Assembly (NCBI RefSeq): GCF_900220975.1
Contig: NZ_OBQD01000007.1
Location: forward strand, 248,001 to 312,000
Length of the DNA stretch: 64,000 bases
DNA from: Rhizobium subbaraonis
GTDB lineage: Bacteria > Pseudomonadota > Alphaproteobacteria > Rhizobiales > Rhizobiaceae
Direction of reading: 5' to 3'
How positions within the stretch are numbered: position 1 is the first letter of the stretch; each line of letters begins with the position of its first letter. Of the stretch, positions 1-64,000 are shown in pieces. The translations under genes were made by a program, and so were the position numbers. The notes below the pieces were generated by a model, which was not told the DNA's origin, did not search any database, and worked only from the letters and a program-made list of their open reading frames with translations.

Positions 1-1982
1 CCTGCGGCCCAGACTGCGTCGAAGATCGCAGGTGTATCCTCGACCTTCGTGTGGATCTCCCAGCCGAGCTCCCCGGCGAAAGACACGCGCACCAGCTGGC
101 ACCAGCGGCCGGCGATCTGGCAGCTCTGATGCGTCAGCCAGCCCTTGGCGAGATCGGCATCCGACACTTCGGCCAGGATCGCCCGCGAATTCGGGCCGGA
201 GAGGATCTGGCAGGAAAAATTGTCCGTCACGTCATCGACCGTGAACGTGGCGTCCTTCGGCAGATGCTTCTTCAGCCATTCCAGGTCGTGCCACTGCGCG
301 GTAGCAGCCGTGATCAGGAAGAAGAAATCCTCGTCCAGCATCATGACAGACATCTCGGTGACGATGCGGCCCTTGTCGTCGGAAAAATACGCAAGGCCGA
401 TGCGGCCGGGTTTTGGCACGCGACCGGTAATGAGCGAGGATAGCCATGCGGTCGCCCCCTCGCCCTTCACCCGAAAGCGGGAGAAGCCTGGCAGGTCGAG
501 GATGCCGGCAGCCTCCGTGACAGCGCGGCATTCCGCCTCGATCCGCGGCCGCCAGGGCCCTTCGCGGTTCCAGGTCTGAGTTGATTCCTCGGAGGAGTCG
601 TCGCCGGGCTTCGCATACCAGTTGGCCCGCTCCCAGCCGTTGTAGGGCTTGAACTGGGCGCCGAGGGCGGCGATCCGGTCATGAATCGGCGAGAGCTTGC
701 GGTTGCGGCCGGCCGGCCATGCGTGTTTCGGAAAATGCATCGCATACTCGTGGCCGTAGATCTCCATGCCCTTGTCGATGCAGTAGTCCTCGGCAGAGGC
801 GAAGCTGGTGAAGCGGCGCGGATCGCAGGACCACATGTCCCACTCCGTCTCGCCCTCGGTGATCCATTCGGCGAGTACCTTGCCGGCCCCGCCGGCCTGG
901 CAGATGCCGAAGGTGAAGACGCAGGCCTCGAACGCGTTCGGCACGCCCGGCATCGGCCCGATCAGCGGGTTTCCGTCGGGCGCATAGGGGATCGGCCCGT
1001 TGATCATCCGCGACAGACCTGCGGTGCCGAGGATCGGCACGCGCTCGCAGGCGTCGTTCAGGTACCATTCCAGCCGGTCGAGATCGTCCGGGAACAGCTG
1101 GAACGAGAAATCATCCGGCATCGGATCGTCAGCGGTCGTCCAGTGGGCCTTGCAGTTCCTCTCGTAAGGACCGAGATTCATCCCGGTCTTTTCCTGGCGG
1201 AGATAATAGGAGCTGTCGACGTCGCGCAGGAGCGGCAGCTTGTGGCCGACCTCCTTCGACCAGGCGGCAAGCTCCGGGATCTCCTCGAACAGGATATACT
1301 GGTGGCTCATCACCATCATCGGCACGTCGCGGCCGAACCATTTGCCGACCTCGCGGGCATAGTAGCCGGCGGCGTTGACGACGTATTCGCAGCGGATCTC
1401 GCCCTGATCAGTCGAGATCACCCACTCTTCGTTCTCCCGGCGCGCGCCGGTGGCGGGACAGAAGCGGAAGATCTTGGCGCCGAGGTCGCGCGCGCCTTTC
1501 GCCAGCGCCTGGGTCAGCTGCGCCGGGTCGATGTCGCCGTCATAGGGGTCGTAGAGCGCGCCGGTCAGTTCGTGCGTCTCAAGAAAGGGATACTTGCCGC
1601 GCATCTCGTCAGGGGAAAGGATGTCGAGGTCCATGCCCTGGTAGCGGCCCATGCCGACGACGCGCTTGAACTCCTGCAACCGCTCCTTGGAGTGGCCAAG
1701 CCGGATCGAGCCGGTGACGTGGTAGTTCATCGGATAGTCGACCAGATCGCCAAGCTCGCGGTAGAGCGAGGCCGAATAGCGCTGCATGTTCATGATCGAC
1801 CAGGAGGACGAAAAGGTCGGCACGTTGCCGGCCGCATGCCAGGTCGAGCCCGCTGTCAGCTCGTTCTTTTCCAGGAGCACGCAGTCGGTCCATCCGGCCC
1901 TCGCCAGATGGTAGAGCGCAGAGGCGCCGACCGCCCCTCCCCCGATGATGACGACGCGTGCATGTGACGGCAGGTTCGACAT
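1..1982 (-). CDS. Dimethylglycine/sarcosine dehydrogenase-like FAD protein with GcvT domain (3' end cut by window)
   Basis: About 660 residues are visible; the C-terminus lies beyond the left edge. The N-terminus carries an FAD dinucleotide-binding GGGAVG motif (residues 14-19) in a DAO-type oxidoreductase domain (about 1-380). A GcvT-like folate-binding aminomethyltransferase domain follows from about residue 430 and is incomplete. This order is that of dimethylglycine and sarcosine dehydrogenases, cytosolic enzymes that remove N-methyl groups oxidatively and pass the one-carbon unit to tetrahydrofolate. The start ATG at 1982 gives the peptide MSNLPSHARVVIIGGG, a normal beginning for the family. 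It is divergent from a LysR regulator that probably controls it. The exact substrate (dimethylglycine, sarcosine or another methylated amine) cannot be read from the sequence. Confidence 0.85.
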   Translation of the reverse strand, partial: MSNLPSHARVVIIGGGAVGASALYHLARAGWTDCVLLEKNELTAGSTWHAAGNVPTFSSSWSIMNMQRYSASLYRELGDLVDYPMNYHVTGSIRLGHSKERLQEFKRVVGMGRYQGMDLDILSPDEMRGKYPFLETHELTGALYDPYDGDIDPAQLTQALAKGARDLGAKIFRFCPATGARRENEEWVISTDQGEIRCEYVVNAAGYYAREVGKWFGRDVPMMVMSHQYILFEEIPELAAWSKEVGHKLPLLRDVDSSYYLRQEKTGMNLGPYERNCKAHWTTADDPMPDDFSFQLFPDDLDRLEWYLNDACERVPILGTAGLSRMINGPIPYAPDGNPLIGPMPGVPNAFEACVFTFGICQAGGAGKVLAEWITEGETEWDMWSCDPRRFTSFASAEDYCIDKGMEIYGHEYAMHFPKHAWPAGRNRKLSPIHDRIAALGAQFKPYNGWERANWYAKPGDDSSEESTQTWNREGPWRPRIEAECRAVTEAAGILDLPGFSRFRVKGEGATAWLSSLITGRVPKPGRIGLAYFSDDKGRIVTEMSVMMLDEDFFFLITAATAQWHDLEWLKKHLPKDATFTVDDVTDNFSCQILSGPNSRAILAEVSDADLAKGWLTHQSCQIAGRWCQLVRVSFAGELGWEIHTKVEDTPAIFDAVWAA

Positions 1983-2057
1983 TCTCTTCCCCTTGATTGC
2001 CTGCGATTTGTGGCAACCAATTCGATGCCCGACAAGCGGCCAGAATCCGCTTTATTG

Positions 2058-2072
2058 ATCGAAGATTTCGAT
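2058..2072. promoter_or_regulatory. Candidate LysR operator between divergent genes
   Basis: The sequence ATCGAA-GAT-TTCGAT is a perfect 6-bp inverted repeat with a 3-bp centre, 76 bp from the flavoprotein start and 73 bp from the preferred LysR start. Its size and its place between a LysR gene and a divergent metabolic gene fit a LysR recognition site. This is inference from position and symmetry only. Confidence 0.4.
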
Positions 2073-2145
2073 TAGTGTCGGCGTGTCGAATTCACTCCTA
2101 TCCGTGGAGGTTGCGCCTCATCCGCCCGCCAACCAGAGCCCGCCC

Positions 2146-2994
2146 ATGCAGATCGAACTCATCGAAACCTATCTCGACCTGATGGAAACCCGCAGCTTCA
2201 ACCGCACCGCCGAGCGGCTGAACCTGACGCAGTCCACCGTGTCGCACCGAATGAAGGCGCTGGAGGCGGTGCTGGGGCGGCCGCTGTTTGCCCGTAACAA
2301 GGGCGGCACCCAGCCGACGGCGGCGGGCCTGCGCTTTCATGACCACGCCAAGGCGATCCAGCACCAGTGGCACGAGGCCGCGCGCGCGGTCGAGACGGCG
2401 GGTGCCTACGAACGCTCGATGCGCATTGGCCTGCAGCACGACCTCGCCGCCCACTATGCCGGCGACTGGCTGGCGGCGGTGCGCAAGGAACTCCCCGGCA
2501 CTTCGATCTATCTGGAAGTGGACTATTCCAAGCAGATGAACCGCGATCTCGCGGCAGGCGACCTGGATCTCGCGATCCTCTACACGCCGCACCATCTGCC
2601 GGACCTGCACTACGAGCCCATCGGCGACGTGCGCTACGAATTGGTCAGCAACAAGGTGACGCGGATCGGGGATGTGAAGCCGGAAGACTATATCCAGGCC
2701 GTCTATTCCCCCGCCTTCGATCGCCTGCATCGCCAGGCTCTTCCCCACCTCTCGACCGCGCCGATCGCAAGCGGCGAAACGACGGCGATCATGGCGTTGA
2801 TGGCAAAGCTCGGCGGTTCCGCCTACGTGATGGCGCCCGATGCGCTCCGCCTTGTCCGCAGCGGGGCGGTGAGCCGCGTGCAGGATGTGGAGCCGATCCC
2901 GCAGACCGTCTACGCCGCCGTCAACGTCCGCACCCGCCACGCCCACCAGCATCGCCGCATCATCAGTCTTCTGCAGGCGCTGCTGGCCACCTGA
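2146..2994 (+). CDS. LysR-family transcriptional regulator
   Basis: The 282-residue protein starts MQIELIETYLDLMETRSF and has a typical LysR winged helix-turn-helix in residues 1-60 (NRTAERLNLTQSTVSHRMKA), followed by a periplasmic-binding-like effector domain. A GTG at 2083 would add 21 residues with no family character, so the ATG at 2146 is preferred; neither start has a strong ribosome-binding site. It is divergent from the dimethylglycine-dehydrogenase-like gene, the usual arrangement of a LysR regulator and its target, so it probably activates that gene in response to a methylated amine. The ligand is unknown. Confidence 0.88.
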   Translation: MQIELIETYLDLMETRSFNRTAERLNLTQSTVSHRMKALEAVLGRPLFARNKGGTQPTAAGLRFHDHAKAIQHQWHEAARAVETAGAYERSMRIGLQHDLAAHYAGDWLAAVRKELPGTSIYLEVDYSKQMNRDLAAGDLDLAILYTPHHLPDLHYEPIGDVRYELVSNKVTRIGDVKPEDYIQAVYSPAFDRLHRQALPHLSTAPIASGETTAIMALMAKLGGSAYVMAPDALRLVRSGAVSRVQDVEPIPQTVYAAVNVRTRHAHQHRRIISLLQALLAT

Positions 2995-3125
2995 TCGCCT
3001 CCCGCGGCAACCTGATCGCAACGCACATCCCTACCATTGCAACTGGATGCCCGCAGGCGCATCATTCTCAGCCTTCGGTTCCCTAGCGTGAAATTGCGGG
3101 TTCCGATCGGAACGAGGCGGACGCC

Positions 3126-6100
3126 ATGAACTGCGCGGCATGCGGCTTCAAGGTCGAGGACGGTTTTGCCTTCTGCCCCAGATGCGGAGCATCGCAACAG
3201 AAGATCTGCTCTTCCTGCGGCCAGGTTTCTCCGCCTGACTTCGCGTTCTGTCCCAAATGCGGAACGAGCCTTGTGCCTCCGACCGGCATGGCGAGCCCGG
3301 CCAAGCCGCAGTCGGCGGGCGCATCTGCGGGTTCGCATCCGCACCCGGGAACGCCCGCAGCACCTTCTGAAACGGAATCCGACCGTCGCATCGTCACTGC
3401 GCTATTTGCGGATCTCTGCGGCTACACGACGCTCGGCGAGCGGATCGATCCGGAGATGCTGCAGTCCCTGCAGAACGAGGTGTTCGAGGAATTGAGCGCC
3501 GCCGTCGCCGCCGAGGGCGGCTACGTCGACAAGTTCGTCGGCGATGCGCTGCTGGCCCTGTTCGGCGCCCCGGTGGCGCATGAGCGGGATCCGGAACGCG
3601 CATTGCGGGCCGCACTCGACATGCGCGTGCGGATATCGCGCATCGGGGAGCGCTGGCAGACGCGCCTCGGCCAGCCGGTGGCGCTGCATATCGGGGTGAA
3701 TACCGGCCCGGTCGTTGCCGGTGGCGTCGGCGTCGGCGGAAGCAAGTCCTACTCGGTCACCGGCGACACGGTGAATACCGCCCAGCGCCTGCAGGCAATG
3801 GCCGGGTCAGGCGAGATCCTGGTAGGTGCAGTCACGCGCCGTCTGACGCAGCACGCCTTCGATTTCACCGCCCTCGGCACCCTGCCGCTGCGCGGCAAGG
3901 CGGGAGAAACGCCGGTCTTTCGCCTTGAAGCCTCGCTCGACGCGCCGCCGCCGGCGCGCGGCCTTGCAAGCTTCGGCATCGACACCGCGATGATCGGCCG
4001 CGACGGCGATCTCGCCACCCTGATGCGGTGCCTCGACCAGGTCCGCGGCGGCGCCACGCAGCTCGTGCGCGTCATCGGCGATGCCGGCATCGGCAAAACG
4101 CGACTGGTGGAAGCCTTCCTCGACCGTATCCGGGCCGCCCAGCCAGACATCACCATCCGTCAGATCGCCTGCTCGTCGCTCGGAGAACCCTCCTATGGAG
4201 CGCTTGCAGCAAGCCTCCGGCAGGCCTACCGGATTGCTCGCGACGACAGTCTCGAGCGATGCCGCGACCTGCTCGTGGCCGGATTGACCGACCTCGGCCT
4301 GGCCAGGGAAGAGATCGACAGGCTGAAGCCCCTCTTCCTTTTCGTGCTCGGCTTCGGCGATCCCGACGGCGCGCTGCGTTTCCTGGAGCCTGACCAGTTG
4401 CGGCGGCAGATCTTCCATGCCATGCGCACCCTGTTCGATCGGCGCATGGAGCAGTCCCCGCTGCTGGTGGTGATCGAAGACCTGCATTGGGCCGACAGCG
4501 TCTCCATCGATGCGCTACGGTTCATCATGGACCGGATCGAAAGCCGCAGGCTGATGCTGCTCGTCACCCACCGCCCCGGTTTCGAGACGGAGGTGCTGAG
4601 CTCCGCCCGCGCCAGCCAGACGACGCTGAGGCTGAGCCCGCTGTCTACCAGCGAAGCCGGCGCCCTCCTCGATGGCGCGCTGGAGGGCTGCGTCCTGCCG
4701 GAAGCACTGCGCAGGCGCATCGTCGAGCGGGCCGAAGGCAACCCGTTCTTCATCGAGGAAATCCTGCGCACGCTGATCGAGACCGGCATGCTTCATCGCG
4801 CAGCGTCGGGCTGGCAGGCGCAGACCGCGGCAGCCGACACCGAGATGCCGCTCGGCATCCAGGCCATGATGCTGGCCCGTCTCGATCGGCTGCCGTCCGG
4901 CGCGCGGCGGCTGGCGCAGGCCGCCTCGGTCATCGGCCACCGCTTCGACGTGGCTCTGCTGAAGGCGCTTCCCACGGGCATCGATGACATCGAGGCGAAC
5001 CTCCAGCGCCTCGCCGAGGCCGACATCATCGAGGAACTGGTGGACATTCCCTCGCAGGCCGCCCCCCGTTATGCCTTCCGCCAGATGCTGCTGCACGAAG
5101 TCTTCTACGACAATCTGCTGCTGCGACGACGAACCGAGTTGCACGGCGCGATCGGCACCCTGCTCGAACGCCGCCAGGGCGGCGTGCCCGAACATCCGGA
5201 GCAACTGATCGAGCTCGGCTACCATTTTGCCGCTTCGGCCGAAAAGGAGAAGGGCGCGCGATACTTCACGGCCGCCGGCGATCTCGCACGCAAGGCCTAT
5301 GCGAACGCCGACGCCCTGCGCCTCTATGCCCGCGCCCTATCGGCTGCCGAGGCAGCGGGCGGCGATTGCTGGCAGATCCCGGGCGAGCGCTACGCCGACC
5401 TCTGCCATCCGTTGGGCCGCGGTGAGGAGGCTCGCCACCTCTATGAGGACCTGCTGGCGGCCGCGCGCAAAGCTGGCGACGTGACCGCGGCCGCGCGCAT
5501 CCTGCGCAAGCTCGGCCAGCTTGCCTTCGAAGGCGGTGACCGGGAGCGGGCGACCACGTGTTTCGACGAAGCACAGAGCCTGCTCGAAGGCGTCGATGCC
5601 CCGATCGAGCTCGCCCACCTGATGCAGCGGCAGGGACATTTTGCCTTCCGCGCCGGCGACTACCGGCGGGCAGCTCTGTGGGCGGACCGGGCGCTGGAAT
5701 GCGCCAACCATCTGCCGCCGCGGCCGAACGAGGCGGAGAAGGCCGATATCGCGCTGGCGATCGCCCGCGCCTTCAACACAAAGGGCGTGGCATTGGCCCG
5801 TCTCGGCCAATCCCGGGAAGCGCTGCAGATGGTCGAGCGCAGCGTCGAGATCGCGCTGGGCGCAAACCATCTCAATACCGCGTGCCGCGGCTACACCAAT
5901 CTCGGCGCACTCTACACGACGATGGATCCGGCCCGGGCGATCGAAGTCTGCAAGCGCGGTTATGACATGGCCAGGCAGATCGGCGATCTCGGGCATCAGG
6001 CACGCCTGCTCACCAACCTCGCCGTCGCCTTCTGCACCTTCACCGACCGCTGCATGGCCCAAGGGCTTCCGGCCGTGGAGGAGGCAATCGCAATCGACCG

Positions 6101-6392
6101 CGCGCTCGGCCAGCGTGACCATCTGCCGGTTCCGCTTCTCGTGCTCGGCCAGATCCGCCAATGCCATGGCGCAATCGACGCCGCGCGCGAGAATTTCCTG
6201 GAAGCACTCGACCTCGTTCGCGACAGCGCGGAGGCGCAACTGCTGTTTCCGTGCTATGATGGCTTGGCGACGCTCTGCCTCGAACTGAACGAACTGGAGA
6301 AGGCGGAGGAGTATTTCGAACTGGCGCAGCAGGTCTGTGCCAGACACGGCCTCGACCCTGATGCCCTTATCGTCCTGCCGTTTCTCGACTAG
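3126..6392 (+). CDS. Zinc-ribbon / class III adenylate cyclase / AAA ATPase / TPR signalling protein
   Basis: The protein has 1088 residues. Two zinc-ribbon CxxC pairs come first (C3/C6 with C17/C20, and C28/C31 with C42/C45). A class III nucleotidyl cyclase domain follows at about 85-265, with both metal-binding aspartates visible (FADLCGY, D96; FVGDALLALFG, D140). Next is an orphan AAA/STAND ATPase with a Walker A motif (GDAGIGKT, about 318-325) and a Walker B-like LLVVIEDLHWAD. The C-terminal third is helical TPR-like repeat. No transmembrane segment or DNA-binding domain is evident. Such proteins probably make cAMP under control of a STAND-type sensor; the stimulus is unknown. The gene stands alone, with the start ATG at 3126 just before the first ribbon. 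Confidence 0.88.
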   Translation: MNCAACGFKVEDGFAFCPRCGASQQKICSSCGQVSPPDFAFCPKCGTSLVPPTGMASPAKPQSAGASAGSHPHPGTPAAPSETESDRRIVTALFADLCGYTTLGERIDPEMLQSLQNEVFEELSAAVAAEGGYVDKFVGDALLALFGAPVAHERDPERALRAALDMRVRISRIGERWQTRLGQPVALHIGVNTGPVVAGGVGVGGSKSYSVTGDTVNTAQRLQAMAGSGEILVGAVTRRLTQHAFDFTALGTLPLRGKAGETPVFRLEASLDAPPPARGLASFGIDTAMIGRDGDLATLMRCLDQVRGGATQLVRVIGDAGIGKTRLVEAFLDRIRAAQPDITIRQIACSSLGEPSYGALAASLRQAYRIARDDSLERCRDLLVAGLTDLGLAREEIDRLKPLFLFVLGFGDPDGALRFLEPDQLRRQIFHAMRTLFDRRMEQSPLLVVIEDLHWADSVSIDALRFIMDRIESRRLMLLVTHRPGFETEVLSSARASQTTLRLSPLSTSEAGALLDGALEGCVLPEALRRRIVERAEGNPFFIEEILRTLIETGMLHRAASGWQAQTAAADTEMPLGIQAMMLARLDRLPSGARRLAQAASVIGHRFDVALLKALPTGIDDIEANLQRLAEADIIEELVDIPSQAAPRYAFRQMLLHEVFYDNLLLRRRTELHGAIGTLLERRQGGVPEHPEQLIELGYHFAASAEKEKGARYFTAAGDLARKAYANADALRLYARALSAAEAAGGDCWQIPGERYADLCHPLGRGEEARHLYEDLLAAARKAGDVTAAARILRKLGQLAFEGGDRERATTCFDEAQSLLEGVDAPIELAHLMQRQGHFAFRAGDYRRAALWADRALECANHLPPRPNEAEKADIALAIARAFNTKGVALARLGQSREALQMVERSVEIALGANHLNTACRGYTNLGALYTTMDPARAIEVCKRGYDMARQIGDLGHQARLLTNLAVAFCTFTDRCMAQGLPAVEEAIAIDRALGQRDHLPVPLLVLGQIRQCHGAIDAARENFLEALDLVRDSAEAQLLFPCYDGLATLCLELNELEKAEEYFELAQQVCARHGLDPDALIVLPFLD

Positions 6393-6496
6393 CCGCGGCT
6401 GCGGTCTTCGGTCCGCGAGCGCAGCAAACGAAGGACAAACGAGAAGCGCCGCGCGTCCGGCCCCGACCTAAGGCGCTTCAGTCGGAGGAGCAACCA

Positions 6497-7177
6497 ATGG
6501 CAGAGCATGCAATGGAACGCCCCCTTCGCCCCGGAGATCGCGCGCCGAACGTGGTGCTGGATGCGATCAACCACGGCGGCAAGGTCTCGATCGAGGATTT
6601 TCGCGGCCAGTCAGGCGTACTGGTCGGGCTTTTCCGTGGGCTGCAATGCCCCTTCTGCCGCCGCCACATCGCTGCCTCCGCCGAGCTGGCCTCCTCGCTG
6701 CACGCGAAGGGCATCGACAGCCTCACGGTCGTCAACACCCCGATCGAGCGGGCGCGGCTCTATTTCCGCTATCATCCGCTGCCAGGGGTGATCGCAGCTT
6801 CTGATCCCGACAGCATTGCCCACCGCGCCTTCGGCCTACCGAACCTGCAGTTCACCGAGCATGAGGATGCCTGGCCCTACAAGGTCTCGATCCCGACCGT
6901 GATGTCGATGCGGATGGAGATGCCGGGCGAGTTGCCCGAGCCGATGAACCCGTTCGACGCGTCGACCTACCTCAATACGCTGGACGGCTACGAGAAGACC
7001 CCGGCCGACGAGAAGACGGAGGAACGCACGGGCGGCCAGCTTGTCGGCGAGTTCCTGCTCGACCGTAACGGGATCGTGCGCTGGTCGTTTACCGAGGTCG
7101 ACGGCGAGGGATCGAACATGTTCGCGATCCCGCGGGCAGAGGAACTGATGTCGGCAGCCTCGCAACTGCCGCATTGA
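6497..7177 (+). CDS. Peroxiredoxin-like (AhpC/TSA fold) protein with CPFC motif
   Basis: The 226-residue cytosolic protein has an AhpC/TSA thioredoxin fold. After a PGDRAPN opening, the redox motif is CPFC (C51, C54) within a FRGLQCPFCRRH context. Ordinary peroxiredoxins have Thr-x-x-Cys here, so the CxxC suggests either an atypical peroxiredoxin or a thioredoxin-like reductase. A glutaredoxin domain is absent. An SD-like GGAGGAGC lies just before the start ATG at 6497. The gene stands alone and is followed by an intrinsic terminator. The physiological substrate cannot be inferred. Confidence 0.75.
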   Translation: MAEHAMERPLRPGDRAPNVVLDAINHGGKVSIEDFRGQSGVLVGLFRGLQCPFCRRHIAASAELASSLHAKGIDSLTVVNTPIERARLYFRYHPLPGVIAASDPDSIAHRAFGLPNLQFTEHEDAWPYKVSIPTVMSMRMEMPGELPEPMNPFDASTYLNTLDGYEKTPADEKTEERTGGQLVGEFLLDRNGIVRWSFTEVDGEGSNMFAIPRAEELMSAASQLPH

Positions 7178-7233
7178 AGCATGCCGCGAAAAGCGCGCCG
7201 CGGAACTGCGACAACGACACGCGCAAGAACAAT

Positions 7234-7264
7234 GGCTTCAAGCGTGTCGCGCGAAGCCTTTTTT
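7234..7264 (+). terminator. Intrinsic terminator after the peroxiredoxin-like gene
   Basis: Stem GGCTTC/GAAGCC (7234-7239 and 7253-7258) with an inner GCG/CGC pairing, followed directly by a run of six T. It lies 57 bp beyond the stop of the upstream plus-strand gene and before the end of the convergent AraC gene. Confidence 0.7.
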
Positions 7265-7294
7265 CACGCAACAAGACGCGCTGCTCGTCGGCGC

Positions 7295-8338
7295 TCAGGC
7301 CGTGACTGCGTCGGCAAGCGACGGCTGCCGCTGCCCGCCGCCTGCGACCGAAAAGCGCATCCGGTATTCGCTCGGCGAAATTCCGAGGATCTTGCGGAAG
7401 ATCTTCCTGTAGGCATTGCTGTCGTCGTATCCACTCTGCCAGGCCACCTGTTCGATGGAGAGATAGGAGCGCTCCAGGAGTTCGCGCGACTTGGCGATCC
7501 TGAGGCGCTGGCAGTATTCGGTCGGATTGATCCCGGTCGCCTTCTGGAAGCGGCGCAGGAAGGTGCGCTCCCCGAGCCCGGCGCGATCGGCCATCATCTG
7601 CAAGGTGATGCCCTTGGTATTCGCCCCATGCAGCCAGTGCTGGATCTTCAGGATGACCTGGTCGCCATGGTCCATACGCGGCGCGAAGACGCTGTAGTAG
7701 CTCTGTTCGCGGGCCCCGGGATCGACCACCATGAAGCGGGCCGTTTCCAGCATCACCGTCGATCCCATGAAGCGGTCGACAAGCTTCAGCCCGAGATTGA
7801 TCCAGGCCATCATGCCGCCGGTCGAGATGATGTCGCCCTCGTCAATCATCAGCTTGTCGGTATCGACATGCACCTGCGGGAAGCGCCGAGCGATCTGCTC
7901 GGCATGCGACCAGTGCGTCGTCAGCGCCCTGCCCTCGACCAGGCCGGACTCGGCCAGGAGATAGGCTCCCCCGCAAACCGAGGTCAGCACGGTCCCCTCT
8001 GCATGCCGCTGCCGCAGCCATTTGGACATCTGCGCAAGATCGCGCTTCAATTGCAGTTCCACCGAAAGCGTCGGCGGCAGGATCAGCGCGGAGAGCTGGC
8101 CGACAGGGTGCGCCGGGTCGCTGTCGAAGCCGCGCGTCACCGAGCCGTCCAGGCCGAGCTTCCAGTGGCTGGTGCGGATCTGCGGCGCGTTCATGCCGTG
8201 CTGCTCGCGGCTCTGGAGATTGGCGACGTTGAACATGTCGGTCAGGCCGTAGACGGCGGACATCAGCGCCTCCTCGTGCACGACGATGCCGATCTCGGCG
8301 GGCTCCATGGCCGTCACCTTTGTCAATTCTGCCTCCAT
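7295..8338 (-). CDS. GlxA-type AraC-family transcriptional regulator (DJ-1/PfpI domain + HTH)
   Basis: The protein has 347 residues. Residues about 15-195 form a DJ-1/PfpI-like domain with the nucleophile-elbow region TSVCGGAYLLAESGLVEGR. Residues about 230-325 carry the double helix-turn-helix of AraC proteins (MADRAGLGERTFLRRF and YDDSNAYRKIF). The GlxA class includes regulators of carnitine, arginine and glycine-betaine use. It is divergent from the haloperoxidase-like gene at 8458, which it may control. The ligand is not identifiable. Confidence 0.88.
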   Translation of the reverse strand: MEAELTKVTAMEPAEIGIVVHEEALMSAVYGLTDMFNVANLQSREQHGMNAPQIRTSHWKLGLDGSVTRGFDSDPAHPVGQLSALILPPTLSVELQLKRDLAQMSKWLRQRHAEGTVLTSVCGGAYLLAESGLVEGRALTTHWSHAEQIARRFPQVHVDTDKLMIDEGDIISTGGMMAWINLGLKLVDRFMGSTVMLETARFMVVDPGAREQSYYSVFAPRMDHGDQVILKIQHWLHGANTKGITLQMMADRAGLGERTFLRRFQKATGINPTEYCQRLRIAKSRELLERSYLSIEQVAWQSGYDDSNAYRKIFRKILGISPSEYRMRFSVAGGGQRQPSLADAVTA

Positions 8339-8457
8339 CGTTGTCAGCTTTGCCGGTCGAGAGATCCGGCAGGCGGCTGTATCTATTCAATCACAGCTTC
8401 GGAACGGAAGCCAAGAGTTGAAACAAAACAACGATCTGCTCGGAAAGGAACACAGTC

Positions 8458-9459
8458 ATGGCAAAGGCAATCGCAACCACCGCGACCGCAACGATCTCCC
8501 GCCGCAACATCCTGGCCGGGGCATTCGGCGCAGCCGCAACCGCCGCCGCAGTAGGCGCAGTCCAATCCCCCGCAAAGGCGGCTGACGCTGCCCAAACCCA
8601 AACGAAGTCAGAAGGAGCAACGACCATGGCAAGCAGGATCATCACCCGCGACGGCGTCGAAATCTACTACAAGGACTGGGGTCCGAAGGACGGCCCCGTC
8701 GTCGTTCTCGCCCACGGCTGGCCGCTGTCTTCCGACAGCTGGGAGGCCCAGGCCTTCCATCTGGCGAACAACGGTTTCCGCGTCATCACCCATGACCGCC
8801 GCGGCCACGGCCGCTCCAGCCAGCCCTGGGACGGCAACGACATGGACCACTATGCCGACGACCTGGCCGACGTGATCGAGCAGTTGAACCTGAACGACAT
8901 CTTCCTCGCCGGCTTCTCCACCGGCGGCGGCGAGATCACCCGCTACATCGGGCGCCACGGTACGAGCCGGGTCAGGAAGGCCGGCCTGATCTCCGCCGTG
9001 CCGCCGCTGATGGTCAAGACCGACAAGAATCCCGGCGGCCTGCCGAAGGAAGTCTTCGACGGCATCCAGGCGGCGAGCCTGAAGGATCGCTCGCAGCTCT
9101 ACAAGGATATCGCCTCCGGTCCCTTCTTCGGCTTCAACCGGCCGGGCGCCACCGCTTCGCAGGGCATGATCGACAGCTTCTGGCTGCAGGGTATGATGGG
9201 CGGCCACAAGAACACCTATGACAGCATCGTCGCCTTCTCGCAGACCGACTTCACCGAGGACCTGAAGAAGTTCAACGTACCGACGATCATCATCCACGGC
9301 GACGACGACCAGATCGTCCCGATCGACGCCGCCGCCCGCGCCTCGAAGAAGCTCGTGCCGCATGCGATCCTGAAGGTCTATCCGGGTGCCCCGCACGGCA
9401 TCACCGATACCCACAAGGACCAGCTGAACGCCGACCTGCTGGAGTTCGCCAAGTCCTGA
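8458..9459 (+). CDS. Non-heme chloroperoxidase-like alpha/beta hydrolase with Tat signal
   Basis: The full form has 333 residues. Residues 1-56 are a twin-arginine leader ([11 protein letters not shown] then a hydrophobic alanine-rich stretch ending near AKAADA). From residue 57 it is a standard cofactor-free haloperoxidase/esterase: oxyanion region HGWPLSS, nucleophile elbow GFSTGG (S154), acid HGDDDQIVP (D282-D284) and His in GAPHG (H313). SD AAAGGAA precedes the ATG at 8458. A second ATG at codon 57 (8626) has its own strong AAGGAG, so a cytosolic form may also be made. It is divergent from the GlxA-type regulator and followed by a second Tat-targeted protein. The true substrate is unknown. 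Confidence 0.87.
8612..8628 (+). promoter_or_regulatory. Internal Shine-Dalgarno and start codon inside the haloperoxidase-like gene
   Basis: AAGGAG at 8612-8617 is 8 nt before an in-frame ATG at 8626, exactly where the hydrolase domain begins ([18 protein letters not shown]). The spacing and strength match a genuine start, so translation may begin both here and at 8458. Confidence 0.6.
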
Positions 9460-9509
9460 CCGGCACGATCCTGACCGGTAGGGCACCCAGCGCATCGCTC
9501 TCGCAAACC

Positions 9510-9535
9510 GGCATCGCTCCCATGGGGGCGGTGCC
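9510..9535 (+). other. Strong intercistronic hairpin before the MBL-fold gene
   Basis: GGCATCGCTCCC can pair with GGGGGCGGTGCC (three G-T pairs) around a tiny loop, between the haloperoxidase-like gene and the MBL-fold gene. No T run follows. It may stabilise the mRNA or weaken read-through; it is not a classic terminator. Confidence 0.35.
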
Positions 9536-9565
9536 GGGCTTTCCTCCAGACGAAGGACGACGCCC

Positions 9566-10513
9566 ATGAACCGCCCCGTTGACAGTTCCGCATTCGCCCT
9601 CACCCGCCGCCAGCTTCTGTCCGGCGGCGCCGCACTCGCCGCAAACAGCCTGCTTCCGAAGGGGGCATTTGCCGTCGAGGCCCATCGCTTCGACCATGGC
9701 AGCTTCGATGTCACCGTCTTAAGCGACGGCTTTCTCACCCTGCCGGCTGAGGTGCTGCTGCCCGACGCGACCGCCGAGGAACGCCTGCCGATCCTGAAGC
9801 GTCTGGGCGGCGATGCCGCCGGCGCCCCCGTTCAGGTCAACATCCCGCTGATCCGCACGGGCGACGAGCTCATCCTCGTGGACATCGGCTCGGGCACAAG
9901 CTTCCAGGACAGCGCCGGCAGGCTGGCCGAAAACCTGCGGGCCGCAGGCGTCGACCCCGCCGCGATCACCAAAGTGGTGTTCACCCATGCCCATCCCGAC
10001 CATTCCGGCGCGACGCTCGGCCCGGACGGAAAGCTACTCTATCCGAACGCCGACTATGTGGTCAGCGCTGCCGAATGGGAATTCTGGACCGACCGGGACT
10101 TCGAGAAGAGCCAGCCGGAGGCGCTGCACGGCTTCGCCCGCGGCGCAAGGCGCGATCTCCTTGCCGTCCGGGACCGGCTGCGGCTGGTGAAACCCGGCGA
10201 CGAGGTCGTGCCCGGCATGACGGTCCTGAATACCCCCGGCCATACGCCCGGCCACATCTCACTGCATCTCGACGGTGGCGACGGCCTGATCGTGACCGGC
10301 GATGCCGCGACCAGCAACGTCATCTTCTTCGAGAATCCCGACTGGCATTTCGGCTTCGACACGCAGGCCGAGACAGCACTTGCGACCCGCAAGGCGCTGA
10401 TCGCCGAGGCGGCGACCAGGAAGACCAAGCTTCTCGGCTACCACTGGGCCTATCCCGGCGTCGGCTTTGCCGAGCGCAAGGGCGCCGCCTATCGCTTCGT
10501 CCCGGCATCGTGA
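9566..10513 (+). CDS. Metallo-beta-lactamase-fold hydrolase, Tat-exported
   Basis: The protein has 315 residues. It begins with a twin-arginine leader (LTRRQLLSGGAALAANSLL) that ends near PKGAFA, so it probably acts in the periplasm. The MBL-fold zinc motif THAHPDHSG places H141, H143, D145 and H146, and further ligands are in NTPGHTPGH and TGDAA. The family covers lactonases, sulfatases and thioesterases, and the substrate cannot be chosen from sequence. It lies 106 bp after the haloperoxidase-like gene on the same strand and may be co-transcribed; both have Tat leaders. A good intrinsic terminator follows. Confidence 0.87.
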   Translation: MNRPVDSSAFALTRRQLLSGGAALAANSLLPKGAFAVEAHRFDHGSFDVTVLSDGFLTLPAEVLLPDATAEERLPILKRLGGDAAGAPVQVNIPLIRTGDELILVDIGSGTSFQDSAGRLAENLRAAGVDPAAITKVVFTHAHPDHSGATLGPDGKLLYPNADYVVSAAEWEFWTDRDFEKSQPEALHGFARGARRDLLAVRDRLRLVKPGDEVVPGMTVLNTPGHTPGHISLHLDGGDGLIVTGDAATSNVIFFENPDWHFGFDTQAETALATRKALIAEAATRKTKLLGYHWAYPGVGFAERKGAAYRFVPAS

Positions 10514-10536
10514 CAAGGCCGCTTCGCCCTGCCCTG

Positions 10537-10574
10537 CCCCGAATCTACCTTTGCCGCAGGGTTCGGGGTTTTCC
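10537..10574 (+). terminator. Intrinsic terminator after the MBL-fold gene
   Basis: Stem CCCCGAA/TTCGGGG (10537-10543 and 10562-10568) followed by TTTTCC. It lies 23 bp after the stop codon. Confidence 0.6.
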
Positions 10575-10594
10575 TTTCGCCCATCGCTTCTATG

Positions 10595-10622
10595 TCTGTC
10601 CCTGTATATCTGTCCCTGTATA
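10595..10622 (+). repeat. Perfect tandem 14-bp repeat before the GH32 gene
   Basis: The unit TCTGTCCCTGTATA occurs twice with no gap (10595-10608 and 10609-10622) and ends 19 bp before the GH32 start. The position suggests an operator or a promoter element (each copy contains TGTATA, a possible -10). No regulator gene adjoins it. Confidence 0.6.
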
Positions 10623-10641
10623 AAGGATGAAAGGGAATGGA

Positions 10642-12351
10642 ATGAACGAACGACTGACGGTGGCGGCCGACACCATCCGCACCCTTGCGGTCGACCTGCC
10701 GGTCAATGCGACCTTCCACATCTGGCTGAAGGCGACAGGGCACAACAGCTTGGGCTCTGTCTCCTTCGCCAACGCTCGCGGCAAGTTCGCCGAAGTGTCG
10801 ATCGCCAATGCCGAGGAATACGGCCTGCGCATCTATCAGGTCTTCGGCGGTGGTCACGTCGAACTAAGCTTCGACACGGCGACGACGGCGGTGTCGGTGA
10901 TCTACTGGTTCACCGCCGCCGACGTGCTGGAGACCGGCATCACGGTCGTCCACACCAACCGCGGCAACGCGCCCCCGGAGCTTCCGGGCGGCTACCATTT
11001 CCGCCCGCCCTTCGGCTGGATGAACGATCCGAACGGCTTCGGGCGCTTCGATGGCCGGCCCCACCTCTTCTACCAGCACTATTCGCACGGCCTGCGCTGG
11101 AACACGATGCACTGGGGGCACGCGGTTTCCTCCGATTATCTGCGCTGGCGCCACCTGCCGATCTTCCTCTTTCCCTCCGAGGACCTGACCGCCCGCCCTG
11201 ACAAGCGCGGCGGCGCCTTTTCCGGCACCACCATCCCGCTGGTCGACGGCCCCGGCATCCGCGTGTTCTTCACCGAGCAGGTCGCCGACCGACAGCCCGA
11301 GCAGCAGATCCAGCTCACCGCCACCTCCTCCGACCTGATCACCGCCGGACAGGCCGAGGTGGTCCTTGCCAGCCGCCCCACCGGCGCTGGCCTGACGCCG
11401 GACTTTCGTGATCCCTACGTGTTCCGGGGACCGGACGGGCTCTGGAAGATGCTTCTCGGCAGCCAGAGCGACGAAGGTGGCGTCATCCTGCTCTACGAAA
11501 CCGAGGACCGGACGGCTGCGACCGGCTGGACCTATGTTGGCAAGCTTCTGGTCGAGGAGCGCTACCGCACGACCGCGATCGAATGCCCCTGCCTGCTGCC
11601 GCTCGACGGCCCGGCCACCAGCCGCTCGACACGCTGGGTGCTCGTCTACGGGCTGATGAACAGCAAGGACGAGGAGACCGGCCGGCAGAACCTGACGATG
11701 GCCGATGTCGGCTGGTTCGACGGCCGCAGCTTCTCCAAGGAATTCGGGCAGGAGCTCGATTTCGGCACCGACAACTACGCCTTCCAGGCCTTCCTCGACG
11801 GCGATCGGGCCGTTGGCATCGGCTGGCTCGCCAACTGGGCCGACGCGCATCCGGACATCGACTTCCCGACGGCCATGACATTGCCACGCGCGATGCATCT
11901 TTCGGACGGCATGCTGCTGACGCCGCCGATCGGCGCGGCCGAAAGCCTGCGCAGCCGCATTCTCGACCGCACGCGGCTTGCCGCCGGCGAGACGGTGACG
12001 TTCGACAATGGCGCGGTCGAGATCCTCTTCGATCTGGACGAAGCCGGGGCGACTTTCGAGCTGGAACTGGATCACCCCGGGGCCGCCATCGCAGTCTTTC
12101 GCGACCAGCGCGGCCTCGGCATCCGCTATGAGCGCGACGACGGGCCGGCGTCGCCGCTCTACGTCGCCCGCGGCGCCAATCCGCGGCGCGTGCGCGTCTT
12201 CCTCGACTACGGCTCGATCGAGGTCTTCGCCGACCGCGGCCGCTGGGTCGGCACGAAACGCATCGACGGCTTCGAGCCGATCCGCGCCGCCCGCTTCAGT
12301 GCAGGCGCGCAAAGCGTCGTGCAGGCCACGGTATGGGCCTTGAAGCTCTGA
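10642..12351 (+). CDS. Glycoside hydrolase family 32 protein (levanase/sucrose-fructan hydrolase type)
   Basis: The 569-residue protein has the three GH32 signature sites: WMNDPNG with the nucleophile aspartate D129, the transition-state aspartate in FRDPYVF (D257), and the general acid in the EC motif (E314, IECPCLLP). A C-terminal beta-sandwich ends with DYGSIEVFADRGRW. About 115 residues precede the catalytic domain and look like a separate beta-rich domain. There is no signal peptide, so the enzyme is probably cytosolic. ATG 10642 is preferred over 10627 because AAAGGGA is well placed before it. No sugar transporter is adjacent. Substrate (sucrose, levan, inulin or oligofructoside) is open. 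Confidence 0.9.
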   Translation: MNERLTVAADTIRTLAVDLPVNATFHIWLKATGHNSLGSVSFANARGKFAEVSIANAEEYGLRIYQVFGGGHVELSFDTATTAVSVIYWFTAADVLETGITVVHTNRGNAPPELPGGYHFRPPFGWMNDPNGFGRFDGRPHLFYQHYSHGLRWNTMHWGHAVSSDYLRWRHLPIFLFPSEDLTARPDKRGGAFSGTTIPLVDGPGIRVFFTEQVADRQPEQQIQLTATSSDLITAGQAEVVLASRPTGAGLTPDFRDPYVFRGPDGLWKMLLGSQSDEGGVILLYETEDRTAATGWTYVGKLLVEERYRTTAIECPCLLPLDGPATSRSTRWVLVYGLMNSKDEETGRQNLTMADVGWFDGRSFSKEFGQELDFGTDNYAFQAFLDGDRAVGIGWLANWADAHPDIDFPTAMTLPRAMHLSDGMLLTPPIGAAESLRSRILDRTRLAAGETVTFDNGAVEILFDLDEAGATFELELDHPGAAIAVFRDQRGLGIRYERDDGPASPLYVARGANPRRVRVFLDYGSIEVFADRGRWVGTKRIDGFEPIRAARFSAGAQSVVQATVWALKL

Positions 12352-12364
12352 GAACCAGCCTTGC

Positions 12365-12844
12365 TCACGTTGCCCTGGCATAGGCCAGGATGAAGAGAAC
12401 GAGGGATGCGATCGAGGTGACCGTGCGGACGTGGTTCCACGCGGTCCAGCGGCCCAGATAGGTCTTCCATAGCGCCTCGCCTTCCGGGCTCGCCGGGTTC
12501 ACCGCGGCGAGCGCGTCGTTCATCGGGACATTGAAGACGATGGTGACGCCGAGCGTGCCAACCAGGAAGACGGCAGCAGCTCCGATCGCAAGTGCACTGC
12601 CGGGAGCGCCGTTCAGGAAAGCCAGGACGATTATCGCGACCGCCAGCAGCGCCGTGCCCATGAAGGCGGCAAAGAACAGCGGGTTCTGGATCACCACGTT
12701 GATCGCGTTCATCGCCGCGATGCCTTCGCCCGCCGGCAGCCGCGCCAGCGCCGCCATGATGCACACCGAAAAGATGAAGAAGAGGCCGGCATTCAGGCCC
12801 GCACCGACGGTGGCGACGAGGAGAAGCAAGGTGTAGGCGGCCAC
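12365..12844 (-). CDS. DUF1772 (anthrone-oxygenase-like) integral membrane protein
   Basis: The 159-residue protein has about four hydrophobic segments (residues 1-32, 48-75, 80-103, 138-156). The features GLNAGLFFIFSV near the N-terminus, the central FNVPMNDAL and the later WNHVRTVTS are typical of the DUF1772 family. Its biochemical role in bacteria is not established. It converges with the GH32 gene (13 bp apart) and starts within a 235-bp gap before the DUF1194 gene. No partner gene is obvious. Confidence 0.8.
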   Translation of the reverse strand: MAAYTLLLLVATVGAGLNAGLFFIFSVCIMAALARLPAGEGIAAMNAINVVIQNPLFFAAFMGTALLAVAIIVLAFLNGAPGSALAIGAAAVFLVGTLGVTIVFNVPMNDALAAVNPASPEGEALWKTYLGRWTAWNHVRTVTSIASLVLFILAYARAT

Positions 12845-13079
12845 GGCAATCCTCCGAATCTACTGGCGGGGGCGCAGGCGTGCGGCCCGGCTCAGCTATA
12901 CCAGCTCTCGTCCGTGTGATCACCGACAGTTGAACGGAATTGCCGGTCGGCCCCGGCAAACGCCTGTGCTACAGTCTTCGCTTGCACGGTTGGCGCCTGA
13001 ATCGCGCCGCGCATCGCCGCCCTGTTCCGCGTTTCCGTCCCAAACGGCAGCGGACGTTTCCGCAGGAGGGAAATGCAGG

Positions 13080-13877
13080 ATGCTGCTTGCCGCACTCGCC
13101 ATGTTCTTCAGCGTGACCGCCTATGGCGATACGCACGCCGTCGCGACCGAAAGCGGCACTGTCGTCGATCTGGAGCTTGTTCTTGCCGTCGATGTTTCCG
13201 GGTCGATGGACCTCGAGGAGGCGCAGGTCCAGCGCGCCGGCTATGTGTCCGCCCTCACCCACCCCGAGTTCCTTGCCGCGATCCGCGAGGGCTATAACGG
13301 CCGAATCGCTCTCAGTTACTATGAGTGGGGCGGCTCCGTCAGCGCCAATTCACGGATGCCCTGGGCACTGATCGAGACGGCCGAGGACGCTCGTCGCTTT
13401 GCCCAGAAGATCAAGGAGCGCCCTTTCGCATCGATGCGCGGCACGTCGCTCTCGGCCGCGCTGGCCTATGGTTCCACGCTTTTCGAAGGCAACGGATATG
13501 ACGGCGCCCGGCGGGTGATCGACGTTTCCGGTGACGGCCCCAACAATTACGGCGCGCCGGTGGCGCCGGCCCGCGACGCGGCGACGGCGCTCGGGATCGT
13601 GGTCAACGGGCTTGCGATCATGATCCGTCCCTCGGCCGCCTACGGCCCGCTCGACCGCTACTATGCCGATTGCGTGATCGGCGGCCCCGGCGCCTTCGTC
13701 GTCGCGGTGCAGGAGCCCGAGGATTTTGCGATCGCCATCCGGCGCAAGCTGGTGCTCGAGGTCAGCGGCCGCCTGCCCCCGCCGAACGTCTTCGCAGCGG
13801 CCGGCGACAGCGACTGCCTGATCGGCGAGAAACTCCGGCCGGGCTTCGACCAGTATTACCCGGAACTGAACCGATGA
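13080..13877 (+). CDS. DUF1194 protein, exported von Willebrand A-like
   Basis: The 265-residue protein begins with a short signal peptide (MLLAALAMFFSVTAYGDTHA) followed by a VWA-like fold with a MIDAS-type DVSGS at residues 38-42 and later SGDGPNNYG. This matches DUF1194, a common periplasmic family of unknown function in alphaproteobacteria. A perfect AGGAGG at 13064-13069 sets the start at 13080; an in-frame extension to 12930 has no ribosome-binding site and no family character. It stands alone. A metal-dependent adhesion or binding role is possible but unproven. Confidence 0.85.
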   Translation: MLLAALAMFFSVTAYGDTHAVATESGTVVDLELVLAVDVSGSMDLEEAQVQRAGYVSALTHPEFLAAIREGYNGRIALSYYEWGGSVSANSRMPWALIETAEDARRFAQKIKERPFASMRGTSLSAALAYGSTLFEGNGYDGARRVIDVSGDGPNNYGAPVAPARDAATALGIVVNGLAIMIRPSAAYGPLDRYYADCVIGGPGAFVVAVQEPEDFAIAIRRKLVLEVSGRLPPPNVFAAAGDSDCLIGEKLRPGFDQYYPELNR

Positions 13878-14130
13878 GACGCGGCCGAACGCGTTCAGCG
13901 TGACGGCCGCTCTTGCTCCGCCATGGCGCGAAGCATCCACATATCCCGGGACTGACCTGCGGGCGCAAGCCCTTCCGGGTGTCTTGCGACCGCGACCGGC
14001 CGCGTTACTCGACCCGCTCGTTTGCCGGACGGCGGGGCCATGTCGAGGTGGCCGTCAACACCCCCTGAAACAAGCCACGAGCGGGCTGCCCATCGCAACC
14101 TATTCCTTTATTTATGGAAATATGCTTTAA

Positions 14131-14146
14131 TTGAATGAACGTTCAG
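14131..14146. promoter_or_regulatory. TetR-type operator 1 (upstream of Rieske oxygenase)
   Basis: TTGAATGAACGTTCAG is a near-palindrome 18 bp before the preferred start of the Rieske gene. The same element recurs at 16973-16988 and 24063-24078. An AT-rich TTTAAT (14126-14131) directly abuts it and could be the -10 box, so binding would block transcription. The BetI-like regulator at 22465-23169 is the likely binder. Confidence 0.65.
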
Positions 14147-14164
14147 CAAAATGTGGGGAAGAAG

Positions 14165-15355
14165 ATGAATGAAGTGATCCGCGACATCTCCATTCCGAAC
14201 GACTGGGACCGCAGCGGTCTGCCGGGATGGTGCTATCACAGCGCCGCCCTGCTGGAGCTGGAGAAGCAGCATATTTTCCGGGAGCACTGGCAGATCGCCT
14301 GCCACGTCTCCGACGTCCCCGAACCCGGCAACTACATCACGCTGGACGTGATCGGCGAGCGCGCCCTGATCCTTCGCGATCAGGACGGTGAGATCAAAGC
14401 GTTCCACAATATCTGTCGTCACCGCGGCTCGCGTCTCGTCGCCGACAGGAGCGGCACCTGCCGCAACGCGCTCGTCTGTCCGTTTCACGGCTGGGTCTAC
14501 AATCTCGACGGCACGCTGCGCGGGGCCGCGCGCCCCCGCTCGTTCCCGCCCATGGACAAGCACGAATTCGCGCTGAAGACCATCGAATGCGAGGTCTGGC
14601 AGGGCTTCGTCTTCATTCGCTTCGCTCCCGGCCCGCAAGCGTCCGTGGCCGAGATCATGCGCCCGTTCGAGGCGGAACTGTCGCACTACCGTCCCGCCGA
14701 GATGGTGCCCGTCGGAGAAATCCACACGCAGGAGACCCCGGTCAACTGGAAGTCCGTGCGCGACGTGGACAATGAGGGCTACCACGTGGCGATGGCTCAT
14801 CCCGCGCTACAGGATCTCTACGGCTCGACCTACTACGACGAGCCCTTCGTCGACGGCCTCTGCCGCTCGTTCGCCACCTACAATCCCCATGCCGGGCGCC
14901 GCTGGAGCGTCGGGCGCTACGTGAAGATCGCGCCGGAAAACAAGAGCTTGCCGGACCATCTGCGCAAGGCCTGGATCTATTTCGGCATCTTCCCCAATGC
15001 CGTGATCGCGGTGACGCCGGAAAGCCTGCAGTTCTACCAGGAGTTCCCGATCTCCGTCGGCCGGACGATGCTGCGCGGCGGCGTATACCGCTACCGCGAC
15101 GAAACCCGCGAGCAGGCCGCCGCCCGCTATCTCGCCGCACGCATCGACCGCGATACCCAGGCCGAGGACGTTCAACTGACCATCTGGTCGAACGAGGCCA
15201 TGACCTCGAACGCCTTCGCCGGCTTCTACCTGTCGGATCTGGAGTACGGCGTGCGGACGCACCACGACCATCTGCGGAAAGCGCTGCCGGTGATGAACCT
15301 TGCAACCCCGCCGGACGAGAAGGACATGGCGGCGAAGAATGCTGCCATGCGCTGA
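14165..15355 (+). CDS. Rieske [2Fe-2S] oxygenase alpha subunit (glycine-betaine/stachydrine demethylase type)
   Basis: The 396-residue protein has the Rieske cluster ligands C84-x-H86 (NICRHRG) and C105-x2-H108 (CPFHGW). The catalytic non-heme iron site is VDNEGYHVAMAHPAL with H207 and H212 and a bridging acid at E204. The domain order and length fit alpha subunits that demethylate quaternary amines (GbcA, stachydrine and carnitine types) better than aromatic dioxygenases. GGGGAAG before ATG 14165 favours this start over ATG 14135, which would place the operator inside the gene. No ferredoxin-reductase gene is near, so electrons must come from elsewhere. Substrate is inferred only by context with the amine island. 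Confidence 0.85.
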   Translation: MNEVIRDISIPNDWDRSGLPGWCYHSAALLELEKQHIFREHWQIACHVSDVPEPGNYITLDVIGERALILRDQDGEIKAFHNICRHRGSRLVADRSGTCRNALVCPFHGWVYNLDGTLRGAARPRSFPPMDKHEFALKTIECEVWQGFVFIRFAPGPQASVAEIMRPFEAELSHYRPAEMVPVGEIHTQETPVNWKSVRDVDNEGYHVAMAHPALQDLYGSTYYDEPFVDGLCRSFATYNPHAGRRWSVGRYVKIAPENKSLPDHLRKAWIYFGIFPNAVIAVTPESLQFYQEFPISVGRTMLRGGVYRYRDETREQAAARYLAARIDRDTQAEDVQLTIWSNEAMTSNAFAGFYLSDLEYGVRTHHDHLRKALPVMNLATPPDEKDMAAKNAAMR

Positions 15356-15390
15356 GCCGCTTGGCTCCCGCCAACCCTTGCAACGCAGCC

Positions 15391-15422
15391 TAAAAAAGAG
15401 CCCGCTTTCGCGGGCTCAAAAA
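15391..15422. terminator. Bidirectional intrinsic terminator between convergent genes
   Basis: Perfect stem GAGCCCGC/GCGGGCTC (15398-15405 and 15410-15417), loop TTTC, with a run of A before and A after it, so it has a T run on both strands. It separates the Rieske gene (ends 15355) from the aminotransferase (ends 15471). Confidence 0.88.
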
Positions 15423-15470
15423 TGTCGGGGCCGGGAATGAGTGACCCCGACAGGCTGGCAGACGGCGGCC

Positions 15471-16898
15471 TCAGCCGCGCCACAGTCCTTCCCGAACCAG
15501 GTCGTCCATCGTCAGCTCGATGCCGCGGCGAAGGATCGCCGCCATGTCGTCGATCTGGCTGGTGCTGATCGTCAGCGGCGGCGACATCACGCACATGTTG
15601 ATGAGCGGCCGCACCAGCAGGCCAAGCTCCTGGCAGTGGTTGTCGATGCGCTTGCCCACCTCGAGGTCGAGCGTCAGCGGATTGTTGCTCACCCGGTCGG
15701 CCACGCATTCCACGCAGGCCATCAGCCCCATGCCGCGCACCTCGCCGACCAGCGGAAGTTCCTCCAAAGCCTTCAGGCTGGATTGGAAATGGCCGGATAT
15801 CGAGCGTGCGTGCTCCAGAAGCCCGTCTTCGAGAAGATCGAGGTTCTTCAGTGCCACGGCACATCCGACCGGATGGCTCGAATAGGTGAGCCCGTGCGCG
15901 AACATCGCCTCCGAATGATTGGAGCGGCGCAGTTCCTCCAGAAGACGTCCGGCGATCATCACGCCGCCGAGCGGGAAGTAACCTGACGTCACGCCCTTGG
16001 CAAAAGTGATCATGTCCGGATCAAGGCCGAATACCTCCTGCGAGGCAAAGACGTGCCCGAGCCTTCCGAAGGCGGTCACAACCTCATCGGCGATGAAGAG
16101 GATGTCGTTTTGCCGGCACAGTTCGCGAATGCGGCGCAGATAGCCGTCCGGCGGAACGATGACGCCGCCCGATGCCATCACCGGTTCGGCGACGAAGGCA
16201 CCGATGCGCTCGGCGCCGACCGTCTCGATCACGTCCTTGAACTCGGCCACCAGATAGTCGCAGAACGCCACCGCTGCCACACCCTCCGGCCGGCGGAACG
16301 GATTGGGGCAGGTCAGCTTGACCACCTGCTCGCCGGCGCCGTCCATCCAGTCCTGATCGCGCGGCCGCCCGTTCAGCGAGGCCGAGAGATAGGTGGAGCC
16401 ATGGTAGGCGCCCTGGCGCGAAACGATCAGCTTCTTCTCGCCCCGTCCCTTCACATTGTTGGCAAACTGCATGAAGCGCAGCGCGGTCTCGACCGCCGAG
16501 GAACCGCCGGTGGTGTAGAACACGTGGTCGAGCCCGTCGGGCGCATGGCCGGCAAGCCGTCCTGACAGGAGTGCTGCGGGCGCGTTGGTCGTGTACCAGG
16601 GCGAATTGTAGGAAAGCTCCATCGCCTGCGCCGCCATGACCTCGGCCAGTTCCCTGCGCCGGTGACCGGCGTTGACGCACCACATGCCGGCGGGCCCGTC
16701 GATCAGCCGGCGTCCGGCGGCGTCGGTGACGTAGATACCCTCCCCGCCTTCGATCCGCCCGCGGGCTTCCGCACCGATCGAGCCCGACATGGGCCAGGGC
16801 TGCACCAGATGACGCTCGGCCAGCAGCGTCAGCTCGTCTGCAGCCTCCTCCGCCATTGCCCCACCCTGCATTCCGGTCGACTTCGGTATCGCAGCCAT
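15471..16898 (-). CDS. Class III (omega) pyridoxal-phosphate aminotransferase
   Basis: The 475-residue protein shows the class III fold: TTGGSSAVETALR (phosphate-binding region), FIADEVVTAFGRLG with D271 contacting the PLP ring, and the Schiff-base lysine K301 in FAKGVTSGYFPLGG. Enzymes of this type transaminate the terminal amine of polyamines, beta-alanine or similar omega-amines with pyruvate or 2-oxoglutarate. ATG 16898 has a GGAG at good spacing; upstream in-frame codons run into the operator region. It is divergent from the ABC transporter operon and shares operator 2, so it belongs to the amine regulon. The amino donor is unknown. Confidence 0.9.
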   Translation of the reverse strand: MAAIPKSTGMQGGAMAEEAADELTLLAERHLVQPWPMSGSIGAEARGRIEGGEGIYVTDAAGRRLIDGPAGMWCVNAGHRRRELAEVMAAQAMELSYNSPWYTTNAPAALLSGRLAGHAPDGLDHVFYTTGGSSAVETALRFMQFANNVKGRGEKKLIVSRQGAYHGSTYLSASLNGRPRDQDWMDGAGEQVVKLTCPNPFRRPEGVAAVAFCDYLVAEFKDVIETVGAERIGAFVAEPVMASGGVIVPPDGYLRRIRELCRQNDILFIADEVVTAFGRLGHVFASQEVFGLDPDMITFAKGVTSGYFPLGGVMIAGRLLEELRRSNHSEAMFAHGLTYSSHPVGCAVALKNLDLLEDGLLEHARSISGHFQSSLKALEELPLVGEVRGMGLMACVECVADRVSNNPLTLDLEVGKRIDNHCQELGLLVRPLINMCVMSPPLTISTSQIDDMAAILRRGIELTMDDLVREGLWRG

Positions 16899-16945
16899 CC
16901 CACGCTCCAGACACGTTGAAAAACGTAATTCATCACTCAACACAA

Positions 16946-16965
16946 TGAAAAGAATATTCTTTTCA
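16946..16965. promoter_or_regulatory. Perfect 20-bp palindrome in the divergent aminotransferase/ABC promoter region
   Basis: TGAAAAGAATATTCTTTTCA is identical to its reverse complement over all 20 bases. It sits 7 bp from TetR-type operator 2 and 47 bp from the aminotransferase start. Its sequence differs from the TetR-type element, which suggests a second, different regulator. Confidence 0.6.
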
Positions 16966-16972
16966 CCAAATA

Positions 16973-16988
16973 TTGAATGTTCGTTCAA
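16973..16988. promoter_or_regulatory. TetR-type operator 2 (between aminotransferase and ABC operon)
   Basis: TTGAATGTTCGTTCAA, extended to an 18-bp near-palindrome with flanking A and T. It shares the TTGAA...TTCA arms and internal pattern with the sites at 14131 and 24063. It serves two divergent units, the aminotransferase and the permease-permease-ATPase operon. Confidence 0.7.
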
Positions 16989-17165
16989 TCAATATTGCAG
17001 AATTAGCGCTTGATTTCAATGGCGGTTTGCGCTCATCTTTCGACAGGGAACAGCAACAGCCGAAAAGGCGGTCGAGATGAAATCTGCATCAGAGGCAGGC
17101 GGGTTCTGTCCCGTGCTACAGATCCGTATGCAGGGCCAGGATCACATCCAGGGAAAGTCGCGGCG

Positions 17166-18083
17166 ATGAGCACCGCGGCCATCGCCAGTTCACCGGAAAA
17201 GCCGGCTCCCGCCAAAGGCATCCGTTGGCTGCACGGCGAGGAGGCCCGCGGGCTGGCGATGATCTCGCCGACCCTGCTTTACGCGCTTGCCCTGCTGCTT
17301 GTGCCTGTCCTGCTGGTGATCGCCTACAGCTTCTGGACCCAGAACTACCTGGAGATCGACCGTACCTTCACGTTCGAGAACTACCGCCTCGCCCTGACGG
17401 AGCCGATCTACCGCGACCTTTTCGTGCGCTCGCTGTGGATCTCGATGCTGACGAGTGCCATCACCGTCGTGTTTTCCTATCCGATCGCCTGGTACATTTC
17501 CTTCCACGGCGGCCCGCACAAGAACCTCTGGCTCTTTCTCGTCACCATTCCCTGCTGGACCAGCTATCTGCTGCGGGTGATGTCGTGGAAGGTGATCCTC
17601 GGCTATGGCGGCGTCCTCAACACCGGCCTGATGGCTGCCGGCGTCATCGACCAGCCGATAACGTCGCTGCTCTACAATGCCAATGCCGTCGTCATCACTC
17701 TCGTCCACAGCTGGGCCGCCTTCGCGATCCTGCCGATCTACGTCTCGCTGCAGAAGATCGACCGGTCGTTGATTGAGGCTGCACGCGACCTGGGCGACGG
17801 TGCCGTGCGCTCCTTTCTGCGCGTCACCCTGCCGCTGTCCATGCCCGGCGTCATCTCCGCCTTCCTGATCGTGATGATACCGACGGTCGGCGACTACGTG
17901 ACGCCCAAGCTGGTGGGCGGCAAGGACGGTGTGATGATCGCAACCGCGATCCAGGCGCAGTTCGGCAAGAGCGCCAACTGGCCGCTCGGCGCGGCGCTAT
18001 CGGTCACGACGATGGTGCTGGTCTCGCTGGCGGCGGCAGCCGTCGTCCTTTCCCTTCGCTTTGCCGTGCGGAGGTTACGCTGA
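17166..18083 (+). CDS. ABC transporter permease, polyamine/opine type (PotB-like)
   Basis: The 305-residue inner-membrane protein has six predicted hydrophobic helices and the permease EAA loop (EAARDLGDGAVRSFLRVTLP, about 205-225) that docks the ATPase. The order PotB-PotC-PotA that follows is the spermidine/putrescine family arrangement. The ATG at 17166 fits a normal cytosolic N-terminus; an in-frame ATG at 17010 adds a segment without membrane or family character. Its stop overlaps the next start by one base (TGATG). It follows operator 2 in the regulated amine island. The transported amine is not known. Confidence 0.9.
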   Translation: MSTAAIASSPEKPAPAKGIRWLHGEEARGLAMISPTLLYALALLLVPVLLVIAYSFWTQNYLEIDRTFTFENYRLALTEPIYRDLFVRSLWISMLTSAITVVFSYPIAWYISFHGGPHKNLWLFLVTIPCWTSYLLRVMSWKVILGYGGVLNTGLMAAGVIDQPITSLLYNANAVVITLVHSWAAFAILPIYVSLQKIDRSLIEAARDLGDGAVRSFLRVTLPLSMPGVISAFLIVMIPTVGDYVTPKLVGGKDGVMIATAIQAQFGKSANWPLGAALSVTTMVLVSLAAAAVVLSLRFAVRRLR

Positions 18084-18895
18084 TGCTGCAGAGAATTCGC
18101 TTCCTGCCGTTCTTGCCGCTCTACGTGGCGATCTATTTCCTCTTCCTTTATCTGCCGATCCTGCTTCTGCCGGTCTTTTCGTTCAACGACGCGGCGACCA
18201 CCACCTTCCCCCTCGCCGGCTTCACGACGAAATGGTACGCCTCGCTGTGGGGCAATTCCGTGCTGCTGCAGGCTGCGCGCAACAGCCTCGTCGTCGGCGT
18301 CTGCGTCTCCCTGCTCAGCACCATCCTCGGCATCTGCGCCGCCCGCGCCATCACCCGCTACCGCTTCCGGGGCCAGCGCGCCGCAGGCGGGCTGATCATG
18401 GCGCCACTGTTTCTGCCGGAGATCATCGTCGCGGTATCCTTGCTGATGATCGCGCTGCAGTTCGGGCTGCAGCTGTCGCTCGTCACCGTGATCCTCGGCC
18501 AGGTGGTCTTCTGCATCCCCTATTCCATGTCGGTTCTGGTCTCCGGCTTCGAAGGATTCGACCGCAGCCTGGAGGAGGCGTCCTACGATCTCGGCGAGAC
18601 AGCCTTCGGCACCTTCCGGCGCGTCACCCTGCCGGTGGTGGCGCCGGCGATCGTCTCCAGCCTGCTCGTCACCTTCACCATCTCGCTAGACGAGTTCATT
18701 CTCGCCTTCTTCCTTTCCGGCACCGAACCGACACTGCCCGTCTACATCTGGGGACAGCTCCGCTTTGCCGCCAAGCTGCCCGGCGTGCTGGCGCTCGGAA
18801 GCCTGATGATCCTCGCCTCCGTCGTCTTGCTGACCGTTGCCGAAGTGCTGCGCCGGCGGGCCGAACGGCGCACGCAAGCCGCACTCGCCCACTGA
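18083..18895 (+). CDS. ABC transporter permease, polyamine/opine type (PotC-like)
   Basis: The 270-residue inner-membrane protein has about six hydrophobic segments and an EAA loop (EEASYDLGETAFGTFRRVTL, about 170-190). It is the second permease of the importer. The start overlaps the stop of the preceding permease (TGATG), so translation is coupled. It pairs with the neighbouring PotB-like permease, with the ATPase just downstream, and probably with the periplasmic protein of the convergent operon. Confidence 0.9.
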   Translation: MLQRIRFLPFLPLYVAIYFLFLYLPILLLPVFSFNDAATTTFPLAGFTTKWYASLWGNSVLLQAARNSLVVGVCVSLLSTILGICAARAITRYRFRGQRAAGGLIMAPLFLPEIIVAVSLLMIALQFGLQLSLVTVILGQVVFCIPYSMSVLVSGFEGFDRSLEEASYDLGETAFGTFRRVTLPVVAPAIVSSLLVTFTISLDEFILAFFLSGTEPTLPVYIWGQLRFAAKLPGVLALGSLMILASVVLLTVAEVLRRRAERRTQAALAH

Positions 18896-18906
18896 CAGGA
18901 GCCCCC

Positions 18907-20019
18907 ATGTCTGACCGCCCGATGATCTCCATCGAAAATGTCTCCCGCTACTACGGGGTGTACAAGGCGCTCGACGACGTATCGCTGCAGATCGGCGAAG
19001 GCGAGTTCTTCTCGCTGCTCGGGCCATCCGGCTGCGGCAAGACCACGCTTTTGCGTTCCATCGCCGGCTTCGACGTGCCGACCAGCGGCGAAATCCGCAT
19101 CGACGGCGTCGCCTCGACCCTGCTGCCTGCCAATCGTCGCCCGACCAACATGGTCTTCCAGAACTATGCGATCTTTCCGCATCTCGACGTCGGCGAAAAC
19201 GTCGCCTACGGGCTGAAGCGGCTGAGGCTGGATGCGGCCGAGGAACGTCGGCGCGTCGCAGATGCGCTCGACCAGGTGCGGCTGACGGGCCTCGACCGGC
19301 GCAAGGCCAACGAGCTTTCGGGCGGCCAGCGCCAGCGGGTGGCGCTCGCCCGCGCCCTCGTCATGCGCCCCAAGGTGCTGCTACTGGACGAACCGCTCTC
19401 CGCACTGGACAAGAAGCTGCGCGAGCAGATGCAGGTCGAGCTGCGCAGCCTGCAGCAGGCCGTCGGCATCACCTTCATTCTCGTCACGCATGACCAGTAC
19501 GAGGCCCTGGCACTGTCGGACCGCATCGCCGTGATGTTCGGCGGCTGTATCGCCCAGGTGGCGACGCCCAAGGAGATCTACCAGCATCCCCGCACGCGCA
19601 AAGTTGCAGATTTTCTCGGCGGCATGAATTTTCTCCGCGCCCGCCTCCTTGCCGACCGCAAGGGCGACGTATCGGTCGACGCGGCGAAATTCGGCACGGT
19701 GAACCTGGCAAAGCCGGTGGGCTTCACCACATCCGACGGCCACGTCACGGTCGGCATCCGGCCCGAACGGCTTCGCCTCCTCTGGGACGACGAGAAGGCG
19801 CCGCACGAACTGACCGGCCGCGTCGAGAACCGCGCCTACTTCGGCGAGGTGACGCATCTGACCATCGGCGTCGATGGCCTGGAGCAACCGCTTTCCATGG
19901 TCGAGACGAACGACTACGGCGCCGACGACCTGCCGGTCGGCGCGGAGATCAGGCTGGCTTACGACCCCGACGCTTTCGTGCTGCTGGCCGATGACGAAAT
20001 GGGCCTGCGGGCCCGATGA
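18907..20019 (+). CDS. ABC transporter ATP-binding protein, polyamine/opine type (PotA-like)
   Basis: The 370-residue cytosolic ATPase has Walker A GPSGCGKTT (39-47), the signature LSGGQRQR, Walker B VLLLDEPLSALD and the H-loop VTHDQYEAL. A C-terminal TOBE-like regulatory domain (about 240-370, with GIRPERLRL) is typical of the PotA/MalK group. AGGAG precedes the ATG at 18907, 11 bp after the permease stop. It powers the two permeases upstream. It ends 62 bp from the convergent amine oxidase gene; no clear terminator is seen in that gap. Confidence 0.92.
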   Translation: MSDRPMISIENVSRYYGVYKALDDVSLQIGEGEFFSLLGPSGCGKTTLLRSIAGFDVPTSGEIRIDGVASTLLPANRRPTNMVFQNYAIFPHLDVGENVAYGLKRLRLDAAEERRRVADALDQVRLTGLDRRKANELSGGQRQRVALARALVMRPKVLLLDEPLSALDKKLREQMQVELRSLQQAVGITFILVTHDQYEALALSDRIAVMFGGCIAQVATPKEIYQHPRTRKVADFLGGMNFLRARLLADRKGDVSVDAAKFGTVNLAKPVGFTTSDGHVTVGIRPERLRLLWDDEKAPHELTGRVENRAYFGEVTHLTIGVDGLEQPLSMVETNDYGADDLPVGAEIRLAYDPDAFVLLADDEMGLRAR

Positions 20020-20081
20020 TGCGCCACGGGCGCTGGCCTGGCCGACCGCGCTCGTCGTGCACCTTTGCCGTCCGTCACCGC

Positions 20082-21359
20082 TTACAGGGCATTCTCTCCC
20101 CCGGCCGCCATGATCCGTTCCGCCGCCATCCGCCCGGCCACGATGGCCCCTTCGATGTAGCCTGGATAGGAGAGCGACAGTTCCGAACAGGCAAACTGGA
20201 TGCGCCCTGCGCCCGAGCGCAGCACGTCTTCGGCATCCTTCGCCCGCAGGTCGCAGACGGTGTCACTGTAGCCGCCGCCGCTCCATGCGTCGCCGGTCCA
20301 GTCCCGCAGCAGGATGGCGGTCGCCGTGCGGGCAGGCTCCCCCAGAACGTCCGCAAGCTTTCCAAGGATCATCGCCTCAAGCGAAGCTGGCGGCATCCCC
20401 TGTGCGGCGATCGCCAGCGGACCGCCGACGAAGACCACGAGCGCGGCACCGAGCCCATCGTGGCTGACGTCGCAGGCAAAAAGCCCCGACGGATCGAGCC
20501 AGGACACCATGCCGCTCAGGCCGCGCTCGCGCCAGAACGGACGCGGATAGCGCACCAGCGCCTTGATGACCGCCCCGCTCCTCCACACCGAAAGCGCCCG
20601 TCGGAGCGCGGCCGGCAGATCCGGTTCGAAGCCGATGCGCGACGTGGCCACCGGCGGCACGGCGACAACCACGTGCCTTGCGGACAACAGCGCCTCCCCG
20701 GCCTGAACCTGCACGCGATCCACCCTCATCGAGATCTGCGTGACCGGCCTGCCCGTCAGGACCCGGCCATCCAGACCCGCTGCCATGTCGTCTGCCAGCG
20801 AATGGATGGTCTCGCCGACGAAATACTCGATTTCCGATTGCCGGTTGGTGATCCGCCGATCGTTGGAGACGAGGTACCAGAGCGGCAGTTCGCCGATCGG
20901 CCTGCACCATAGCCCCTCGACCGTCGAACGAAAGGCCCTTGCAGCATCGGCGCTGACAGGCTGCGCGGCCAGCCAGTCCGCGACGCTCATCCCGTCGATG
21001 GCAGGATCCCGCGGGTTGAGCGCCCTCATTCGCAGACGAAGGGACCGTGATTCCGCATAGGCCTTGTCCGGCGCGTCGATCGCCGGCTGGACGACGAAGG
21101 CGCCCTCGACCGGGGTCTGGACCAGCGTCTTGCCGTAGCGGCGGATCAACGCCATAACGTTCGTCATGTCGTCGCATACGAACTGGCCGCCCGTATCGAC
21201 GCGTCCGCCATCCGCAAAGGTCTGCGCCGCGACCCGCCCGCCGACGCGCGCCTGCGCTTCCAGCACGACAACGTCCAAGCCCCGCTCGAACAGCACCGCT
21301 GCAGCCGAGAGGCCGGTGAACCCGGCCCCGACGACGATTACGTCATGATGCTGCGCCAT
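20082..21359 (-). CDS. Flavin monoamine oxidase-family protein
   Basis: The 425-residue protein starts with an FAD-binding motif (VIVVGAGFTGLSAAAVLFERG, GAGFTG at 11-16, acidic partner in VVLEAQARVGGRV) and ends with the second flavin motif (YPGYIEGAIVAGRMAAERI). This is the monoamine/polyamine oxidase family, which oxidises amines with O2 to aldehyde or imine, H2O2 and amine. No signal peptide is present. Its start ATG overlaps the stop of the binding-protein gene (TGATG), so both are translated together. It is the last gene of the methyltransferase-TetR-binding protein-oxidase operon. Substrate is inferred as the amine imported by the adjacent transporter. Confidence 0.88.
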   Translation of the reverse strand: MAQHHDVIVVGAGFTGLSAAAVLFERGLDVVVLEAQARVGGRVAAQTFADGGRVDTGGQFVCDDMTNVMALIRRYGKTLVQTPVEGAFVVQPAIDAPDKAYAESRSLRLRMRALNPRDPAIDGMSVADWLAAQPVSADAARAFRSTVEGLWCRPIGELPLWYLVSNDRRITNRQSEIEYFVGETIHSLADDMAAGLDGRVLTGRPVTQISMRVDRVQVQAGEALLSARHVVVAVPPVATSRIGFEPDLPAALRRALSVWRSGAVIKALVRYPRPFWRERGLSGMVSWLDPSGLFACDVSHDGLGAALVVFVGGPLAIAAQGMPPASLEAMILGKLADVLGEPARTATAILLRDWTGDAWSGGGYSDTVCDLRAKDAEDVLRSGAGRIQFACSELSLSYPGYIEGAIVAGRMAAERIMAAGGENAL

Positions 21360-22441
21360 CAGTAGCCGGACTTGATCTTCTCGAACTCGGCGATCATCTT
21401 CTGCCGCAGTTCCGTCGGCAGCGGCGACTGGAACAGCGTGTCCTTCACGAACTTGTCGATATCGCCATAGCCCTTCTGATCCAGAAGCGCCGGATCGACC
21501 GCAGCCATTCCCTTGGCATTCGAATGCCCGTAGCCCCAGGATTCGACCATGTAGTTGGCGACGGGCGGATCGGTCAGCGCGTTCAGATAGTCGTATGCCT
21601 TGTCTTCGCTGCCCTCCCCGCCCTTGAGCCGCACGTAGCCGCAGACCCACGTCGACAGCCCCTCATCCGTGTCGCGCTTCATCTCGACGGGCACGCCGTC
21701 CGCCTGCAGCGTGACGGAGGTTTCGTTCCAGGCCCAGGCGAGGTCGACCTCGCCGCTCGCCATCGCCTGGCTCAACTCGGTGTTGTCGGTCCAGTAGAGG
21801 CGTATGTTCTGATGCACCTGGCGAAGGAAGTCCGACGCCTCCTTGAACTGTTCATCCGTCATCTGCGACCAGTCCTTCAGCCCGATCGCAAGGCTTGCCA
21901 GCGCATAGGCATCGTCGACATTGTCGCCGATCGAGACCCGGTCCTTGAATTTTGGATCGGCGAAAGCCTTGAGCGAGGCCACCTCCTCCGGCTTCACCGT
22001 ATCGGTGCGGTAGGTCAGCACGGTGTTTCCCCACTCGAACGGAATGAGCCAGGCGGTGCCGTCCTCCGACGTCATCAGGCCCTTCATCGCCTTGAACCCC
22101 GGTAGCACGTCGTTCCAGTTGCGAAGCTTCGATGTATCGAGCGGCTCCAGCAACCCCGCCTCCCGCCACTTCGCCACGCTCTGCGAACAGGGATGGGCGA
22201 CATCGGCCTTGAAGCCGGCGCGCAGTTTCTGGAAGGCCTCCTCTTCGTCGCCGAAGAAGGCGAAGTCCGGCGGCGTCTCGTGTTTTTCCATGTAGGCGGG
22301 GAAGAAGGCCGGCTCCTCGTAGCCGGACCAGTCGAAGACGGTGAGCCCGTCGCTGGCCCGTGCAGGCAAGGCGGTGGAGACCGAAAGTGCAGCGGCGAAA
22401 GCGGCAACGAGAAGTTTGCCCGTCCTGTAGCTGATGCTCAT
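21359..22441 (-). CDS. ABC transporter periplasmic binding protein, polyamine type (PotD-like)
   Basis: The 360-residue protein has a signal peptide (MSISYRTGKLLVAAFAAAL, cleavage near ARA-SDG) and the PotD/extracellular-solute-binding fold (VFDWSGYEEPAFFPAYMEK; LSQAMASGEVDLAWAWNE). It binds the amine in the periplasm for the PotB/C/A-like proteins encoded in the convergent operon, since no other permease adjoins it. Of two nearby ATGs, 22441 is preferred because AGGGGA lies 7 nt upstream; 22447 is too close to it. Only 23 bp separate it from the TetR gene. Its stop overlaps the amine oxidase start. Confidence 0.9.
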   Translation of the reverse strand: MSISYRTGKLLVAAFAAALSVSTALPARASDGLTVFDWSGYEEPAFFPAYMEKHETPPDFAFFGDEEEAFQKLRAGFKADVAHPCSQSVAKWREAGLLEPLDTSKLRNWNDVLPGFKAMKGLMTSEDGTAWLIPFEWGNTVLTYRTDTVKPEEVASLKAFADPKFKDRVSIGDNVDDAYALASLAIGLKDWSQMTDEQFKEASDFLRQVHQNIRLYWTDNTELSQAMASGEVDLAWAWNETSVTLQADGVPVEMKRDTDEGLSTWVCGYVRLKGGEGSEDKAYDYLNALTDPPVANYMVESWGYGHSNAKGMAAVDPALLDQKGYGDIDKFVKDTLFQSPLPTELRQKMIAEFEKIKSGY

Positions 22442-22464
22442 GCTCATTCCCCTTTTGACGTTGG

Positions 22465-23169
22465 CTATTTGGGTCCCGTTCGCGCGATATGCTTCGGAAA
22501 CATGGCCGCGATGGCCTCGATGGCGGCCTCGTGAGCCCTCTCTCGGGTCAGCCCGTCGCCCATCATCAGGCGCAGCCAGAGCCCTTCCAGCATGGTCGAG
22601 ACGGCGAGCGCCATGGGCTCGACCACATAGTCGTAGCCGCCCTCCTCCTTGAGCCGCGCACACAGGGAGACGACGATTTCCTGATACTTGACGTCGCGGG
22701 CGCCGCAGAGCGCCTGGTAGGTCGGCCGCGACTTCGCCTCGCCCCAGAAGGCGCACCAGGCGGCAAGCTTGCGCTTGGTGCAGATCTTCCGGTCGAAATC
22801 GGCAGCGACCAGCGCCCACATCTGGTCGGCCGGCCGCTCGCCCGCCTTCTCCAGCGCGGCATACCAGTGATTGGCATATTCGTCGGCCATGAACTGCAGC
22901 GTGGCGACGAGCAGCTTTTCCTTGCTCTCGAAGTGGAAGTTGACGATGCCGCGCGAGAGCCCCGCACCGTCGGCGACGTCGGCAAGCGTCGTGTCGGCAT
23001 ATCCGCGCCTGGCAAGCGAATCGATCGTCGCCTCGATCAGTTGCAGCCGCCTCGTTTCCTTCGATGCCTTGCGGCCCTTCTTCTCGACTTCCGTCACTTC
23101 CTTCTGCGCCGCACCTGCCCGCATCTTCACCGCCGTTCTCATTTTGGGATTTCGCAGCGCCTCGTTCAC
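22465..23169 (-). CDS. BetI-like TetR-family repressor
   Basis: The 234-residue protein has an N-terminal TetR helix-turn-helix (TTLADVADGAGLSRGIVNFHF, about residues 55-75) after a basic, flexible lead. The remainder matches the BetI-type ligand domain. The GTG at 23169 is preferred: it forms a GTGA overlap with the methyltransferase stop and has GGAGG at good spacing. The operators at 14131, 16973 and 24063 are probably its targets, the last one preceding its own operon, so it would be self-regulated. BetI of enterobacteria responds to choline; here the ligand is probably the amine or an aldehyde product. Confidence 0.85.
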   Translation of the reverse strand: MNEALRNPKMRTAVKMRAGAAQKEVTEVEKKGRKASKETRRLQLIEATIDSLARRGYADTTLADVADGAGLSRGIVNFHFESKEKLLVATLQFMADEYANHWYAALEKAGERPADQMWALVAADFDRKICTKRKLAAWCAFWGEAKSRPTYQALCGARDVKYQEIVVSLCARLKEEGGYDYVVEPMALAVSTMLEGLWLRLMMGDGLTRERAHEAAIEAIAAMFPKHIARTGPK

Positions 23170-23981
23170 GGATGGCCTCCGCCCGGCTTGCTGCCGCGCA
23201 GATGAGTGGGGCAATGCTCGCCGGTGTCAAGCACCTTCTGCATCGCGCTCCAGATGCGGATGTTCTTTGCCACGTATTCCTCGCCGACGGCGGCCACGGC
23301 CTGCGCATGCAACGGTCCCGAGAGCCGTTCGAGCTCGCCGCGGGCAACCTCGCGATACCAGGCGTTGCGGTTTTCCGCCGATACGTCGACGAAGCCCGCT
23401 GCCGTCATCGCCTGCAGGTAGCGCTGCGGCGAGGCCATGCCGAAGCTCAGCCCCTCGGCGGCGACATACTCCTTCATCTCGGTCGACGGCTCACCGTCAT
23501 GCGCGATCAGCCAGTCGGACGCCGCCAGCCGCCCGCCCGGCTTGAGCACGCGGAACAACTCGGAAAACAGCCATTCCTTGTCGGCCACATGGATCATCGC
23601 GTCCTTGGAGAAGACGACGTCGAACTCCCCGTCGTCGAAGGGCAGCGTTCCCGGCGGCGTGGCGATGAAGCGCACCTGCGCCGTCAGCCCCTCGCGCACC
23701 GCAGCCAGCCGCGCCCGGTCGATCACCGGCTGCTCGACATCGTAGCCGACCACTTCGGCGGGAGCGTAAGTCTTGGCGATATGCAGCGTGATGCCGCCGG
23801 CTCCGCAGCCGAAGTCGAGCACCGCCTTGCCGGCAAGATCGAGCCCAGAAAGCACGCGATCGACCTCTTCCGGGCCGCCAGGAGAAAGGTATCCATCCCC
23901 CCAGACCACCGCCAGAAACCGGATCGCCGCATCGTCGTATTCGGCCTCGTGTCCCGCTTCGCTCTGGTTTTCCGCCGTCAT
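23166..23981 (-). CDS. SAM-dependent methyltransferase (phosphoethanolamine N-methyltransferase-like)
   Basis: The 271-residue cytosolic protein has a class I SAM-binding motif I (KAVLDFGCGAGGITLHIA) and post-motifs DVVFSKDAMIHV and LKPGGRLAASDWL. The C-terminal part, including the long helical stretch after AASDWLIAH, resembles phosphoethanolamine methyltransferases more than generic ones. ATG 23981 has GAGGG at 6-nt spacing and is preferred to 24005. The gene is first in its operon and its stop overlaps the TetR start (GTGA). A methyl donor activity sits oddly in a demethylation cluster; it may act on a different intermediate or detoxify one. Confidence 0.8.
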   Translation of the reverse strand: MTAENQSEAGHEAEYDDAAIRFLAVVWGDGYLSPGGPEEVDRVLSGLDLAGKAVLDFGCGAGGITLHIAKTYAPAEVVGYDVEQPVIDRARLAAVREGLTAQVRFIATPPGTLPFDDGEFDVVFSKDAMIHVADKEWLFSELFRVLKPGGRLAASDWLIAHDGEPSTEMKEYVAAEGLSFGMASPQRYLQAMTAAGFVDVSAENRNAWYREVARGELERLSGPLHAQAVAAVGEEYVAKNIRIWSAMQKVLDTGEHCPTHLRGSKPGGGHP

Positions 23982-24062
23982 ATGCGCCCTCGAAACCAGC
24001 CGCATCCCGCTTGCGACTAAAACGAAATTTTACCGGATTATCAGAGGATTGCAACATACTTG

Positions 24063-24078
24063 CTGAATATTCATTCAA
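24063..24078. promoter_or_regulatory. TetR-type operator 3 (methyltransferase/flavoprotein divergent promoter)
   Basis: CTGAATATTCATTCAA, read on the minus strand as TTGAATGAATATTCAG, matches operator 1 at 14 of 16 positions. It lies between the divergent methyltransferase and flavoprotein genes, 60 bp before the latter. A possible -35 TTGCAA (24049-24054) with a -10 inside the element would make it a repressor site. Confidence 0.65.
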
Positions 24079-24137
24079 AATATCTGGACAAGCTTTTGGC
24101 TTTGATGCAGCCTTTTGGCAACTGAGGGAGAACGAGC

Positions 24138-25757
24138 ATGCAGCGATATGACGTCCTCGTGGTGGGCGGCGGCCATAACGGCCTGGTCACCGCCGGCTAC
24201 CTGCAGCGGGCCGGCCTGAAAGTGGCTGTGCTGGAAAAGAACGGCTGGGTCGGAGGTGCGGCCACGAGCCGCGAACTGACGCCCGGCTTCCTCTATTCCA
24301 ACTGTTCATACGTCTGCTCGCTGTTCCGCCCGGAGATCATGCGCGACCTGGAACTGCCCCGGCACGGCCTGCAGGTAGTCGCCTATGAGGGCGGCGCGGT
24401 GCTGACCCGCGACGGTGACTATCTCGCCTCCTACCGCGACCATGACAGCCATCGCCGCGAGTTCGCCCGCTATTCGAAGCGCGATGCCGAGGCCTACGAA
24501 CGCTATGCCCGCGACGTCACCCGCCAGTGCCGGTTCATCCAGCCGCTTTTGATGCGCACAGCCCCCGACCCCTTCGGCTTCCGCCCGCGCGACATCGCCG
24601 AACTCGTCTACCTGGCGAAGAAATTCGGCGAATTCAGCCCCAGCGAAATGGCCGAGACGCTGCGCTTCTGGACCATGTCGATCTCCGACTTTCTCGACGA
24701 GTATTTCGAGACCGACGTCATCAAGGCCTACCTGGCGATCTCCGGCATCATCGGCACCGCGCTCGGCCCCATGTCGCCGGGAACGGCCTACGTGCTCCTG
24801 CACCACTACATGGGCGAGGTCGATGGCTCGGTCGGCGCCTGGGGCTATGCGCGCGGCGGCATGGGCGCAGTCACCCAGGCGCTCGCCAGTTCCTTCCTCG
24901 CAGCCGGCGGCACGATCCGCACCGATGCGGCAGTGGCCAAGATCTTTTCCCGCGGCGGCCGCACCACCGGCGTCGTGCTGGAGAGCGGCGAGGAGATCCG
25001 CGCCAATCTCGTCGTCTCCAATGCCGACGTGAAGCGCACCTTCCTGAAGCTGGTCGACGAAGCCGACCTGCCCGAACACTTCGTCCACCGGGTAAAGCAC
25101 TTCAAGATGCGCGGCTCGTCGGGCAAGGTGAACATCGCGCTCGACAGCCTGCCGGAGTTCCCTGCTCTGCCGAAAGGCTCATCCTGCATCCGTGGCGACC
25201 TGCACTTCACCGACAGCATAGAGCGCATGGAACGCGCCTACGACGACTGGAAGGCCGGGCGCTGGTCAGCCGACCCGATGCTCGATGCGATGATCCCGAC
25301 CACGCTCGACCCGACCATGACCTCGCCGGGCAAGCACTTCATGAGCTGCTTCGTGCAGTACTGCCCGCCGAAGGTTCAGGGTCGCGACTGGACGGATGCC
25401 GACCGCGCAGCCTTCGCCGAAACCGTTATCGGCCAGATCGCGGACTATTCACCCGGTTTCCGCGACCGCATCGTCCACATGGAGGTGCGCACCCCGCGCG
25501 AACTGGAAGCCGAGGTCGGGCTGACCGAGGGCAACATCTTCCAGGGCGAGCTGACCTTCGACCAGTTGCTGTTCAACCGCCCGGTGCCGGGCTACGCCCA
25601 GTACCGCAGCCCGATCGCCGGCCTCTACATCTGCGGCTCCTCCACCCATCCCGGCGGCGGCGTCATGGGCGCGCCCGGCCGCAACGCCGCCATGGAGATC
25701 CTCCGCGACCTCAAGCGCAGCCCCGAAACGATGAGCAACGCCCATGACGTCATCTGA
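24138..25757 (+). CDS. PYROXD2-like FAD oxidoreductase (phytoene-dehydrogenase-type fold), first copy
   Basis: The 539-residue protein has an FAD GGGHNG motif (residues 10-15, VVGGGHNGLVTAGYLQRAG) and a C-terminal CGSSTHPGGGVMGAPGRNAA that closes the flavin site. This pattern is that of PYROXD2/CrtI-like flavoproteins. It lies in the amine island, beginning after operator 3, and overlaps the second copy by 14 bases. The reaction is not known for bacterial members; oxidation of an amine or its aldehyde would suit the context. Start ATG 24138 has GAGGGAG at good spacing. Confidence 0.87.
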   Translation: MQRYDVLVVGGGHNGLVTAGYLQRAGLKVAVLEKNGWVGGAATSRELTPGFLYSNCSYVCSLFRPEIMRDLELPRHGLQVVAYEGGAVLTRDGDYLASYRDHDSHRREFARYSKRDAEAYERYARDVTRQCRFIQPLLMRTAPDPFGFRPRDIAELVYLAKKFGEFSPSEMAETLRFWTMSISDFLDEYFETDVIKAYLAISGIIGTALGPMSPGTAYVLLHHYMGEVDGSVGAWGYARGGMGAVTQALASSFLAAGGTIRTDAAVAKIFSRGGRTTGVVLESGEEIRANLVVSNADVKRTFLKLVDEADLPEHFVHRVKHFKMRGSSGKVNIALDSLPEFPALPKGSSCIRGDLHFTDSIERMERAYDDWKAGRWSADPMLDAMIPTTLDPTMTSPGKHFMSCFVQYCPPKVQGRDWTDADRAAFAETVIGQIADYSPGFRDRIVHMEVRTPRELEAEVGLTEGNIFQGELTFDQLLFNRPVPGYAQYRSPIAGLYICGSSTHPGGGVMGAPGRNAAMEILRDLKRSPETMSNAHDVI

Positions 25758-27345
25758 TGCGCCCGCAAAATCATCGACAACATCCGCAACCGCCTATGAC
25801 GCGATCGTCATCGGCGCCGGCCACAACGGCCTTGCCGCCGCCGCCAAGCTCGGCCGCAGCGGCCGCAGGGTCCTGGTGCTGGAGGCGGCGAACGCGCCGG
25901 GCGGCGCAGCCCGCGGCCGCGAATTCGCGCCGGGCTTCCGCTCGGCCGGCCTGCCCCATCTCATCAACCGGCTCGACCCGGAGGTCGCCCGCGACCTCGG
26001 CCTGTCGCTTTCGGCCACGCCCGGCCATGCCATGCCGACCGCAGTCCTCGACGGGATGAACGAACCCGCCGTCCTGCGCGGCGCCTATGGCGAGACGATC
26101 GACGGCGTGTCAGCGGAGGAGGCCGCAGCCTTCGGACGCTTGCGCGACAAGCTCGCCTTCCAGGCCGGCATCCTCAAACGCTTCCTGCGCCGCCCGCCGC
26201 CGCAGCTCGGTGCGATCGGCATCGGCGACGTCTCGACGCTGATGGCAGCAGGCTTCGGCCTGATCCGGAAAGGCCGCGCCGAGGGCCGCGATTTCCTGCG
26301 CATGCTTTTGATGAACGTCGCCGACGTCGCAGAGGAATACCTCGATGACGACAGGTTGAAGGGCCTGCTCTCCTTCGATGCCACGCTCGGCATCCACCTC
26401 GGCCCGCGCTCGCCGACCTCGCTGCTCGGCCTTTACTATCGCCTCACCGGCGAAGTGGACGGCAAGTCCGGCGGGCAGTTCATCCCGGACGGCGGGATGG
26501 CCGCGGTCGCGCCCGCCTTCCTGAAGGCCGCCGAGGGCGCCGGCGTCATCATCCGCTGCGGTGCGCGTGTCGGCCGCATCCTCGCCGATCGCGGCAGCAC
26601 CCGCGGCGTCGTGCTTGCGGATGGTTCCGAGCTGACCGCCCCCGTCGTCGTCTCCGCGATCCATCCGCAGGCGACATTCCTGCATCTGGTCGATCCGGCC
26701 GAGACCGGCACCGGTTTCCTGCGCGCCATCCGCCATGTCCGCACAGCCGGCAATGTGGCCAAGCTGGACCTGGCACTCTCACGCATGCCGAATTTCACCG
26801 GCCTCACCGGCCGCGACCATGCCGGCCGCATCGTCATCGCCCGTTCGATGGCACATGTGGAAGAGGCCTTCAACCCGGCCAAGTACGGCGAGTTCTCGCA
26901 GGACCCGGTGATGGAGATCGTGCTGCCGAGCCTCGCCGACGCCTCGCTGGCGCCGGACGGTGCCTGCACGCTTTCGGCACTCGTGCAATACGCCCCCTAC
27001 AGGCTGCGGCAGGGGTGGGAGACCGGCAAGCCGGCCTTCCTGAAGATCGTGCTCGACATTCTCGAGCGTCATGCGCCCGGCATCGGGCGCACGGTCGTCG
27101 CGGCGGATCTCAGCACTCCGGTCGACATCGAGGCCGAGTACAACCTCCCCGGTGGGCACTGGCACCACGGGGAGCTGCAGGCCGACCAGTTGCTGATCAA
27201 CCGTCCGACGGGGGCTGCATCGGGCTATGCCACCCCGATCGAAGGGCTCTACCTTGCCAGCGCCGGCGCCCACCCAGGCGGGGGCATCTCCGGCCTCGCC
27301 GGCTGGAACGCCGCCCGCCACATCCTTGCCGGAGGCAGCCGATGA
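25744..27345 (+). CDS. PYROXD2-like FAD oxidoreductase, second copy
   Basis: The 533-residue protein repeats the GAGHNG flavin motif (AIVIGAGHNGLAAAAKLG) near the N-terminus and closes with LASAGAHPGGGISGLAGWNAA. It resembles the preceding gene along its length but differs in many positions, so the two are diverged paralogues, not a recent duplication. It overlaps the first copy by 14 bases and its stop overlaps the GcvT-like start (ATGA), so the three genes are translated in one coupled operon. The pair may act as a heterodimer or on successive steps; this is inference. Confidence 0.87.
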   Translation: MTSSDAPAKSSTTSATAYDAIVIGAGHNGLAAAAKLGRSGRRVLVLEAANAPGGAARGREFAPGFRSAGLPHLINRLDPEVARDLGLSLSATPGHAMPTAVLDGMNEPAVLRGAYGETIDGVSAEEAAAFGRLRDKLAFQAGILKRFLRRPPPQLGAIGIGDVSTLMAAGFGLIRKGRAEGRDFLRMLLMNVADVAEEYLDDDRLKGLLSFDATLGIHLGPRSPTSLLGLYYRLTGEVDGKSGGQFIPDGGMAAVAPAFLKAAEGAGVIIRCGARVGRILADRGSTRGVVLADGSELTAPVVVSAIHPQATFLHLVDPAETGTGFLRAIRHVRTAGNVAKLDLALSRMPNFTGLTGRDHAGRIVIARSMAHVEEAFNPAKYGEFSQDPVMEIVLPSLADASLAPDGACTLSALVQYAPYRLRQGWETGKPAFLKIVLDILERHAPGIGRTVVAADLSTPVDIEAEYNLPGGHWHHGELQADQLLINRPTGAASGYATPIEGLYLASAGAHPGGGISGLAGWNAARHILAGGSR

Positions 27346-28592
27346 ACGCCCTGACAAAACCGCTGAATGCCACTGAGGCCCGCCGCGCCGCCCGCAACCA
27401 CATCCTCACGCCCCGGCTGGAGACACCGTTTCATCCACGGCTTGCAGCCCTCGACGTGGTCAACGACTGGTACAACTGGGCCGGCTACAAGGCGCCGCAT
27501 TCGATCTTCGACGAGGAGCTGGAGTATTTCGCCATCCGCTCCACCGCCGCACTGTTCGACATCTCGCCGATGGTGAAGTACCGCATCAAGGGTTACGACG
27601 CCGAGCGCTATCTCAACCGGCTGACGCTGCGCGACGTCCGCAAGCTTGCCGTGAACCGCATCCACTACACGGCCTGGTGCGACGACCACGGCCACGTCCT
27701 CGACGACGGCACGCTGTTTCGGCTCGGCGAGCAGGACTTCCGCCTCTGCTGCCAGGAGCGCCACCTGCCCTGGCTGCTGGACAGCGCCTTTGGCTTCGAC
27801 GTGGAGATCTTCGAGGAGACCGAGGAGATCGCCGGGCTCGCCCTGCAGGGGCCGACAAGCCATGCGGTGCTGGCCGAGGCGGGCTTTGCGGGAACCGAGC
27901 GGCTGAAGCCGTTCGACATCGCGACCTTCCCCCATGACGGCGGCCCCGGCTGCAGCGCTGTGACGATCTCGCGCACCGGCTTCACCGGCGACCTTGGCTA
28001 CGAACTTTTCGTCCCGCGGGCTGCCGCCCTGTCGCTATGGGACAGGCTGTGGGCTGCTGGCGCCGAGCACGGCATCCGCGCCATCGGCTATTCCGCGCTG
28101 AACCGCACCCGCATCGAGGCCGGCTTCATCGTCGCCAATGCCGACTTCGTCACCGCCGAGGGAGCACTGCGCGCCGACCGGGTCCGACTTCCGGATGAAA
28201 TCGGCCTCGACTGGCTCGTCGATCCGGACAAGCCGAGCTTCAACGGCCGCCGCGCGATCCTGGACGCACGTCGGAATCAAAGCTTGAAGCACATCCTCGT
28301 AGGCCTTGAAATCGAAGGAAATATCGCCGCCGAACACGCGATCGTCTACCATCGCGGCAAGCGAGAGGTCGGCCTGGTCACGGCCGCCACCTGGTCGCCC
28401 ACCGCCAAGCGCAACATCGCGATCGCCAGCCTCGAACGCCCCTACGGAACGAAATTCGTCGACGACCTCTGGGTAGAGATCTACGCGATGCGGGAGCTGA
28501 AATACCAGAAGATGATGAAGCGCGCGAAGGTGGTCCCCCGGCCGTTCGTCAAGCTGGCAAGGCGGACGGCGACACCGCCGGGCCTGCGGTGA
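27342..28592 (+). CDS. GcvT-like aminomethyltransferase/demethylase
   Basis: The 416-residue cytosolic protein matches the folate-binding GcvT/aminomethyltransferase family (ALFDISPMVKYRIKGYDAERYLNRL at the N-terminal barrel; ISRTGFTGDLGYELFVP in the middle; TAATWSPTAKRNIAIASL towards the C-terminus). Its ATG overlaps the stop of the preceding flavoprotein (ATGA). In the glycine cleavage and dimethylglycine systems such proteins transfer a one-carbon unit to tetrahydrofolate. Here it follows two flavoproteins and a Rieske oxygenase in a demethylation context, and may capture the methyl-derived carbon. No GcvP or GcvH gene is near. Confidence 0.88.
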   Translation: MNALTKPLNATEARRAARNHILTPRLETPFHPRLAALDVVNDWYNWAGYKAPHSIFDEELEYFAIRSTAALFDISPMVKYRIKGYDAERYLNRLTLRDVRKLAVNRIHYTAWCDDHGHVLDDGTLFRLGEQDFRLCCQERHLPWLLDSAFGFDVEIFEETEEIAGLALQGPTSHAVLAEAGFAGTERLKPFDIATFPHDGGPGCSAVTISRTGFTGDLGYELFVPRAAALSLWDRLWAAGAEHGIRAIGYSALNRTRIEAGFIVANADFVTAEGALRADRVRLPDEIGLDWLVDPDKPSFNGRRAILDARRNQSLKHILVGLEIEGNIAAEHAIVYHRGKREVGLVTAATWSPTAKRNIAIASLERPYGTKFVDDLWVEIYAMRELKYQKMMKRAKVVPRPFVKLARRTATPPGLR

Positions 28593-28601
28593 GGAGACCT
28601 G

Positions 28602-28898
28602 GTGAAGCAGGGCTCAGCACAAGCAGCCCGCCCACCGCAATTGAGCGCACGGACACCGATGGACGAAGAAAGCCGCCACCAATGGGAACTGATCCGGACA
28701 CCCGCAGGCGTCGAATGGTCGGGGCGCGCCCGCTATGCGGCGGCGATGTACTTTTACCAGAAGGGGATAATGGCCGCCGACGTGCTGGAGGTCTACCGCA
28801 TCTGCTCGCGGCTTGATGCGGAAGATCCGCTGTCGGTACTAAGACGCTGGAAAATCGGCGAAGACTGGATCGAGAAGCTCGAGACGACGGTCAAATGA
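28602..28898 (+). CDS. Small protein of unknown function at the end of the amine island
   Basis: The 98-residue acidic-basic protein contains ATPMDEESRHQWELIRTP-type and RKWKIGEDWIEKLE-like helical stretches but no motif I recognise. A GAGGAG ribosome-binding site precedes the GTG at 28602, 10 bp after the GcvT-like stop; an alternative ATG is at 28659. Its place at the end of a tightly packed operon suggests a role in the same pathway, perhaps as a small subunit. There is no signal peptide or membrane segment. Confidence 0.6.
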   Translation: MKQGSAQAARPPQLSARTPMDEESRHQWELIRTPAGVEWSGRARYAAAMYFYQKGIMAADVLEVYRICSRLDAEDPLSVLRRWKIGEDWIEKLETTVK

Positions 28899-28967
28899 CC
28901 TTTTGAACGGCCACAGCGACCGCGCCTTACGAAGAGACGCCCGCCACCCGGCGGGCGCCCGTCACGC

Positions 28968-29582
28968 TCACTTGGCCGCCTGAAGACTGCCGATCAACCG
29001 CCGCAGCCCTTCCCGCCCCTCGCTGGCCAGGTCGAACCGTCGGCCGAACAGCAGCCATTCCGAGCAGATGCCCTTCATCATCCAGCGCAGTGCGGAAGCG
29101 GCGGACTTGGGCGTCCAGCAGGTGCCAAGCTGGCCCTTTTCAGCCGCGCGCGCGAACGCCGCCTCCAGTGTCTGCATGTGCCCGTCGTCCACGCCCTGCT
29201 GCTGTTCCAGCACCGCCGAAAGCTCGCCGGTATAATCGCAGCGAAGCAGGATCGAAAGGATGCGCTGTCGCTGCTCGTCATTGGCCAGCGTGTCCAGCCA
29301 TTCCGCCGCGACCCTCTCGATCACCGTCAGCACCTCGGCATCCTCGGATTCGAGTTCACGCGCGACCATGTCCTCCTGCGGCAGCGGCACCGACTTGTAG
29401 AGTTCCATGAAGAGATCGGTCTTGTTGGCAAAATGCCAGTAGATGGCGCCGCGGGTCACGCCGGCGGCATGGGCCACATCCTCCATCGTCGCGTTGGAGA
29501 CGCCCTTCTTGTAAAAGACGCGTTCGGCCGCACAGATGATCTGCTGGCGCGTGGCTTCGGCGTCCGCTTTGGTCCTTCGCAT
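28968..29582 (-). CDS. TetR-family repressor of RND efflux (AcrR/TtgR type)
   Basis: The 204-residue protein has the characteristic N-terminus RQQIICAAERVFYKKGVSNATMEDVAHAAGVTRGAIYWHF, a strong match to the AcrR/TtgR/MtrR group that represses RND pump genes. A hydrophobic drug-binding domain follows. It is encoded immediately downstream of the pump gene on the same strand, with a hairpin between them. Its likely site is the TtgR-like operator upstream of the adaptor gene (34121-34145). Ligand is not predictable. Confidence 0.88.
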   Translation of the reverse strand: MRRTKADAEATRQQIICAAERVFYKKGVSNATMEDVAHAAGVTRGAIYWHFANKTDLFMELYKSVPLPQEDMVARELESEDAEVLTVIERVAAEWLDTLANDEQRQRILSILLRCDYTGELSAVLEQQQGVDDGHMQTLEAAFARAAEKGQLGTCWTPKSAASALRWMMKGICSEWLLFGRRFDLASEGREGLRRLIGSLQAAK

Positions 29583-29599
29583 GTTCCCCCCGTCAACGG

Positions 29600-29625
29600 G
29601 AATGCCCGCCTTGCGGCGGGCATTC
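29600..29625 (-). other. Perfect 11-bp hairpin between RND pump and repressor genes
   Basis: GAATGCCCGCC and GGCGGGCATTC pair around a TTGC/GCAA loop. There is no T run on the minus strand, so it looks more like a stabilising or partly terminating hairpin than a classic terminator. It may set the ratio of pump to repressor transcript. Confidence 0.6.
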
Positions 29626-29630
29626 GCTGG

Positions 29631-32600
29631 TCACTCGCCAGGTGCCGGTACCGGCTCGGCGGACGGCTTCTCCTCCTTCGGCTTGCGCCCGAAGATGTTC
29701 ATGATGAACACGAAGAAGACCGGCACGAAGAAGATGGCGAGAATGGTGGCCGAGATCATGCCGCCCATCACGCCCGTTCCGATCGCGTTCTGGCTGGCGG
29801 CGCTGGCGCCAGAGGCAATCGCCATCGGCAGCACGCCGAGGGTGAAGGCCAGCGAGGTCATCAGGATCGGCCGGAAGCGCAGCCGGCAGGCCTCGATGGT
29901 GGCCTCGAGCAGCGGCTTGCCCTCGGCCCTGAGGTCCTTGGCGAACTCGATGATCAGGATCGCGTTCTTCGCCGAAAGGCCGATAATGGTGATCAGCCCG
30001 ACGAGGAAGTACACGTCGTTCGGCATGCCGCGCCAGGTTACCGCCAGCACCGAACCGATGACGCCGAGCGGCACCACGAGCATGACCGACAGCGGGATCG
30101 ACCAGCTCTCGTAGAGCGCGGACAGCAGCAGGAACACGAACAGGATCGACAGCGCGATCAGGGCCGGCGCCTGCGAGCCGGACTGGATCTCCTGCAGCGA
30201 CTGGCCGGTCCACTCGTAGCCGAAGCCACTCGGAAGTTCGCCGGCAAGGCGCTGCATCTCGGCGATGGCGTCACCCGAGGAATACCCCGGTGCCGCCTGT
30301 CCGGCGATGCGGATCGACGGATAGCCGTTGTAGCCAACGATCTGCTGCGGGCCGCGCAGCCAGTCGACAGTGGCGAAGGACGACAGCGGAACCATGCCGC
30401 CGCTGGCGTTGCGCACGTTCAGGTTCAACAGGTCCGCCGTCTGCATCCTCTTCTCCGCGTCCGCCTGCACCGTCACGCGCTGCATGCGGCCGGAATTCGG
30501 GAAGTCGTTGATGTAGGACGAGCCGAGGTTGGCCGAGATCGTCGAGTTGATGTCCGCGAACGTCACCCCGAAGGTGTTCGCCTTCTCGCGGTCGATGACC
30601 AGGTTGACCTGGGCTGCATCCGGCATGCCTTCGATGCGCAGCCCGGCAAGGACCGGGCTCTGCTGAGCCGCGGCCATCAGCTGGTCACGTGCAGCCGACA
30701 GCGCCGCCTGCCCCAGTCCGCCGCGGTCCTGCAGGCGGAAGGTGAAGCCGGTGGAGTTACCGAGGCCCTGGATGGGCGGCGGCGACAGCGAGAACGTCAT
30801 CGCGTCCTTGATGCCGAACAGTTGCATGTTGGCCCGGCCCGCGATCGCCTCGGCCGAATCCTCCGGCCCGCGCTCCGACCAGTCCTTCAGGGGAACGAAG
30901 GCAAGGCCGGCGTTCTGGCCGGTACCGGAGAAGCTGAAGCCGGAGATCGCCACGATGCCTGCGACGGCATCCTCGCCGAGGAATATCTTCTCGACCTGCT
31001 GGATGACGTCGGCCGTCCGCGTTCCGCTGGCCTCGGACGGCGCCTGCATGTCGACGATCAGGTAGCCCTGGTCCTCGTTCGGCAAAAAGCCGGTCGGCAG
31101 CTGCATGTAGGCATATCCAAGCCCCACCAGCAGCGCGAGATAGACGACCATCAGCCGGCCGGACCGCGTGATGATCCTGCTCACCACGCCGGAATAGCCG
31201 TGCGCCGTCTTGTCGAAGCCGCGGTTGAACCAGCCGAAGAAGCCGCGCTTCTCGTGGTGGCCGTGCTTGATGGGCTTGAGGAAGGTGGCGCAGAGCGCTG
31301 GCGTCAGGGACAGCGCCAGGAAGCCGGAGAACAGGATCGACACCACCATGGTCAGGCTGAACTGCTGGTAGATGATGCCTACGGCGCCGGGGAAGAAGGC
31401 CATCGGGATGAACACCGCCGACAGCACCAGCGTGATGCCGATGATGGCACCCGTGATCTGGCCCATCGCCTTCTTCGTCGCTTCCTTGGGCGACAGACCC
31501 TCCTCGGCCATGATGCGCTCGACGTTCTCGACGACCACGATGGCGTCGTCGACGAGGATGCCGATCGCCAGCACCATGGCGAACATGGTGAGCACGTTGA
31601 TCGAGAACCCGGAGACATACATGGCCGCGCAGGTTCCAAGCAACGCCACCGGAACCACCAGCGTCGGGATGATCGTGTAGCGGATGTTCTGCAGGAACAG
31701 GAACATCACGATGAACACGAGCCCGATCGCCTCGATCAGCGTGTGGATGACCTTTTCGATCGACACTTCGACGAACGGCGTCGTGTCGTAGGGGATGCTG
31801 TATTCTAGGCCGGCCGGGAAGAACCGGGACAATTCGTCCATCTTCGCGCGGACGCCCGCCGCCGTCGACATCGCATTGCCGGTCGGCGACAGCTGCACGC
31901 CGATCGCCGCGGTCGGATTTCCGCTGAGGCGCGTCGAGAAGTTGTAGCTCTCGCCGCCGATCTCGATGCGGGCCACGTCACGCAGCCGCACCGACGACCC
32001 GTCCGGGTTGGCGCGCAGCACGATCGAGCCGAATTCTTCCGGCGAGGCGAGCTGTCCGCGCACGAGCACGGTCGCCGAGATCTGCTGGCCGATGGGGTTC
32101 GGCTGTGCACCGATCTGGCCCGCGGAGACCTGGGCATTCTGCGCCGAGATCGCGTTGTTGATGTCGTCGACCGTCAGGTTGAGGCCGACCATCTTGTCCG
32201 GGTCCACCCAGATGCGCATCGAGCGCTGGGTGGAGAACAGCGTGGCGCTGCCGACGCCTGGCACGCGCCGGATCTCGCCCAGCACGTTGCGGCTCAGATA
32301 GTCGCCAAGCCCGATCGCGTCGGTGTTGCCGTCCGTCGAAGACAGGGCCACCACCATGAGGAACGACGTGCTGGCCTGCTCCACGCGCATGCCCTGCTGG
32401 GTCACGGCCTGCGGCAGGCGCGGCTCGACGCGGGCGATACGGTTCTGCACCTCGACCTGCGCCTCGCCGATGTCGGTGCCCGGCGCGAATGTCACGTCGA
32501 TGGAAATGCTTCCCGACGATTCGGAGGTCGATTCGAAGTAGAGCAGACCCGGCACGCCGTTCAGCTCTTCCTCGATCGGCCGCGTCACCGACTGGTAGAT

Positions 32601-32768
32601 ATCCTCGGGCGCAGCGCCCGGATAGTTGGTCGAGATCGATATCTGCGGCGGCGCGACGTTCGGGTACTGCGCCACCGGCAGGAGCGGGATGGTGATCACG
32701 CCTGCCAGCATGATGAAGATGGCGACGACCCAGGCGAAGATCGGCCTGTCGATAAAAAATCTTGGCAT
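29631..32768 (-). CDS. RND-family multidrug efflux pump, inner-membrane transporter (AcrB/MexB type)
   Basis: The 1045-residue protein is full length for the hydrophobe-amphiphile exporter group. It opens with MPRFFIDRPIFAWVVAIFIM and has the TM4 motif GILVDDAIVVVENVERIM with the paired proton-relay aspartates. Two large periplasmic loops and twelve membrane helices are expected. It works as a homotrimer with the adaptor encoded 11 bp upstream and an outer-membrane channel that is not encoded in the window. Substrates are unknown. Regulation is probably by the TetR gene that follows and the operator before the adaptor. Confidence 0.93.
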   Translation of the reverse strand: MPRFFIDRPIFAWVVAIFIMLAGVITIPLLPVAQYPNVAPPQISISTNYPGAAPEDIYQSVTRPIEEELNGVPGLLYFESTSESSGSISIDVTFAPGTDIGEAQVEVQNRIARVEPRLPQAVTQQGMRVEQASTSFLMVVALSSTDGNTDAIGLGDYLSRNVLGEIRRVPGVGSATLFSTQRSMRIWVDPDKMVGLNLTVDDINNAISAQNAQVSAGQIGAQPNPIGQQISATVLVRGQLASPEEFGSIVLRANPDGSSVRLRDVARIEIGGESYNFSTRLSGNPTAAIGVQLSPTGNAMSTAAGVRAKMDELSRFFPAGLEYSIPYDTTPFVEVSIEKVIHTLIEAIGLVFIVMFLFLQNIRYTIIPTLVVPVALLGTCAAMYVSGFSINVLTMFAMVLAIGILVDDAIVVVENVERIMAEEGLSPKEATKKAMGQITGAIIGITLVLSAVFIPMAFFPGAVGIIYQQFSLTMVVSILFSGFLALSLTPALCATFLKPIKHGHHEKRGFFGWFNRGFDKTAHGYSGVVSRIITRSGRLMVVYLALLVGLGYAYMQLPTGFLPNEDQGYLIVDMQAPSEASGTRTADVIQQVEKIFLGEDAVAGIVAISGFSFSGTGQNAGLAFVPLKDWSERGPEDSAEAIAGRANMQLFGIKDAMTFSLSPPPIQGLGNSTGFTFRLQDRGGLGQAALSAARDQLMAAAQQSPVLAGLRIEGMPDAAQVNLVIDREKANTFGVTFADINSTISANLGSSYINDFPNSGRMQRVTVQADAEKRMQTADLLNLNVRNASGGMVPLSSFATVDWLRGPQQIVGYNGYPSIRIAGQAAPGYSSGDAIAEMQRLAGELPSGFGYEWTGQSLQEIQSGSQAPALIALSILFVFLLLSALYESWSIPLSVMLVVPLGVIGSVLAVTWRGMPNDVYFLVGLITIIGLSAKNAILIIEFAKDLRAEGKPLLEATIEACRLRFRPILMTSLAFTLGVLPMAIASGASAASQNAIGTGVMGGMISATILAIFFVPVFFVFIMNIFGRKPKEEKPSAEPVPAPGE

Positions 32769-32779
32769 TGTTCAGGACC

Positions 32780-34009
32780 TCAGTTCGCCTTTGCGGCCGG
32801 CTCTGCCGCCCCCTCGCCCGCCGCAGGCTGCGCCTCGGCTGCTTCCTTCGTCGCGGTTTCGGACGTCGTGTCGGTCGGCTGCCAGTCGGATGGCGCCACG
32901 GCGGCTCCGGGACCGATCTTCTGGAAGCCTTCGACCACGACCTTCTCGTCCGGCTTGAGGCCGCTCGTCACGACGAAACGCTGGTCGACCGCGCGGCCGA
33001 TGTTGATCCGCCGGATGTCCAGCTTGTTCTCGCCGTTGACGACATAGACCTGCGCCTGACCGGCGGTGTCGCGCTGGACCGATTGCTGCGGCACGAGGAT
33101 CGCATTCCTCTGGATGCCCTGCTGGATCTGGACGCGGACATACATGCCCGGCAGCAGGTCGTTGTCCGGGTTCGGGAATTCGCCACGCAGCGTCACCTGG
33201 CCGGTCGTCTCGTCGACGGCCGCCTCGGAGAACAGCAGCTTGCCGGTATGGTTGTACGTCGTGCCGTCGTCAAACAGCAGCGTCACGTCCGCCGAATTGT
33301 CGTTCATCAGGTCGCCGTCCTGCAGCGCCTTGCGCAGGCGGATCAGGTCGGTGGCCGACTGGGTGAAGTCGGCATAGACCGGGTCGAGCTGCTGGATCGT
33401 CGCGAGCGCCTCGGTGCCGCTGGTGCTGACCAGCGCGCCCTCGGTGATCAGAGCCCGGCCGATGCGGCCGGTGATCGGCGCCTTGACCTCGGAGTATTCG
33501 AGGTTGAGCCTTGCTGACGCTAGGCCAGCCTCGGCGATCGCAACGTCGGCGTCCGCCGCCGCAAGCTGCGCCACTGCGTCATCGAACTGCTGCTCGGAGG
33601 CGACGTTCGACTTCTTCAGCTGCTCCTGGCGATCGGCCGCCTGCTTGGCCTGAAGCTGCACGGCCTTGGCACGCCGCAGCGTTCCCTCGGCACTGTCGAC
33701 CTGCACCCGGAAGGGCTGCGGATCGATCCGGTAGAGCACGTCGCCTTCCTTCACGATGGAGCCCTGCTCGAACACGCGCTCGACGATGATGCCGGAAACG
33801 CGCGGGCGAACCTCGGCGATGCGAGTCGCGGCGATCCGGCCCGGCAGCTCGTTCATGATCGGGGCTTCCTCAGCCTTGGTCGTGATCACGGCCACCGGCG
33901 TCGGAGGCCTTGCCGGCGCATCCGCCGGCTTGTCTTCCTCCTGCTGGCAGCCGGCGAGGAAGAGCAGGCTTCCCATTGTCGCAATTGCAATCGATCTGAT
34001 GATGCGCAT
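32780..34009 (-). CDS. RND efflux periplasmic adaptor lipoprotein (AcrA/MexA type)
   Basis: The 409-residue protein starts with a lipoprotein signal peptide ending in the lipobox LAGC (C21), so it is anchored to the inner membrane. The HlyD-type domains follow: GRIAATRIAEVRPRVSG (barrel-sandwich lipoyl half), a coiled-coil hairpin of about 100-170 and a C-terminal membrane-proximal domain. ATG 34009 is used, giving the lipoprotein signal; upstream in-frame residues lack signal features. It pairs with the RND pump encoded 11 bp downstream. Confidence 0.92.
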   Translation of the reverse strand: MRIIRSIAIATMGSLLFLAGCQQEEDKPADAPARPPTPVAVITTKAEEAPIMNELPGRIAATRIAEVRPRVSGIIVERVFEQGSIVKEGDVLYRIDPQPFRVQVDSAEGTLRRAKAVQLQAKQAADRQEQLKKSNVASEQQFDDAVAQLAAADADVAIAEAGLASARLNLEYSEVKAPITGRIGRALITEGALVSTSGTEALATIQQLDPVYADFTQSATDLIRLRKALQDGDLMNDNSADVTLLFDDGTTYNHTGKLLFSEAAVDETTGQVTLRGEFPNPDNDLLPGMYVRVQIQQGIQRNAILVPQQSVQRDTAGQAQVYVVNGENKLDIRRINIGRAVDQRFVVTSGLKPDEKVVVEGFQKIGPGAAVAPSDWQPTDTTSETATKEAAEAQPAAGEGAAEPAAKAN

Positions 34010-34120
34010 CGGTTTTTCCACGATCAAGGAGAGGCCGGCGGCCTCGAAAAAGGTGCGTGTCTCGGCCGGAAGGCCTTGAAATGATTCGATGCGGAAAGCC
34101 GGCAGGCCTCCGCATCGTAG

Positions 34121-34145
34121 TTTACAGACAGCGATGTATGTTAAA
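34121..34145. promoter_or_regulatory. TtgR/AcrR-like operator upstream of the efflux operon
   Basis: The 25-bp element has arms TTTACAGACA and ATGTATGTTAAA around GCG, an interrupted palindrome close to the described TtgR and AcrR sites (TTTACA...TGTAA). It lies about 112 bp before the adaptor start. The TetR gene 28968-29582 is the expected binder. Confidence 0.6.
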
Positions 34146-34211
34146 TGCTGACAAAGCGCAACGCATCTATCGCGCCGCACAATCCTGATCACGAGATTGT
34201 GATGAGGGTCC

Positions 34212-35213
34212 TCATCGTATGGCTTCACCATTTGCATTGAAACGATGCAGATGGCCGGAATTTGGTGTCGCGTGCACAAATTCATCCGTTTGGTAATGGT
34301 GTTCGCCGAATAGGCGGGCCGTCAGCAGCCCGGCTTTCTCGCTGTCGAGATAAACGATCGTGTCGGCCCCGAGGTGCTCAACATGCACGATCTTGCCCGT
34401 CCATTCGCCACTCTCGCGCGACAGCGTCATGTGCTCCGGCCGGATGCCGATCGTCGTCGCGTCGCTCCGCCCGAGCCGGCCCGCATCGATGAAATTCATC
34501 GCCGGCGAGCCGATGAAGCCGGCCACGAACAGGTTGGCCGGCCTGTTGTAGAGTTCCATCGGCGAGCCGACCTGCTGGATCACGCCGCCGTCGAGCACGA
34601 CGATCTTGTCGGCCAGCGTCATCGCCTCGACCTGGTCGTGGGTGACGTAGATCATCGTCGCCTTCAAGTCCCGGTGCAACCGCGCGATCTCGAGGCGCGT
34701 GTTGACGCGCAGTGCCGCGTCCAGGTTGGAAAGCGGCTCATCGAACAGGAACAGCTTCGGCTCGCGCACGATGGCGCGCCCGATCGCCACGCGCTGGCGC
34801 TGCCCGCCGGAAAGCTCGGCAGGCCGCCGGTCGAGATACTTCTCCAGCGACAGCATCGCCGAAGCCTTCTTCGTCCGCGCCTCGATCTCGGCTTTCGGCG
34901 CGCCGGCCTGCTTCAGCCCGAGCCCCATGTTGTCCTTGACGCTCAGGTGCGGATAGAGCGCATAGGACTGGAACACCATGGCGATGCCGCGCTTGGCTGG
35001 CGGCACGGCGCTGACTTCGGCGCCGTCGATCAGGATGCTGCCGGAGGTCGCATCCTCAAGGCCCGCGATAATGCGCAAAAGCGTCGATTTCCCGCAGCCC
35101 GACGGTCCGACGAAGATGACGAACTCGCCGTCCTTCACGTCGAGGTCGATGCCCTTGAGCACGTCGACCGGCCCGAAGGACTTGCGCACGGATTTCAGTT
35201 GCAGGGAGCCCAT
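34212..35213 (-). CDS. ABC sugar transporter ATP-binding protein (UgpC/MalK type)
   Basis: The 333-residue ATPase has Walker [13 protein letters not shown], signature LSGGQRQR, Walker [13 protein letters not shown] and the H-loop [11 protein letters not shown]-terminal TOBE-type domain (GIRPEHMTL) follows, shorter than in some UgpC proteins. It is the last gene of the operon murQ-binding protein-permease-permease-oxidoreductase-ATPase, 14 bp after the oxidoreductase stop. It powers the amino-sugar-type importer encoded upstream. Confidence 0.92.
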
Positions 35214-35227
35214 CGTCGTTCCTTCTT

Positions 35228-36292
35228 TTATAGTTTCACCGGTCGGCCGGTGCGCACGCTTTCGTCGGCGGCAAGGCAGATCCTGAGGGACTGCACCGCA
35301 TCGTCCATGTGCCGGGTCAGGTCGACATCCTCACGGATCGCCTTCAGCACATAGGCCTGCTCGCGATCGCAAAGTTCCTGGTGTCCTGGCTCGCCGGCCA
35401 TCGTCAGGTCCTCGTCCACCTTGAGGAAGCGGCCATCCGGCCCGGTCTCGGCATTGTGAAGGCGGATCACCGCCGTCTTGGTGTGGGTATCGATGTCGTC
35501 GGACTTGGCGTTCGGGTCCATCACGATCGACACCGACCCTTTCGGCGACATCACGTCCTTCACGAAGAAGGCCGTCTCAGAGATCATCGGCCCCCAGCCC
35601 GCTTCGTACCACCCGAGCGAGCCGTCTTCGTAGAGCACCTGGAGGTGGCCGTAATTGTACATGTCCGGCGCGATCTCATCGGAAAGGCGCAGCCCCATGC
35701 CGCGCACTTCGACGGGCCTGGCATCGGTGATCTGGCACATGACGTCGACATAATGCACGCCGCAGTCAACGATCGGCGGCGTCGTCTGCATCAAGGCCTT
35801 GTGCGTCTCCCAGGTCGCCCCGCTCGACTGCTGGTTCAGGTTCATGCGGAACACGTAGGGGCCGCCGAGCTTGCGGGCTTCGGCGATCAGCCGCATCCAG
35901 GAGGGATGGTGGCGCAGGATGTAGCCGACGACGAGCTTGCGGCCGTTGGCCTTGGCGCAGGCGACCACGCGCTCGGCATCGGCGACAGTCGTCGCCAGAG
36001 GCTTCTCCACGAAGACGTGCGCACCTGCCTCCATAGCCATGACGGCAAAGTCGGCATGGCTATCGGAATAGGTGTTGATCGAGCAGAGCTCGGGCTTCAG
36101 TTCCTTCAGCGCCTCCGGGAATGAAGGCAGAATCTCGTAGCCTGCAAGCGCATCCGGGAGCTCGACCTTCGAGCGGTTGACGAGGCCGGCAATCGTAAAG
36201 CCCGGGTTCTCGTGATAGGCCAGCGCATGGCTGCGCCCCATGTTGCCGAGGCCCGCGGAAAGAACGCGGATCGGATCGGACGAATGGCTCAT
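35228..36292 (-). CDS. Gfo/Idh/MocA-family NAD(P)-dependent oxidoreductase
   Basis: The 354-residue cytosolic protein has a Rossmann motif ([14 protein letters not shown]) and the family EKP motif ([10 protein letters not shown]), with a C-terminal alpha/beta dimerisation domain. Such enzymes oxidise or epimerise sugars and cyclitols using NAD(P). The start at 36292 overlaps the permease stop (ATGA). Within a MurNAc/GlcNAc salvage operon it may modify the imported sugar, but no residue in the sequence reveals the substrate. Confidence 0.88.
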
Positions 36293-37128
36293 TTCACTGC
36301 TCCCGAAGTGATGCCGCGGATCAGTTGCCGCGAGAAGGCGAGATAGAGGACGAGGACGGGCAGGATCGCCAGCGACAGGGCGGCGAGCACCGCGTTCCAG
36401 TTGGTGACGAACTGGCCGATGAAAATCTGCGAGCCGAGCGTCACCGTCTTGGTCGCCTCGCTCGGCGCCAGGATCAGCGGAAACCACAGGTCGTTCCAGA
36501 TCGGGATCATGGTGAAGACGGCGACCGTCGCCATCGCCGGTCGCACCAGCGGCAGCACCAGGCGGAAGAAGATGGAGTATTCCGACAACCCGTCGATCCG
36601 CCCCGCATTCTTCAGGTCGTCGGAAACGGTGCGCATGAACTCCGACAGGATGAAGACTGCGAGCGGCAGCCCCTGCGCCGTATACACCAGGATCAGCGCC
36701 GTCAGCGTGTTGACGAGCCCGGTCGCGACCATCCCCTGCAGGATCGCCACCGTGCCGAGCCGGATCGGGATCATGATGCCGAGTGCCAGGTAGAGACCCA
36801 TCAGCGTGTTGCCGCGGAAGCGGTATTCGGACAGCGCGAACGCCGCCATCGCCCCGAACAGCAGAACCAGGGCGATCGACACGACTGTCACGATCAGGCT
36901 GTTCTGGAAGTAGAGCGCAAAATCCCCCTGCCCCAGCACGGTCTGGTAGCCCACGAGATCGAAGGTCGACGGCGTCGGCAGTTGCATCGGGTTGCGGAAG
37001 ATGGCGTTGCGGTTCTTCATCGAGTTGATGATCGTCAGAAACACCGGGAAGACCGCGACCAGCGTATAGGCGATCAGGGCGGCGTGGACGAGAGCCGTGC
37101 GGGAAAGCGAGGTGCGTGCCTTGGACAT
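36289..37128 (-). CDS. ABC sugar transporter permease (MalG type)
   Basis: The 279-residue membrane protein has about six hydrophobic helices and an EAA-type loop (KNAGRIDGLSEYSIFFRLVLP, about 185-205). It is the second permease of the importer and starts 10 bp after the first permease's stop. Its stop overlaps the oxidoreductase start by four bases. The MalG-type permeases serve sugar importers of the CUT1 family, which agrees with the operon. Confidence 0.9.
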   Translation of the reverse strand: MSKARTSLSRTALVHAALIAYTLVAVFPVFLTIINSMKNRNAIFRNPMQLPTPSTFDLVGYQTVLGQGDFALYFQNSLIVTVVSIALVLLFGAMAAFALSEYRFRGNTLMGLYLALGIMIPIRLGTVAILQGMVATGLVNTLTALILVYTAQGLPLAVFILSEFMRTVSDDLKNAGRIDGLSEYSIFFRLVLPLVRPAMATVAVFTMIPIWNDLWFPLILAPSEATKTVTLGSQIFIGQFVTNWNAVLAALSLAILPVLVLYLAFSRQLIRGITSGAVK

Positions 37129-37138
37129 GATCGGCCCC

Positions 37139-38089
37139 TCAGAACTGGTAGCGGCGGATGCGCCGCTGGATGACGAACAGGTAGAGCGAGACGCCGGCGA
37201 GGATGATCAGGAACATCACGGTCGCGATCGTCGCTCCCATCGAGCGGTCGCCCAGCTGCAACTGGAAGCCGAAGAAGGTGCGGTAGAGGAGCGTGCCCAG
37301 GATGTCGGTCGACCCGTCCGGCCCCGCCAGTGCGCCCTGCACCGTGTAGACCAGGTCGAAGGCGTTGAAATTGCCGACGAAGGTGAGGATCGAGATGATG
37401 CCGATCGCCGGCAGGATCAGCGGCAGCTTGATCTTGAAGAACTGCGCCCAGCCGGTCACGCCGTCGCATTCGGCAGCCTCGATCACCTCCTCGGGGATGT
37501 TGAGGAGGGCGGCGTAGATCAGCATCATCGGGATGCCGACATACTGCCAGACCGAGATCAGCGAGACGGCGATCAGCGCAGAGTTCGGCTTGCCGAGCCA
37601 GGGCGCAAACAGCGATTTCAGCCCGACGAGGTCCATCAGATAGGGCGAGACACCCCAGATCGGCGACAGGATCAGCTTCCAGATGAAGCCGACGATGACG
37701 AAGGAAAGCAGCGTCGGCAGGAAGATGGCGGTCCGATAGAAGGCCGCCCCGCGCAGCCTCGGTATCGATAGAAGGGCAGCAAGCGCGATCCCGATCGGGT
37801 TTTGCACCAGCATGTGGATGACGAAGAAGAAGAAGTTGTTCTTCAACGCGTTCCAGAAGTCGGCGGCCCAGCGCGCGTCTCCGAACAGCGTCTGGAAGTT
37901 CCTGAGGCCGACGAAGGTGGACTGTCCATCGACGGTGTTGAAGAAGGAGAGCCTGAGCGTCTCGAACAGCGGCAGGATCATCACCGCGCTGTAGACGACG
38001 AGCGCCGGCAGCAGGAACACCGCAATGTGCCAGCGGCGCGGTCGTCGCTCGACCTGAAGTTCGGCTTCTGAAACTGTGGCGTCCGTCAT
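37139..38089 (-). CDS. ABC sugar transporter permease (MalF/UgpA type)
   Basis: The 316-residue inner-membrane protein has about six helices and the loop EAAECDGVTGWAQFFKIKLPL near residue 220. ATG 38089 follows a GGGCAGAG; an upstream in-frame ATG at 38149 adds 20 polar residues. The gene lies after the RIME-like repeat, separated by about 370 bp from the binding-protein gene. It is the first permease of the CUT1-type importer. Confidence 0.9.
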   Translation of the reverse strand: MTDATVSEAELQVERRPRRWHIAVFLLPALVVYSAVMILPLFETLRLSFFNTVDGQSTFVGLRNFQTLFGDARWAADFWNALKNNFFFFVIHMLVQNPIGIALAALLSIPRLRGAAFYRTAIFLPTLLSFVIVGFIWKLILSPIWGVSPYLMDLVGLKSLFAPWLGKPNSALIAVSLISVWQYVGIPMMLIYAALLNIPEEVIEAAECDGVTGWAQFFKIKLPLILPAIGIISILTFVGNFNAFDLVYTVQGALAGPDGSTDILGTLLYRTFFGFQLQLGDRSMGATIATVMFLIILAGVSLYLFVIQRRIRRYQF

Positions 38090-38282
38090 GGTCTCTGCCC
38101 GCTGTTGACGTTCGTTCGACGATCCCCCGCCAAATGCGGAGAGCGCCACACGGCTGGTCCTGCCGCATGATGCCGCGCCGGGATGTCCCGGCAGATGAAA
38201 TTTCAGCCTACACGTTTTTCCGGGCGACGCTCTTCAGGAGATGACGCGGACCTCGGACCGCGATCACAGGAGACGGAAATGC

Positions 38283-38434
38283 CGCCCCTCATCCGCCTGC
38301 CGGCACCTTCTCCCCGCAAGCGGGGCGAAGGACTGTGCCGCACCCATCATGCCGACCGGCACGCAAGCGGGGTCGGCAAACGCCATACAAGTCCCCTCTC
38401 CCCGCATGCGGGGAGAGGGCCAGGGTGGGGGGCA
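38283..38434 (-). repeat. RIME-like intergenic mosaic of paired palindromes
   Basis: This stretch holds two large palindromes of the type found in rhizobial intergenic mosaic elements: one with arms CCTTCTCCCCGC and GGGGCGAAGG around 38306-38331, and a perfect 26-bp palindrome at 38394-38419 whose 13-base arm is CCCTCTCCCCGCA. The rest of the gene-free region 38090-38460 shows no coding potential. It separates the binding-protein gene from the permease gene of one operon and could trim or stabilise the upstream transcript. Confidence 0.65.
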
Positions 38435-38460
38435 GTCGCCTCCCGCCCGACGTCACAGGC

Positions 38461-39720
38461 TCACTTGGCCGGCTTGAACCAGCTGTCGAGGCCCTTCTGA
38501 AGCTTTTCGGCGGCTGCCTCCGGCGTATCCGTGCCGTTGATGACGTTGGCCGACATCGTCCAGGTTTCGTTTTCGAGGTTCGGCGTGCCGCGCGACAGGA
38601 TCTGGTAGGTCGAACGGATCGTCGGCTTGCACTTCTCGCGCCAGTAGACGAATTCCTGCGCCAGCGGGTCCTGCATCTTCACCGCCGTCGAGTTCAGGCT
38701 GAAGAAGCCCGGTAGCGAGTTGGCATAGATGTCGGCGAATTCCGGCGAGGCGATGAAGGTCAGCAGCTTCTTCGCAGCTTCCGGATTGGCGCTTTTGGCG
38801 TTCAGGCCGATGCCGATGTCGTTGTGGTCGGAGATGTAGCAGGTGTCGCCGGCCGTCTTCACCGGCGGCGGGAACGCGCCCATCTTGAACTGCGCCTGCG
38901 TGTTGAACAGGCCGATTTCCCAAGAGCCTGCCGGATAGATCGCAGCGCGGCCGAGCGTGAACAGGTTCTGGCTGTCGGGATAGGTCTGGGCCTCGAAACC
39001 GTCGCCGAGATAGTCCTTCCACTTGGCCAGCGCCTTGAACGGCTCCACCCACTGCGGGTCGGTCAGTCTCTGCTCGCCCTTGATCAGCGCCAGGCGGCCT
39101 TCCTCGCCCTTCCAGTAGTTCGGACCGATGTTCTGGTAGCCCATGGTGGCGGCTTCCCACAGGTCCTTGGTGCCCATGGCCATCGGAATGTAGTTGCCGT
39201 CGGCCTTGATCTTGTCGAGGGCGGCGAAGAATTCTTCTTCCGTTGTTGGAACCGCGATGCCCAGCTGGTCGAAAGCGTCCTTGTTGTAGATGAAGCCGTG
39301 GATGACCGAAGCCATCGGCACGCAGAACGTGGTGGCGCCGTCGTCCGTCGTCCAGGCGGACTTGGCGACGTCCGAGAAGTTCTCCATGCCCGGCAGGTCG
39401 TTCAGGCCAGCCAGATGCTTCTTGTTGTAGAGCTCGAGTGACGCGTCGAACGGACGGCAGGTGATGAGATCGCCGGCAGAGCCCGCATCCAGCTTCGCGT
39501 TGAGGGCGGCGTTGTACTCAGTCGGCGCCGTCGGCGCGAAGGTCACCTTGATGCCCGGGTTCTTTGCCTCGAAGGCCGGGATGATCTTGTCCTTCCAGAT
39601 CGAAAGGTCGTCGTTGCGCCAGCTTTCGATCGTCAGCGAGACGTCCTGCGCCTGAGCTATCCCGGCTGTGCCGAGAATGCTGGTGGCAAGGAGCAGTCCC
39701 TTGATCAGGTTGCGTGTCAT
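38461..39720 (-). CDS. ABC sugar transporter periplasmic binding protein (CUT1 type)
   Basis: The 419-residue protein has a signal peptide (MTRNLIKGLLLATSILG, cleavage near AQA-QDV) and the fold of large sugar-binding proteins (NPGIKVTFAPTAPTEYNAAL, TWTMSANVINGTDTPEAAAE near the C-terminus). It is encoded 39 bp after MurQ and before the two permeases. A RIME-like hairpin block follows, which may keep this high-demand protein more abundant than the permeases. MurNAc, GlcNAc or an anhydro-sugar would fit the gene set; the ligand is not proven. Confidence 0.9.
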   Translation of the reverse strand: MTRNLIKGLLLATSILGTAGIAQAQDVSLTIESWRNDDLSIWKDKIIPAFEAKNPGIKVTFAPTAPTEYNAALNAKLDAGSAGDLITCRPFDASLELYNKKHLAGLNDLPGMENFSDVAKSAWTTDDGATTFCVPMASVIHGFIYNKDAFDQLGIAVPTTEEEFFAALDKIKADGNYIPMAMGTKDLWEAATMGYQNIGPNYWKGEEGRLALIKGEQRLTDPQWVEPFKALAKWKDYLGDGFEAQTYPDSQNLFTLGRAAIYPAGSWEIGLFNTQAQFKMGAFPPPVKTAGDTCYISDHNDIGIGLNAKSANPEAAKKLLTFIASPEFADIYANSLPGFFSLNSTAVKMQDPLAQEFVYWREKCKPTIRSTYQILSRGTPNLENETWTMSANVINGTDTPEAAAEKLQKGLDSWFKPAK

Positions 39721-39759
39721 GACATTCTCCCTTTTGTGCGCCCGTTCGGCGCGTTCCCG

Positions 39760-40653
39760 TTATCGGAGGTTCTTCAGGGCGCGCCGCAGGCTCTGCCCAG
39801 AATTGTTCAGCGCCGCCTCTGCCGCGGCTTTGTCCGTTGCGCCGGCAGCGATCAGCACGGCCGCCTTCACCGAGCCTTCGGACTGCTCCAGCAGCCGTCC
39901 CGCCTCTTCGAGACCCACGCCGGATATACCCGAAACGATGCGGGCCGCCCGGTCCTTCAGCTTGATGTTGTCCGCCTTGAGATTGACCATGTAGCCGTCA
40001 TGCACGTGGCCGAGCTGGATGCCGACCAGCGTGGAGAGCATGTTGAAGGCGATCTTCTGCGCCGTCCCCGCCCCCATGCGCGTGGACCCGGAGACCACTT
40101 CCGGCGGCGTCTGCAAGAGCACGGAGATGTCGGCATAGGCAAAAAGCGGCGCACCGGGATTATTGGCGAGCGCCACGACCTGGGCTTCGTGCTCCCTGGC
40201 GTAATCGGCGATCGCGATGGCATAGGGCGTCGTGCCGCTGGCGGTGACGCAGATGACGCAGTCGCCCTTGCCGATACCGGCGCGCTCCGCATCCAAAAGC
40301 GCAAGCTGCTCGTCGTCCTCGTAGCCGCCCGCGAGATCCTCGAGGCTCGCCGCCCCGCCCGCAAGCAGGATGATGATGCGGTCACGCGCGATACCGTAGG
40401 TGCCGGGCAGCTCGAGCGCGTCGGCCATGCCCATCAGGCCGGAACTTCCCGCTCCGACGTAGACGAGCCGGCCGCCGCTGCGCAGGGCTTCGGTGGCGAG
40501 CTTGGCCGCCTCGGCGATATCCTCCAGCGCGTTGTCGACCGCGGCAGCGGCCTGCTGCTGGGCCGCGGACAGGACCTTCAGCACATCCAACGGAGGCCGC
40601 TCGTCGAGCCCCTCCGCCTGTTCGTGCCTGGCTTCAGTTCTGGCAGATGCCAT
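39760..40653 (-). CDS. murQ: N-acetylmuramic acid 6-phosphate etherase
   Basis: The 297-residue protein has an SIS domain with the MurQ signatures GAGSSGLMGMADALELPG and SGTTPYAIA, and the later STRMGAGTAQKIAFNMLST. MurQ removes the lactyl ether of MurNAc-6-phosphate to give GlcNAc-6-phosphate. It is first in its operon and divergent from the BadF-type kinase. GlcNAc-6-phosphate would pass to the NagA encoded on the other strand. A GntR-type motif lies 27 bp upstream. The start ATG at 40653 has GGGAG(A) at good spacing. Confidence 0.93.
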   Translation of the reverse strand: MASARTEARHEQAEGLDERPPLDVLKVLSAAQQQAAAAVDNALEDIAEAAKLATEALRSGGRLVYVGAGSSGLMGMADALELPGTYGIARDRIIILLAGGAASLEDLAGGYEDDEQLALLDAERAGIGKGDCVICVTASGTTPYAIAIADYAREHEAQVVALANNPGAPLFAYADISVLLQTPPEVVSGSTRMGAGTAQKIAFNMLSTLVGIQLGHVHDGYMVNLKADNIKLKDRAARIVSGISGVGLEEAGRLLEQSEGSVKAAVLIAAGATDKAAAEAALNNSGQSLRRALKNLR

Positions 40654-40679
40654 TGCGTAGTCTCCCTTGCGGAAGATTT

Positions 40680-40698
40680 AATGCCAAAAACATACCAA
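40680..40698 (-). promoter_or_regulatory. GntR-type operator upstream of murQ
   Basis: On the minus strand the site reads TTGGTATGTTTTTGGCATT. It matches the site before the kinase (40814-40832) at 16 of 19 positions, in the same orientation relative to its gene. Both have two TGG(T/C)AT halves spaced by a T-rich stretch. The GntR regulator at 41766-42530 is the likely binder. Confidence 0.65.
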
Positions 40699-40813
40699 TT
40701 GTCCATAGGAAATTAACATGTATGAATGGAAAAATCCCGCCATCATATTTTATCCATCATTTTCAATAATTTCGCTCGGAAGAACCGACCGCCATCCGTT
40801 TTCCCCTTGGTTA

Positions 40814-40832
40814 ATGGTATTTTTTTGGTATT
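40814..40832 (+). promoter_or_regulatory. GntR-type operator upstream of the kinase gene
   Basis: ATGGTATTTTTTTGGTATT is the plus-strand partner of the murQ site, 19 bp before the kinase start and just ahead of its CGGAGGT ribosome-binding site. Binding here would block transcription or early elongation. Confidence 0.65.
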
Positions 40833-40851
40833 GTATTTTTCGGAGGTCCCC

Positions 40852-41769
40852 ATGGCAGATTTCATCATCGGCATCGATGGCGGCGGTACGAGTTGCCGCG
40901 CGGCGGTCGCGGACCCGCGGGGCGTCGTCCTCGGCCGGGGCAAGAGCGGCGCGGCCAACATCCTGACCGATCCGAACAACGCCATCCAGAGCATCACCGA
41001 CGCTGCCGAGGCCGCTTTCCGCGACGCCGGCCTGCCGCCGGAAGAGGTGCGCAATGCCGACGCCTTCCTCGGTCTTGCCGGCACCAATGTCGGCAACCTC
41101 ACTCAATATGTGCGAGAGCGCCTGCCCTTCCGCCACACCGACATCGATTCCGACGGCCTGATCGCATTGCAGGGCGCAATCGGCGATGCGGACGGCTCCG
41201 TCGCCATCCTCGGTACCGGCACGATCTTCATGGCCCGACGCGACGGCAAGGTCCACTATATCGGCGGCTGGGGCTTCACCATCGGCGATCTCGGCGGCGG
41301 CGCCCGCCTCGGCCATGCGCTGCTACAGGAGGCGCTGCTCGTCCACGACGGTATCCATGAGGGATCTGCCGTGACGGCGGCCATTCTCGACGAATTTCGC
41401 CACGACCCGACCGCGATGGTCGAGTTCGCCCGGCTTTCCAAGCCAGGCGACTTCGGCCGCTACGCGCCGCTCGTCTTCCGGCATGCGCAGGCAGGCGACA
41501 AGGGCGCGCTGGCGCTACTGCAGGACGGCGCACGCTCCGTCAACGAGGCGCTCGACGCCATCACCCGGATCGGCGGCCACGAGCGGCTGTGCCTGCTCGG
41601 CGGACTGGCGCCGCTCTACCCCGCATGGCTCGAAGCGCGCCACCGGGCAATCCTGGTCGAGCCGCAGGCGGACGCGCTGACGGGCGCCGTTGCGCTGGCT
41701 GCAAAGCGCCACAAGGAGAGAGCGCGCGATGACGAGCCGCGGCGGGACGAGGCCGGAGACGCCTCATGA
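40852..41769 (+). CDS. BadF/BadG-type sugar kinase (GlcNAc/MurNAc kinase-like)
   Basis: The 305-residue protein has the ASKHA/BadF ATP motif GIDGGGTSCRAAVAD at the N-terminus and the second phosphate loop LGTGTIFMA, with GGLAPLYPAWLE near the C-terminus. Such kinases phosphorylate GlcNAc, GlcN or MurNAc at C6. An excellent CGGAGGT precedes ATG 40852. It is divergent from murQ, and its stop overlaps the GntR start (ATGA). In this cluster it should make the 6-phosphate that MurQ and NagA need. Specificity for MurNAc versus GlcNAc is not resolved by sequence. Confidence 0.88.
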   Translation: MADFIIGIDGGGTSCRAAVADPRGVVLGRGKSGAANILTDPNNAIQSITDAAEAAFRDAGLPPEEVRNADAFLGLAGTNVGNLTQYVRERLPFRHTDIDSDGLIALQGAIGDADGSVAILGTGTIFMARRDGKVHYIGGWGFTIGDLGGGARLGHALLQEALLVHDGIHEGSAVTAAILDEFRHDPTAMVEFARLSKPGDFGRYAPLVFRHAQAGDKGALALLQDGARSVNEALDAITRIGGHERLCLLGGLAPLYPAWLEARHRAILVEPQADALTGAVALAAKRHKERARDDEPRRDEAGDAS

Positions 41770-42530
41770 CCGCACTGCTGGCCACGATCCTGTCCCCCGA
41801 GCGCCTGCAGGCTGGCGGATCGGGCCCGCTTTACCTGAAGCTTCGCCAGACGCTGGAAGAGGCGATCAACACCGGCAAGCTGAACCACGGCGACGCCCTG
41901 CCGCCCGAACGCGACCTGGCCGATTACGCCAATATCAGCCGCGTGACGGTCCGCAAGGCGGTCGACGACCTCGTCAAGGACGGGCTTCTGGTGCGCCGGC
42001 ACGGCTCCGGTACGTTCGTCGTCAAACCGGTGTCCAAGGTGGAGCAGTCGCTGTCGCGGCTGACCTCCTTTACCGAGGACATGGCCCGGCGGGGGCTGAC
42101 GACGCGGGCGCAATGGCTCGACCGCGGCCTGTTCCACCCCTCGCCCGACGAGATGATGATCCTCGGCCTGCCGGCCGATGCGGTGGTCGCCCGCCTCGGC
42201 CGCCTGCGCATTGCCGACGATATGCCGCTGGCGATCGAACGCGCCTGCATCTCCTCGGAGTTCCTGCCCGACCCCGCGCAGGTGACCGGTTCGCTCTACG
42301 CCGCCCTCGAGCAGCGCGGCTGCCGACCGGTGCGCGCCGTACAGCGCATTTCGGCCTACAATATCAAGGAGCCGGACGCCGCACTCCTCGGCGTTACCCC
42401 CGGGGTGGCCGGACTGTCGATCGAACGCGTCTCCTACCTTGCCTCCGGCAGGGTCGTGGAATTCACCCGCTCGCTCTACCGGGGCGATGCCTATGACTTC
42501 GTCGCGGAACTGACGCTTTCGGATACGTGA
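41766..42530 (+). CDS. GntR-family (HutC subgroup) transcriptional regulator
   Basis: The 254-residue protein has an N-terminal winged helix-turn-helix (LPPERDLADYANISRVTVRKAVDDLV, about residues 45-70) and a HutC/UTRA ligand domain. The HutC subgroup includes NagR/NagC-like sensors of amino-sugar phosphates. Its ATG overlaps the kinase stop, so it is in the kinase-deaminase-deacetylase operon and probably controls it and the divergent murQ operon through the paired sites at 40680 and 40814. Ligand is inferred as GlcNAc-6-phosphate or GlcN-6-phosphate. Confidence 0.88.
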   Translation: MTALLATILSPERLQAGGSGPLYLKLRQTLEEAINTGKLNHGDALPPERDLADYANISRVTVRKAVDDLVKDGLLVRRHGSGTFVVKPVSKVEQSLSRLTSFTEDMARRGLTTRAQWLDRGLFHPSPDEMMILGLPADAVVARLGRLRIADDMPLAIERACISSEFLPDPAQVTGSLYAALEQRGCRPVRAVQRISAYNIKEPDAALLGVTPGVAGLSIERVSYLASGRVVEFTRSLYRGDAYDFVAELTLSDT

Positions 42531-42559
42531 GCCCACCGCTGCAACGGAAAGACCAGACC

Positions 42560-43582
42560 ATGCAGACCAATATGCGCCGTGAAGTGAACGAAATCCCGGA
42601 AGCCGCCGCCCGGCTTCTTTCTGAACAGAGAGATGCGATTGCCCGGACGGGCAGCGCGCTAAAGGCCGCCGATCCGCGCTTCCTCGTCACTGTCGCCCGC
42701 GGCTCCTCCGACCATGCGGCCCTGTTCCTCAAATATGCGATCGAACTGACCGCCGGCCGCCCTGTCGCCTCGCTCGGCCCCTCGCTCGCCTCGATCTACG
42801 GCGCGAAACTGAAGCTGGACGGCGCAGCGGCCATTGCGATCTCGCAGTCGGGCAAGAGCCCTGACATCGTCGCCATGGCAAAAGCTGCGACCGACGCCGG
42901 GGCGATCTCGATGGCGCTGACCAACACCATCCCCTCTCCGCTTGCAGAGGCCTGCAGCCACCCGCTCGATATCTGTGCCGGCCCCGAGATCAGCGTGGCC
43001 GCCACCAAGTCCTACGTGAACTCGATCGTGGCGGGTCTTGCGATCCTCGCCGAATGGACGGGCGATGCAGCGCTGAAGTCGGCGGTCGCAGCCTTGCCCG
43101 ACCAGTTCGCAAAGGCGATCGCGCTCGACTGGAGCGATCTGATCGCGGATCTGGCGGAAGCGAAATCGCTCTACGTGCTCGGCCGCGGCCCCGGCCTTGC
43201 GATCGCCAGCGAAGCCGCATTGAAGTTCAAGGAAACCTCGGGGCTGCATGCCGAAGCCTATTCGTCCGCTGAGGTGCTGCACGGCCCTGTCGCTCTGGTC
43301 GGCCCCTCGTTTCCGGTGATCGCGCTGGCCGCCCGCGACGCCGCCGAGCAGTCGGTGACCGGCATGGCCGATGGACTGGCCGCGAAGGGCACCTATGCCT
43401 GCGTTACCTCGGCCGGCGCCGTCGCGGCCAAGAAGCTGCCTTTCGTCGCCACCGGACACCCGATCACGGATGCGCTGGCGCTGATCGTCCCCTTCTACGG
43501 CTTCGTGGAAGCCTGGTCGCGCGCCCGCGGCCTCGACCCCGACAAGCCGGTCAACCTGAAGAAAGTCACGGAGACAAGATGA
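42560..43582 (+). CDS. SIS-domain glucosamine-6-phosphate deaminase (NagB-II type)
   Basis: The 340-residue protein has two SIS domains with the GlmS isomerase-like motifs ARGSSDHAALFLKY and ISQSGKSPDIVA in the first, and GRGPGLAIASEAALKFKE in the second. It lacks the GlmS glutaminase domain, as expected of NagB-II deaminases that convert GlcN-6-phosphate to fructose-6-phosphate and ammonia. ATG 42560 with GGAAAG is preferred; a GTG at 42527 would overlap the GntR stop. Its stop overlaps the NagA start (ATGA). Confidence 0.88.
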   Translation: MQTNMRREVNEIPEAAARLLSEQRDAIARTGSALKAADPRFLVTVARGSSDHAALFLKYAIELTAGRPVASLGPSLASIYGAKLKLDGAAAIAISQSGKSPDIVAMAKAATDAGAISMALTNTIPSPLAEACSHPLDICAGPEISVAATKSYVNSIVAGLAILAEWTGDAALKSAVAALPDQFAKAIALDWSDLIADLAEAKSLYVLGRGPGLAIASEAALKFKETSGLHAEAYSSAEVLHGPVALVGPSFPVIALAARDAAEQSVTGMADGLAAKGTYACVTSAGAVAAKKLPFVATGHPITDALALIVPFYGFVEAWSRARGLDPDKPVNLKKVTETR

Positions 43583-44739
43583 GTGCCCTGACCGCATTCT
43601 CCGCCGCCAGCATCTTCGACGGCGACCTCTGGCACGACGACGCGGCGCTGCTGGTCGGGGACGGCAGGGTCGTGGCGATTGTCGCCCGGCATGACATTCC
43701 GGGCGGCGTGACGCCGGTATCGCTGGGCAGCGCGCGCATCGTGCCGGGCTTCGTCGACCTGCAGGTCAACGGCGGCGGCGGCGTGCTTCTGAACGAACAG
43801 CCGGATGTGGACGGCATCCGCACCATCTGCACGGCACACGCCCGTTTCGGCACGACGGCGCTGCTGCCGACGCTGATCACAGACACGCCGGAAATCACCG
43901 CCCGCACCATTGCCGCAGGCGTGGCAGCACGCGCGGCGAAAGTTCCCGGTTTCCTCGGCCTGCATCTGGAGGGTCCTCATCTCGCGATCGCCCGTAAGGG
44001 CGCCCACGATCCGAAACTGATCCGCCGCATGGAGGCCAACGATCTCGCCCGCATCGTCGAGGCGCGGGGCCGGCTCGACGCCCTGCTGACGACAGTCGCG
44101 CCGGAAAGCGTGAGCGACGAACAGATCGCAGCGCTGGCAGCGGCCGGCGTGACCGTTAGCCTCGGCCACTCGGACTGCGGCTATCGCACCGTCAGTGACG
44201 CGGCTGCCGCTGGCGCCAGCATGATGACCCATCTTTTCAATGCGATGAGCCCGCTCGGCCATCGCGAACCCGGCATGGTGGGCGCAGCACTCGACCTCGG
44301 TCACCTCAATGCGGGACTGATTGCCGACGGCTTCCATGTCGATCCGGTCTCGATCGGCGTCGCTCTGCGTGCCAAGAAGGGTCCCGGCCGCATTTTCCTC
44401 GTCACCGACGCCATGTCGCCGATCGGCACCGACATGACCGGCTTCACCCTCAACGGCCGCGAGATCTTCCGCAAGGACGGCCGCCTGACGCTTGCCGACG
44501 GCACGCTTGCCGGCGCCGATATCGACATGGTCTCCTGCGTCCGCTTCATGCACGAGACTGTCGGCCTGGACCTGGAGGAGGCCCTGCGCATGGCCTCGCT
44601 TTATCCCGCCGAGGCGATCGGCATGACCGGTCGCAAGGGCCGGCTCACCCATGGGCATGACGCCGATTTCGCAGTGCTCGACGAAACACTCGCCGTGCGT
44701 GCGACCCATATCGGCGGCAAAGAGGTGTTCCGCGCCTGA
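43579..44739 (+). CDS. nagA: N-acetylglucosamine-6-phosphate deacetylase
   Basis: The 386-residue amidohydrolase has the metal and substrate motifs DLQVNGGGGV (early barrel), GLHLEGPHLA, LGHSDCGY, HLFNAMSPLGHREPG and VTDAMSPIG. It removes acetate from GlcNAc-6-phosphate to give GlcN-6-phosphate, the substrate of the SIS deaminase encoded just upstream and overlapping by four bases. It completes the salvage route from MurNAc or GlcNAc to fructose-6-phosphate. It is the last gene of its operon. Confidence 0.93.
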   Translation: MSALTAFSAASIFDGDLWHDDAALLVGDGRVVAIVARHDIPGGVTPVSLGSARIVPGFVDLQVNGGGGVLLNEQPDVDGIRTICTAHARFGTTALLPTLITDTPEITARTIAAGVAARAAKVPGFLGLHLEGPHLAIARKGAHDPKLIRRMEANDLARIVEARGRLDALLTTVAPESVSDEQIAALAAAGVTVSLGHSDCGYRTVSDAAAAGASMMTHLFNAMSPLGHREPGMVGAALDLGHLNAGLIADGFHVDPVSIGVALRAKKGPGRIFLVTDAMSPIGTDMTGFTLNGREIFRKDGRLTLADGTLAGADIDMVSCVRFMHETVGLDLEEALRMASLYPAEAIGMTGRKGRLTHGHDADFAVLDETLAVRATHIGGKEVFRA

Positions 44740-44856
44740 GGCTTGTGCGATGCTGGCGCACGGCAGTCCGGCTGCAGCGGAGCCCCCAAAGTGTCGGGCG
44801 ATTTCCTGCGGCAAAGGTGCGAAGCGGAACAGCGAAAAACAGAGGAATAGCGCTTT

Positions 44857-44880
44857 TCCGGTGATCCCGTTTTCACCGGA
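44857..44880 (+). other. Inverted repeat in the gap before the dipeptidase gene
   Basis: TCCGGTGA and TCACCGGA form an 8-bp inverted repeat with an 8-bp loop, flanked by GCGC on both sides. No T run follows, so it may be a hairpin or an operator. The rest of the 44740-44969 gap shows nothing coding. Confidence 0.35.
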
Positions 44881-44969
44881 GATGCGCTAGGGTGCGCCTT
44901 GCCTCGTTCCATAAACGCGCCGGATCGATCGTACCCGGCGCCCTCCCCGACATCTTTGACAGGTGAGCC

Positions 44970-46022
44970 ATGCAACTGATTTTCGACGGGCACAACGATG
45001 TGCTGCTCCGGCTGTGGACCAACATGCAGGGTGGAACCGATCCGGTCGCCGAATTCCGCGACGGCACAGACCATGGCCACATCGACGCCCCTCGCGCCCG
45101 CAGCGGCGGTCTGGCGGGTGGCCTCTGCGCCATCTACATTTCGTCCGGTCACCACGCGCCTCGGAAGCCAGACCTGAACGGGCACTACGCAACCCCGCTC
45201 GAGGCGCCGCTGGAACGGCAGCCGTCGCTCGACATCGCGCTTGCCATGGCTTCGATAGCCTTCCGCCTCGACCGCGCCGGCGCCTGGCGGCTATGCCGCT
45301 CGACCGCCGATATCCGCAGCGCCTTCGAGGACCGCACCTTCGCAGCTGTCCTGCACATGGAAGGCTGCGAGGCGATCGACCGCGAGCTTCAGGCGCTGGA
45401 GACATTCTATTCCGCCGGCCTGCGCTCCCTCGGACCGGTCTGGAGCCGCAACAACATTTTCGGCCACGGCGCGCCGTTCGCCTACCCCGCATCGCCCGAT
45501 TCCGGCCCCGGCCTCACCGAGGCGGGCTTCGACCTCGTGCGCGCCTGCAACCGGCTCGGCATCCTCCTGGATCTTTCCCACATCACCGAACAGGGCTTCT
45601 GGGATGTGGCAAGGACGACCGACCAGCCGCTGATCGCCACGCATTCCAACGCCCACGCGTTGACTCCGGTCGCGCGCAACCTGACCGACCGGCAGATGGA
45701 TGCGATCAGGGAAAGCCACGGGCTCGTCGGCCTGAACTATGCCACCACCATGCTGCGTTCCGACGGTCAGGAAAACGCCGACACCCCGATGTCGGACATG
45801 GTGCGGCATGTGGACCATATGGTGAAACGCATGGGCATCGATTGCGTGGCGCTCGGGTCCGACTTCGACGGAGCGACGATCCCGGCGGGCATCGGCGATG
45901 CGGCCGGCAGCCAGCAGATGGTTGCGGCACTTCGCGCCGCCGGCTATGACGCGGATGCGCTTGCAAAAATCTGCCGCGAGAACTGGCTGCGCGTGCTCGG
46001 CAAGGCCTGGCACGAAGGCTGA
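44970..46022 (+). CDS. Membrane/renal-type dipeptidase, peptidase family M19
   Basis: The 350-residue protein has the M19 zinc motifs FDGHNDVLLR (H8, D10), the metal-bridging LHMEGCEAI and the later DLSHITEQGFWDV and ATHSNAHAL. M19 enzymes hydrolyse dipeptides, including D-amino-acid dipeptides. It has no signal peptide, so it is probably cytosolic. Near a cell-wall amino-sugar cluster it could help recycle peptidoglycan peptides, but it has its own start, and regulation is unknown. Confidence 0.88.
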   Translation: MQLIFDGHNDVLLRLWTNMQGGTDPVAEFRDGTDHGHIDAPRARSGGLAGGLCAIYISSGHHAPRKPDLNGHYATPLEAPLERQPSLDIALAMASIAFRLDRAGAWRLCRSTADIRSAFEDRTFAAVLHMEGCEAIDRELQALETFYSAGLRSLGPVWSRNNIFGHGAPFAYPASPDSGPGLTEAGFDLVRACNRLGILLDLSHITEQGFWDVARTTDQPLIATHSNAHALTPVARNLTDRQMDAIRESHGLVGLNYATTMLRSDGQENADTPMSDMVRHVDHMVKRMGIDCVALGSDFDGATIPAGIGDAAGSQQMVAALRAAGYDADALAKICRENWLRVLGKAWHEG

Positions 46023-46078
46023 CAAAAAGGTGATGGACGCCGCCGCGAGCATGGCGGCGGCGGCCCTCGAGAGGCCGG

Positions 46079-46579
46079 TTAGTCCGACAGGCGCGCCTCG
46101 CCAAGATCGACATCCAGAACGCGCGCCAGCCCATCGGCGACGATCGCATGGTCGATGCGTTGCGGCACGCCGGAAACCGTCACCGCGCCGACGCAGCCGA
46201 GCCCATCGATCAGGATCGGAAATCCGCCGCCATGGGTGGCGAAATCGGAGAGCGGCAGGTTGTGTGCTTCCTCCTGGCCGCGATGGGCGAGCGCCAGCCG
46301 GCGGCCGACGAGATAGGAAGAGTGCCAGAGCCGCAGAACGGTGTTGCGCTTGCGCCGGATCCATTCGGCGTTGTCGGTCGACGTTCCCTCGATGACGGTG
46401 TGGAACAGGATGCGATCGCGCAGCGAAATGTCGATCGCGATCGCCGCGCCGCGCTCCTGCGCGATGTCGCGCAGGATGTTGCCGAGCCTCCAGGCGGTGT
46501 CGGTGTCGAAGCGTTGAAACCGCAGCAGTTCTTCCTGCCGCTCGAGCCGCGCGATGTCGCCCTTGAAATCCTCGGTCAC
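46079..46579 (-). CDS. UPF0303 family protein (heme-degrading/GlcG-like fold)
   Basis: The 166-residue protein matches the UPF0303 family in length and in sequence (FDTDTAWRLGNILRDIA near the start; FATHGGGFPILIDGLGCVGAVTVSG; QRIDHAIVADGLARVL near the end). The fold resembles GlcG/HbpS heme-associated domains, but the function is not established. It lies 101 bp after the FGE-like gene on the same strand and converges with the dipeptidase. Confidence 0.82.
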   Translation of the reverse strand: MTEDFKGDIARLERQEELLRFQRFDTDTAWRLGNILRDIAQERGAAIAIDISLRDRILFHTVIEGTSTDNAEWIRRKRNTVLRLWHSSYLVGRRLALAHRGQEEAHNLPLSDFATHGGGFPILIDGLGCVGAVTVSGVPQRIDHAIVADGLARVLDVDLGEARLSD

Positions 46580-46680
46580 GCCTGTCTCCTCCCAGTCCTG
46601 TCATGCCTGCGTAGCCTGCGGCCAGCGCGGGCACAAGTACCGATGGCGGAACGGCGGAACCAGCAAGCCATCCGGCGCAT

Positions 46681-47670
46681 CTATCTGCGGGTGATGCAGC
46701 GGAAGCCGATATGGGTCGTCGCCGCGTTCTCCTCGTGCGCATGTCGCGCAGCCGGGCGATAACGCCGGCAATAGTTGGGGGCGCACAGGTGAGAGCCGCC
46801 CTTGACCACGCGGCGCGCGATCATCACGTCCGGCAGGCGCGGGTCGCGGCTCTCCTCTGCGTCACCGCCGCGCGGATTGACCGGAACGCAGCAACTGCTC
46901 CCGGCCGGTTCGGGATGGCGGGACGACCAGAAGTCGCTCGTCCATTCCCAGACGTTGCCGATCATGTCGAGGAGCCCGTAGCCGTTGGGCGGAAAGCTTC
47001 CGACCGGCGAGGTGCGCTCGAAACCGTCGGGCTTGAGGTTTTCCGTCGGGAACATGCCGTGCCAGGTGTTGGCCATGAAGCGTCCGTCCGGCACCAGTTC
47101 GTCGCCCCAGGCGAACTCCGTGCCCTCCAGCCCGCCCTTGGCGGCGTACTCCCATTCGGCCTCCGTAGGCAGATCCTTGCCCGCCCACTCGGCATAGGCC
47201 TTGGCGTCCACATAGGACACCTGAACCACGGGATGGTCATACTTGCCGCGAATATTGCTCTGGCCGCCGAAAGGCCGGCGCCAGTTCGCGCCGAACTTGT
47301 AGTGCCACCATTGCGACGGATCCGGCCCGCTTATCCGCCTCGGCGGATCGAAGATCACCGAACCCGCCTTCAGCATGTGCGGCGCGGCGCCTGGATAGTC
47401 CGCCGCGCTTGCCCGCTTCTCGGCCACGGTGACATAACCCGTGGCCTCCACGAAGGCCATGAACTGGCGGTTGGTCACCGGAGCGACGTCGATCCAGAAC
47501 CCGTCGACACGAACAGGATGCGCCGGCGCCTCTTCTGGATAGTGCCGGTCGGATCCCATGACAAAAGTGCCGCCTTCGATCCAGACCTGGCCCGGTTCAG
47601 CCGCAGCGCGATCGCCCTGCTCGACCCCCGGGCCTGCCACCTGCCCCGACTGCGAGAAGCGCTCGTTCAT
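46681..47670 (-). CDS. Formylglycine-generating enzyme (SUMF1) family protein with the active-site cysteines
   Basis: The 329-residue protein is a full FGE-sulfatase domain. It contains FWIDVAPVTNRQFMAFV, TEAEWEYAAKGG, GNVWEWTSD and the signature LCAPNYCRRYRPAAR, which retains both cysteines of the copper site (C296, C301). FGE oxidises a sulfatase cysteine to formylglycine. ATG 47670 follows GGAGGA at ideal spacing. No sulfatase gene is in the window, so the partner must be elsewhere or the family member has another role. It follows a 2OG-Fe(II) oxygenase and a methionine-type importer. Confidence 0.87.
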   Translation of the reverse strand: MNERFSQSGQVAGPGVEQGDRAAAEPGQVWIEGGTFVMGSDRHYPEEAPAHPVRVDGFWIDVAPVTNRQFMAFVEATGYVTVAEKRASAADYPGAAPHMLKAGSVIFDPPRRISGPDPSQWWHYKFGANWRRPFGGQSNIRGKYDHPVVQVSYVDAKAYAEWAGKDLPTEAEWEYAAKGGLEGTEFAWGDELVPDGRFMANTWHGMFPTENLKPDGFERTSPVGSFPPNGYGLLDMIGNVWEWTSDFWSSRHPEPAGSSCCVPVNPRGGDAEESRDPRLPDVMIARRVVKGGSHLCAPNYCRRYRPAARHAHEENAATTHIGFRCITRR

Positions 47671-47778
47671 TCGCCCGTCCTCCGGCTGGATATCCACCCG
47701 CAAGGGTCGTTCAATCTGCAGGCGAGATCAAGGGGCGATGACAGCAATTACCGCGCCTGGTGGCAGAGGAACAGCCGT

Positions 47779-48852
47779 TCAATAGGCGGAGCCTGCCTCA
47801 CCCGCCGCAGCCGCCGCCCTCTGCTCCGGCGTCAGCAGGTCCCGGTGGTGCGCCAGCGCTACGTCCGGGTGCGAACGCAACCGGCTCTTCAGGTGGTTCT
47901 GGCCGACCTCGCGGAAGATCGGGTTCAGCGGATCGACCGAAATGCCGCGTTCGGCACGCTTCAGGTCTTCGGGCAACTCGATCACCGGAATGGTCGCGTC
48001 GTAACGCGAGCCGAGGAAGAAGGCGACCGAGAAGCGCTCGGCACCGGCCGGCGGGGCCACCACGTCATGAACGTCGGCGCGCACATAGCCGTTGGTGGCC
48101 AGTTCCAGAAGCTCGCCCGTGTTGATGACGAAGGTACCGGGCACAGGCGGCGCATCGATCCATACCCCCTCCTCCGTGCGCACCCGAAGCCCCGGGATCA
48201 CATCCTGCAGCAGCACCGTGACAAAGCCGCCATCCTTGTGCGCGCCGACTCCCTGGTCGGTCTCCGCGACGTCGCGGCCCGGATAGCGGATGATCTTCAG
48301 GAGCTGCGAAGGCTGCGGCTCGTAGATTTCGGCAAAGGCGTTCTCCGGCTGGCCGAGCGCGACGGCGATCGCCTTCAGCACGTCGATGCCGACGCGGGTG
48401 ACCTCGGCCTGATATGCCAGCAAAAGCGGCTTGAGCTCCGGCAGGGCGTCCGGCCACTGGTTCGGTCCGAGCAGGCGCTTCCAGGGCTGCGTCTCGGGGC
48501 CGATCTCGACGGCTTCGCCCTCGGTGTTGATATCGAGCTGTTCGCGCCAGTCCTGCTCGCCGCGTGTGCGTTCGCGGCCGGCACGGTTGTAGCCGCGAAA
48601 GTGCGGCGACTTCACCATCTCGATCTCCAGCTTTTGTTCCAGCGGCAGCGCGAAGAAGCGCTTGGCGGTGGAGACGACGTCCTGGATCAGTTTAGGATCG
48701 ACGCCGTGGCCCGTCAGGTAGAAGAAGCCGTGGTCGTGAAGGATGGCCCGTAGTTCGGCGACAAACGCCGCGCGCTCGCCATCGGAGCCGTGGAAGCGCG
48801 AAAAGTCGACGATAGGCAGCCCGGCTTGGACGGGGTTGGCATGAACGGTCAT
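47779..48852 (-). CDS. 2-Oxoglutarate/Fe(II) oxygenase (isopenicillin N synthase-type fold)
   Basis: The 357-residue cytosolic protein has the DIOX N-terminal region (PIVDFSRF, FFYLTGHGV) and the C-terminal Fe(II) site with H205-x-D207 (GAHKDGG) and H262 (RADVHDVV). The 2-oxoglutarate anchor is RFSV (R273, S275). It lies 58 bp after the metI-like gene on the same strand. The substrate is unknown; a sulfur compound or an amino acid would fit the transporter context. Confidence 0.87.
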   Translation of the reverse strand: MTVHANPVQAGLPIVDFSRFHGSDGERAAFVAELRAILHDHGFFYLTGHGVDPKLIQDVVSTAKRFFALPLEQKLEIEMVKSPHFRGYNRAGRERTRGEQDWREQLDINTEGEAVEIGPETQPWKRLLGPNQWPDALPELKPLLLAYQAEVTRVGIDVLKAIAVALGQPENAFAEIYEPQPSQLLKIIRYPGRDVAETDQGVGAHKDGGFVTVLLQDVIPGLRVRTEEGVWIDAPPVPGTFVINTGELLELATNGYVRADVHDVVAPPAGAERFSVAFFLGSRYDATIPVIELPEDLKRAERGISVDPLNPIFREVGQNHLKSRLRSHPDVALAHHRDLLTPEQRAAAAAGEAGSAY

Positions 48853-48910
48853 GGTATTCTCCTCAAGATGAAATCTGGTCGCGGGTAACAGGCGGCTGTT
48901 CGACGGGCCT

Positions 48911-49600
48911 TCATGCGCTACGGCTGCGCGCGACGCGATGGTTGACCCGCCGCGCCGCCCAGTCGCCGGCCACCTGCACGGAGTGGACGATGGCGACGAG
49001 GATGATGACGACGGCGATCATCACTTCCGGCATGAAGCGCTGGTAGCCGAAGCGGATGCCGAGGTCGCCAAGCCCGCCGCCGCCGACGGTGCCGGCCATC
49101 GCCGAATAGCCGATCAGGCTTACGAGCGTGACGGTCTGGCCGGCGACGATGCCCGGCAACGCCTCCGGCAGAAGGACCTTGAAAATGATCTGCAGCGGCG
49201 TCGCCCCCATGCTTTCAGCCGCCTCGATCAGGCTCTGGTCCACCTCGCGCATCGCCGTTTCTGCAAGACGCGCATAGAGCGGCGTGATGGCAACCGTCAG
49301 CGGCACGATCGCCGCGATCGTTCCGACCGTGGTGCCGGCCACGAGCCGGGTGAAGGGAATGATCGCCACCATCAGGATGATGAACGGCGTCGAGCGGACA
49401 AGGTTGACGATCGTGCCCGCAACCTTGTTGAACAGCGGCCGCTCGAGAAACTGACCCGGCGCCGTGACCACGAGCAGGACGCCGAGCGGAAGACCGATGA
49501 AGGTCGAGAGCACAGCAGAGGCCGCGACCATCGTCAGGGTCTGTTTCAGCGATTCGAACATGAGGCCGACAAGCGCCGGCGGCAGAAGATCAAAGAACAT
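48911..49600 (-). CDS. metI: D-methionine-type ABC transporter permease
   Basis: The 229-residue membrane protein has five predicted helices and the MetI permease loop (ESMGATPLQIIFKVLLPEALPG, about 145-165). The ATG at 49600 overlaps the end of the MetN-like gene by 11 bases; upstream in-frame ATGs at 49618 and 49681 lack supporting features. With MetN and MetQ it forms a complete methionine-type importer. The ligand could be methionine or a related sulfur compound. Confidence 0.88.
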   Translation of the reverse strand: MFFDLLPPALVGLMFESLKQTLTMVAASAVLSTFIGLPLGVLLVVTAPGQFLERPLFNKVAGTIVNLVRSTPFIILMVAIIPFTRLVAGTTVGTIAAIVPLTVAITPLYARLAETAMREVDQSLIEAAESMGATPLQIIFKVLLPEALPGIVAGQTVTLVSLIGYSAMAGTVGGGGLGDLGIRFGYQRFMPEVMIAVVIILVAIVHSVQVAGDWAARRVNHRVARSRSA

Positions 49601-50696
49601 GGCCGACGATCTCTCCATGCAGGCCGAGGGAAGAAAGATAGGCCAGAACCCCTGGCAGGGTCGGCGTTCCCCCGGCGGCAACCAGCGTCAGCACGCCGAG
49701 CGGCTTGTCGTCGATGTAATCGATGCGACCGTGCAGGATGTTCGGGCGGATGCGAAACTGCTCAACCAGTGCCGCAAGCACCGGCTCGTGCGCCGCCTGG
49801 CCCGCAAACACGATGCGCAACACCGGACTTGAACCCGGCGCCGGCGACGGGCGCAATCGCTCGCTGACCTGCCGGGGAAGGTCGTGGGCGACGATGCTCG
49901 ACAGGAACGAGCGTGCAACTTGCGATTTCGGAAAGGCAAGTACGTCGAAGGTCGGGCCGCTCTCGACCAGCTTGCCGTGCTCCAGCACCGTGACATGACT
50001 TGCGATCTGCCGCACCACGTCCATCTCGTGGGTGATCAGCACGATCGTCAGGCCGAGGCGGCGGTTGATGTCCTTCAGGAGCGCCAGGATCTGCTCGGTC
50101 GTTTCCGGGTCCAGCGCCGACGTCGCCTCGTCCGACAGCAGGACCTGCGGATTCAGCGCCAGGGCCCTGGCGATACCGATGCGCTGCTTCTGGCCGCCCG
50201 AAAGCTCGGACGGATAGGCGTCCACCTTCGCCGAGAGTCCCACGAGTTCGAGCAGTTCGGGAATGCGCCGGCGGATCTCATTCTTCTCAACGCCCGCGAC
50301 CTCGAGCGGCAGCGCCACATTACCCGCAGCGGTGCGCGACGACAGAAGGCTGAAATGCTGGAAGATCATGGAGATGTCACGCCGTGCGGCGCGCAATGGC
50401 GCTCCGGATAGGCTGCTGATCTCGCGGCCGGAGACGAGCACCCTGCCGGACGTCGGTGCGACAAGCCCGTTCAGGCAGCGCACCAGGGTGCTCTTGCCCG
50501 CCCCCGATCGGCCGATGATGCCGTGAATGTCCCCTTTGCCGATCGCCAGACTGATCCCGTCGAGGACCGGCCCTTCCTTCGGATCGTAGACCTTCGTCAG
50601 ATCCTCGATCCGGATCAGGGTCTCGGGTTTCGGCAGGTCCGCCGAGGAAAGCCGGGCTTCAGCAGCCACGGAAAACGGACGGGCAAGAGCATTCAT
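49590..50696 (-). CDS. metN: D-methionine-type ABC transporter ATP-binding protein
   Basis: The 368-residue ATPase has Walker A IGRSGAGKST (62-70), signature LSGGQKQR, Walker B VLLSDEATSALDPETT, and the C-terminal NIL/ACT-type regulatory domain of MetN (about 270-368, with FRIRPNILHGRIDYIDDKP). This domain binds methionine for transinhibition. ATG 50696 is 4 bp after the MetQ stop. It is co-operonic with the binding protein and permease. Confidence 0.92.
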   Translation of the reverse strand: MNALARPFSVAAEARLSSADLPKPETLIRIEDLTKVYDPKEGPVLDGISLAIGKGDIHGIIGRSGAGKSTLVRCLNGLVAPTSGRVLVSGREISSLSGAPLRAARRDISMIFQHFSLLSSRTAAGNVALPLEVAGVEKNEIRRRIPELLELVGLSAKVDAYPSELSGGQKQRIGIARALALNPQVLLSDEATSALDPETTEQILALLKDINRRLGLTIVLITHEMDVVRQIASHVTVLEHGKLVESGPTFDVLAFPKSQVARSFLSSIVAHDLPRQVSERLRPSPAPGSSPVLRIVFAGQAAHEPVLAALVEQFRIRPNILHGRIDYIDDKPLGVLTLVAAGGTPTLPGVLAYLSSLGLHGEIVGHVL

Positions 50697-50700
50697 GCGA

Positions 50701-51495
50701 TCACCAGCCCGCAATGACGTTGCCTTCGAACGTCTTCTCGACCACCGCCTTCACCTCCCGCGACTTGTAGGCCTCGATAAGCGTCTGAACCCATGGGGCG
50801 TCCTTGTTCTTCTCCGCCACCGCGATCAGGCAGAAGTAGTCCGACAGTTGGTCCTCGACGAGCAGTGCGTCGCGGTTCGGTTTCAGCCCTGCCGAGAGCG
50901 CAAAGTGAGAGGTGATGACCGAGAAATCGACGTCCTCCAGCGAGCGCGCCAACTGCGCGGTCTCCATCGGTATGATCTTGATGTTTTTCGGGTTCTCGAC
51001 AATATCGAGCTCGGTGGCATTGAAGGTCAGGCCCGGTGTGAGCTTGATGACCCCACCCGCCTCGAGCAGTTTCAGTGCACGGCCGAGATTGCTTGGATCG
51101 TTGGGAATGGAGATCTGCGCGCCCTCCGGCAGCTCCGCCAGGCTCTTGAACCTTTGCGAATAGCCGGCCATCGGCAGGAGCACAGTCCGGCCTCCGACGG
51201 CAACGAGATTGAGGCCCCGGTCCTTGTTTTGCTGGTTCAGGTAGGGGGTGTGCTGAAAGCCGTTGGCGTCGAGATCCCCGTCGTTCGTCGCCGGATCGAT
51301 CAGCGCGCCGTCGGAGAACTCCACCACCTCGACGTCGAGGCCCTTGGCCTTGGCCACCGGCACCAGCGCCTCGGCGATCTGCGCGTGCGGGCCGGCCGTA
51401 ACGCCGAAGCGTATCGTCTGGGCGAAAGCGCCGCCTGCGCCCGCGAGCAGGCCGATTGCCGTGAGTGCGGTGATGAATGTCGATGCCTTGCGCAT
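50701..51495 (-). CDS. metQ: D-methionine-type ABC transporter binding protein
   Basis: The 264-residue protein has a signal peptide (MRKASTFITALTAIGLLAG, cleavage near AFA-QTI) and NlpA/MetQ motifs (FGVTAGPHAQIAEAL, VEFSDGALIDPATNDGDLDANGFQHTPYL, ISIPNDPSNLGRALKLLE). It has no lipobox, so it is a free periplasmic protein. SD AAGGACC precedes ATG 51495. It binds methionine or an analogue for MetN-MetI. Confidence 0.92.
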   Translation of the reverse strand: MRKASTFITALTAIGLLAGAGGAFAQTIRFGVTAGPHAQIAEALVPVAKAKGLDVEVVEFSDGALIDPATNDGDLDANGFQHTPYLNQQNKDRGLNLVAVGGRTVLLPMAGYSQRFKSLAELPEGAQISIPNDPSNLGRALKLLEAGGVIKLTPGLTFNATELDIVENPKNIKIIPMETAQLARSLEDVDFSVITSHFALSAGLKPNRDALLVEDQLSDYFCLIAVAEKNKDAPWVQTLIEAYKSREVKAVVEKTFEGNVIAGW

Positions 51496-51565
51496 TGGAG
51501 GTCCTTTTCGTGAAGTCAGGTTCGCCGGCAGATGGCGCCGGCAGGCAGTTTTGTCGGGCAATGGG

Positions 51566-52741
51566 TCAGGAGGCCTTTTTCCAGCCATGGGTGTCGCGCC
51601 ATCGCGCCAGCCTGTGTACGGCCTCGCCGAGCGTCTCGAAGCTCTTGGCAAAGCAGAAGCGGACATGGCTTGTGACGTCGCGTTCGGCGTAGAATGCTGA
51701 GACCGGCACGGGCGTCACTTTCGCTTCGACCGTCAGTCGCCGGCAGAAGGAAAGGTCGTCGCCGACCGGATCGAACGCACTGATATCGGCGATCGCGAAG
51801 TAGGTGGCAGGCGCGTCCGCGACATCGAAGCCGGCAGACAGAAGCCCGCCGAACAGAGCGTCGCGGCGCGCGGCAAGGCCGCGCCTCAGATCCTCGAAAT
51901 AGCTATCTGGCAGGTTCAGGCCGGCCGCGACCGCCGCCTGCAATGCCGGCGGCGTGGTGAAGGTGACGTACTGGTGCGCCCGCGAAATCGGCGCCAAAAG
52001 CTCCGGCGACGCCGAGACGTAGCCGACCTTCCAGCCGGTGACGGAGAACGTCTTGCCGGCAGAGCCGATGCGCACGACCCGATCGCGCAGTTCGGGAATT
52101 GCCAAAAGCGAGACGAATGCGCGGTCGTCGAAAACCAGATGCTCGTAGACTTCGTCGGCGACGATTACCAGGTCGTGCCGCTCGGCCAGTTCGGCCAGAA
52201 TCGCGCGCTCGGCTTCGTCGAAGACCTTGCCGATCGGGTTCATCGGGTTGTTGACGACGATGAGGCGCGTGCGTGGGGTAATCGCCCTTTCCAGCGCCTC
52301 GCGGGGCAAGGCCCAGTCCGGCGGCGACAGCCGTACCGGGACCGGTATGGCCCCGGCGCGGCGGATCAGCGTGGCATAGGCGTCATATGCGGGTTCAAAG
52401 AGGATGACTTCGTCGCCATCGTTCAGCAATGCGAGGAAAGTGTCGGCCAGCGCCTCCGTCGCTCCGGACGTGACCAGCACCTCGCGCTCCCAATCGAGTT
52501 CGATCCCCTGGAAGCGGCGGCTGTTTTCAGCGACCGCACGGCGCAGTTCGGGCAGGCCGAACATGGGCGGATACTGATGGGGACCGTCGCGCAATGCCTT
52601 TACGGCCGCCTCGATCAGTTCCGCTGGTTCCAGCCCTTCCGGAAAGCCCTGCCCCAGATTGAGCGAGCCCGTTTCACGCGCCAGCCGCGACATCGATTCG
52701 AAGATCGACGTTCCCTGCGCGCCAAAGATGCGATTTGCCAA
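51566..52741 (-). CDS. Class I/II pyridoxal-phosphate aminotransferase, TTG start
   Basis: The 391-residue protein has the fold-type I motifs LGQGFPEGLEPAELIEAA, TSGATEALAD, VVNNPMNPIGKV, the aspartate/tyrosine region IVADEVYEHLVF and the Schiff-base lysine in GSAGKTFSVTGWKVGY. It resembles the kynurenine/methionine-type aminotransferases. No ATG is available at the family start; a TTG at 52741 preceded by AGGGGACAGCT gives the expected N-terminus (MANRIFGAQGTSIFES). It stands 70 bp before metQ and may transaminate methionine or a keto-acid analogue. Confidence 0.87.
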   Translation of the reverse strand: MANRIFGAQGTSIFESMSRLARETGSLNLGQGFPEGLEPAELIEAAVKALRDGPHQYPPMFGLPELRRAVAENSRRFQGIELDWEREVLVTSGATEALADTFLALLNDGDEVILFEPAYDAYATLIRRAGAIPVPVRLSPPDWALPREALERAITPRTRLIVVNNPMNPIGKVFDEAERAILAELAERHDLVIVADEVYEHLVFDDRAFVSLLAIPELRDRVVRIGSAGKTFSVTGWKVGYVSASPELLAPISRAHQYVTFTTPPALQAAVAAGLNLPDSYFEDLRRGLAARRDALFGGLLSAGFDVADAPATYFAIADISAFDPVGDDLSFCRRLTVEAKVTPVPVSAFYAERDVTSHVRFCFAKSFETLGEAVHRLARWRDTHGWKKAS

Positions 52742-52776
52742 AGCTGTCCCCTGCGTCAAATTCAGGGAAAGAATAG

Positions 52777-52797
52777 TGTCTATAAATTTTATAGACA
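52777..52797. promoter_or_regulatory. Perfect 10-bp inverted repeat upstream of the aminotransferase-met operon
   Basis: TGTCTATAAA and TTTATAGACA flank a single T. It lies 36 bp before the TTG start, so it overlaps the likely promoter. The symmetry suits a dimeric regulator of the GntR-FCD type. No such gene adjoins it in this window. Confidence 0.65.
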
Positions 52798-52928
52798 AAG
52801 AGGATTTTTCCCAGTTTGCGCTGAAGCGGGAAACAGCTTTTCGTACGCGCATTCGCCCGCGACATTGTACCACGGAACCGCAAGCATCCGACCCGAGGAA
52901 GATCAATCAGGACGGCGGCAATATCGGA

Positions 52929-53531
52929 TCAGGCAAGCGCGCTGGACAGCGCCAGGAAAGAAAAGCCGCCGAGGATGCAGGCGGCTCCCTTGTAGGAATG
53001 GCGGCGCAGGCTGCCGGGCAGGGCCGAACCGAGCGCAACCCATCCGAGCCCGGCCATGCTTGACAGCAAGACGAAGGTGGCGACCTTGAGCGCCATCTCG
53101 TCGATGCTCGCCTGCGGTATCATCATCGTGCCGACGATCATCGCCTTCGGGTTGACGATGGTGGTGAGGAACACGCGCGTGAACGCCCCCGAGCGCACGG
53201 CGCCCTGGAGCTCCGGGGAAGCCGCCCACAATTGCACAGCGGAGACGGCGAGCCATGCGGCCGCCAGTATCTTGAGCGCCGGCAGCGCCCACCACAGATC
53301 CTTCACAAGCGCTGCAAACGCCACAAAAGCAGAAATTGCGATCATATAGCCGGCGGCCTCCGCCAGGGGCAGATGGCGCGCCGGACGCAGACCAAAGACA
53401 GCACCCGACGCCGCAAGAACCGTATTGGTAGGTCCCGGAGTAAGCAGGATGACGGCGGAGGTCAGAATGAAGGTCAGCAAGGAACTGTGCTCTGAGCCGG
53501 ATGCGGACGTTTGCAGCGCAATTTCCGTCAT
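52929..53531 (-). CDS. LysE/RhtB-family amino-acid exporter
   Basis: The 200-residue inner-membrane protein has about six hydrophobic segments and the LysE/RhtB signature LTPGPTNTVLAASGA, FLTTIVNPKAMIVGTM. It exports amino acids or related small solutes. ATG 53531 is chosen; no strong ribosome-binding site is visible and a GTG at 53537 is possible. It precedes the aminotransferase-met cluster by 187 bp on the same strand. An upstream minus-strand terminator may regulate it. Confidence 0.87.
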   Translation of the reverse strand: MTEIALQTSASGSEHSSLLTFILTSAVILLTPGPTNTVLAASGAVFGLRPARHLPLAEAAGYMIAISAFVAFAALVKDLWWALPALKILAAAWLAVSAVQLWAASPELQGAVRSGAFTRVFLTTIVNPKAMIVGTMMIPQASIDEMALKVATFVLLSSMAGLGWVALGSALPGSLRRHSYKGAACILGGFSFLALSSALA

Positions 53532-53537
53532 GTTCAC

Positions 53538-54003
53538 AATTCACGCAAGACACGGCAGCGCTCCGCGCGCACCGGCCGCACGGTCTGCGGCTTTAGCCGG
53601 ATGCAACCCGGAAATCCCTGCAAAAAGGGCGCTCGACCCTTGCGGGGAGCGCCCTTATCCTGTCGGAACGTTCACGGCTCGGCAATGCCGATCCCATGAC
53701 CATCCGTTTTGCAGGCAGGCTGCGGATATGTGAAAGTTCAGCACGTTTTTCAAGGTTTCAAGGCGAAGAATCTCATGGAATGCACGGCGGTCCACACATC
53801 AATCCGACGCGTCGTCGCCGATCTGCAGACGTAGCAGGCGCCATACGGTTCAGCGGCACGCAGAACTTCGAATCGCAGTCACCATTGCGGAAAAATGCAG
53901 ACTTTACGTTTCGGCAGGCTGTGTCCATGGTGATCTCCCGCTTTCGAAACGCCTGCTGCGCGCAGATCTTTCCGCCCCGTCACCGCCCGCAAGGACACCA
54001 GTC
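53538..54003. other. 466-bp gene-free stretch upstream of the LysE gene
   Basis: I see no convincing gene here. It holds a strong minus-strand terminator (53621-53656) and no repeat of another kind. The alpha/beta hydrolase begins at its right end on the plus strand. The stretch between the terminator and 54003 could carry a short untranslated RNA. Confidence 0.6.
53621..53656 (-). terminator. Intrinsic terminator on the minus strand with no upstream gene
   Basis: AAGGGCGCTC and GAGCGCCCTT form a perfect 10-bp stem with a 12-nt loop, and on the minus strand a T5 run follows. No minus-strand coding gene ends just before it. It is 90 bp upstream of the LysE start. Confidence 0.75.
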
Positions 54004-54645
54004 ATGAGCGACAATTTCCTCTTCGACGGCCCTGCCCATGCCGAAACGACGATCCTCCTGGCACATGGCGCCGGCGCTCCGATGGACTCCGCGTCGATGA
54101 CGGCAACCGCGCAGGCGCTTGCGGCCGCAGGCTTTCGTGTCGCGCGCTTCGAATTCGCCTACATGGCCGCAAGGCGCGTTTCCGGGGAGCGCAAACCGTC
54201 GCCGAAGGGCGAGACGCTGAAGCCGGAATATCTGGAGGCTGTCCGCACCCTGCCGGCATCCGGGCGACTGATCATCGGCGGCAAGTCGCTGGGCGGACGC
54301 GTGGCGAGCATGATCGCGGACGAACTCTACTCAGCGGGAGCGATCGCCGGCCTTCTCTGCCTCGGTTACCCGTTCCATCCGCCGGCCAAGCCGAAACAGC
54401 TGCGCACGGCGCATCTTGTCGACCTGAAGACGCCGACGCTGATCTGCCAGGGCACGCGCGACGAGTTCGGCACCAGAGAGGACGTCGCCCACTATCGTCT
54501 CTCGCCCGCGATCCGGATGCTCTGGCTTGAGGACGGCGATCACGACCTCAAGCCGCGCAAGACGATTTCCGACTTTTCCGCCTCCGATCATCTGCAAACG
54601 CTGGCGCAGACGGTGAAGGAGTGGTCCGGCAGCCTCGCAGGCTGA
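54004..54645 (+). CDS. Small alpha/beta-hydrolase (KANL3/Tex30-like)
   Basis: The 213-residue cytosolic protein has an alpha/beta-hydrolase core: TTILLAHGAGAPMD (oxyanion region), the nucleophile elbow GGKSLGGRV and GTRDEFGTRE, then HDLKPR near the end as possible acid/histidine partners. This matches the KANL3/Tex30-type hydrolase family; no substrate is known. It ends 9 bp from the convergent conserved gene. No strong SD precedes ATG 54004. Confidence 0.8.
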   Translation: MSDNFLFDGPAHAETTILLAHGAGAPMDSASMTATAQALAAAGFRVARFEFAYMAARRVSGERKPSPKGETLKPEYLEAVRTLPASGRLIIGGKSLGGRVASMIADELYSAGAIAGLLCLGYPFHPPAKPKQLRTAHLVDLKTPTLICQGTRDEFGTREDVAHYRLSPAIRMLWLEDGDHDLKPRKTISDFSASDHLQTLAQTVKEWSGSLAG

Positions 54646-54654
54646 TGACCTAGC

Positions 54655-55281
54655 TCAATCCTCCGGGTAGCAGGCGGACGGATGCAGGACCGGAGAATAG
54701 CCCGCCGCGAGCGCTGCAAGCGTCGAAGGCGGCGTCAGCACGCCGTCGATCACCGCAGGCAGCGGCGCCGGGCGATAGCCACCCGGTTGCCAGAGGAGGG
54801 TTCGGCCGCCCCTGACGAGAAGGGCGGAACCGCCGGCAGCCACCATCGCCCCGTCCGGCAGCATTGTCACCGGATGGCGGAGCGGATGAAGCCGCTTGCG
54901 CCCCTTGTCCAGCCGTTCCATGTGCAGCACCGCGTCGATGTCCGCCGCCCCCTGCGCCGTAACCGCGCGCCCCGCGCTCCACGCCTGCCGGAACGCGAGC
55001 GCCGCGTCACGCCGACAAAGGAAGCAGGGTCGATGCCCGGCAGCCAGCGCCGTCGCCTCGTCCAGAAAGAACAGCTCCGTCCAGCTGCGGCGCGCCATCA
55101 CCTCGCGCCGGATACCCTTGTATTCGCAAGCGCAGGTGATCCAGGCCTTCGTGGTCCATCGCCGCCGGGTGAGCGTACGTGTGGCGGGATCGTGAAGAAT
55201 GCCGCGATTGCCGGTGAAGAGGCCGCGCGCCTCGACGGCGACGATGTCTGCGAAGGGCGTCACCCGGTTTTGCAGGGGCAT
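54655..55281 (-). CDS. Conserved protein of unknown function with HxCxxC-like motif
   Basis: The 208-residue protein resembles a widely occurring bacterial family of unknown role: MPLQNRVTPFADIV at the start, RGLFTGNRGILHD, WITCACEYKG, WTELFFLDEATALAAGHRPC and CFLCRRDAALAFRQAW. The GHRPCFLCRRD segment could bind a metal. Start ATG 55281 is preferred over 55329. It overlaps nothing and converges with the hydrolase 9 bp away. Function is not assigned. Confidence 0.75.
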   Translation of the reverse strand: MPLQNRVTPFADIVAVEARGLFTGNRGILHDPATRTLTRRRWTTKAWITCACEYKGIRREVMARRSWTELFFLDEATALAAGHRPCFLCRRDAALAFRQAWSAGRAVTAQGAADIDAVLHMERLDKGRKRLHPLRHPVTMLPDGAMVAAGGSALLVRGGRTLLWQPGGYRPAPLPAVIDGVLTPPSTLAALAAGYSPVLHPSACYPED

Positions 55282-55625
55282 GGAATGCCTTTCGAATACG
55301 AAAAATCCGAGACTTTGCCGTGGAGCCAAGTAAAGCCAGAAGCTGCACGCAGGTTCAACCGTACCGCCGGCAGCAGAGCGAACGATGGGCGGCGCCGCTT
55401 TCCCTGCAATGCAAGCGCCGTACTGCTTTCGGCTTGATCGACAGCGATTCCGGCAAGTGTTACCATTTTGGCACGTCCAGCAGCATTACGTTCTCGAATG
55501 CCGTGCAGGCATGAGAGTAACCGAGGCAGAGATCGTTCTTGATGATTGTTTTGTCATTCAGCTGATGCATGCGCCCGGGGGACCTGGATCACGCATGTGC
55601 TCCGGGATCAGGGAGGCTGTTCGGC

Positions 55626-57164
55626 ATGGCGGACCGTCACCATGTGCAATCGCCCGCAACGGCGCCCGCAGCCGCCCTTGCCCCCTCATCGGGGCATTCG
55701 CGCGCCGCCGATCGCGTCAAAGGCTGCCCATTCTCACCGGAAAATCGAAGCCCGCAGACACACCATCCTTACCGCCGGTGCTTCGGCATGCTGCCGCACC
55801 ACCTCCACCCCTCCGTTGAACATCTTGTCGCGCTGGGCGCAGCCTTCCGTTTCAACGATACCGACAGGGAAGCCGAAACCGACATCCCGGTCGGCTACAC
55901 CTATTTGTGCCAGCTCGTCTTCCACGACCTGACCTTGATGGTCGTGCCAGCCGCCGGTGCGTCGCCCTTCAACCGCCATTCCGGCCGCCTCCAACTCGAC
56001 AGCATCTTCGGTGAACGGCCGGCGCGCGACGGGCGCGCCGCACCGTTGCCGATCGGCAGGACCATGCCGGGCGGGCGACCGTGCGACCTGCCGCGCGACA
56101 GGATCGGGCGTGCGGCCATCTGCGATAGCCGCAACGACGACAACCTGCCGCTGGCGCAGACGCATCTCGCCGTCCTCCGCTTCCACAATGCCATCCTGTC
56201 CGCCTGCCCCGGCCAGTCGCGGAACGAAGTGCGCGCGCTTGCCGTCGCCCATTTCCAGTCCGTCGTCCTGCACGACCTGCTGCCGCGCCTGATCGATCCG
56301 GCGGTCTACGAGGACGTCATGGCCAACGGCCGCTGCATCCTGCACCCCACCCCGGAAATCGGCGACGACTTCGCAATACCGCTGGAGTTTGCCGCCGCCT
56401 GCGCCCGCTTCGGCCATGCGATGATCCGCAATCTCTACCGCTGCTGGAATTCCGAGAACCCCGGAGCCCGGCTCTACGCATTCTGGCGAAACACGTTCAA
56501 CAGCAGCGACCGGCCACTGGACGGCACCGGGGATCTCGCCCGCACCCGCCTGTTCGACGATTGGATCGCCGACTGGGGCCGACTTCTTGGCGACCCGCCG
56601 GGGCGCTTCGGCCTGCCTCCGTTACTCGCGTCGCGCATCGACACTGTCTTCGCCCATCCCCTGTCACAAGTGCCGCAACAGGCACTGCCGCGGCTCGCGG
56701 CCAGCAGCCTCCAGCCTTCCACCAACATCGCCACGCTTTCCCTGCTGCGCGGCCTTTCGCTTCGTCTGAACAGCGGGCCGGCGGTGGCAGCGAAGATACT
56801 GGCGCTGTTGCGGGCACAAGGCCGGGCCGGTTTTCGGCTGCTCACCCCGCAGGACATGCTGCGCGACGAGCCCGATGAGGCCCGACGACTTCTGCTGCTG
56901 CCGGCAGGTGGTGGCGGCACGCTCGCCGCGCATCCGCCGCTTTGGCTCTACGTCCTCAAGGAAGCCGCCATCCTGCAAGGAGGCATGCGGCTCGGGCCGG
57001 TCGGAAGCCGCATCGTGATGGAAACGCTGCATGCGGCAATCGAAGCGGCCCATCCCTCCATTCTCGACAGCGGCTGGCACCCCGATCCGCGCCTCCGCCC
57101 GTCTCACCCGGAGAGATACAGCTTCCCCGACCTGATCGCATTCGCAGGCCTGTCCACCCCATGA
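55626..57164 (+). CDS. Animal-type heme peroxidase family protein
   Basis: The 512-residue protein contains heme-peroxidase landmarks: IPVGYTYLCQLVFHDLT with a distal histidine H100, DDNLPLAQTHLAVLRFHNAI, and RFGHAMIRN with the proximal histidine H264. This is the bacterial branch of the peroxidase-cyclooxygenase superfamily. There is no clear N-terminal signal, so location is unresolved. ATG 55626 has GGGAGG and is preferred over 55569. It is 27 bp before a gene of unknown function and both probably form an operon. The physiological substrate is unknown. Confidence 0.87.
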   Translation: MADRHHVQSPATAPAAALAPSSGHSRAADRVKGCPFSPENRSPQTHHPYRRCFGMLPHHLHPSVEHLVALGAAFRFNDTDREAETDIPVGYTYLCQLVFHDLTLMVVPAAGASPFNRHSGRLQLDSIFGERPARDGRAAPLPIGRTMPGGRPCDLPRDRIGRAAICDSRNDDNLPLAQTHLAVLRFHNAILSACPGQSRNEVRALAVAHFQSVVLHDLLPRLIDPAVYEDVMANGRCILHPTPEIGDDFAIPLEFAAACARFGHAMIRNLYRCWNSENPGARLYAFWRNTFNSSDRPLDGTGDLARTRLFDDWIADWGRLLGDPPGRFGLPPLLASRIDTVFAHPLSQVPQQALPRLAASSLQPSTNIATLSLLRGLSLRLNSGPAVAAKILALLRAQGRAGFRLLTPQDMLRDEPDEARRLLLLPAGGGGTLAAHPPLWLYVLKEAAILQGGMRLGPVGSRIVMETLHAAIEAAHPSILDSGWHPDPRLRPSHPERYSFPDLIAFAGLSTP

Positions 57165-57191
57165 CCAACCGAAAGAGGAAAGGATGACGAC

Positions 57192-57629
57192 ATGTCGACG
57201 TTCAAGGTGCGCCTAAACGGCAGCGAGTTCGAAGGCGGCAAGCTTGCCGCCAAGGAATACAACCGCCTCTACCCGGATTTCTCCACTGGCGCCCTGTCGC
57301 CGAGCGAGCTCTTCGAGAAATGGATCAAAACCCTCGTCAAGACGGCCAATGTGGTCGTCACCTACGGCATCAACGACTGGCCGGTCTCGCTTGACGGCCA
57401 GGACCGGCTGATCGCAACACCGACCACCGGACGGACATTCCGCCTCAAGCTGAGATCGGACGACGACAATTTCGGCCTCCGCAAGGTGGTGATGATCACG
57501 CCGTCGCAGAAGCCGGAGCTGAACGAGCAATACCTCTCCGACATCGTGACGCGCATCAAGAATGCCGCCCAAGAAACGGATGCCATGGCCTATCTGCTCG
57601 GGACCATCCTGCTGCGACGCTGCAGGTGA
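57192..57629 (+). CDS. Orphan 145-residue protein following the heme peroxidase
   Basis: The 145-residue protein has no motif I recognise. It begins MSTFKVRLNGSEFEGGKLA, has a central KTANVVVTYGINDWPVSLDG and ends with a helix QETDAMAYLLGTILLRRC. It lacks a signal peptide and has one cysteine (near the end). A ribosome-binding AGGAAAGG precedes the ATG at 57192. Spacing of 27 bp from the peroxidase gene suggests that both are co-transcribed, and it may help the peroxidase. It converges with the YcaO gene. Confidence 0.65.
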   Translation: MSTFKVRLNGSEFEGGKLAAKEYNRLYPDFSTGALSPSELFEKWIKTLVKTANVVVTYGINDWPVSLDGQDRLIATPTTGRTFRLKLRSDDDNFGLRKVVMITPSQKPELNEQYLSDIVTRIKNAAQETDAMAYLLGTILLRRCR

Positions 57630-57648
57630 GGAACTCGCATCTGCAACG

Positions 57649-57676
57649 GTGCCCGACGAAAAGGCCTGTCGGGCAC
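57649..57676. other. Perfect 9-bp hairpin between convergent genes
   Basis: GTGCCCGAC and GTCGGGCAC pair around a 10-nt loop in the gap between the orphan gene and the YcaO gene. Neither strand has a T run, so it may be a weak or Rho-assisted terminator. Confidence 0.4.
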
Positions 57677-57757
57677 AGGTGCGCAGCGTTTTGCGACCAC
57701 GGCATGAGCAAAAAAAGACATGAAGCGCGTCGCGCGGACCTCCTGAACGCGATACGC

Positions 57758-59005
57758 TTAAATGAAGGGCACGTCGTTCAATTCGGCGATCCTCCGGGGA
57801 CGGCTGCACCATCCCAATTGCATCGGCACGTCGAACAGGCGGCCGGCAGCAAACCGGGCCGAAAGCGGCCGAAGCCCCGGCACGATCACGCGGGCGGCAG
57901 GAACGCCGAGGCGGGCGCGCGTCATGTCGATGACGAGAAGGCGCAGGCCACGATCCCGGCAGAGGCGGGCGCATTGATCCAGAGTCGCCGGCATCGGCGC
58001 ATTGCCATCGGCCCCGGAAGCCATCGATCCGGCCGGCACGAGATGCGGCATCGCCGCGCAGCTGACCGTATCGAGCCAGAACTGGAAGGGGTCCCCCGGC
58101 TCCGCCGGCATCGCGCGGCGCAGATCGAGCGAGTAGAGCGTCTGCATCATTTCCGTCATCGCCGCCGTTCCGGCCCGATGTGGATCGAAATGCGCGGCCA
58201 CGCCGATCGCGACCGTCCCGCCGCGCGCGTCGGCGGAAACCGCCGCCCGAGCGGCGATGCCGAAATCGGTGGTGATGTCCAGGAGATGGCAGGTTCGCCC
58301 CCGATCGCCCAGCCAGGCGACGATCGCCGGCGCCCCTGGCACCCCGTCAAGGGGCACGGCCGGCCGCCTGTGCCGGCCATACCACCACAGCGCTGTCGCG
58401 TCGCGCTCGACCAGTTCGAGGAAGGCGGATACGGCGGCGTCCTCGCGCGTCCGGCCGGCCGCGCAACCATTGCTGTCGGCGACGGCAAAAGTGCCCGCCG
58501 CGTCGCGATCGCCGTAGCCGATCAAGCACTGCGCCGCTGTGACGTAGGCCCGGCCGGATCCATCGGGCGAAAAGGCTTCGACCCATTCCACCTCCACATG
58601 CTCGTCGAAGCGCTCCGGCAGCCAGTCATAGCCGCCATGCCGGAGGTTCCAGCCCGCCCGGCGCTCGTACTGTTCGTCGCTTGCCAGCAGCAGGGATGCC
58701 GGATGGATCGCAGCCTTGCCGAGGCTTGCAAAGGAGGCGCGAACAAGGGGCTCGTCGCCCCAGCAGGCGCAGGAGACGAGTTCCGCCGCCTCCCCGGCAC
58801 AGCTCATGCGCGCCTGGTCCGCCGTGAGCCCGCGCCCCGCAACCAGCCGCCCGCTTCCGGGACGCGCGGCGTCCGGAAGCCACGGGCCAGTGACCTCACC
58901 CGGCACACGAGGCATCGCGATGGTCAAATGCACCGGAAACGCCGGCGGATTGATCGGAACGATTTCGAAGAGCGACTGGAGAGGGGTTTCGACGCCTGCG
59001 TCCAT
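57758..59005 (-). CDS. YcaO-domain protein
   Basis: The 415-residue protein has YcaO signatures: GEAAELVSC with acidic residues E72 and E75, DSNGCAAGRTREDAAVSAFLELVERD (SNG at 178-180, ELVERD at 197-202) and DMTRARLGVPAARVIVPGLR at the C-terminal end. YcaO proteins use ATP to cyclodehydrate or thioamidate peptides. The C-terminus ends DVPFI, without the PxPxP motif found in many azoline-forming members. No obvious precursor peptide, TfuA or dehydrogenase gene is adjacent. It lies 25 bp after the binding-protein gene and is probably co-transcribed with it. Confidence 0.85.
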   Translation of the reverse strand: MDAGVETPLQSLFEIVPINPPAFPVHLTIAMPRVPGEVTGPWLPDAARPGSGRLVAGRGLTADQARMSCAGEAAELVSCACWGDEPLVRASFASLGKAAIHPASLLLASDEQYERRAGWNLRHGGYDWLPERFDEHVEVEWVEAFSPDGSGRAYVTAAQCLIGYGDRDAAGTFAVADSNGCAAGRTREDAAVSAFLELVERDATALWWYGRHRRPAVPLDGVPGAPAIVAWLGDRGRTCHLLDITTDFGIAARAAVSADARGGTVAIGVAAHFDPHRAGTAAMTEMMQTLYSLDLRRAMPAEPGDPFQFWLDTVSCAAMPHLVPAGSMASGADGNAPMPATLDQCARLCRDRGLRLLVIDMTRARLGVPAARVIVPGLRPLSARFAAGRLFDVPMQLGWCSRPRRIAELNDVPFI

Positions 59006-59030
59006 AGCCTGCCCTCTCCGATTGTTCCGC

Positions 59031-59810
59031 CTATTGCCCGTAGATATCGAAGGAGAAGTATTTGTCCGTGATTTCCTTGTACTTTCCGTTGGCGCGGATC
59101 GCCTTGATCGCCGCGTTCAGCTTCTCCCGCAGGGCGTCGTCGCCCTTGCGCAGCCCCAGGCCCGCACCCTGTCCCAAAAGTTCCGGATCGTCGGGCACGT
59201 CGCCCTTGAACTCGCAGCAGCTTCCGGGTTCCGATTCGAGGAATGCATCGAGGCCGATCGCCTCTGCCTGCAGGGCGTCGATGCGACCGGAAACGAGATC
59301 CTGCTGCGCCTCGTCCTGCGTCTGGTAGATCTTGATCTCGGCGACGCTGCCGGCGAAGTGCTTGTGCACGTAGTCCTCATGCGTGGTTGCAGCCTGCACG
59401 CCGAGCACGAGGCCCTTGAGACCCGCGGCGTTCGCCTCCATCTGCCGGTTCTTGGGGCCGACGATGCGGACGGGAGAGCGATAGTAGGGGTCGGAGAAAT
59501 CGATCAGCTTCTTGCGGTCCTCGGTGATGGACATGGAGGCGGCGATGATATCGATCTTGCCCGTCGTCAACGCGGGAATGATGCCGTCCCAGGCGACAGG
59601 CGTCACGGCGCAATCGAGCTTCGCCTCGGCGCAAAGCGCTTCCATGAATTCGATTTCCCACCCGCCCCATTTGCCGCTGGCATCCGACGCGGCAAATGGC
59701 GGATAGGGCTCGGCGGCAACTCCGACCTTGACCGTTTCCGCCAGTGCGGCGGCCGTGCCCAGCAGCCAAAGCGACATCATGAAGGCGATCGTCTTGCTGA
59801 ACGCTCTCAT
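59031..59810 (-). CDS. Amino-acid-type periplasmic binding protein paired with YcaO
   Basis: The 259-residue protein has a signal peptide (MRAFSKTIAFMMSLWLLG, cleavage near ALA-ETV) and a family 3 binding-protein fold: EPYPPFAASDASGKWGGWEIEF, AWDGIIPALTTGKIDIIAASM and ITEDRKKLIDFSDPYY. This group binds polar amino acids such as Lys, Arg, Gln or opines. No permease or ATPase genes adjoin it. The ATG at 59810 follows GGAGGGTG. It is followed by the YcaO gene at a 25-bp gap. Confidence 0.88.
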   Translation of the reverse strand: MRAFSKTIAFMMSLWLLGTAAALAETVKVGVAAEPYPPFAASDASGKWGGWEIEFMEALCAEAKLDCAVTPVAWDGIIPALTTGKIDIIAASMSITEDRKKLIDFSDPYYRSPVRIVGPKNRQMEANAAGLKGLVLGVQAATTHEDYVHKHFAGSVAEIKIYQTQDEAQQDLVSGRIDALQAEAIGLDAFLESEPGSCCEFKGDVPDDPELLGQGAGLGLRKGDDALREKLNAAIKAIRANGKYKEITDKYFSFDIYGQ

Positions 59811-59965
59811 CACACCCTCCAAACGGCAGGTACTGTTCTCTGAAGGTCGATCGACTGTGCGTGGCGGCAAAGCGCGAAACGCAGCAGACTGATGTCGATG
59901 TTTCCTAGACGCGCCATCGCCCCATAAAATTCTAGGGAACCATTTCCTCCGCTTTTGCAGCCCCA

Positions 59966-62467
59966 TCACTCAACGGCAAGGCCGGCGAGATGAAGGCCAC
60001 GCACGAGCCGCTGCCGCGCCTTCTCCTCCTTGAAAGGCAGGCCATGCAGCACCCAGGAGACGATGCCGCTGTCGTCGGGCGCCGTCTCTCCCCATTGCCG
60101 GCGCACGGATGCAAGCAGTTCGCTCCCGGCCACGCGGGCCTCGTCGGATCGGCCGAGATGGGCGAGTGCTGCCGCACGCCAGGCATGCAGGTCGAGCATG
60201 CTGCCCGTTCCCTTTTCCGCCGCCGAGACGCTTCCGGCATAGTCGCCCGCGATGAAATGGATACCGGCGATATACCCCCACTGATAGGACGCGACCACCG
60301 GCGAAAGCTCCAGCGCCAGCCGCTCCATCAGTTCCGCCCGGGCAGCATCGCCCAGGAAGGCGAGCCCGTGCGCGCAGGAAAGCAGCGTGCGTGGATTGTT
60401 CGGATTGAGCTCGAAAGCGAGATCGTAGTGGATGGCCGCCTGCTCGAACCGACCCGCCATGATGCAGGACCAGGCGAGCGTCAGGTGGGCGCGCGTTTCG
60501 AGCGGATCGAGCTGGACCGCCGTCTGCGCCAGCCGAAGCGCCTCGGACGCCAGCGCGGGATCCCGGCGGTAGCCCGGCACGATCAGGTGGCGCACGTTGA
60601 AGATGCTGGCCAGGCTGGAATAGGCGGGCGCGAACTGCGGCATCGCCTGGATGACTTCGCGAAACAGTCCCTCCGCCTCGGTCTCCGCTTCCGGCGCCCA
60701 GCGCAGAAGCAGGTTTTCACCCCGCAGCCAGGCATCGTAGGCGGAAAGCGAAACGTCGCGCCGCCCGCCGCCGCCGGCCACGCGCTCGACGGAAAGATAG
60801 ATATCGAGCGTGGCTGCGACCCGGCGCGCAATGCCGGCCGATGCCGCAATCCAGTTGTCGAGCACCAGCGGAAAGCGCTCGCTCCACAGCACATGATTGC
60901 TCCTCACATCCGTCAGCGTGATGACGATCACCCCCTCGCCGGCCGGCGCACGCGCATCCAGCCGGTAGTCGATCGTGGACCCGCCCGCCTCTGCCAGCCC
61001 CTCGCCGCGATCCTCGATGATGACCCATTCCCGGAACTTGGTCAGGCATCCGACGATATCGGCGCGGAAACCGCTCAACAGGTGCGCCGCACCGGCGGCC
61101 TCCTCCGTACCGTCGAAAGGCCGCACCTCGATCACCGGCAGCCGCCCGCTCTGGATTCGCGCTGCGACGGCGTGAGGGCCGCTGCCATTCGCATCGGATC
61201 GGCCCGATCGGATCAGCGCCACGATCTCCTGTGCCTCGCCTGATGGCCCGATTCCGAATTCGGAAGCGAGCACGTCGTTCAGGTTGCGATAAACCCGAAG
61301 GGCTGCAGCCGCCTGCCCCTCGGCCACGAAGGCGCGCATCAGGATGCAGGCGGCACGCTCATGGGTCGGATCGATGGCAAGCAGTGCAGTGGCGGCCGGC
61401 TTCATCGCCGTGAGATCACCGGAAAAACGCTCCACGCACTGCTCCAGTTGCTCCACCAGCCGCTCGCGCCAGCGGTGACGCGCCACCCGCAACCATGCGG
61501 CAAACACCTCGTCCACGTGATCGAGCCCGGCCAGGATCTCGTCCGGCGAGGCGCGGCCGTCGAGCAATTCCCGCGCGATCGCGCCCTGCGCCAGCCCCTC
61601 GCTGATGACGTGCAGATCGACCTCGATGCTGCCGGGCGCCACGCTGACCTTTCCGAGATCGGTGGTCGGCGCCTCACATTGTCCTCGCCTGAACACCTCG
61701 CCGATCTGCTTCAACGCCGCGCTCAGCGCGTGACGCGCCGCCGCATGACCACGATCGCTCCACAAAAGCCCCGCCAGCCGCTCCCGCATCTCGTGCGAGC
61801 GATGGCTAAGCGCGAGATAGCCGAGAAGCGCGCGCACCTTGGGCGAGTTCGGCGTCAGTTCCTCGCCCGCCTCGCTGAAGGCGGCCATGCGGGAAAGCAC
61901 GGAAACCGACAGCTTGCGCCACAGGCGGCGTTCGCGCTCCCCACGCCTGTCTTCACCACCGACGACCTGGTAGGCGACGACCGGCCGCGGAATGTTCTTC
62001 AGCGCCTGCGGGCCGAGATTGCGGAAGGTGGCGACGACGTGCCGGTCGACCTGATCCAGCACTGCCTGCGAAACGCAGATGCCGCCCGGCTCCGCAAGCG
62101 ATTGCAGGCGCGCGGCCACATTGACGATGTGGCCGAAGAGTTCGCCGTCGCGGAACTGCACCTCGCCGAGATCGATCCCCATGCGAAAGCTGATGCGGCG
62201 TTCTTCCGGAAGGTAGGCGCCGATCTGGCGGAACCGCTTCTGCACCTCCAGCGCGAACCGTAGCGCCTCGACCGCGGACTCGAAATCGGCCAGTGCCCCG
62301 TCCCCCATCGTCTTGAGGATTTCGCCGCGATACTGCGGGGCCAGCTCGCGGAAAACGTCGAAGCAGCGCTGGATGAATTCGACGGTGGATGGCTCGTCGT
62401 GCGCCATGTGCTGGCTGTATTGCACAGCGTCTGCAAACAGGATCGCCTTGAGCAAGCTTTGCTGCAT
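59966..62467 (-). CDS. Class III cyclase / BTAD / TPR regulatory protein
   Basis: The 833-residue protein starts with a class III nucleotidyl cyclase domain whose metal-binding aspartates are in FADAVQYS (D13) and MGDGALADF (D56). A bacterial transcriptional activation (BTAD)-like module with GLLWSDRGHAAARHALSAALKQI follows, then a TPR-like region (about 600-830). An OmpR-type DNA-binding part before BTAD may be the segment LTPNSPKVRALLGYLALS. ATG 62467 with AGGT is preferred over 62617. It starts 264 bp from the neighbouring gene. Signal and targets are unknown. Confidence 0.8.
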   Translation of the reverse strand: MQQSLLKAILFADAVQYSQHMAHDEPSTVEFIQRCFDVFRELAPQYRGEILKTMGDGALADFESAVEALRFALEVQKRFRQIGAYLPEERRISFRMGIDLGEVQFRDGELFGHIVNVAARLQSLAEPGGICVSQAVLDQVDRHVVATFRNLGPQALKNIPRPVVAYQVVGGEDRRGERERRLWRKLSVSVLSRMAAFSEAGEELTPNSPKVRALLGYLALSHRSHEMRERLAGLLWSDRGHAAARHALSAALKQIGEVFRRGQCEAPTTDLGKVSVAPGSIEVDLHVISEGLAQGAIARELLDGRASPDEILAGLDHVDEVFAAWLRVARHRWRERLVEQLEQCVERFSGDLTAMKPAATALLAIDPTHERAACILMRAFVAEGQAAAALRVYRNLNDVLASEFGIGPSGEAQEIVALIRSGRSDANGSGPHAVAARIQSGRLPVIEVRPFDGTEEAAGAAHLLSGFRADIVGCLTKFREWVIIEDRGEGLAEAGGSTIDYRLDARAPAGEGVIVITLTDVRSNHVLWSERFPLVLDNWIAASAGIARRVAATLDIYLSVERVAGGGGRRDVSLSAYDAWLRGENLLLRWAPEAETEAEGLFREVIQAMPQFAPAYSSLASIFNVRHLIVPGYRRDPALASEALRLAQTAVQLDPLETRAHLTLAWSCIMAGRFEQAAIHYDLAFELNPNNPRTLLSCAHGLAFLGDAARAELMERLALELSPVVASYQWGYIAGIHFIAGDYAGSVSAAEKGTGSMLDLHAWRAAALAHLGRSDEARVAGSELLASVRRQWGETAPDDSGIVSWVLHGLPFKEEKARQRLVRGLHLAGLAVE

Positions 62468-62731
62468 CGTTACCTGCCGCGATCTTGGCTGCAACCATAA
62501 CCGACGTCGAAAGCTCCGCCGTGAACTTGGCCGGCTTCCGGATGGAACTGCATCAAAACAAAGAGATAGCGCGGGGTACGGATGTCGGGCCGACGACACG
62601 CGCCTCTCTTTCGTCACAGGCTACTGTGCGGCCCGGTAGAAAGACACCGCTTAATGGTTGCGGACCTCCGAGACATCACCACCTTGCGCACTGTCCGACC
62701 AGCATCTGCCTGGCGCAAGAGGTTGCACCGG

Positions 62732-63607
62732 TCAGGACCGCTTTCGCTTCCGCAAGAGCGAGGGTTTCAGCCCGCGCAGAAAATTGTCGGCGGCACGAAT
62801 GATGTTCGTCAGCGAAATCAGCTTGTCCACCTCCGCGTCGGTATTGGACAGCCGCTCGGACAGGACCTCGGACGCGGCGAGCGCGATCTCGGCCGGTGGA
62901 ATTTCGGGGAAACGTTCAGCGAGCTTCTGGTAGGGGTTCGATCCGGCACCGCCATGGATCGCTATCTTGCCGAGACGGGAAAACAGCCGCAGAAAGACCT
63001 GCTCGAAACTCCAGTCGTGAACCGAGACCACGCGCCACTTCTCACTGCGGCGGGCGGAAAAACCGGCAAGAATGATCCGCCCCGGCAACCGCAGTTCGCT
63101 CAGCCAGATCGCCATGGCAAAGCCGCTCGTCGGCACTTTGCCTTCGGTGTAGAGCGGATCGAAATGCCCGCGCAGATCCAGATGCCCGGTCGGCGCGTCG
63201 TGGAAATCGGCGGCCGTATTCGGCTTTTCATCTTCCGCAAGGCGGATGTTCATGATGCCGAGGAAATGTGCCTTGTCGAAGAACGACAGAACCTCGTCGA
63301 CCTCGCCGCGATAGACGATCCCCGCTCCGCGCGGCTGCCCGCGCGTGACCAGCAGCGCATGCCCTTCGAACGGTTGGTCAAGAACCTTGAAGACCTTGTT
63401 GAAGAACACGAACAGCGTGCCCGCCGGATACTGGGCCTGCAACTCGCGAACGTTCGACGCCGTGCTGTTGGCGACGAGCACGATGTCCGAATAGGAGGAG
63501 AAGAGCTGACGCCATGCATCCGGCTGCGTCTGCCCCGAAGTTGCCCCCCGCGGCGGCAGGGGGCCGTTCGCGGGATCGGCCATGGGAATATCGGGCGATT
63601 GCGCCAA
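62732..63607 (-). CDS. Uncharacterised protein, possibly surface-polysaccharide related
   Basis: The 291-residue protein contains VLVANSTASNVRELQAQYPAG, FFNKVFKVLDQPFEGHALLV and a later HDWSFEQVFLRLF. The early part gives a vague resemblance to glycosyltransferase-like (GT29/sialyltransferase-like) proteins, but no reliable catalytic motif is evident. It follows a glycosyltransferase-like gene by 3 bp on the same strand, so the pair is likely one operon. The C-terminus is basic (LLRKRKRS). Function is not assigned. Confidence 0.6.
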   Translation of the reverse strand: MAQSPDIPMADPANGPLPPRGATSGQTQPDAWRQLFSSYSDIVLVANSTASNVRELQAQYPAGTLFVFFNKVFKVLDQPFEGHALLVTRGQPRGAGIVYRGEVDEVLSFFDKAHFLGIMNIRLAEDEKPNTAADFHDAPTGHLDLRGHFDPLYTEGKVPTSGFAMAIWLSELRLPGRIILAGFSARRSEKWRVVSVHDWSFEQVFLRLFSRLGKIAIHGGAGSNPYQKLAERFPEIPPAEIALAASEVLSERLSNTDAEVDKLISLTNIIRAADNFLRGLKPSLLRKRKRS

Positions 63608-63610
63608 GAA

Positions 63611-64000
63611 CTATGCCTTCTGCTGTACCGAGAGCACGCGGTCGCGCATCGCGAACCACTCCTCGGCATAGTCATCGTCCTTGTATTCGTCGAAATACGG
63701 ACCGCCGTCGGTGAAGTGGACGATCTTCGCGTCGTCGCGATAGTCGTACTCGTTGACGAGATAGTTCCATTCGACCGGCACGGAGCCAATCTGCTCGTCG
63801 CTTTCCAGCCACTTGAACTGGTGAAGCTGCAGGCCCGTCGCCGTATTGACGAATTCCTTGCTCAACGCTGTGCACTTGGCATTGTTGAACAGGATCATGC
63901 TTGACCAGTTCTTCTTCTCGTACTTGGTCTGCGTCTGGCCGAGGAACTTCGTCTCGATCTTCGGAACGTAGTCGTGCTTGACGCACATCGCGGCATACTT
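63611..64000 (-). CDS. Glycosyltransferase-like protein (5' end beyond window)
   Basis: Only the last 129 residues are visible; the coding frame is open through the right edge. Sequence features include KFLGQTQTKYEKKNWSSMIL, NTATGLQLHQFKWL, EWNYLVNEYDY and AKIVHFTDGGPYFDEY, which are typical of a family of bacterial glycosyltransferases common in rhizobia. It precedes the uncharacterised gene by 3 bp. The full catalytic domain cannot be judged. Confidence 0.7.
   Translation of the reverse strand, partial: KYAAMCVKHDYVPKIETKFLGQTQTKYEKKNWSSMILFNNAKCTALSKEFVNTATGLQLHQFKWLESDEQIGSVPVEWNYLVNEYDYRDDAKIVHFTDGGPYFDEYKDDDYAEEWFAMRDRVLSVQQKA

What the first reader, a model, noticed from the sequence alone, without database searches (positions are those of the whole stretch)
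14131..24078. One TetR-type operator repeated at three promoters defines an amine regulon
Seen: near-palindromes TTGAATGAACGTTCAG (14131-14146), TTGAATGTTCGTTCAA (16973-16988) and, on the minus strand, TTGAATGAATATTCAG (24063-24078); sites 1 and 3 match at 14 of 16 positions. They precede the Rieske gene, the divergent aminotransferase/ABC operon, and the divergent methyltransferase/flavoprotein operons. Known: BetI-type TetR repressors bind such symmetric arms. Inferred: the BetI-like gene at 22465-23169 controls all of them and itself.
Basis: partly seen in the sequence, partly recalled or inferred. Interest (0 to 1): 0.75.

Follow-up and report, generated by a model that had tools for sequence, protein, structure and literature searches.

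The report
BetI-like repressor's three-operator amine regulon
One short palindromic DNA switch sits at three promoters of a soil bacterium's gene cluster, probably for eating methylated amines, and its conservation across many relatives makes it very likely that a regulator encoded in the cluster controls all of it, though binding and the true substrate are untested.

Summary
In this window alone they are modest evidence (4 of 100 shuffles give as many), but comparison is decisive. In the 80 best loci (of 353 found) with a TetR ortholog, the element TGAAY-N4-RTTCA occurs upstream of every Rieske (48 of 48), aminotransferase (66 of 66) and first-flavoprotein gene (75 of 75) testable; the other 1.53 million positions hold one more strong site, itself at a cluster promoter. 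The 6.58-Mb genome has five matches to the core; these three score best, a fourth (21.2 bits) comes close. The core alone is not specific: 126 of 151 family genomes have at least one match. The palindrome differs in some loci whose TetR helix differs, and where the methyltransferase gene is missing the site mostly lies directly before the TetR gene, so autoregulation is likely. The regulator is BetI-like but not BetI (114.8 bits against a cut-off of 201.3). The cluster looks like uptake and oxidative N-demethylation of a methylated, probably quaternary, amine; that is inferred. The regulon claim is supported; binding, effector and sign of control are untested. New member of a known kind.

The parts
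14131..14146 (+). Operator 1, upstream of the Rieske gene; overlaps the end of a likely extended -10 (TGC-TTTAAT, 14123-14131, read by eye) and the expected start of transcription
   Evidence: present at 48 of 48 testable Rieske promoters, centre 22-28 bp before the start codon
16973..16988 (+). Operator 2, between the divergent aminotransferase gene and ABC operon; two bases past the -10 of a promoter-like match for the aminotransferase (minus strand TTGAAA-17-AATATT, 17019-16991)
   Evidence: 66 of 66 testable aminotransferase promoters
24063..24078 (-). Operator 3, between the divergent methyltransferase/TetR operon and flavoprotein operon; 8 bases upstream of a promoter-like -35 for the methyltransferase (minus strand TTGCAA-16-TAAAAT, 24054-24027)
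   Evidence: 75 of 75 testable flavoprotein-1 promoters
22465..23169 (-). BetI-like TetR-family regulator, 234 aa, GTG start overlapping the methyltransferase stop; recognition helix LSRGIVNFHF
14165..15355 (+). Rieske oxygenase, 396 aa, best solved match carnitine monooxygenase; target gene 1
15471..16898 (-). Class-III aminotransferase (NF005447, over its cut-off); target gene 2
17166..18083 (+). PotB-like ABC permease
18083..18895 (+). PotC-like ABC permease
18907..20019 (+). PotA-like ABC ATPase
20082..21359 (-). Flavin amine oxidase-like protein, last gene of the methyltransferase/TetR operon; variable (32 of 80 loci at 50% identity or more)
21359..22441 (-). PotD-like solute-binding protein
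23166..23981 (-). SAM-dependent methyltransferase; first gene of the operon that holds the TetR gene
24138..25757 (+). CrtI/CrtO-like FAD oxidoreductase 1; target gene 3
25744..27345 (+). FAD oxidoreductase 2, amine oxidase/CrtI type by Pfam and by similarity to FAD oxidoreductase 1
27342..28592 (+). GcvT-like aminomethyltransferase, best solved match the GcvT part of trimethylamine N-oxide demethylase
28602..28898 (+). Small ORF (98 aa from GTG) after the GcvT gene; annotated small proteins stand at the same place in L098 and L099 (not aligned here)

Best explanation
The TetR-family protein encoded at 22465-23169 binds as a dimer to a 16-bp palindrome, YTGAAY-N4-RTTCAR, at the three promoter regions of its own gene cluster. 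Without inducer it blocks RNA polymerase: operators 1 and 2 lie on the expected transcription starts of the Rieske and aminotransferase genes, and operator 3 lies between the divergent methyltransferase/TetR and flavoprotein promoters. An incoming methylated amine, or an early product of it, is bound in the ligand domain and releases the repressor, so that uptake (Pot-type ABC transporter), a Rieske oxygenase, the aminotransferase, two FAD oxidoreductases and a GcvT-like methylene carrier are made together. Because the TetR gene is second in the operon behind operator 3, it limits its own synthesis. Shown here: the sites, their conservation and positions, their scarcity elsewhere in these loci, their tie to the TetR gene. 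Inferred: binding, repression rather than activation, the inducer, and the pathway's substrate.
For: Sites exact. 189 of 189 testable promoters in 80 ortholog loci carry the site; in 1.53 million other positions of these loci only one further site over 12 bits, also at a cluster promoter. 77 of 80 loci have the core; the three without (L035, L042, L046) have the TetR gene but no amine cluster in the locus. A matrix trained on L051-L085 ranks the three sites 1-3 in the window and among the 11 genome places scored. All 31 genomes (of 151) with a flavoprotein-1 copy of 63% identity or more have a TetR match of 52% or more within about 4 kb. Only 15 of the 77 site-bearing loci hold the second TetR gene at 60% identity or more. 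Autoregulation: site 93-317 bp before the TetR gene in 14 of 19 loci lacking a methyltransferase call. Helix and site: 114 of 120 TetR rows have SRG at the helix start (12 of these genomes occur twice); L097 (LSQGVAVFYF) has TTTGAGCGCTCAAA-like palindromes at three promoters instead (the third by eye); L135 (LSHGLVNFHF) has TTGACTGATCAGTCAA; in L131 and L132 the flavoprotein operon has its own second TetR and another palindrome, and lacks the site. Chemistry: Rieske nearest carnitine monooxygenase; GcvT nearest TMAO demethylase; heme N-demethylase-like genes near the cluster in 5 loci; structural relatives of the TetR solved with choline and with a ligand printed as N,N-dimethylmethanam(ine).
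Against: No binding or expression data. In this window alone 4 of 100 shuffles give as many matches. One unrelated place (C72:12353, 21.2 bits) scores almost as well as operator 3. The core letters alone are not specific: 126 of 151 family genomes have at least one match and some up to 15, though only 36 have the TetR at E <= 1e-40. In the first set the TetR gene was the search query, so its presence there is by construction. The helix-site link is not a simple code: homologs with SRG in L150-L152, L156 and L160 show no core site, whereas LSVG homologs L158, L164, L166 and L168 have one at a Rieske gene. L096 and L136, with LSHG helices and the cluster (L096) or parts of it (L136), show no strong site. 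Choline-type ligands in solved relatives do not show the ligand here.
Confidence: 0.85

Rival explanations
1. The sites are real, but the cognate protein is another TetR of this genome: one of the two proteins over the BetI cut-off (both on C38) or the AcrR-like TetR at 28968-29582.
For: The genome has 29 matches to the BetI model at E <= 0.001, two over the cut-off. BetI-type boxes share the outer TTGA...TCAA arms.
Against: The AcrR-like gene is in only 15 of 77 site-bearing loci (loci reach at most 10 kb each side). The betI at C38:330258 is 27% identical with helix GVSPALAHHYF and has TTGACTCATCAATCAA at its start; no place scores above 0 in L092, L093 or L095. The BetI1 box of Ruegeria is ATTGACG*CGTCAAT (PMC12442346, passages read). 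The second C38 protein was not compared.
Confidence: 0.06
2. The TetR protein binds the sites but acts as an activator, or as repressor at some and activator at others.
For: Operator 3 lies 8 bases upstream of a -35-like hexamer of the methyltransferase promoter, a place from which activators can work.
Against: Operators 1 and 2 overlap or abut the -10 and expected transcription start; most TetR proteins repress (general knowledge).
Confidence: 0.1
3. The regulon serves polyamine (primary amine) use rather than methylated amines: Pot-type transporter, class-III aminotransferase and amine oxidase form a putrescine-like route.
For: The two permeases, the ATPase and the binding protein match Pot models best, and the amine-oxidase Pfam match is strong.
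Against: None of the transport genes reaches a Pot cut-off; the amine oxidase is optional (32 of 80 loci); a CntA-like Rieske oxygenase, GcvT and neighbouring N-demethylase genes point to N-methyl groups.
Confidence: 0.2
4. The three palindromes are chance matches.
For: 4 of 100 shuffles of the window reach three matches at up to 3 mismatches; core matches occur in 126 of 151 family genomes.
Against: 189 of 189 promoters conserved with one other strong site in 1.53 million positions.
Confidence: 0.005

Closest known systems
BetI, choline-responsive TetR repressor (Ruegeria pomeroyi BetI1/BetI2 in PMC12442346, passages read; E. coli, Sinorhizobium and others as cited there)
   Same: TetR_N plus TetR_C_6 domains, TTGA/TCAA arms, operators at the promoters of catabolic and own operons, probable onium-type ligand
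   Different: Below BetI cut-offs; 27% identical to one of this genome's own BetI proteins; inner operator bases differ (TTGAAY-N4-RTTCAA against ATTGACG*CGTCAAT); no bet genes among the cluster's assignments
TetR regulator of Saccharomonospora viridis (PDB 4kwa, 4nel, 4jnn, 4ich)
   Different: 17-18% identity; its operator and targets are not known to me; ligand contacts were not compared
Carnitine monooxygenase CntA / glycine betaine monooxygenase GbcA
   Same: The Rieske gene's best solved match; a glutamate aligns with the glutamate that I recall as the bridging residue of CntA
   Different: GbcA model 138.7 bits against a cut-off of 670; no reductase gene among the 13 proteins assigned; substrate unknown
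TMAO demethylase / dimethylglycine oxidase-type enzymes with a GcvT part
   Same: GcvT-like folate-binding protein beside FAD oxidoreductases
   Different: Separate polypeptides; FAD oxidoreductase 1 is CrtI/CrtO-like

Membership tests
TetR family of transcription regulators | N-terminal TetR HTH and all-helical ligand domain | tested here: met
TetR family of transcription regulators | Palindromic operator near its own and neighbouring promoters | tested here: met
   (sites only; binding not tested)
BetI (choline-binding repressor) | Score over the BetI equivalog cut-offs | tested here: not met
   TIGR03384 114.8 of 201.3 bits; NF001978 106.5 of 118 bits
BetI (choline-binding repressor) | betI box ATTGACG*CGTCAAT | tested here: not met
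   Invariant core here is TGAAY-N4-RTTCA; box taken from PMC12442346, where BetI2 boxes also depart from it
BetI (choline-binding repressor) | Encoded beside bet genes (choline dehydrogenase, betaine aldehyde dehydrogenase) | tested here: not met
   None among the 13 window proteins assigned
BetI (choline-binding repressor) | Choline as effector | not testable with these tools
   -
GbcA / CntA Rieske oxygenases | Score over the GbcA equivalog cut-off | tested here: not met
   NF058607 138.7 of 670 bits
GbcA / CntA Rieske oxygenases | Glutamate in place of the usual bridging aspartate (recalled feature) | tested here: met
   Glu of NEGYH aligns with Glu of MECYH in 6y9c

The most novel reading that the evidence does not exclude
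A widespread, apparently undescribed alphaproteobacterial regulon in which a non-BetI, BetI-like TetR with the helix LSRGIVNFHF senses a quaternary or tertiary methylamine and switches on a pathway in which a CntA-like Rieske oxygenase and a pair of CrtI-type FAD oxidoreductases plus a free-standing GcvT protein demethylate the compound, a route of amine demethylation built from parts that I do not know to be used for it.
Probability: 0.35. Interest if true: 0.6.

Novelty: new member of a known kind. Interest (0 to 1): 0.4.

Why it matters
It turns a cluster of loosely annotated 'oxidoreductase' genes found in species of Rhizobium, Shinella, Ensifer, Mesorhizobium and relatives (record titles) into a defined regulon with a testable operator and regulator. 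The operator is a ready handle for finding the inducer, hence the substrate, of an uncharacterised and probably methylated-amine pathway in plant-associated and soil bacteria. The loci with altered recognition helices and altered palindromes are natural test cases for how BetI-like regulators choose their DNA.

Tried and rejected
Considered that the sites belong to the AcrR-like TetR at 28968-29582: rejected, since only 15 of 77 site-bearing loci have it. Considered bona fide BetI: rejected as the main binder. Considered further regulon members elsewhere: C72:12353 (before a rhodanese/metallo-hydrolase-like ORF, by eye) is not found in 4 relatives searched with its 241 bases; C46:66667 (before a MarR-like ORF, by eye) recurs with identical letters in one same-genus genome but scores only 14.2 bits. 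The six other places with 2 mismatches were viewed with their ORFs and not followed further.

Tried a simple recognition-helix code (SRG/SQG/SHG against half-site letters): dropped. Of 20 loci fetched (of 22 distant homologs outside this genome listed), 7 have a core site at the TetR or a Rieske gene, 1 has one elsewhere and 12 have none; both groups include SRG proteins, and LSVG proteins are in the first.

Tried to name the substrate: homarine was considered because of a pathway I recall under the name homABCDER. Only the citation of the paper and a remark on it were seen, in PMC13390433 (passages read); the paper itself is not held, and searches brought no text on its genes, so no comparison was made. 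A search for operator letters in papers found one C. elegans paper (listing only); searches on BetI/Rieske/aminotransferase and on BetI operators (listings) showed no title or abstract opening that describes this cluster. That is not proof that none is in print. PMC4744692 and PMC12442346 were read in passages only.

The 30 FAD1-picked loci (L103-L132) are not independent of the first set: 12 share a contig length with loci. Rows dropped before counts: of 54 Rieske genes at 50% identity or more 48 had enough upstream DNA to be tested; L110 and L117 were set aside as edge cases for Rieske. The 80 loci are the best of 353.
Full report
Observation. The three 16-mers are exact at 14131-14146, 16973-16988 and 24063-24078. 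They are the only hits to TTGAAYGWWCRTTCAA with up to 3 mismatches in the window, but 4 of 100 shuffles also give three, so on the window alone the case is modest. In the whole genome (6.58 Mb) the pattern with up to 2 mismatches has 9 places and the core YTGAAYNNNNRTTCAR has 5 (backwards control 1 each); 3 of each are these sites.

Genes. Pfam and NCBIfam give: Rieske oxygenase; class-III aminotransferase (NF005447, 679 bits over a cut-off of 618); PotB-, PotC-, PotA- and PotD-like transport proteins (below cut-offs); a flavin amine oxidase-like protein; a TetR with a BetI-type C-terminal domain; a SAM methyltransferase; two FAD oxidoreductases, the first CrtI/CrtO-like; a GcvT-like protein; and an AcrR-like TetR beyond the cluster. 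The Rieske start is read as 14165, behind GGGGAAG, not the ATG at 14135 inside the operator.

Footprinting. One scan of genome contigs with the TetR protein found 353 relatives and kept the best 80 loci, 67-96% identical; most hold the same cluster, sometimes rearranged (flavoprotein 1 in 75, aminotransferase in 66, Rieske in 54, at 50% identity or more). Upstream regions of fixed size were scanned with a matrix seeded by the window's sites: 48 of 48 Rieske, 66 of 66 aminotransferase and 75 of 75 flavoprotein-1 promoters hold TGAAY-N4-RTTCA, with TGAA and TTCA invariant in all 378 half-sites; the lowest score was 15.3 bits. The remaining 1.53 million positions hold 5 places over 8 bits and one over 12 (L050:155), itself upstream of the permease gene. 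The spacing is tight: 22-28 bp from the operator centre to the Rieske start in all 48; 66-74 bp to the flavoprotein start in 55 of 75. 46 of 80 loci have three core sites, 21 two, 10 one and 3 none. The three without, L035, L042 and L046, have the TetR gene but not the amine cluster in the locus.

Held-out test. A matrix trained only on loci L051-L085 (78 sites) scores the window's three sites 25.4, 22.8 and 22.0 bits and the next place in the window 5.8. Of the 8 other genome places, one scores 21.2 (C72:12353) and the rest 15.8 or less. The C72 place is not found in four relatives, and the relatives G057 and G145 have exactly three core sites, all in the cluster, while G054 has these three and three others. 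The core letters by themselves are not specific: 126 of 151 family genomes have one or more, up to 15.

Second sample. With flavoprotein 1 as query, 34 of 151 family genomes match at E <= 1e-100; 31 (own included) have a copy of 63% identity or more, and all 31 have a TetR match of 52% or more within about 4 kb (counted by reading the tables). Of the 30 other loci (L103-L132; 12 share a contig length with the first set), sites are present at 13 of 15 testable Rieske, 23 of 24 aminotransferase, 26 of 30 flavoprotein-1 and 22 of 27 methyltransferase promoters within set distances. Misses: L111 and L118 carry decayed versions between methyltransferase and flavoprotein; in L115, L119 and L126 a site exists but not within the methyltransferase distance; in L131 and L132 the flavoprotein operon stands next to a second TetR gene (helix VSQGALVFHF) and has a different palindrome, ACTGAGCGTTCAGT, in both. 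L133 and L134 lack the flavoproteins and GcvT but keep Rieske, aminotransferase, methyltransferase and TetR, with TTGAAC-type palindromes at the first two. Two loci with only a 40% flavoprotein relative and no TetR (L139, L140) have no site.

Which regulator. The AcrR-like TetR is in 15 of 77 site-bearing loci. Of 120 TetR rows compared, 114 have SRG at the start of the recognition helix (some genomes occur twice, and the three site-less loci are among the 114). L097 (Parasedimentitalea, TetR 33% identical, LSQGVAVFYF) has no such site but has TTTGAGCGCTCAAA before TetR/flavoprotein 1, ATTTGAGCGCTCAATT before an FMN-oxidoreductase/binding-protein pair and, by eye, GTTTAAGCGCTCAATC before a Rieske/permease operon. 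L135 (LSHGLVNFHF) has TTGACTGATCAGTCAA before its TetR gene. L096 (46% identical, LSHGLVLFHF) has the cluster but no site I could recognise. The link is not a strict code: SRG proteins in L150-L152, L156 and L160 show no core site, while LSVG proteins at 41-44% identity have TTGAAY- or CTGAAY-type sites at a Rieske gene. The genome's own betI (C38:330258) is 27% identical, has helix GVSPALAHHYF, and has TTGACTCATCAATCAA at 2107-2122 of L092, overlapping the first codons of its longest open frame.

How it works. Operator 1 abuts an extended -10 (TGC-TTTAAT, by eye), whose TG and TA letters are conserved in outline over 48 loci; operator 2 begins two bases past the -10 of one of only two promoter-like matches on the stretch scanned; operator 3 lies 8 bases upstream of the -35 of the other (the scan found 2 where 1.7 are expected, so these hexamers gain weight only from their place and, for operator 2, conservation). 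Repression by blocking polymerase is the simplest reading. The TetR gene overlaps the methyltransferase stop and is second in the operon behind operator 3; in 14 of 19 loci without a methyltransferase call the site is 93-317 bp directly before the TetR gene; the 5 misses are the three loci without the cluster, L041, and L080, where the locus ends. Autoregulation follows.

Standing. The regulator is a TetR-family member and works like BetI, but fails BetI's cut-offs, box and gene context. No description of this regulon was seen in the listings of searches. It is a well-supported, ordinary kind of local regulon on an uncharacterised pathway: new member of a known kind, interest 0.4.

Noticed in passing
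L131:8119-8132 and L132:8331-8344: Two loci with a second TetR gene beside the flavoprotein operon share the palindrome ACTGAGCGTTCAGT there, and lack the main operator at that promoter: the regulon seems split between two regulators.
   Followed up: partly
L097:13914, 22404 and about 28966: In Parasedimentitalea marina the homologous cluster repeats a different palindrome (TTTGAGCGCTCAAA type) at three promoters, with a diverged TetR helix.
   Followed up: partly
L035, L042, L046 near 10001-10700: Shinella TetR orthologs of 69-74% identity stand next to the AcrR-like TetR and RND genes without the amine cluster and without any core site in the locus: possible leftovers of a lost cluster.
   Followed up: partly
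L101:1501-1516 (G000:C72:12353): An operator-like site scoring 21.2 bits lies about 45 bp before the GTG of a 446-aa ORF that looks like a rhodanese/metallo-hydrolase fusion (by eye); not found in four relatives.
   Followed up: partly
L100:1501-1516 (G000:C46:66667): TTGAACAATGGTTCAG (minus strand) lies shortly before a MarR-like ORF (by eye) and recurs with identical letters in one same-genus genome (G054).
   Followed up: no
L021, L027, L031, L034, L036, low coordinates: Heme-dependent N-demethylase-like genes (with DmmA-like, GcvT and FMO-like neighbours in those checked) lie on the GcvT side of the cluster, a hint at methylamines as products.
   Followed up: partly
window 12930-13877: The ORF upstream of the Rieske gene looks like an ORF family found in 20 of 80 loci near the Rieske end (likeness seen by eye); not obviously part of the regulon.
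   Followed up: no
L161:7140-7155; L158, L164, L166, L168: TetR homologs of only 41-44% identity elsewhere in the class still have TTGAAY-N4-RTTCAA-like sites before their own or a Rieske gene.
   Followed up: partly
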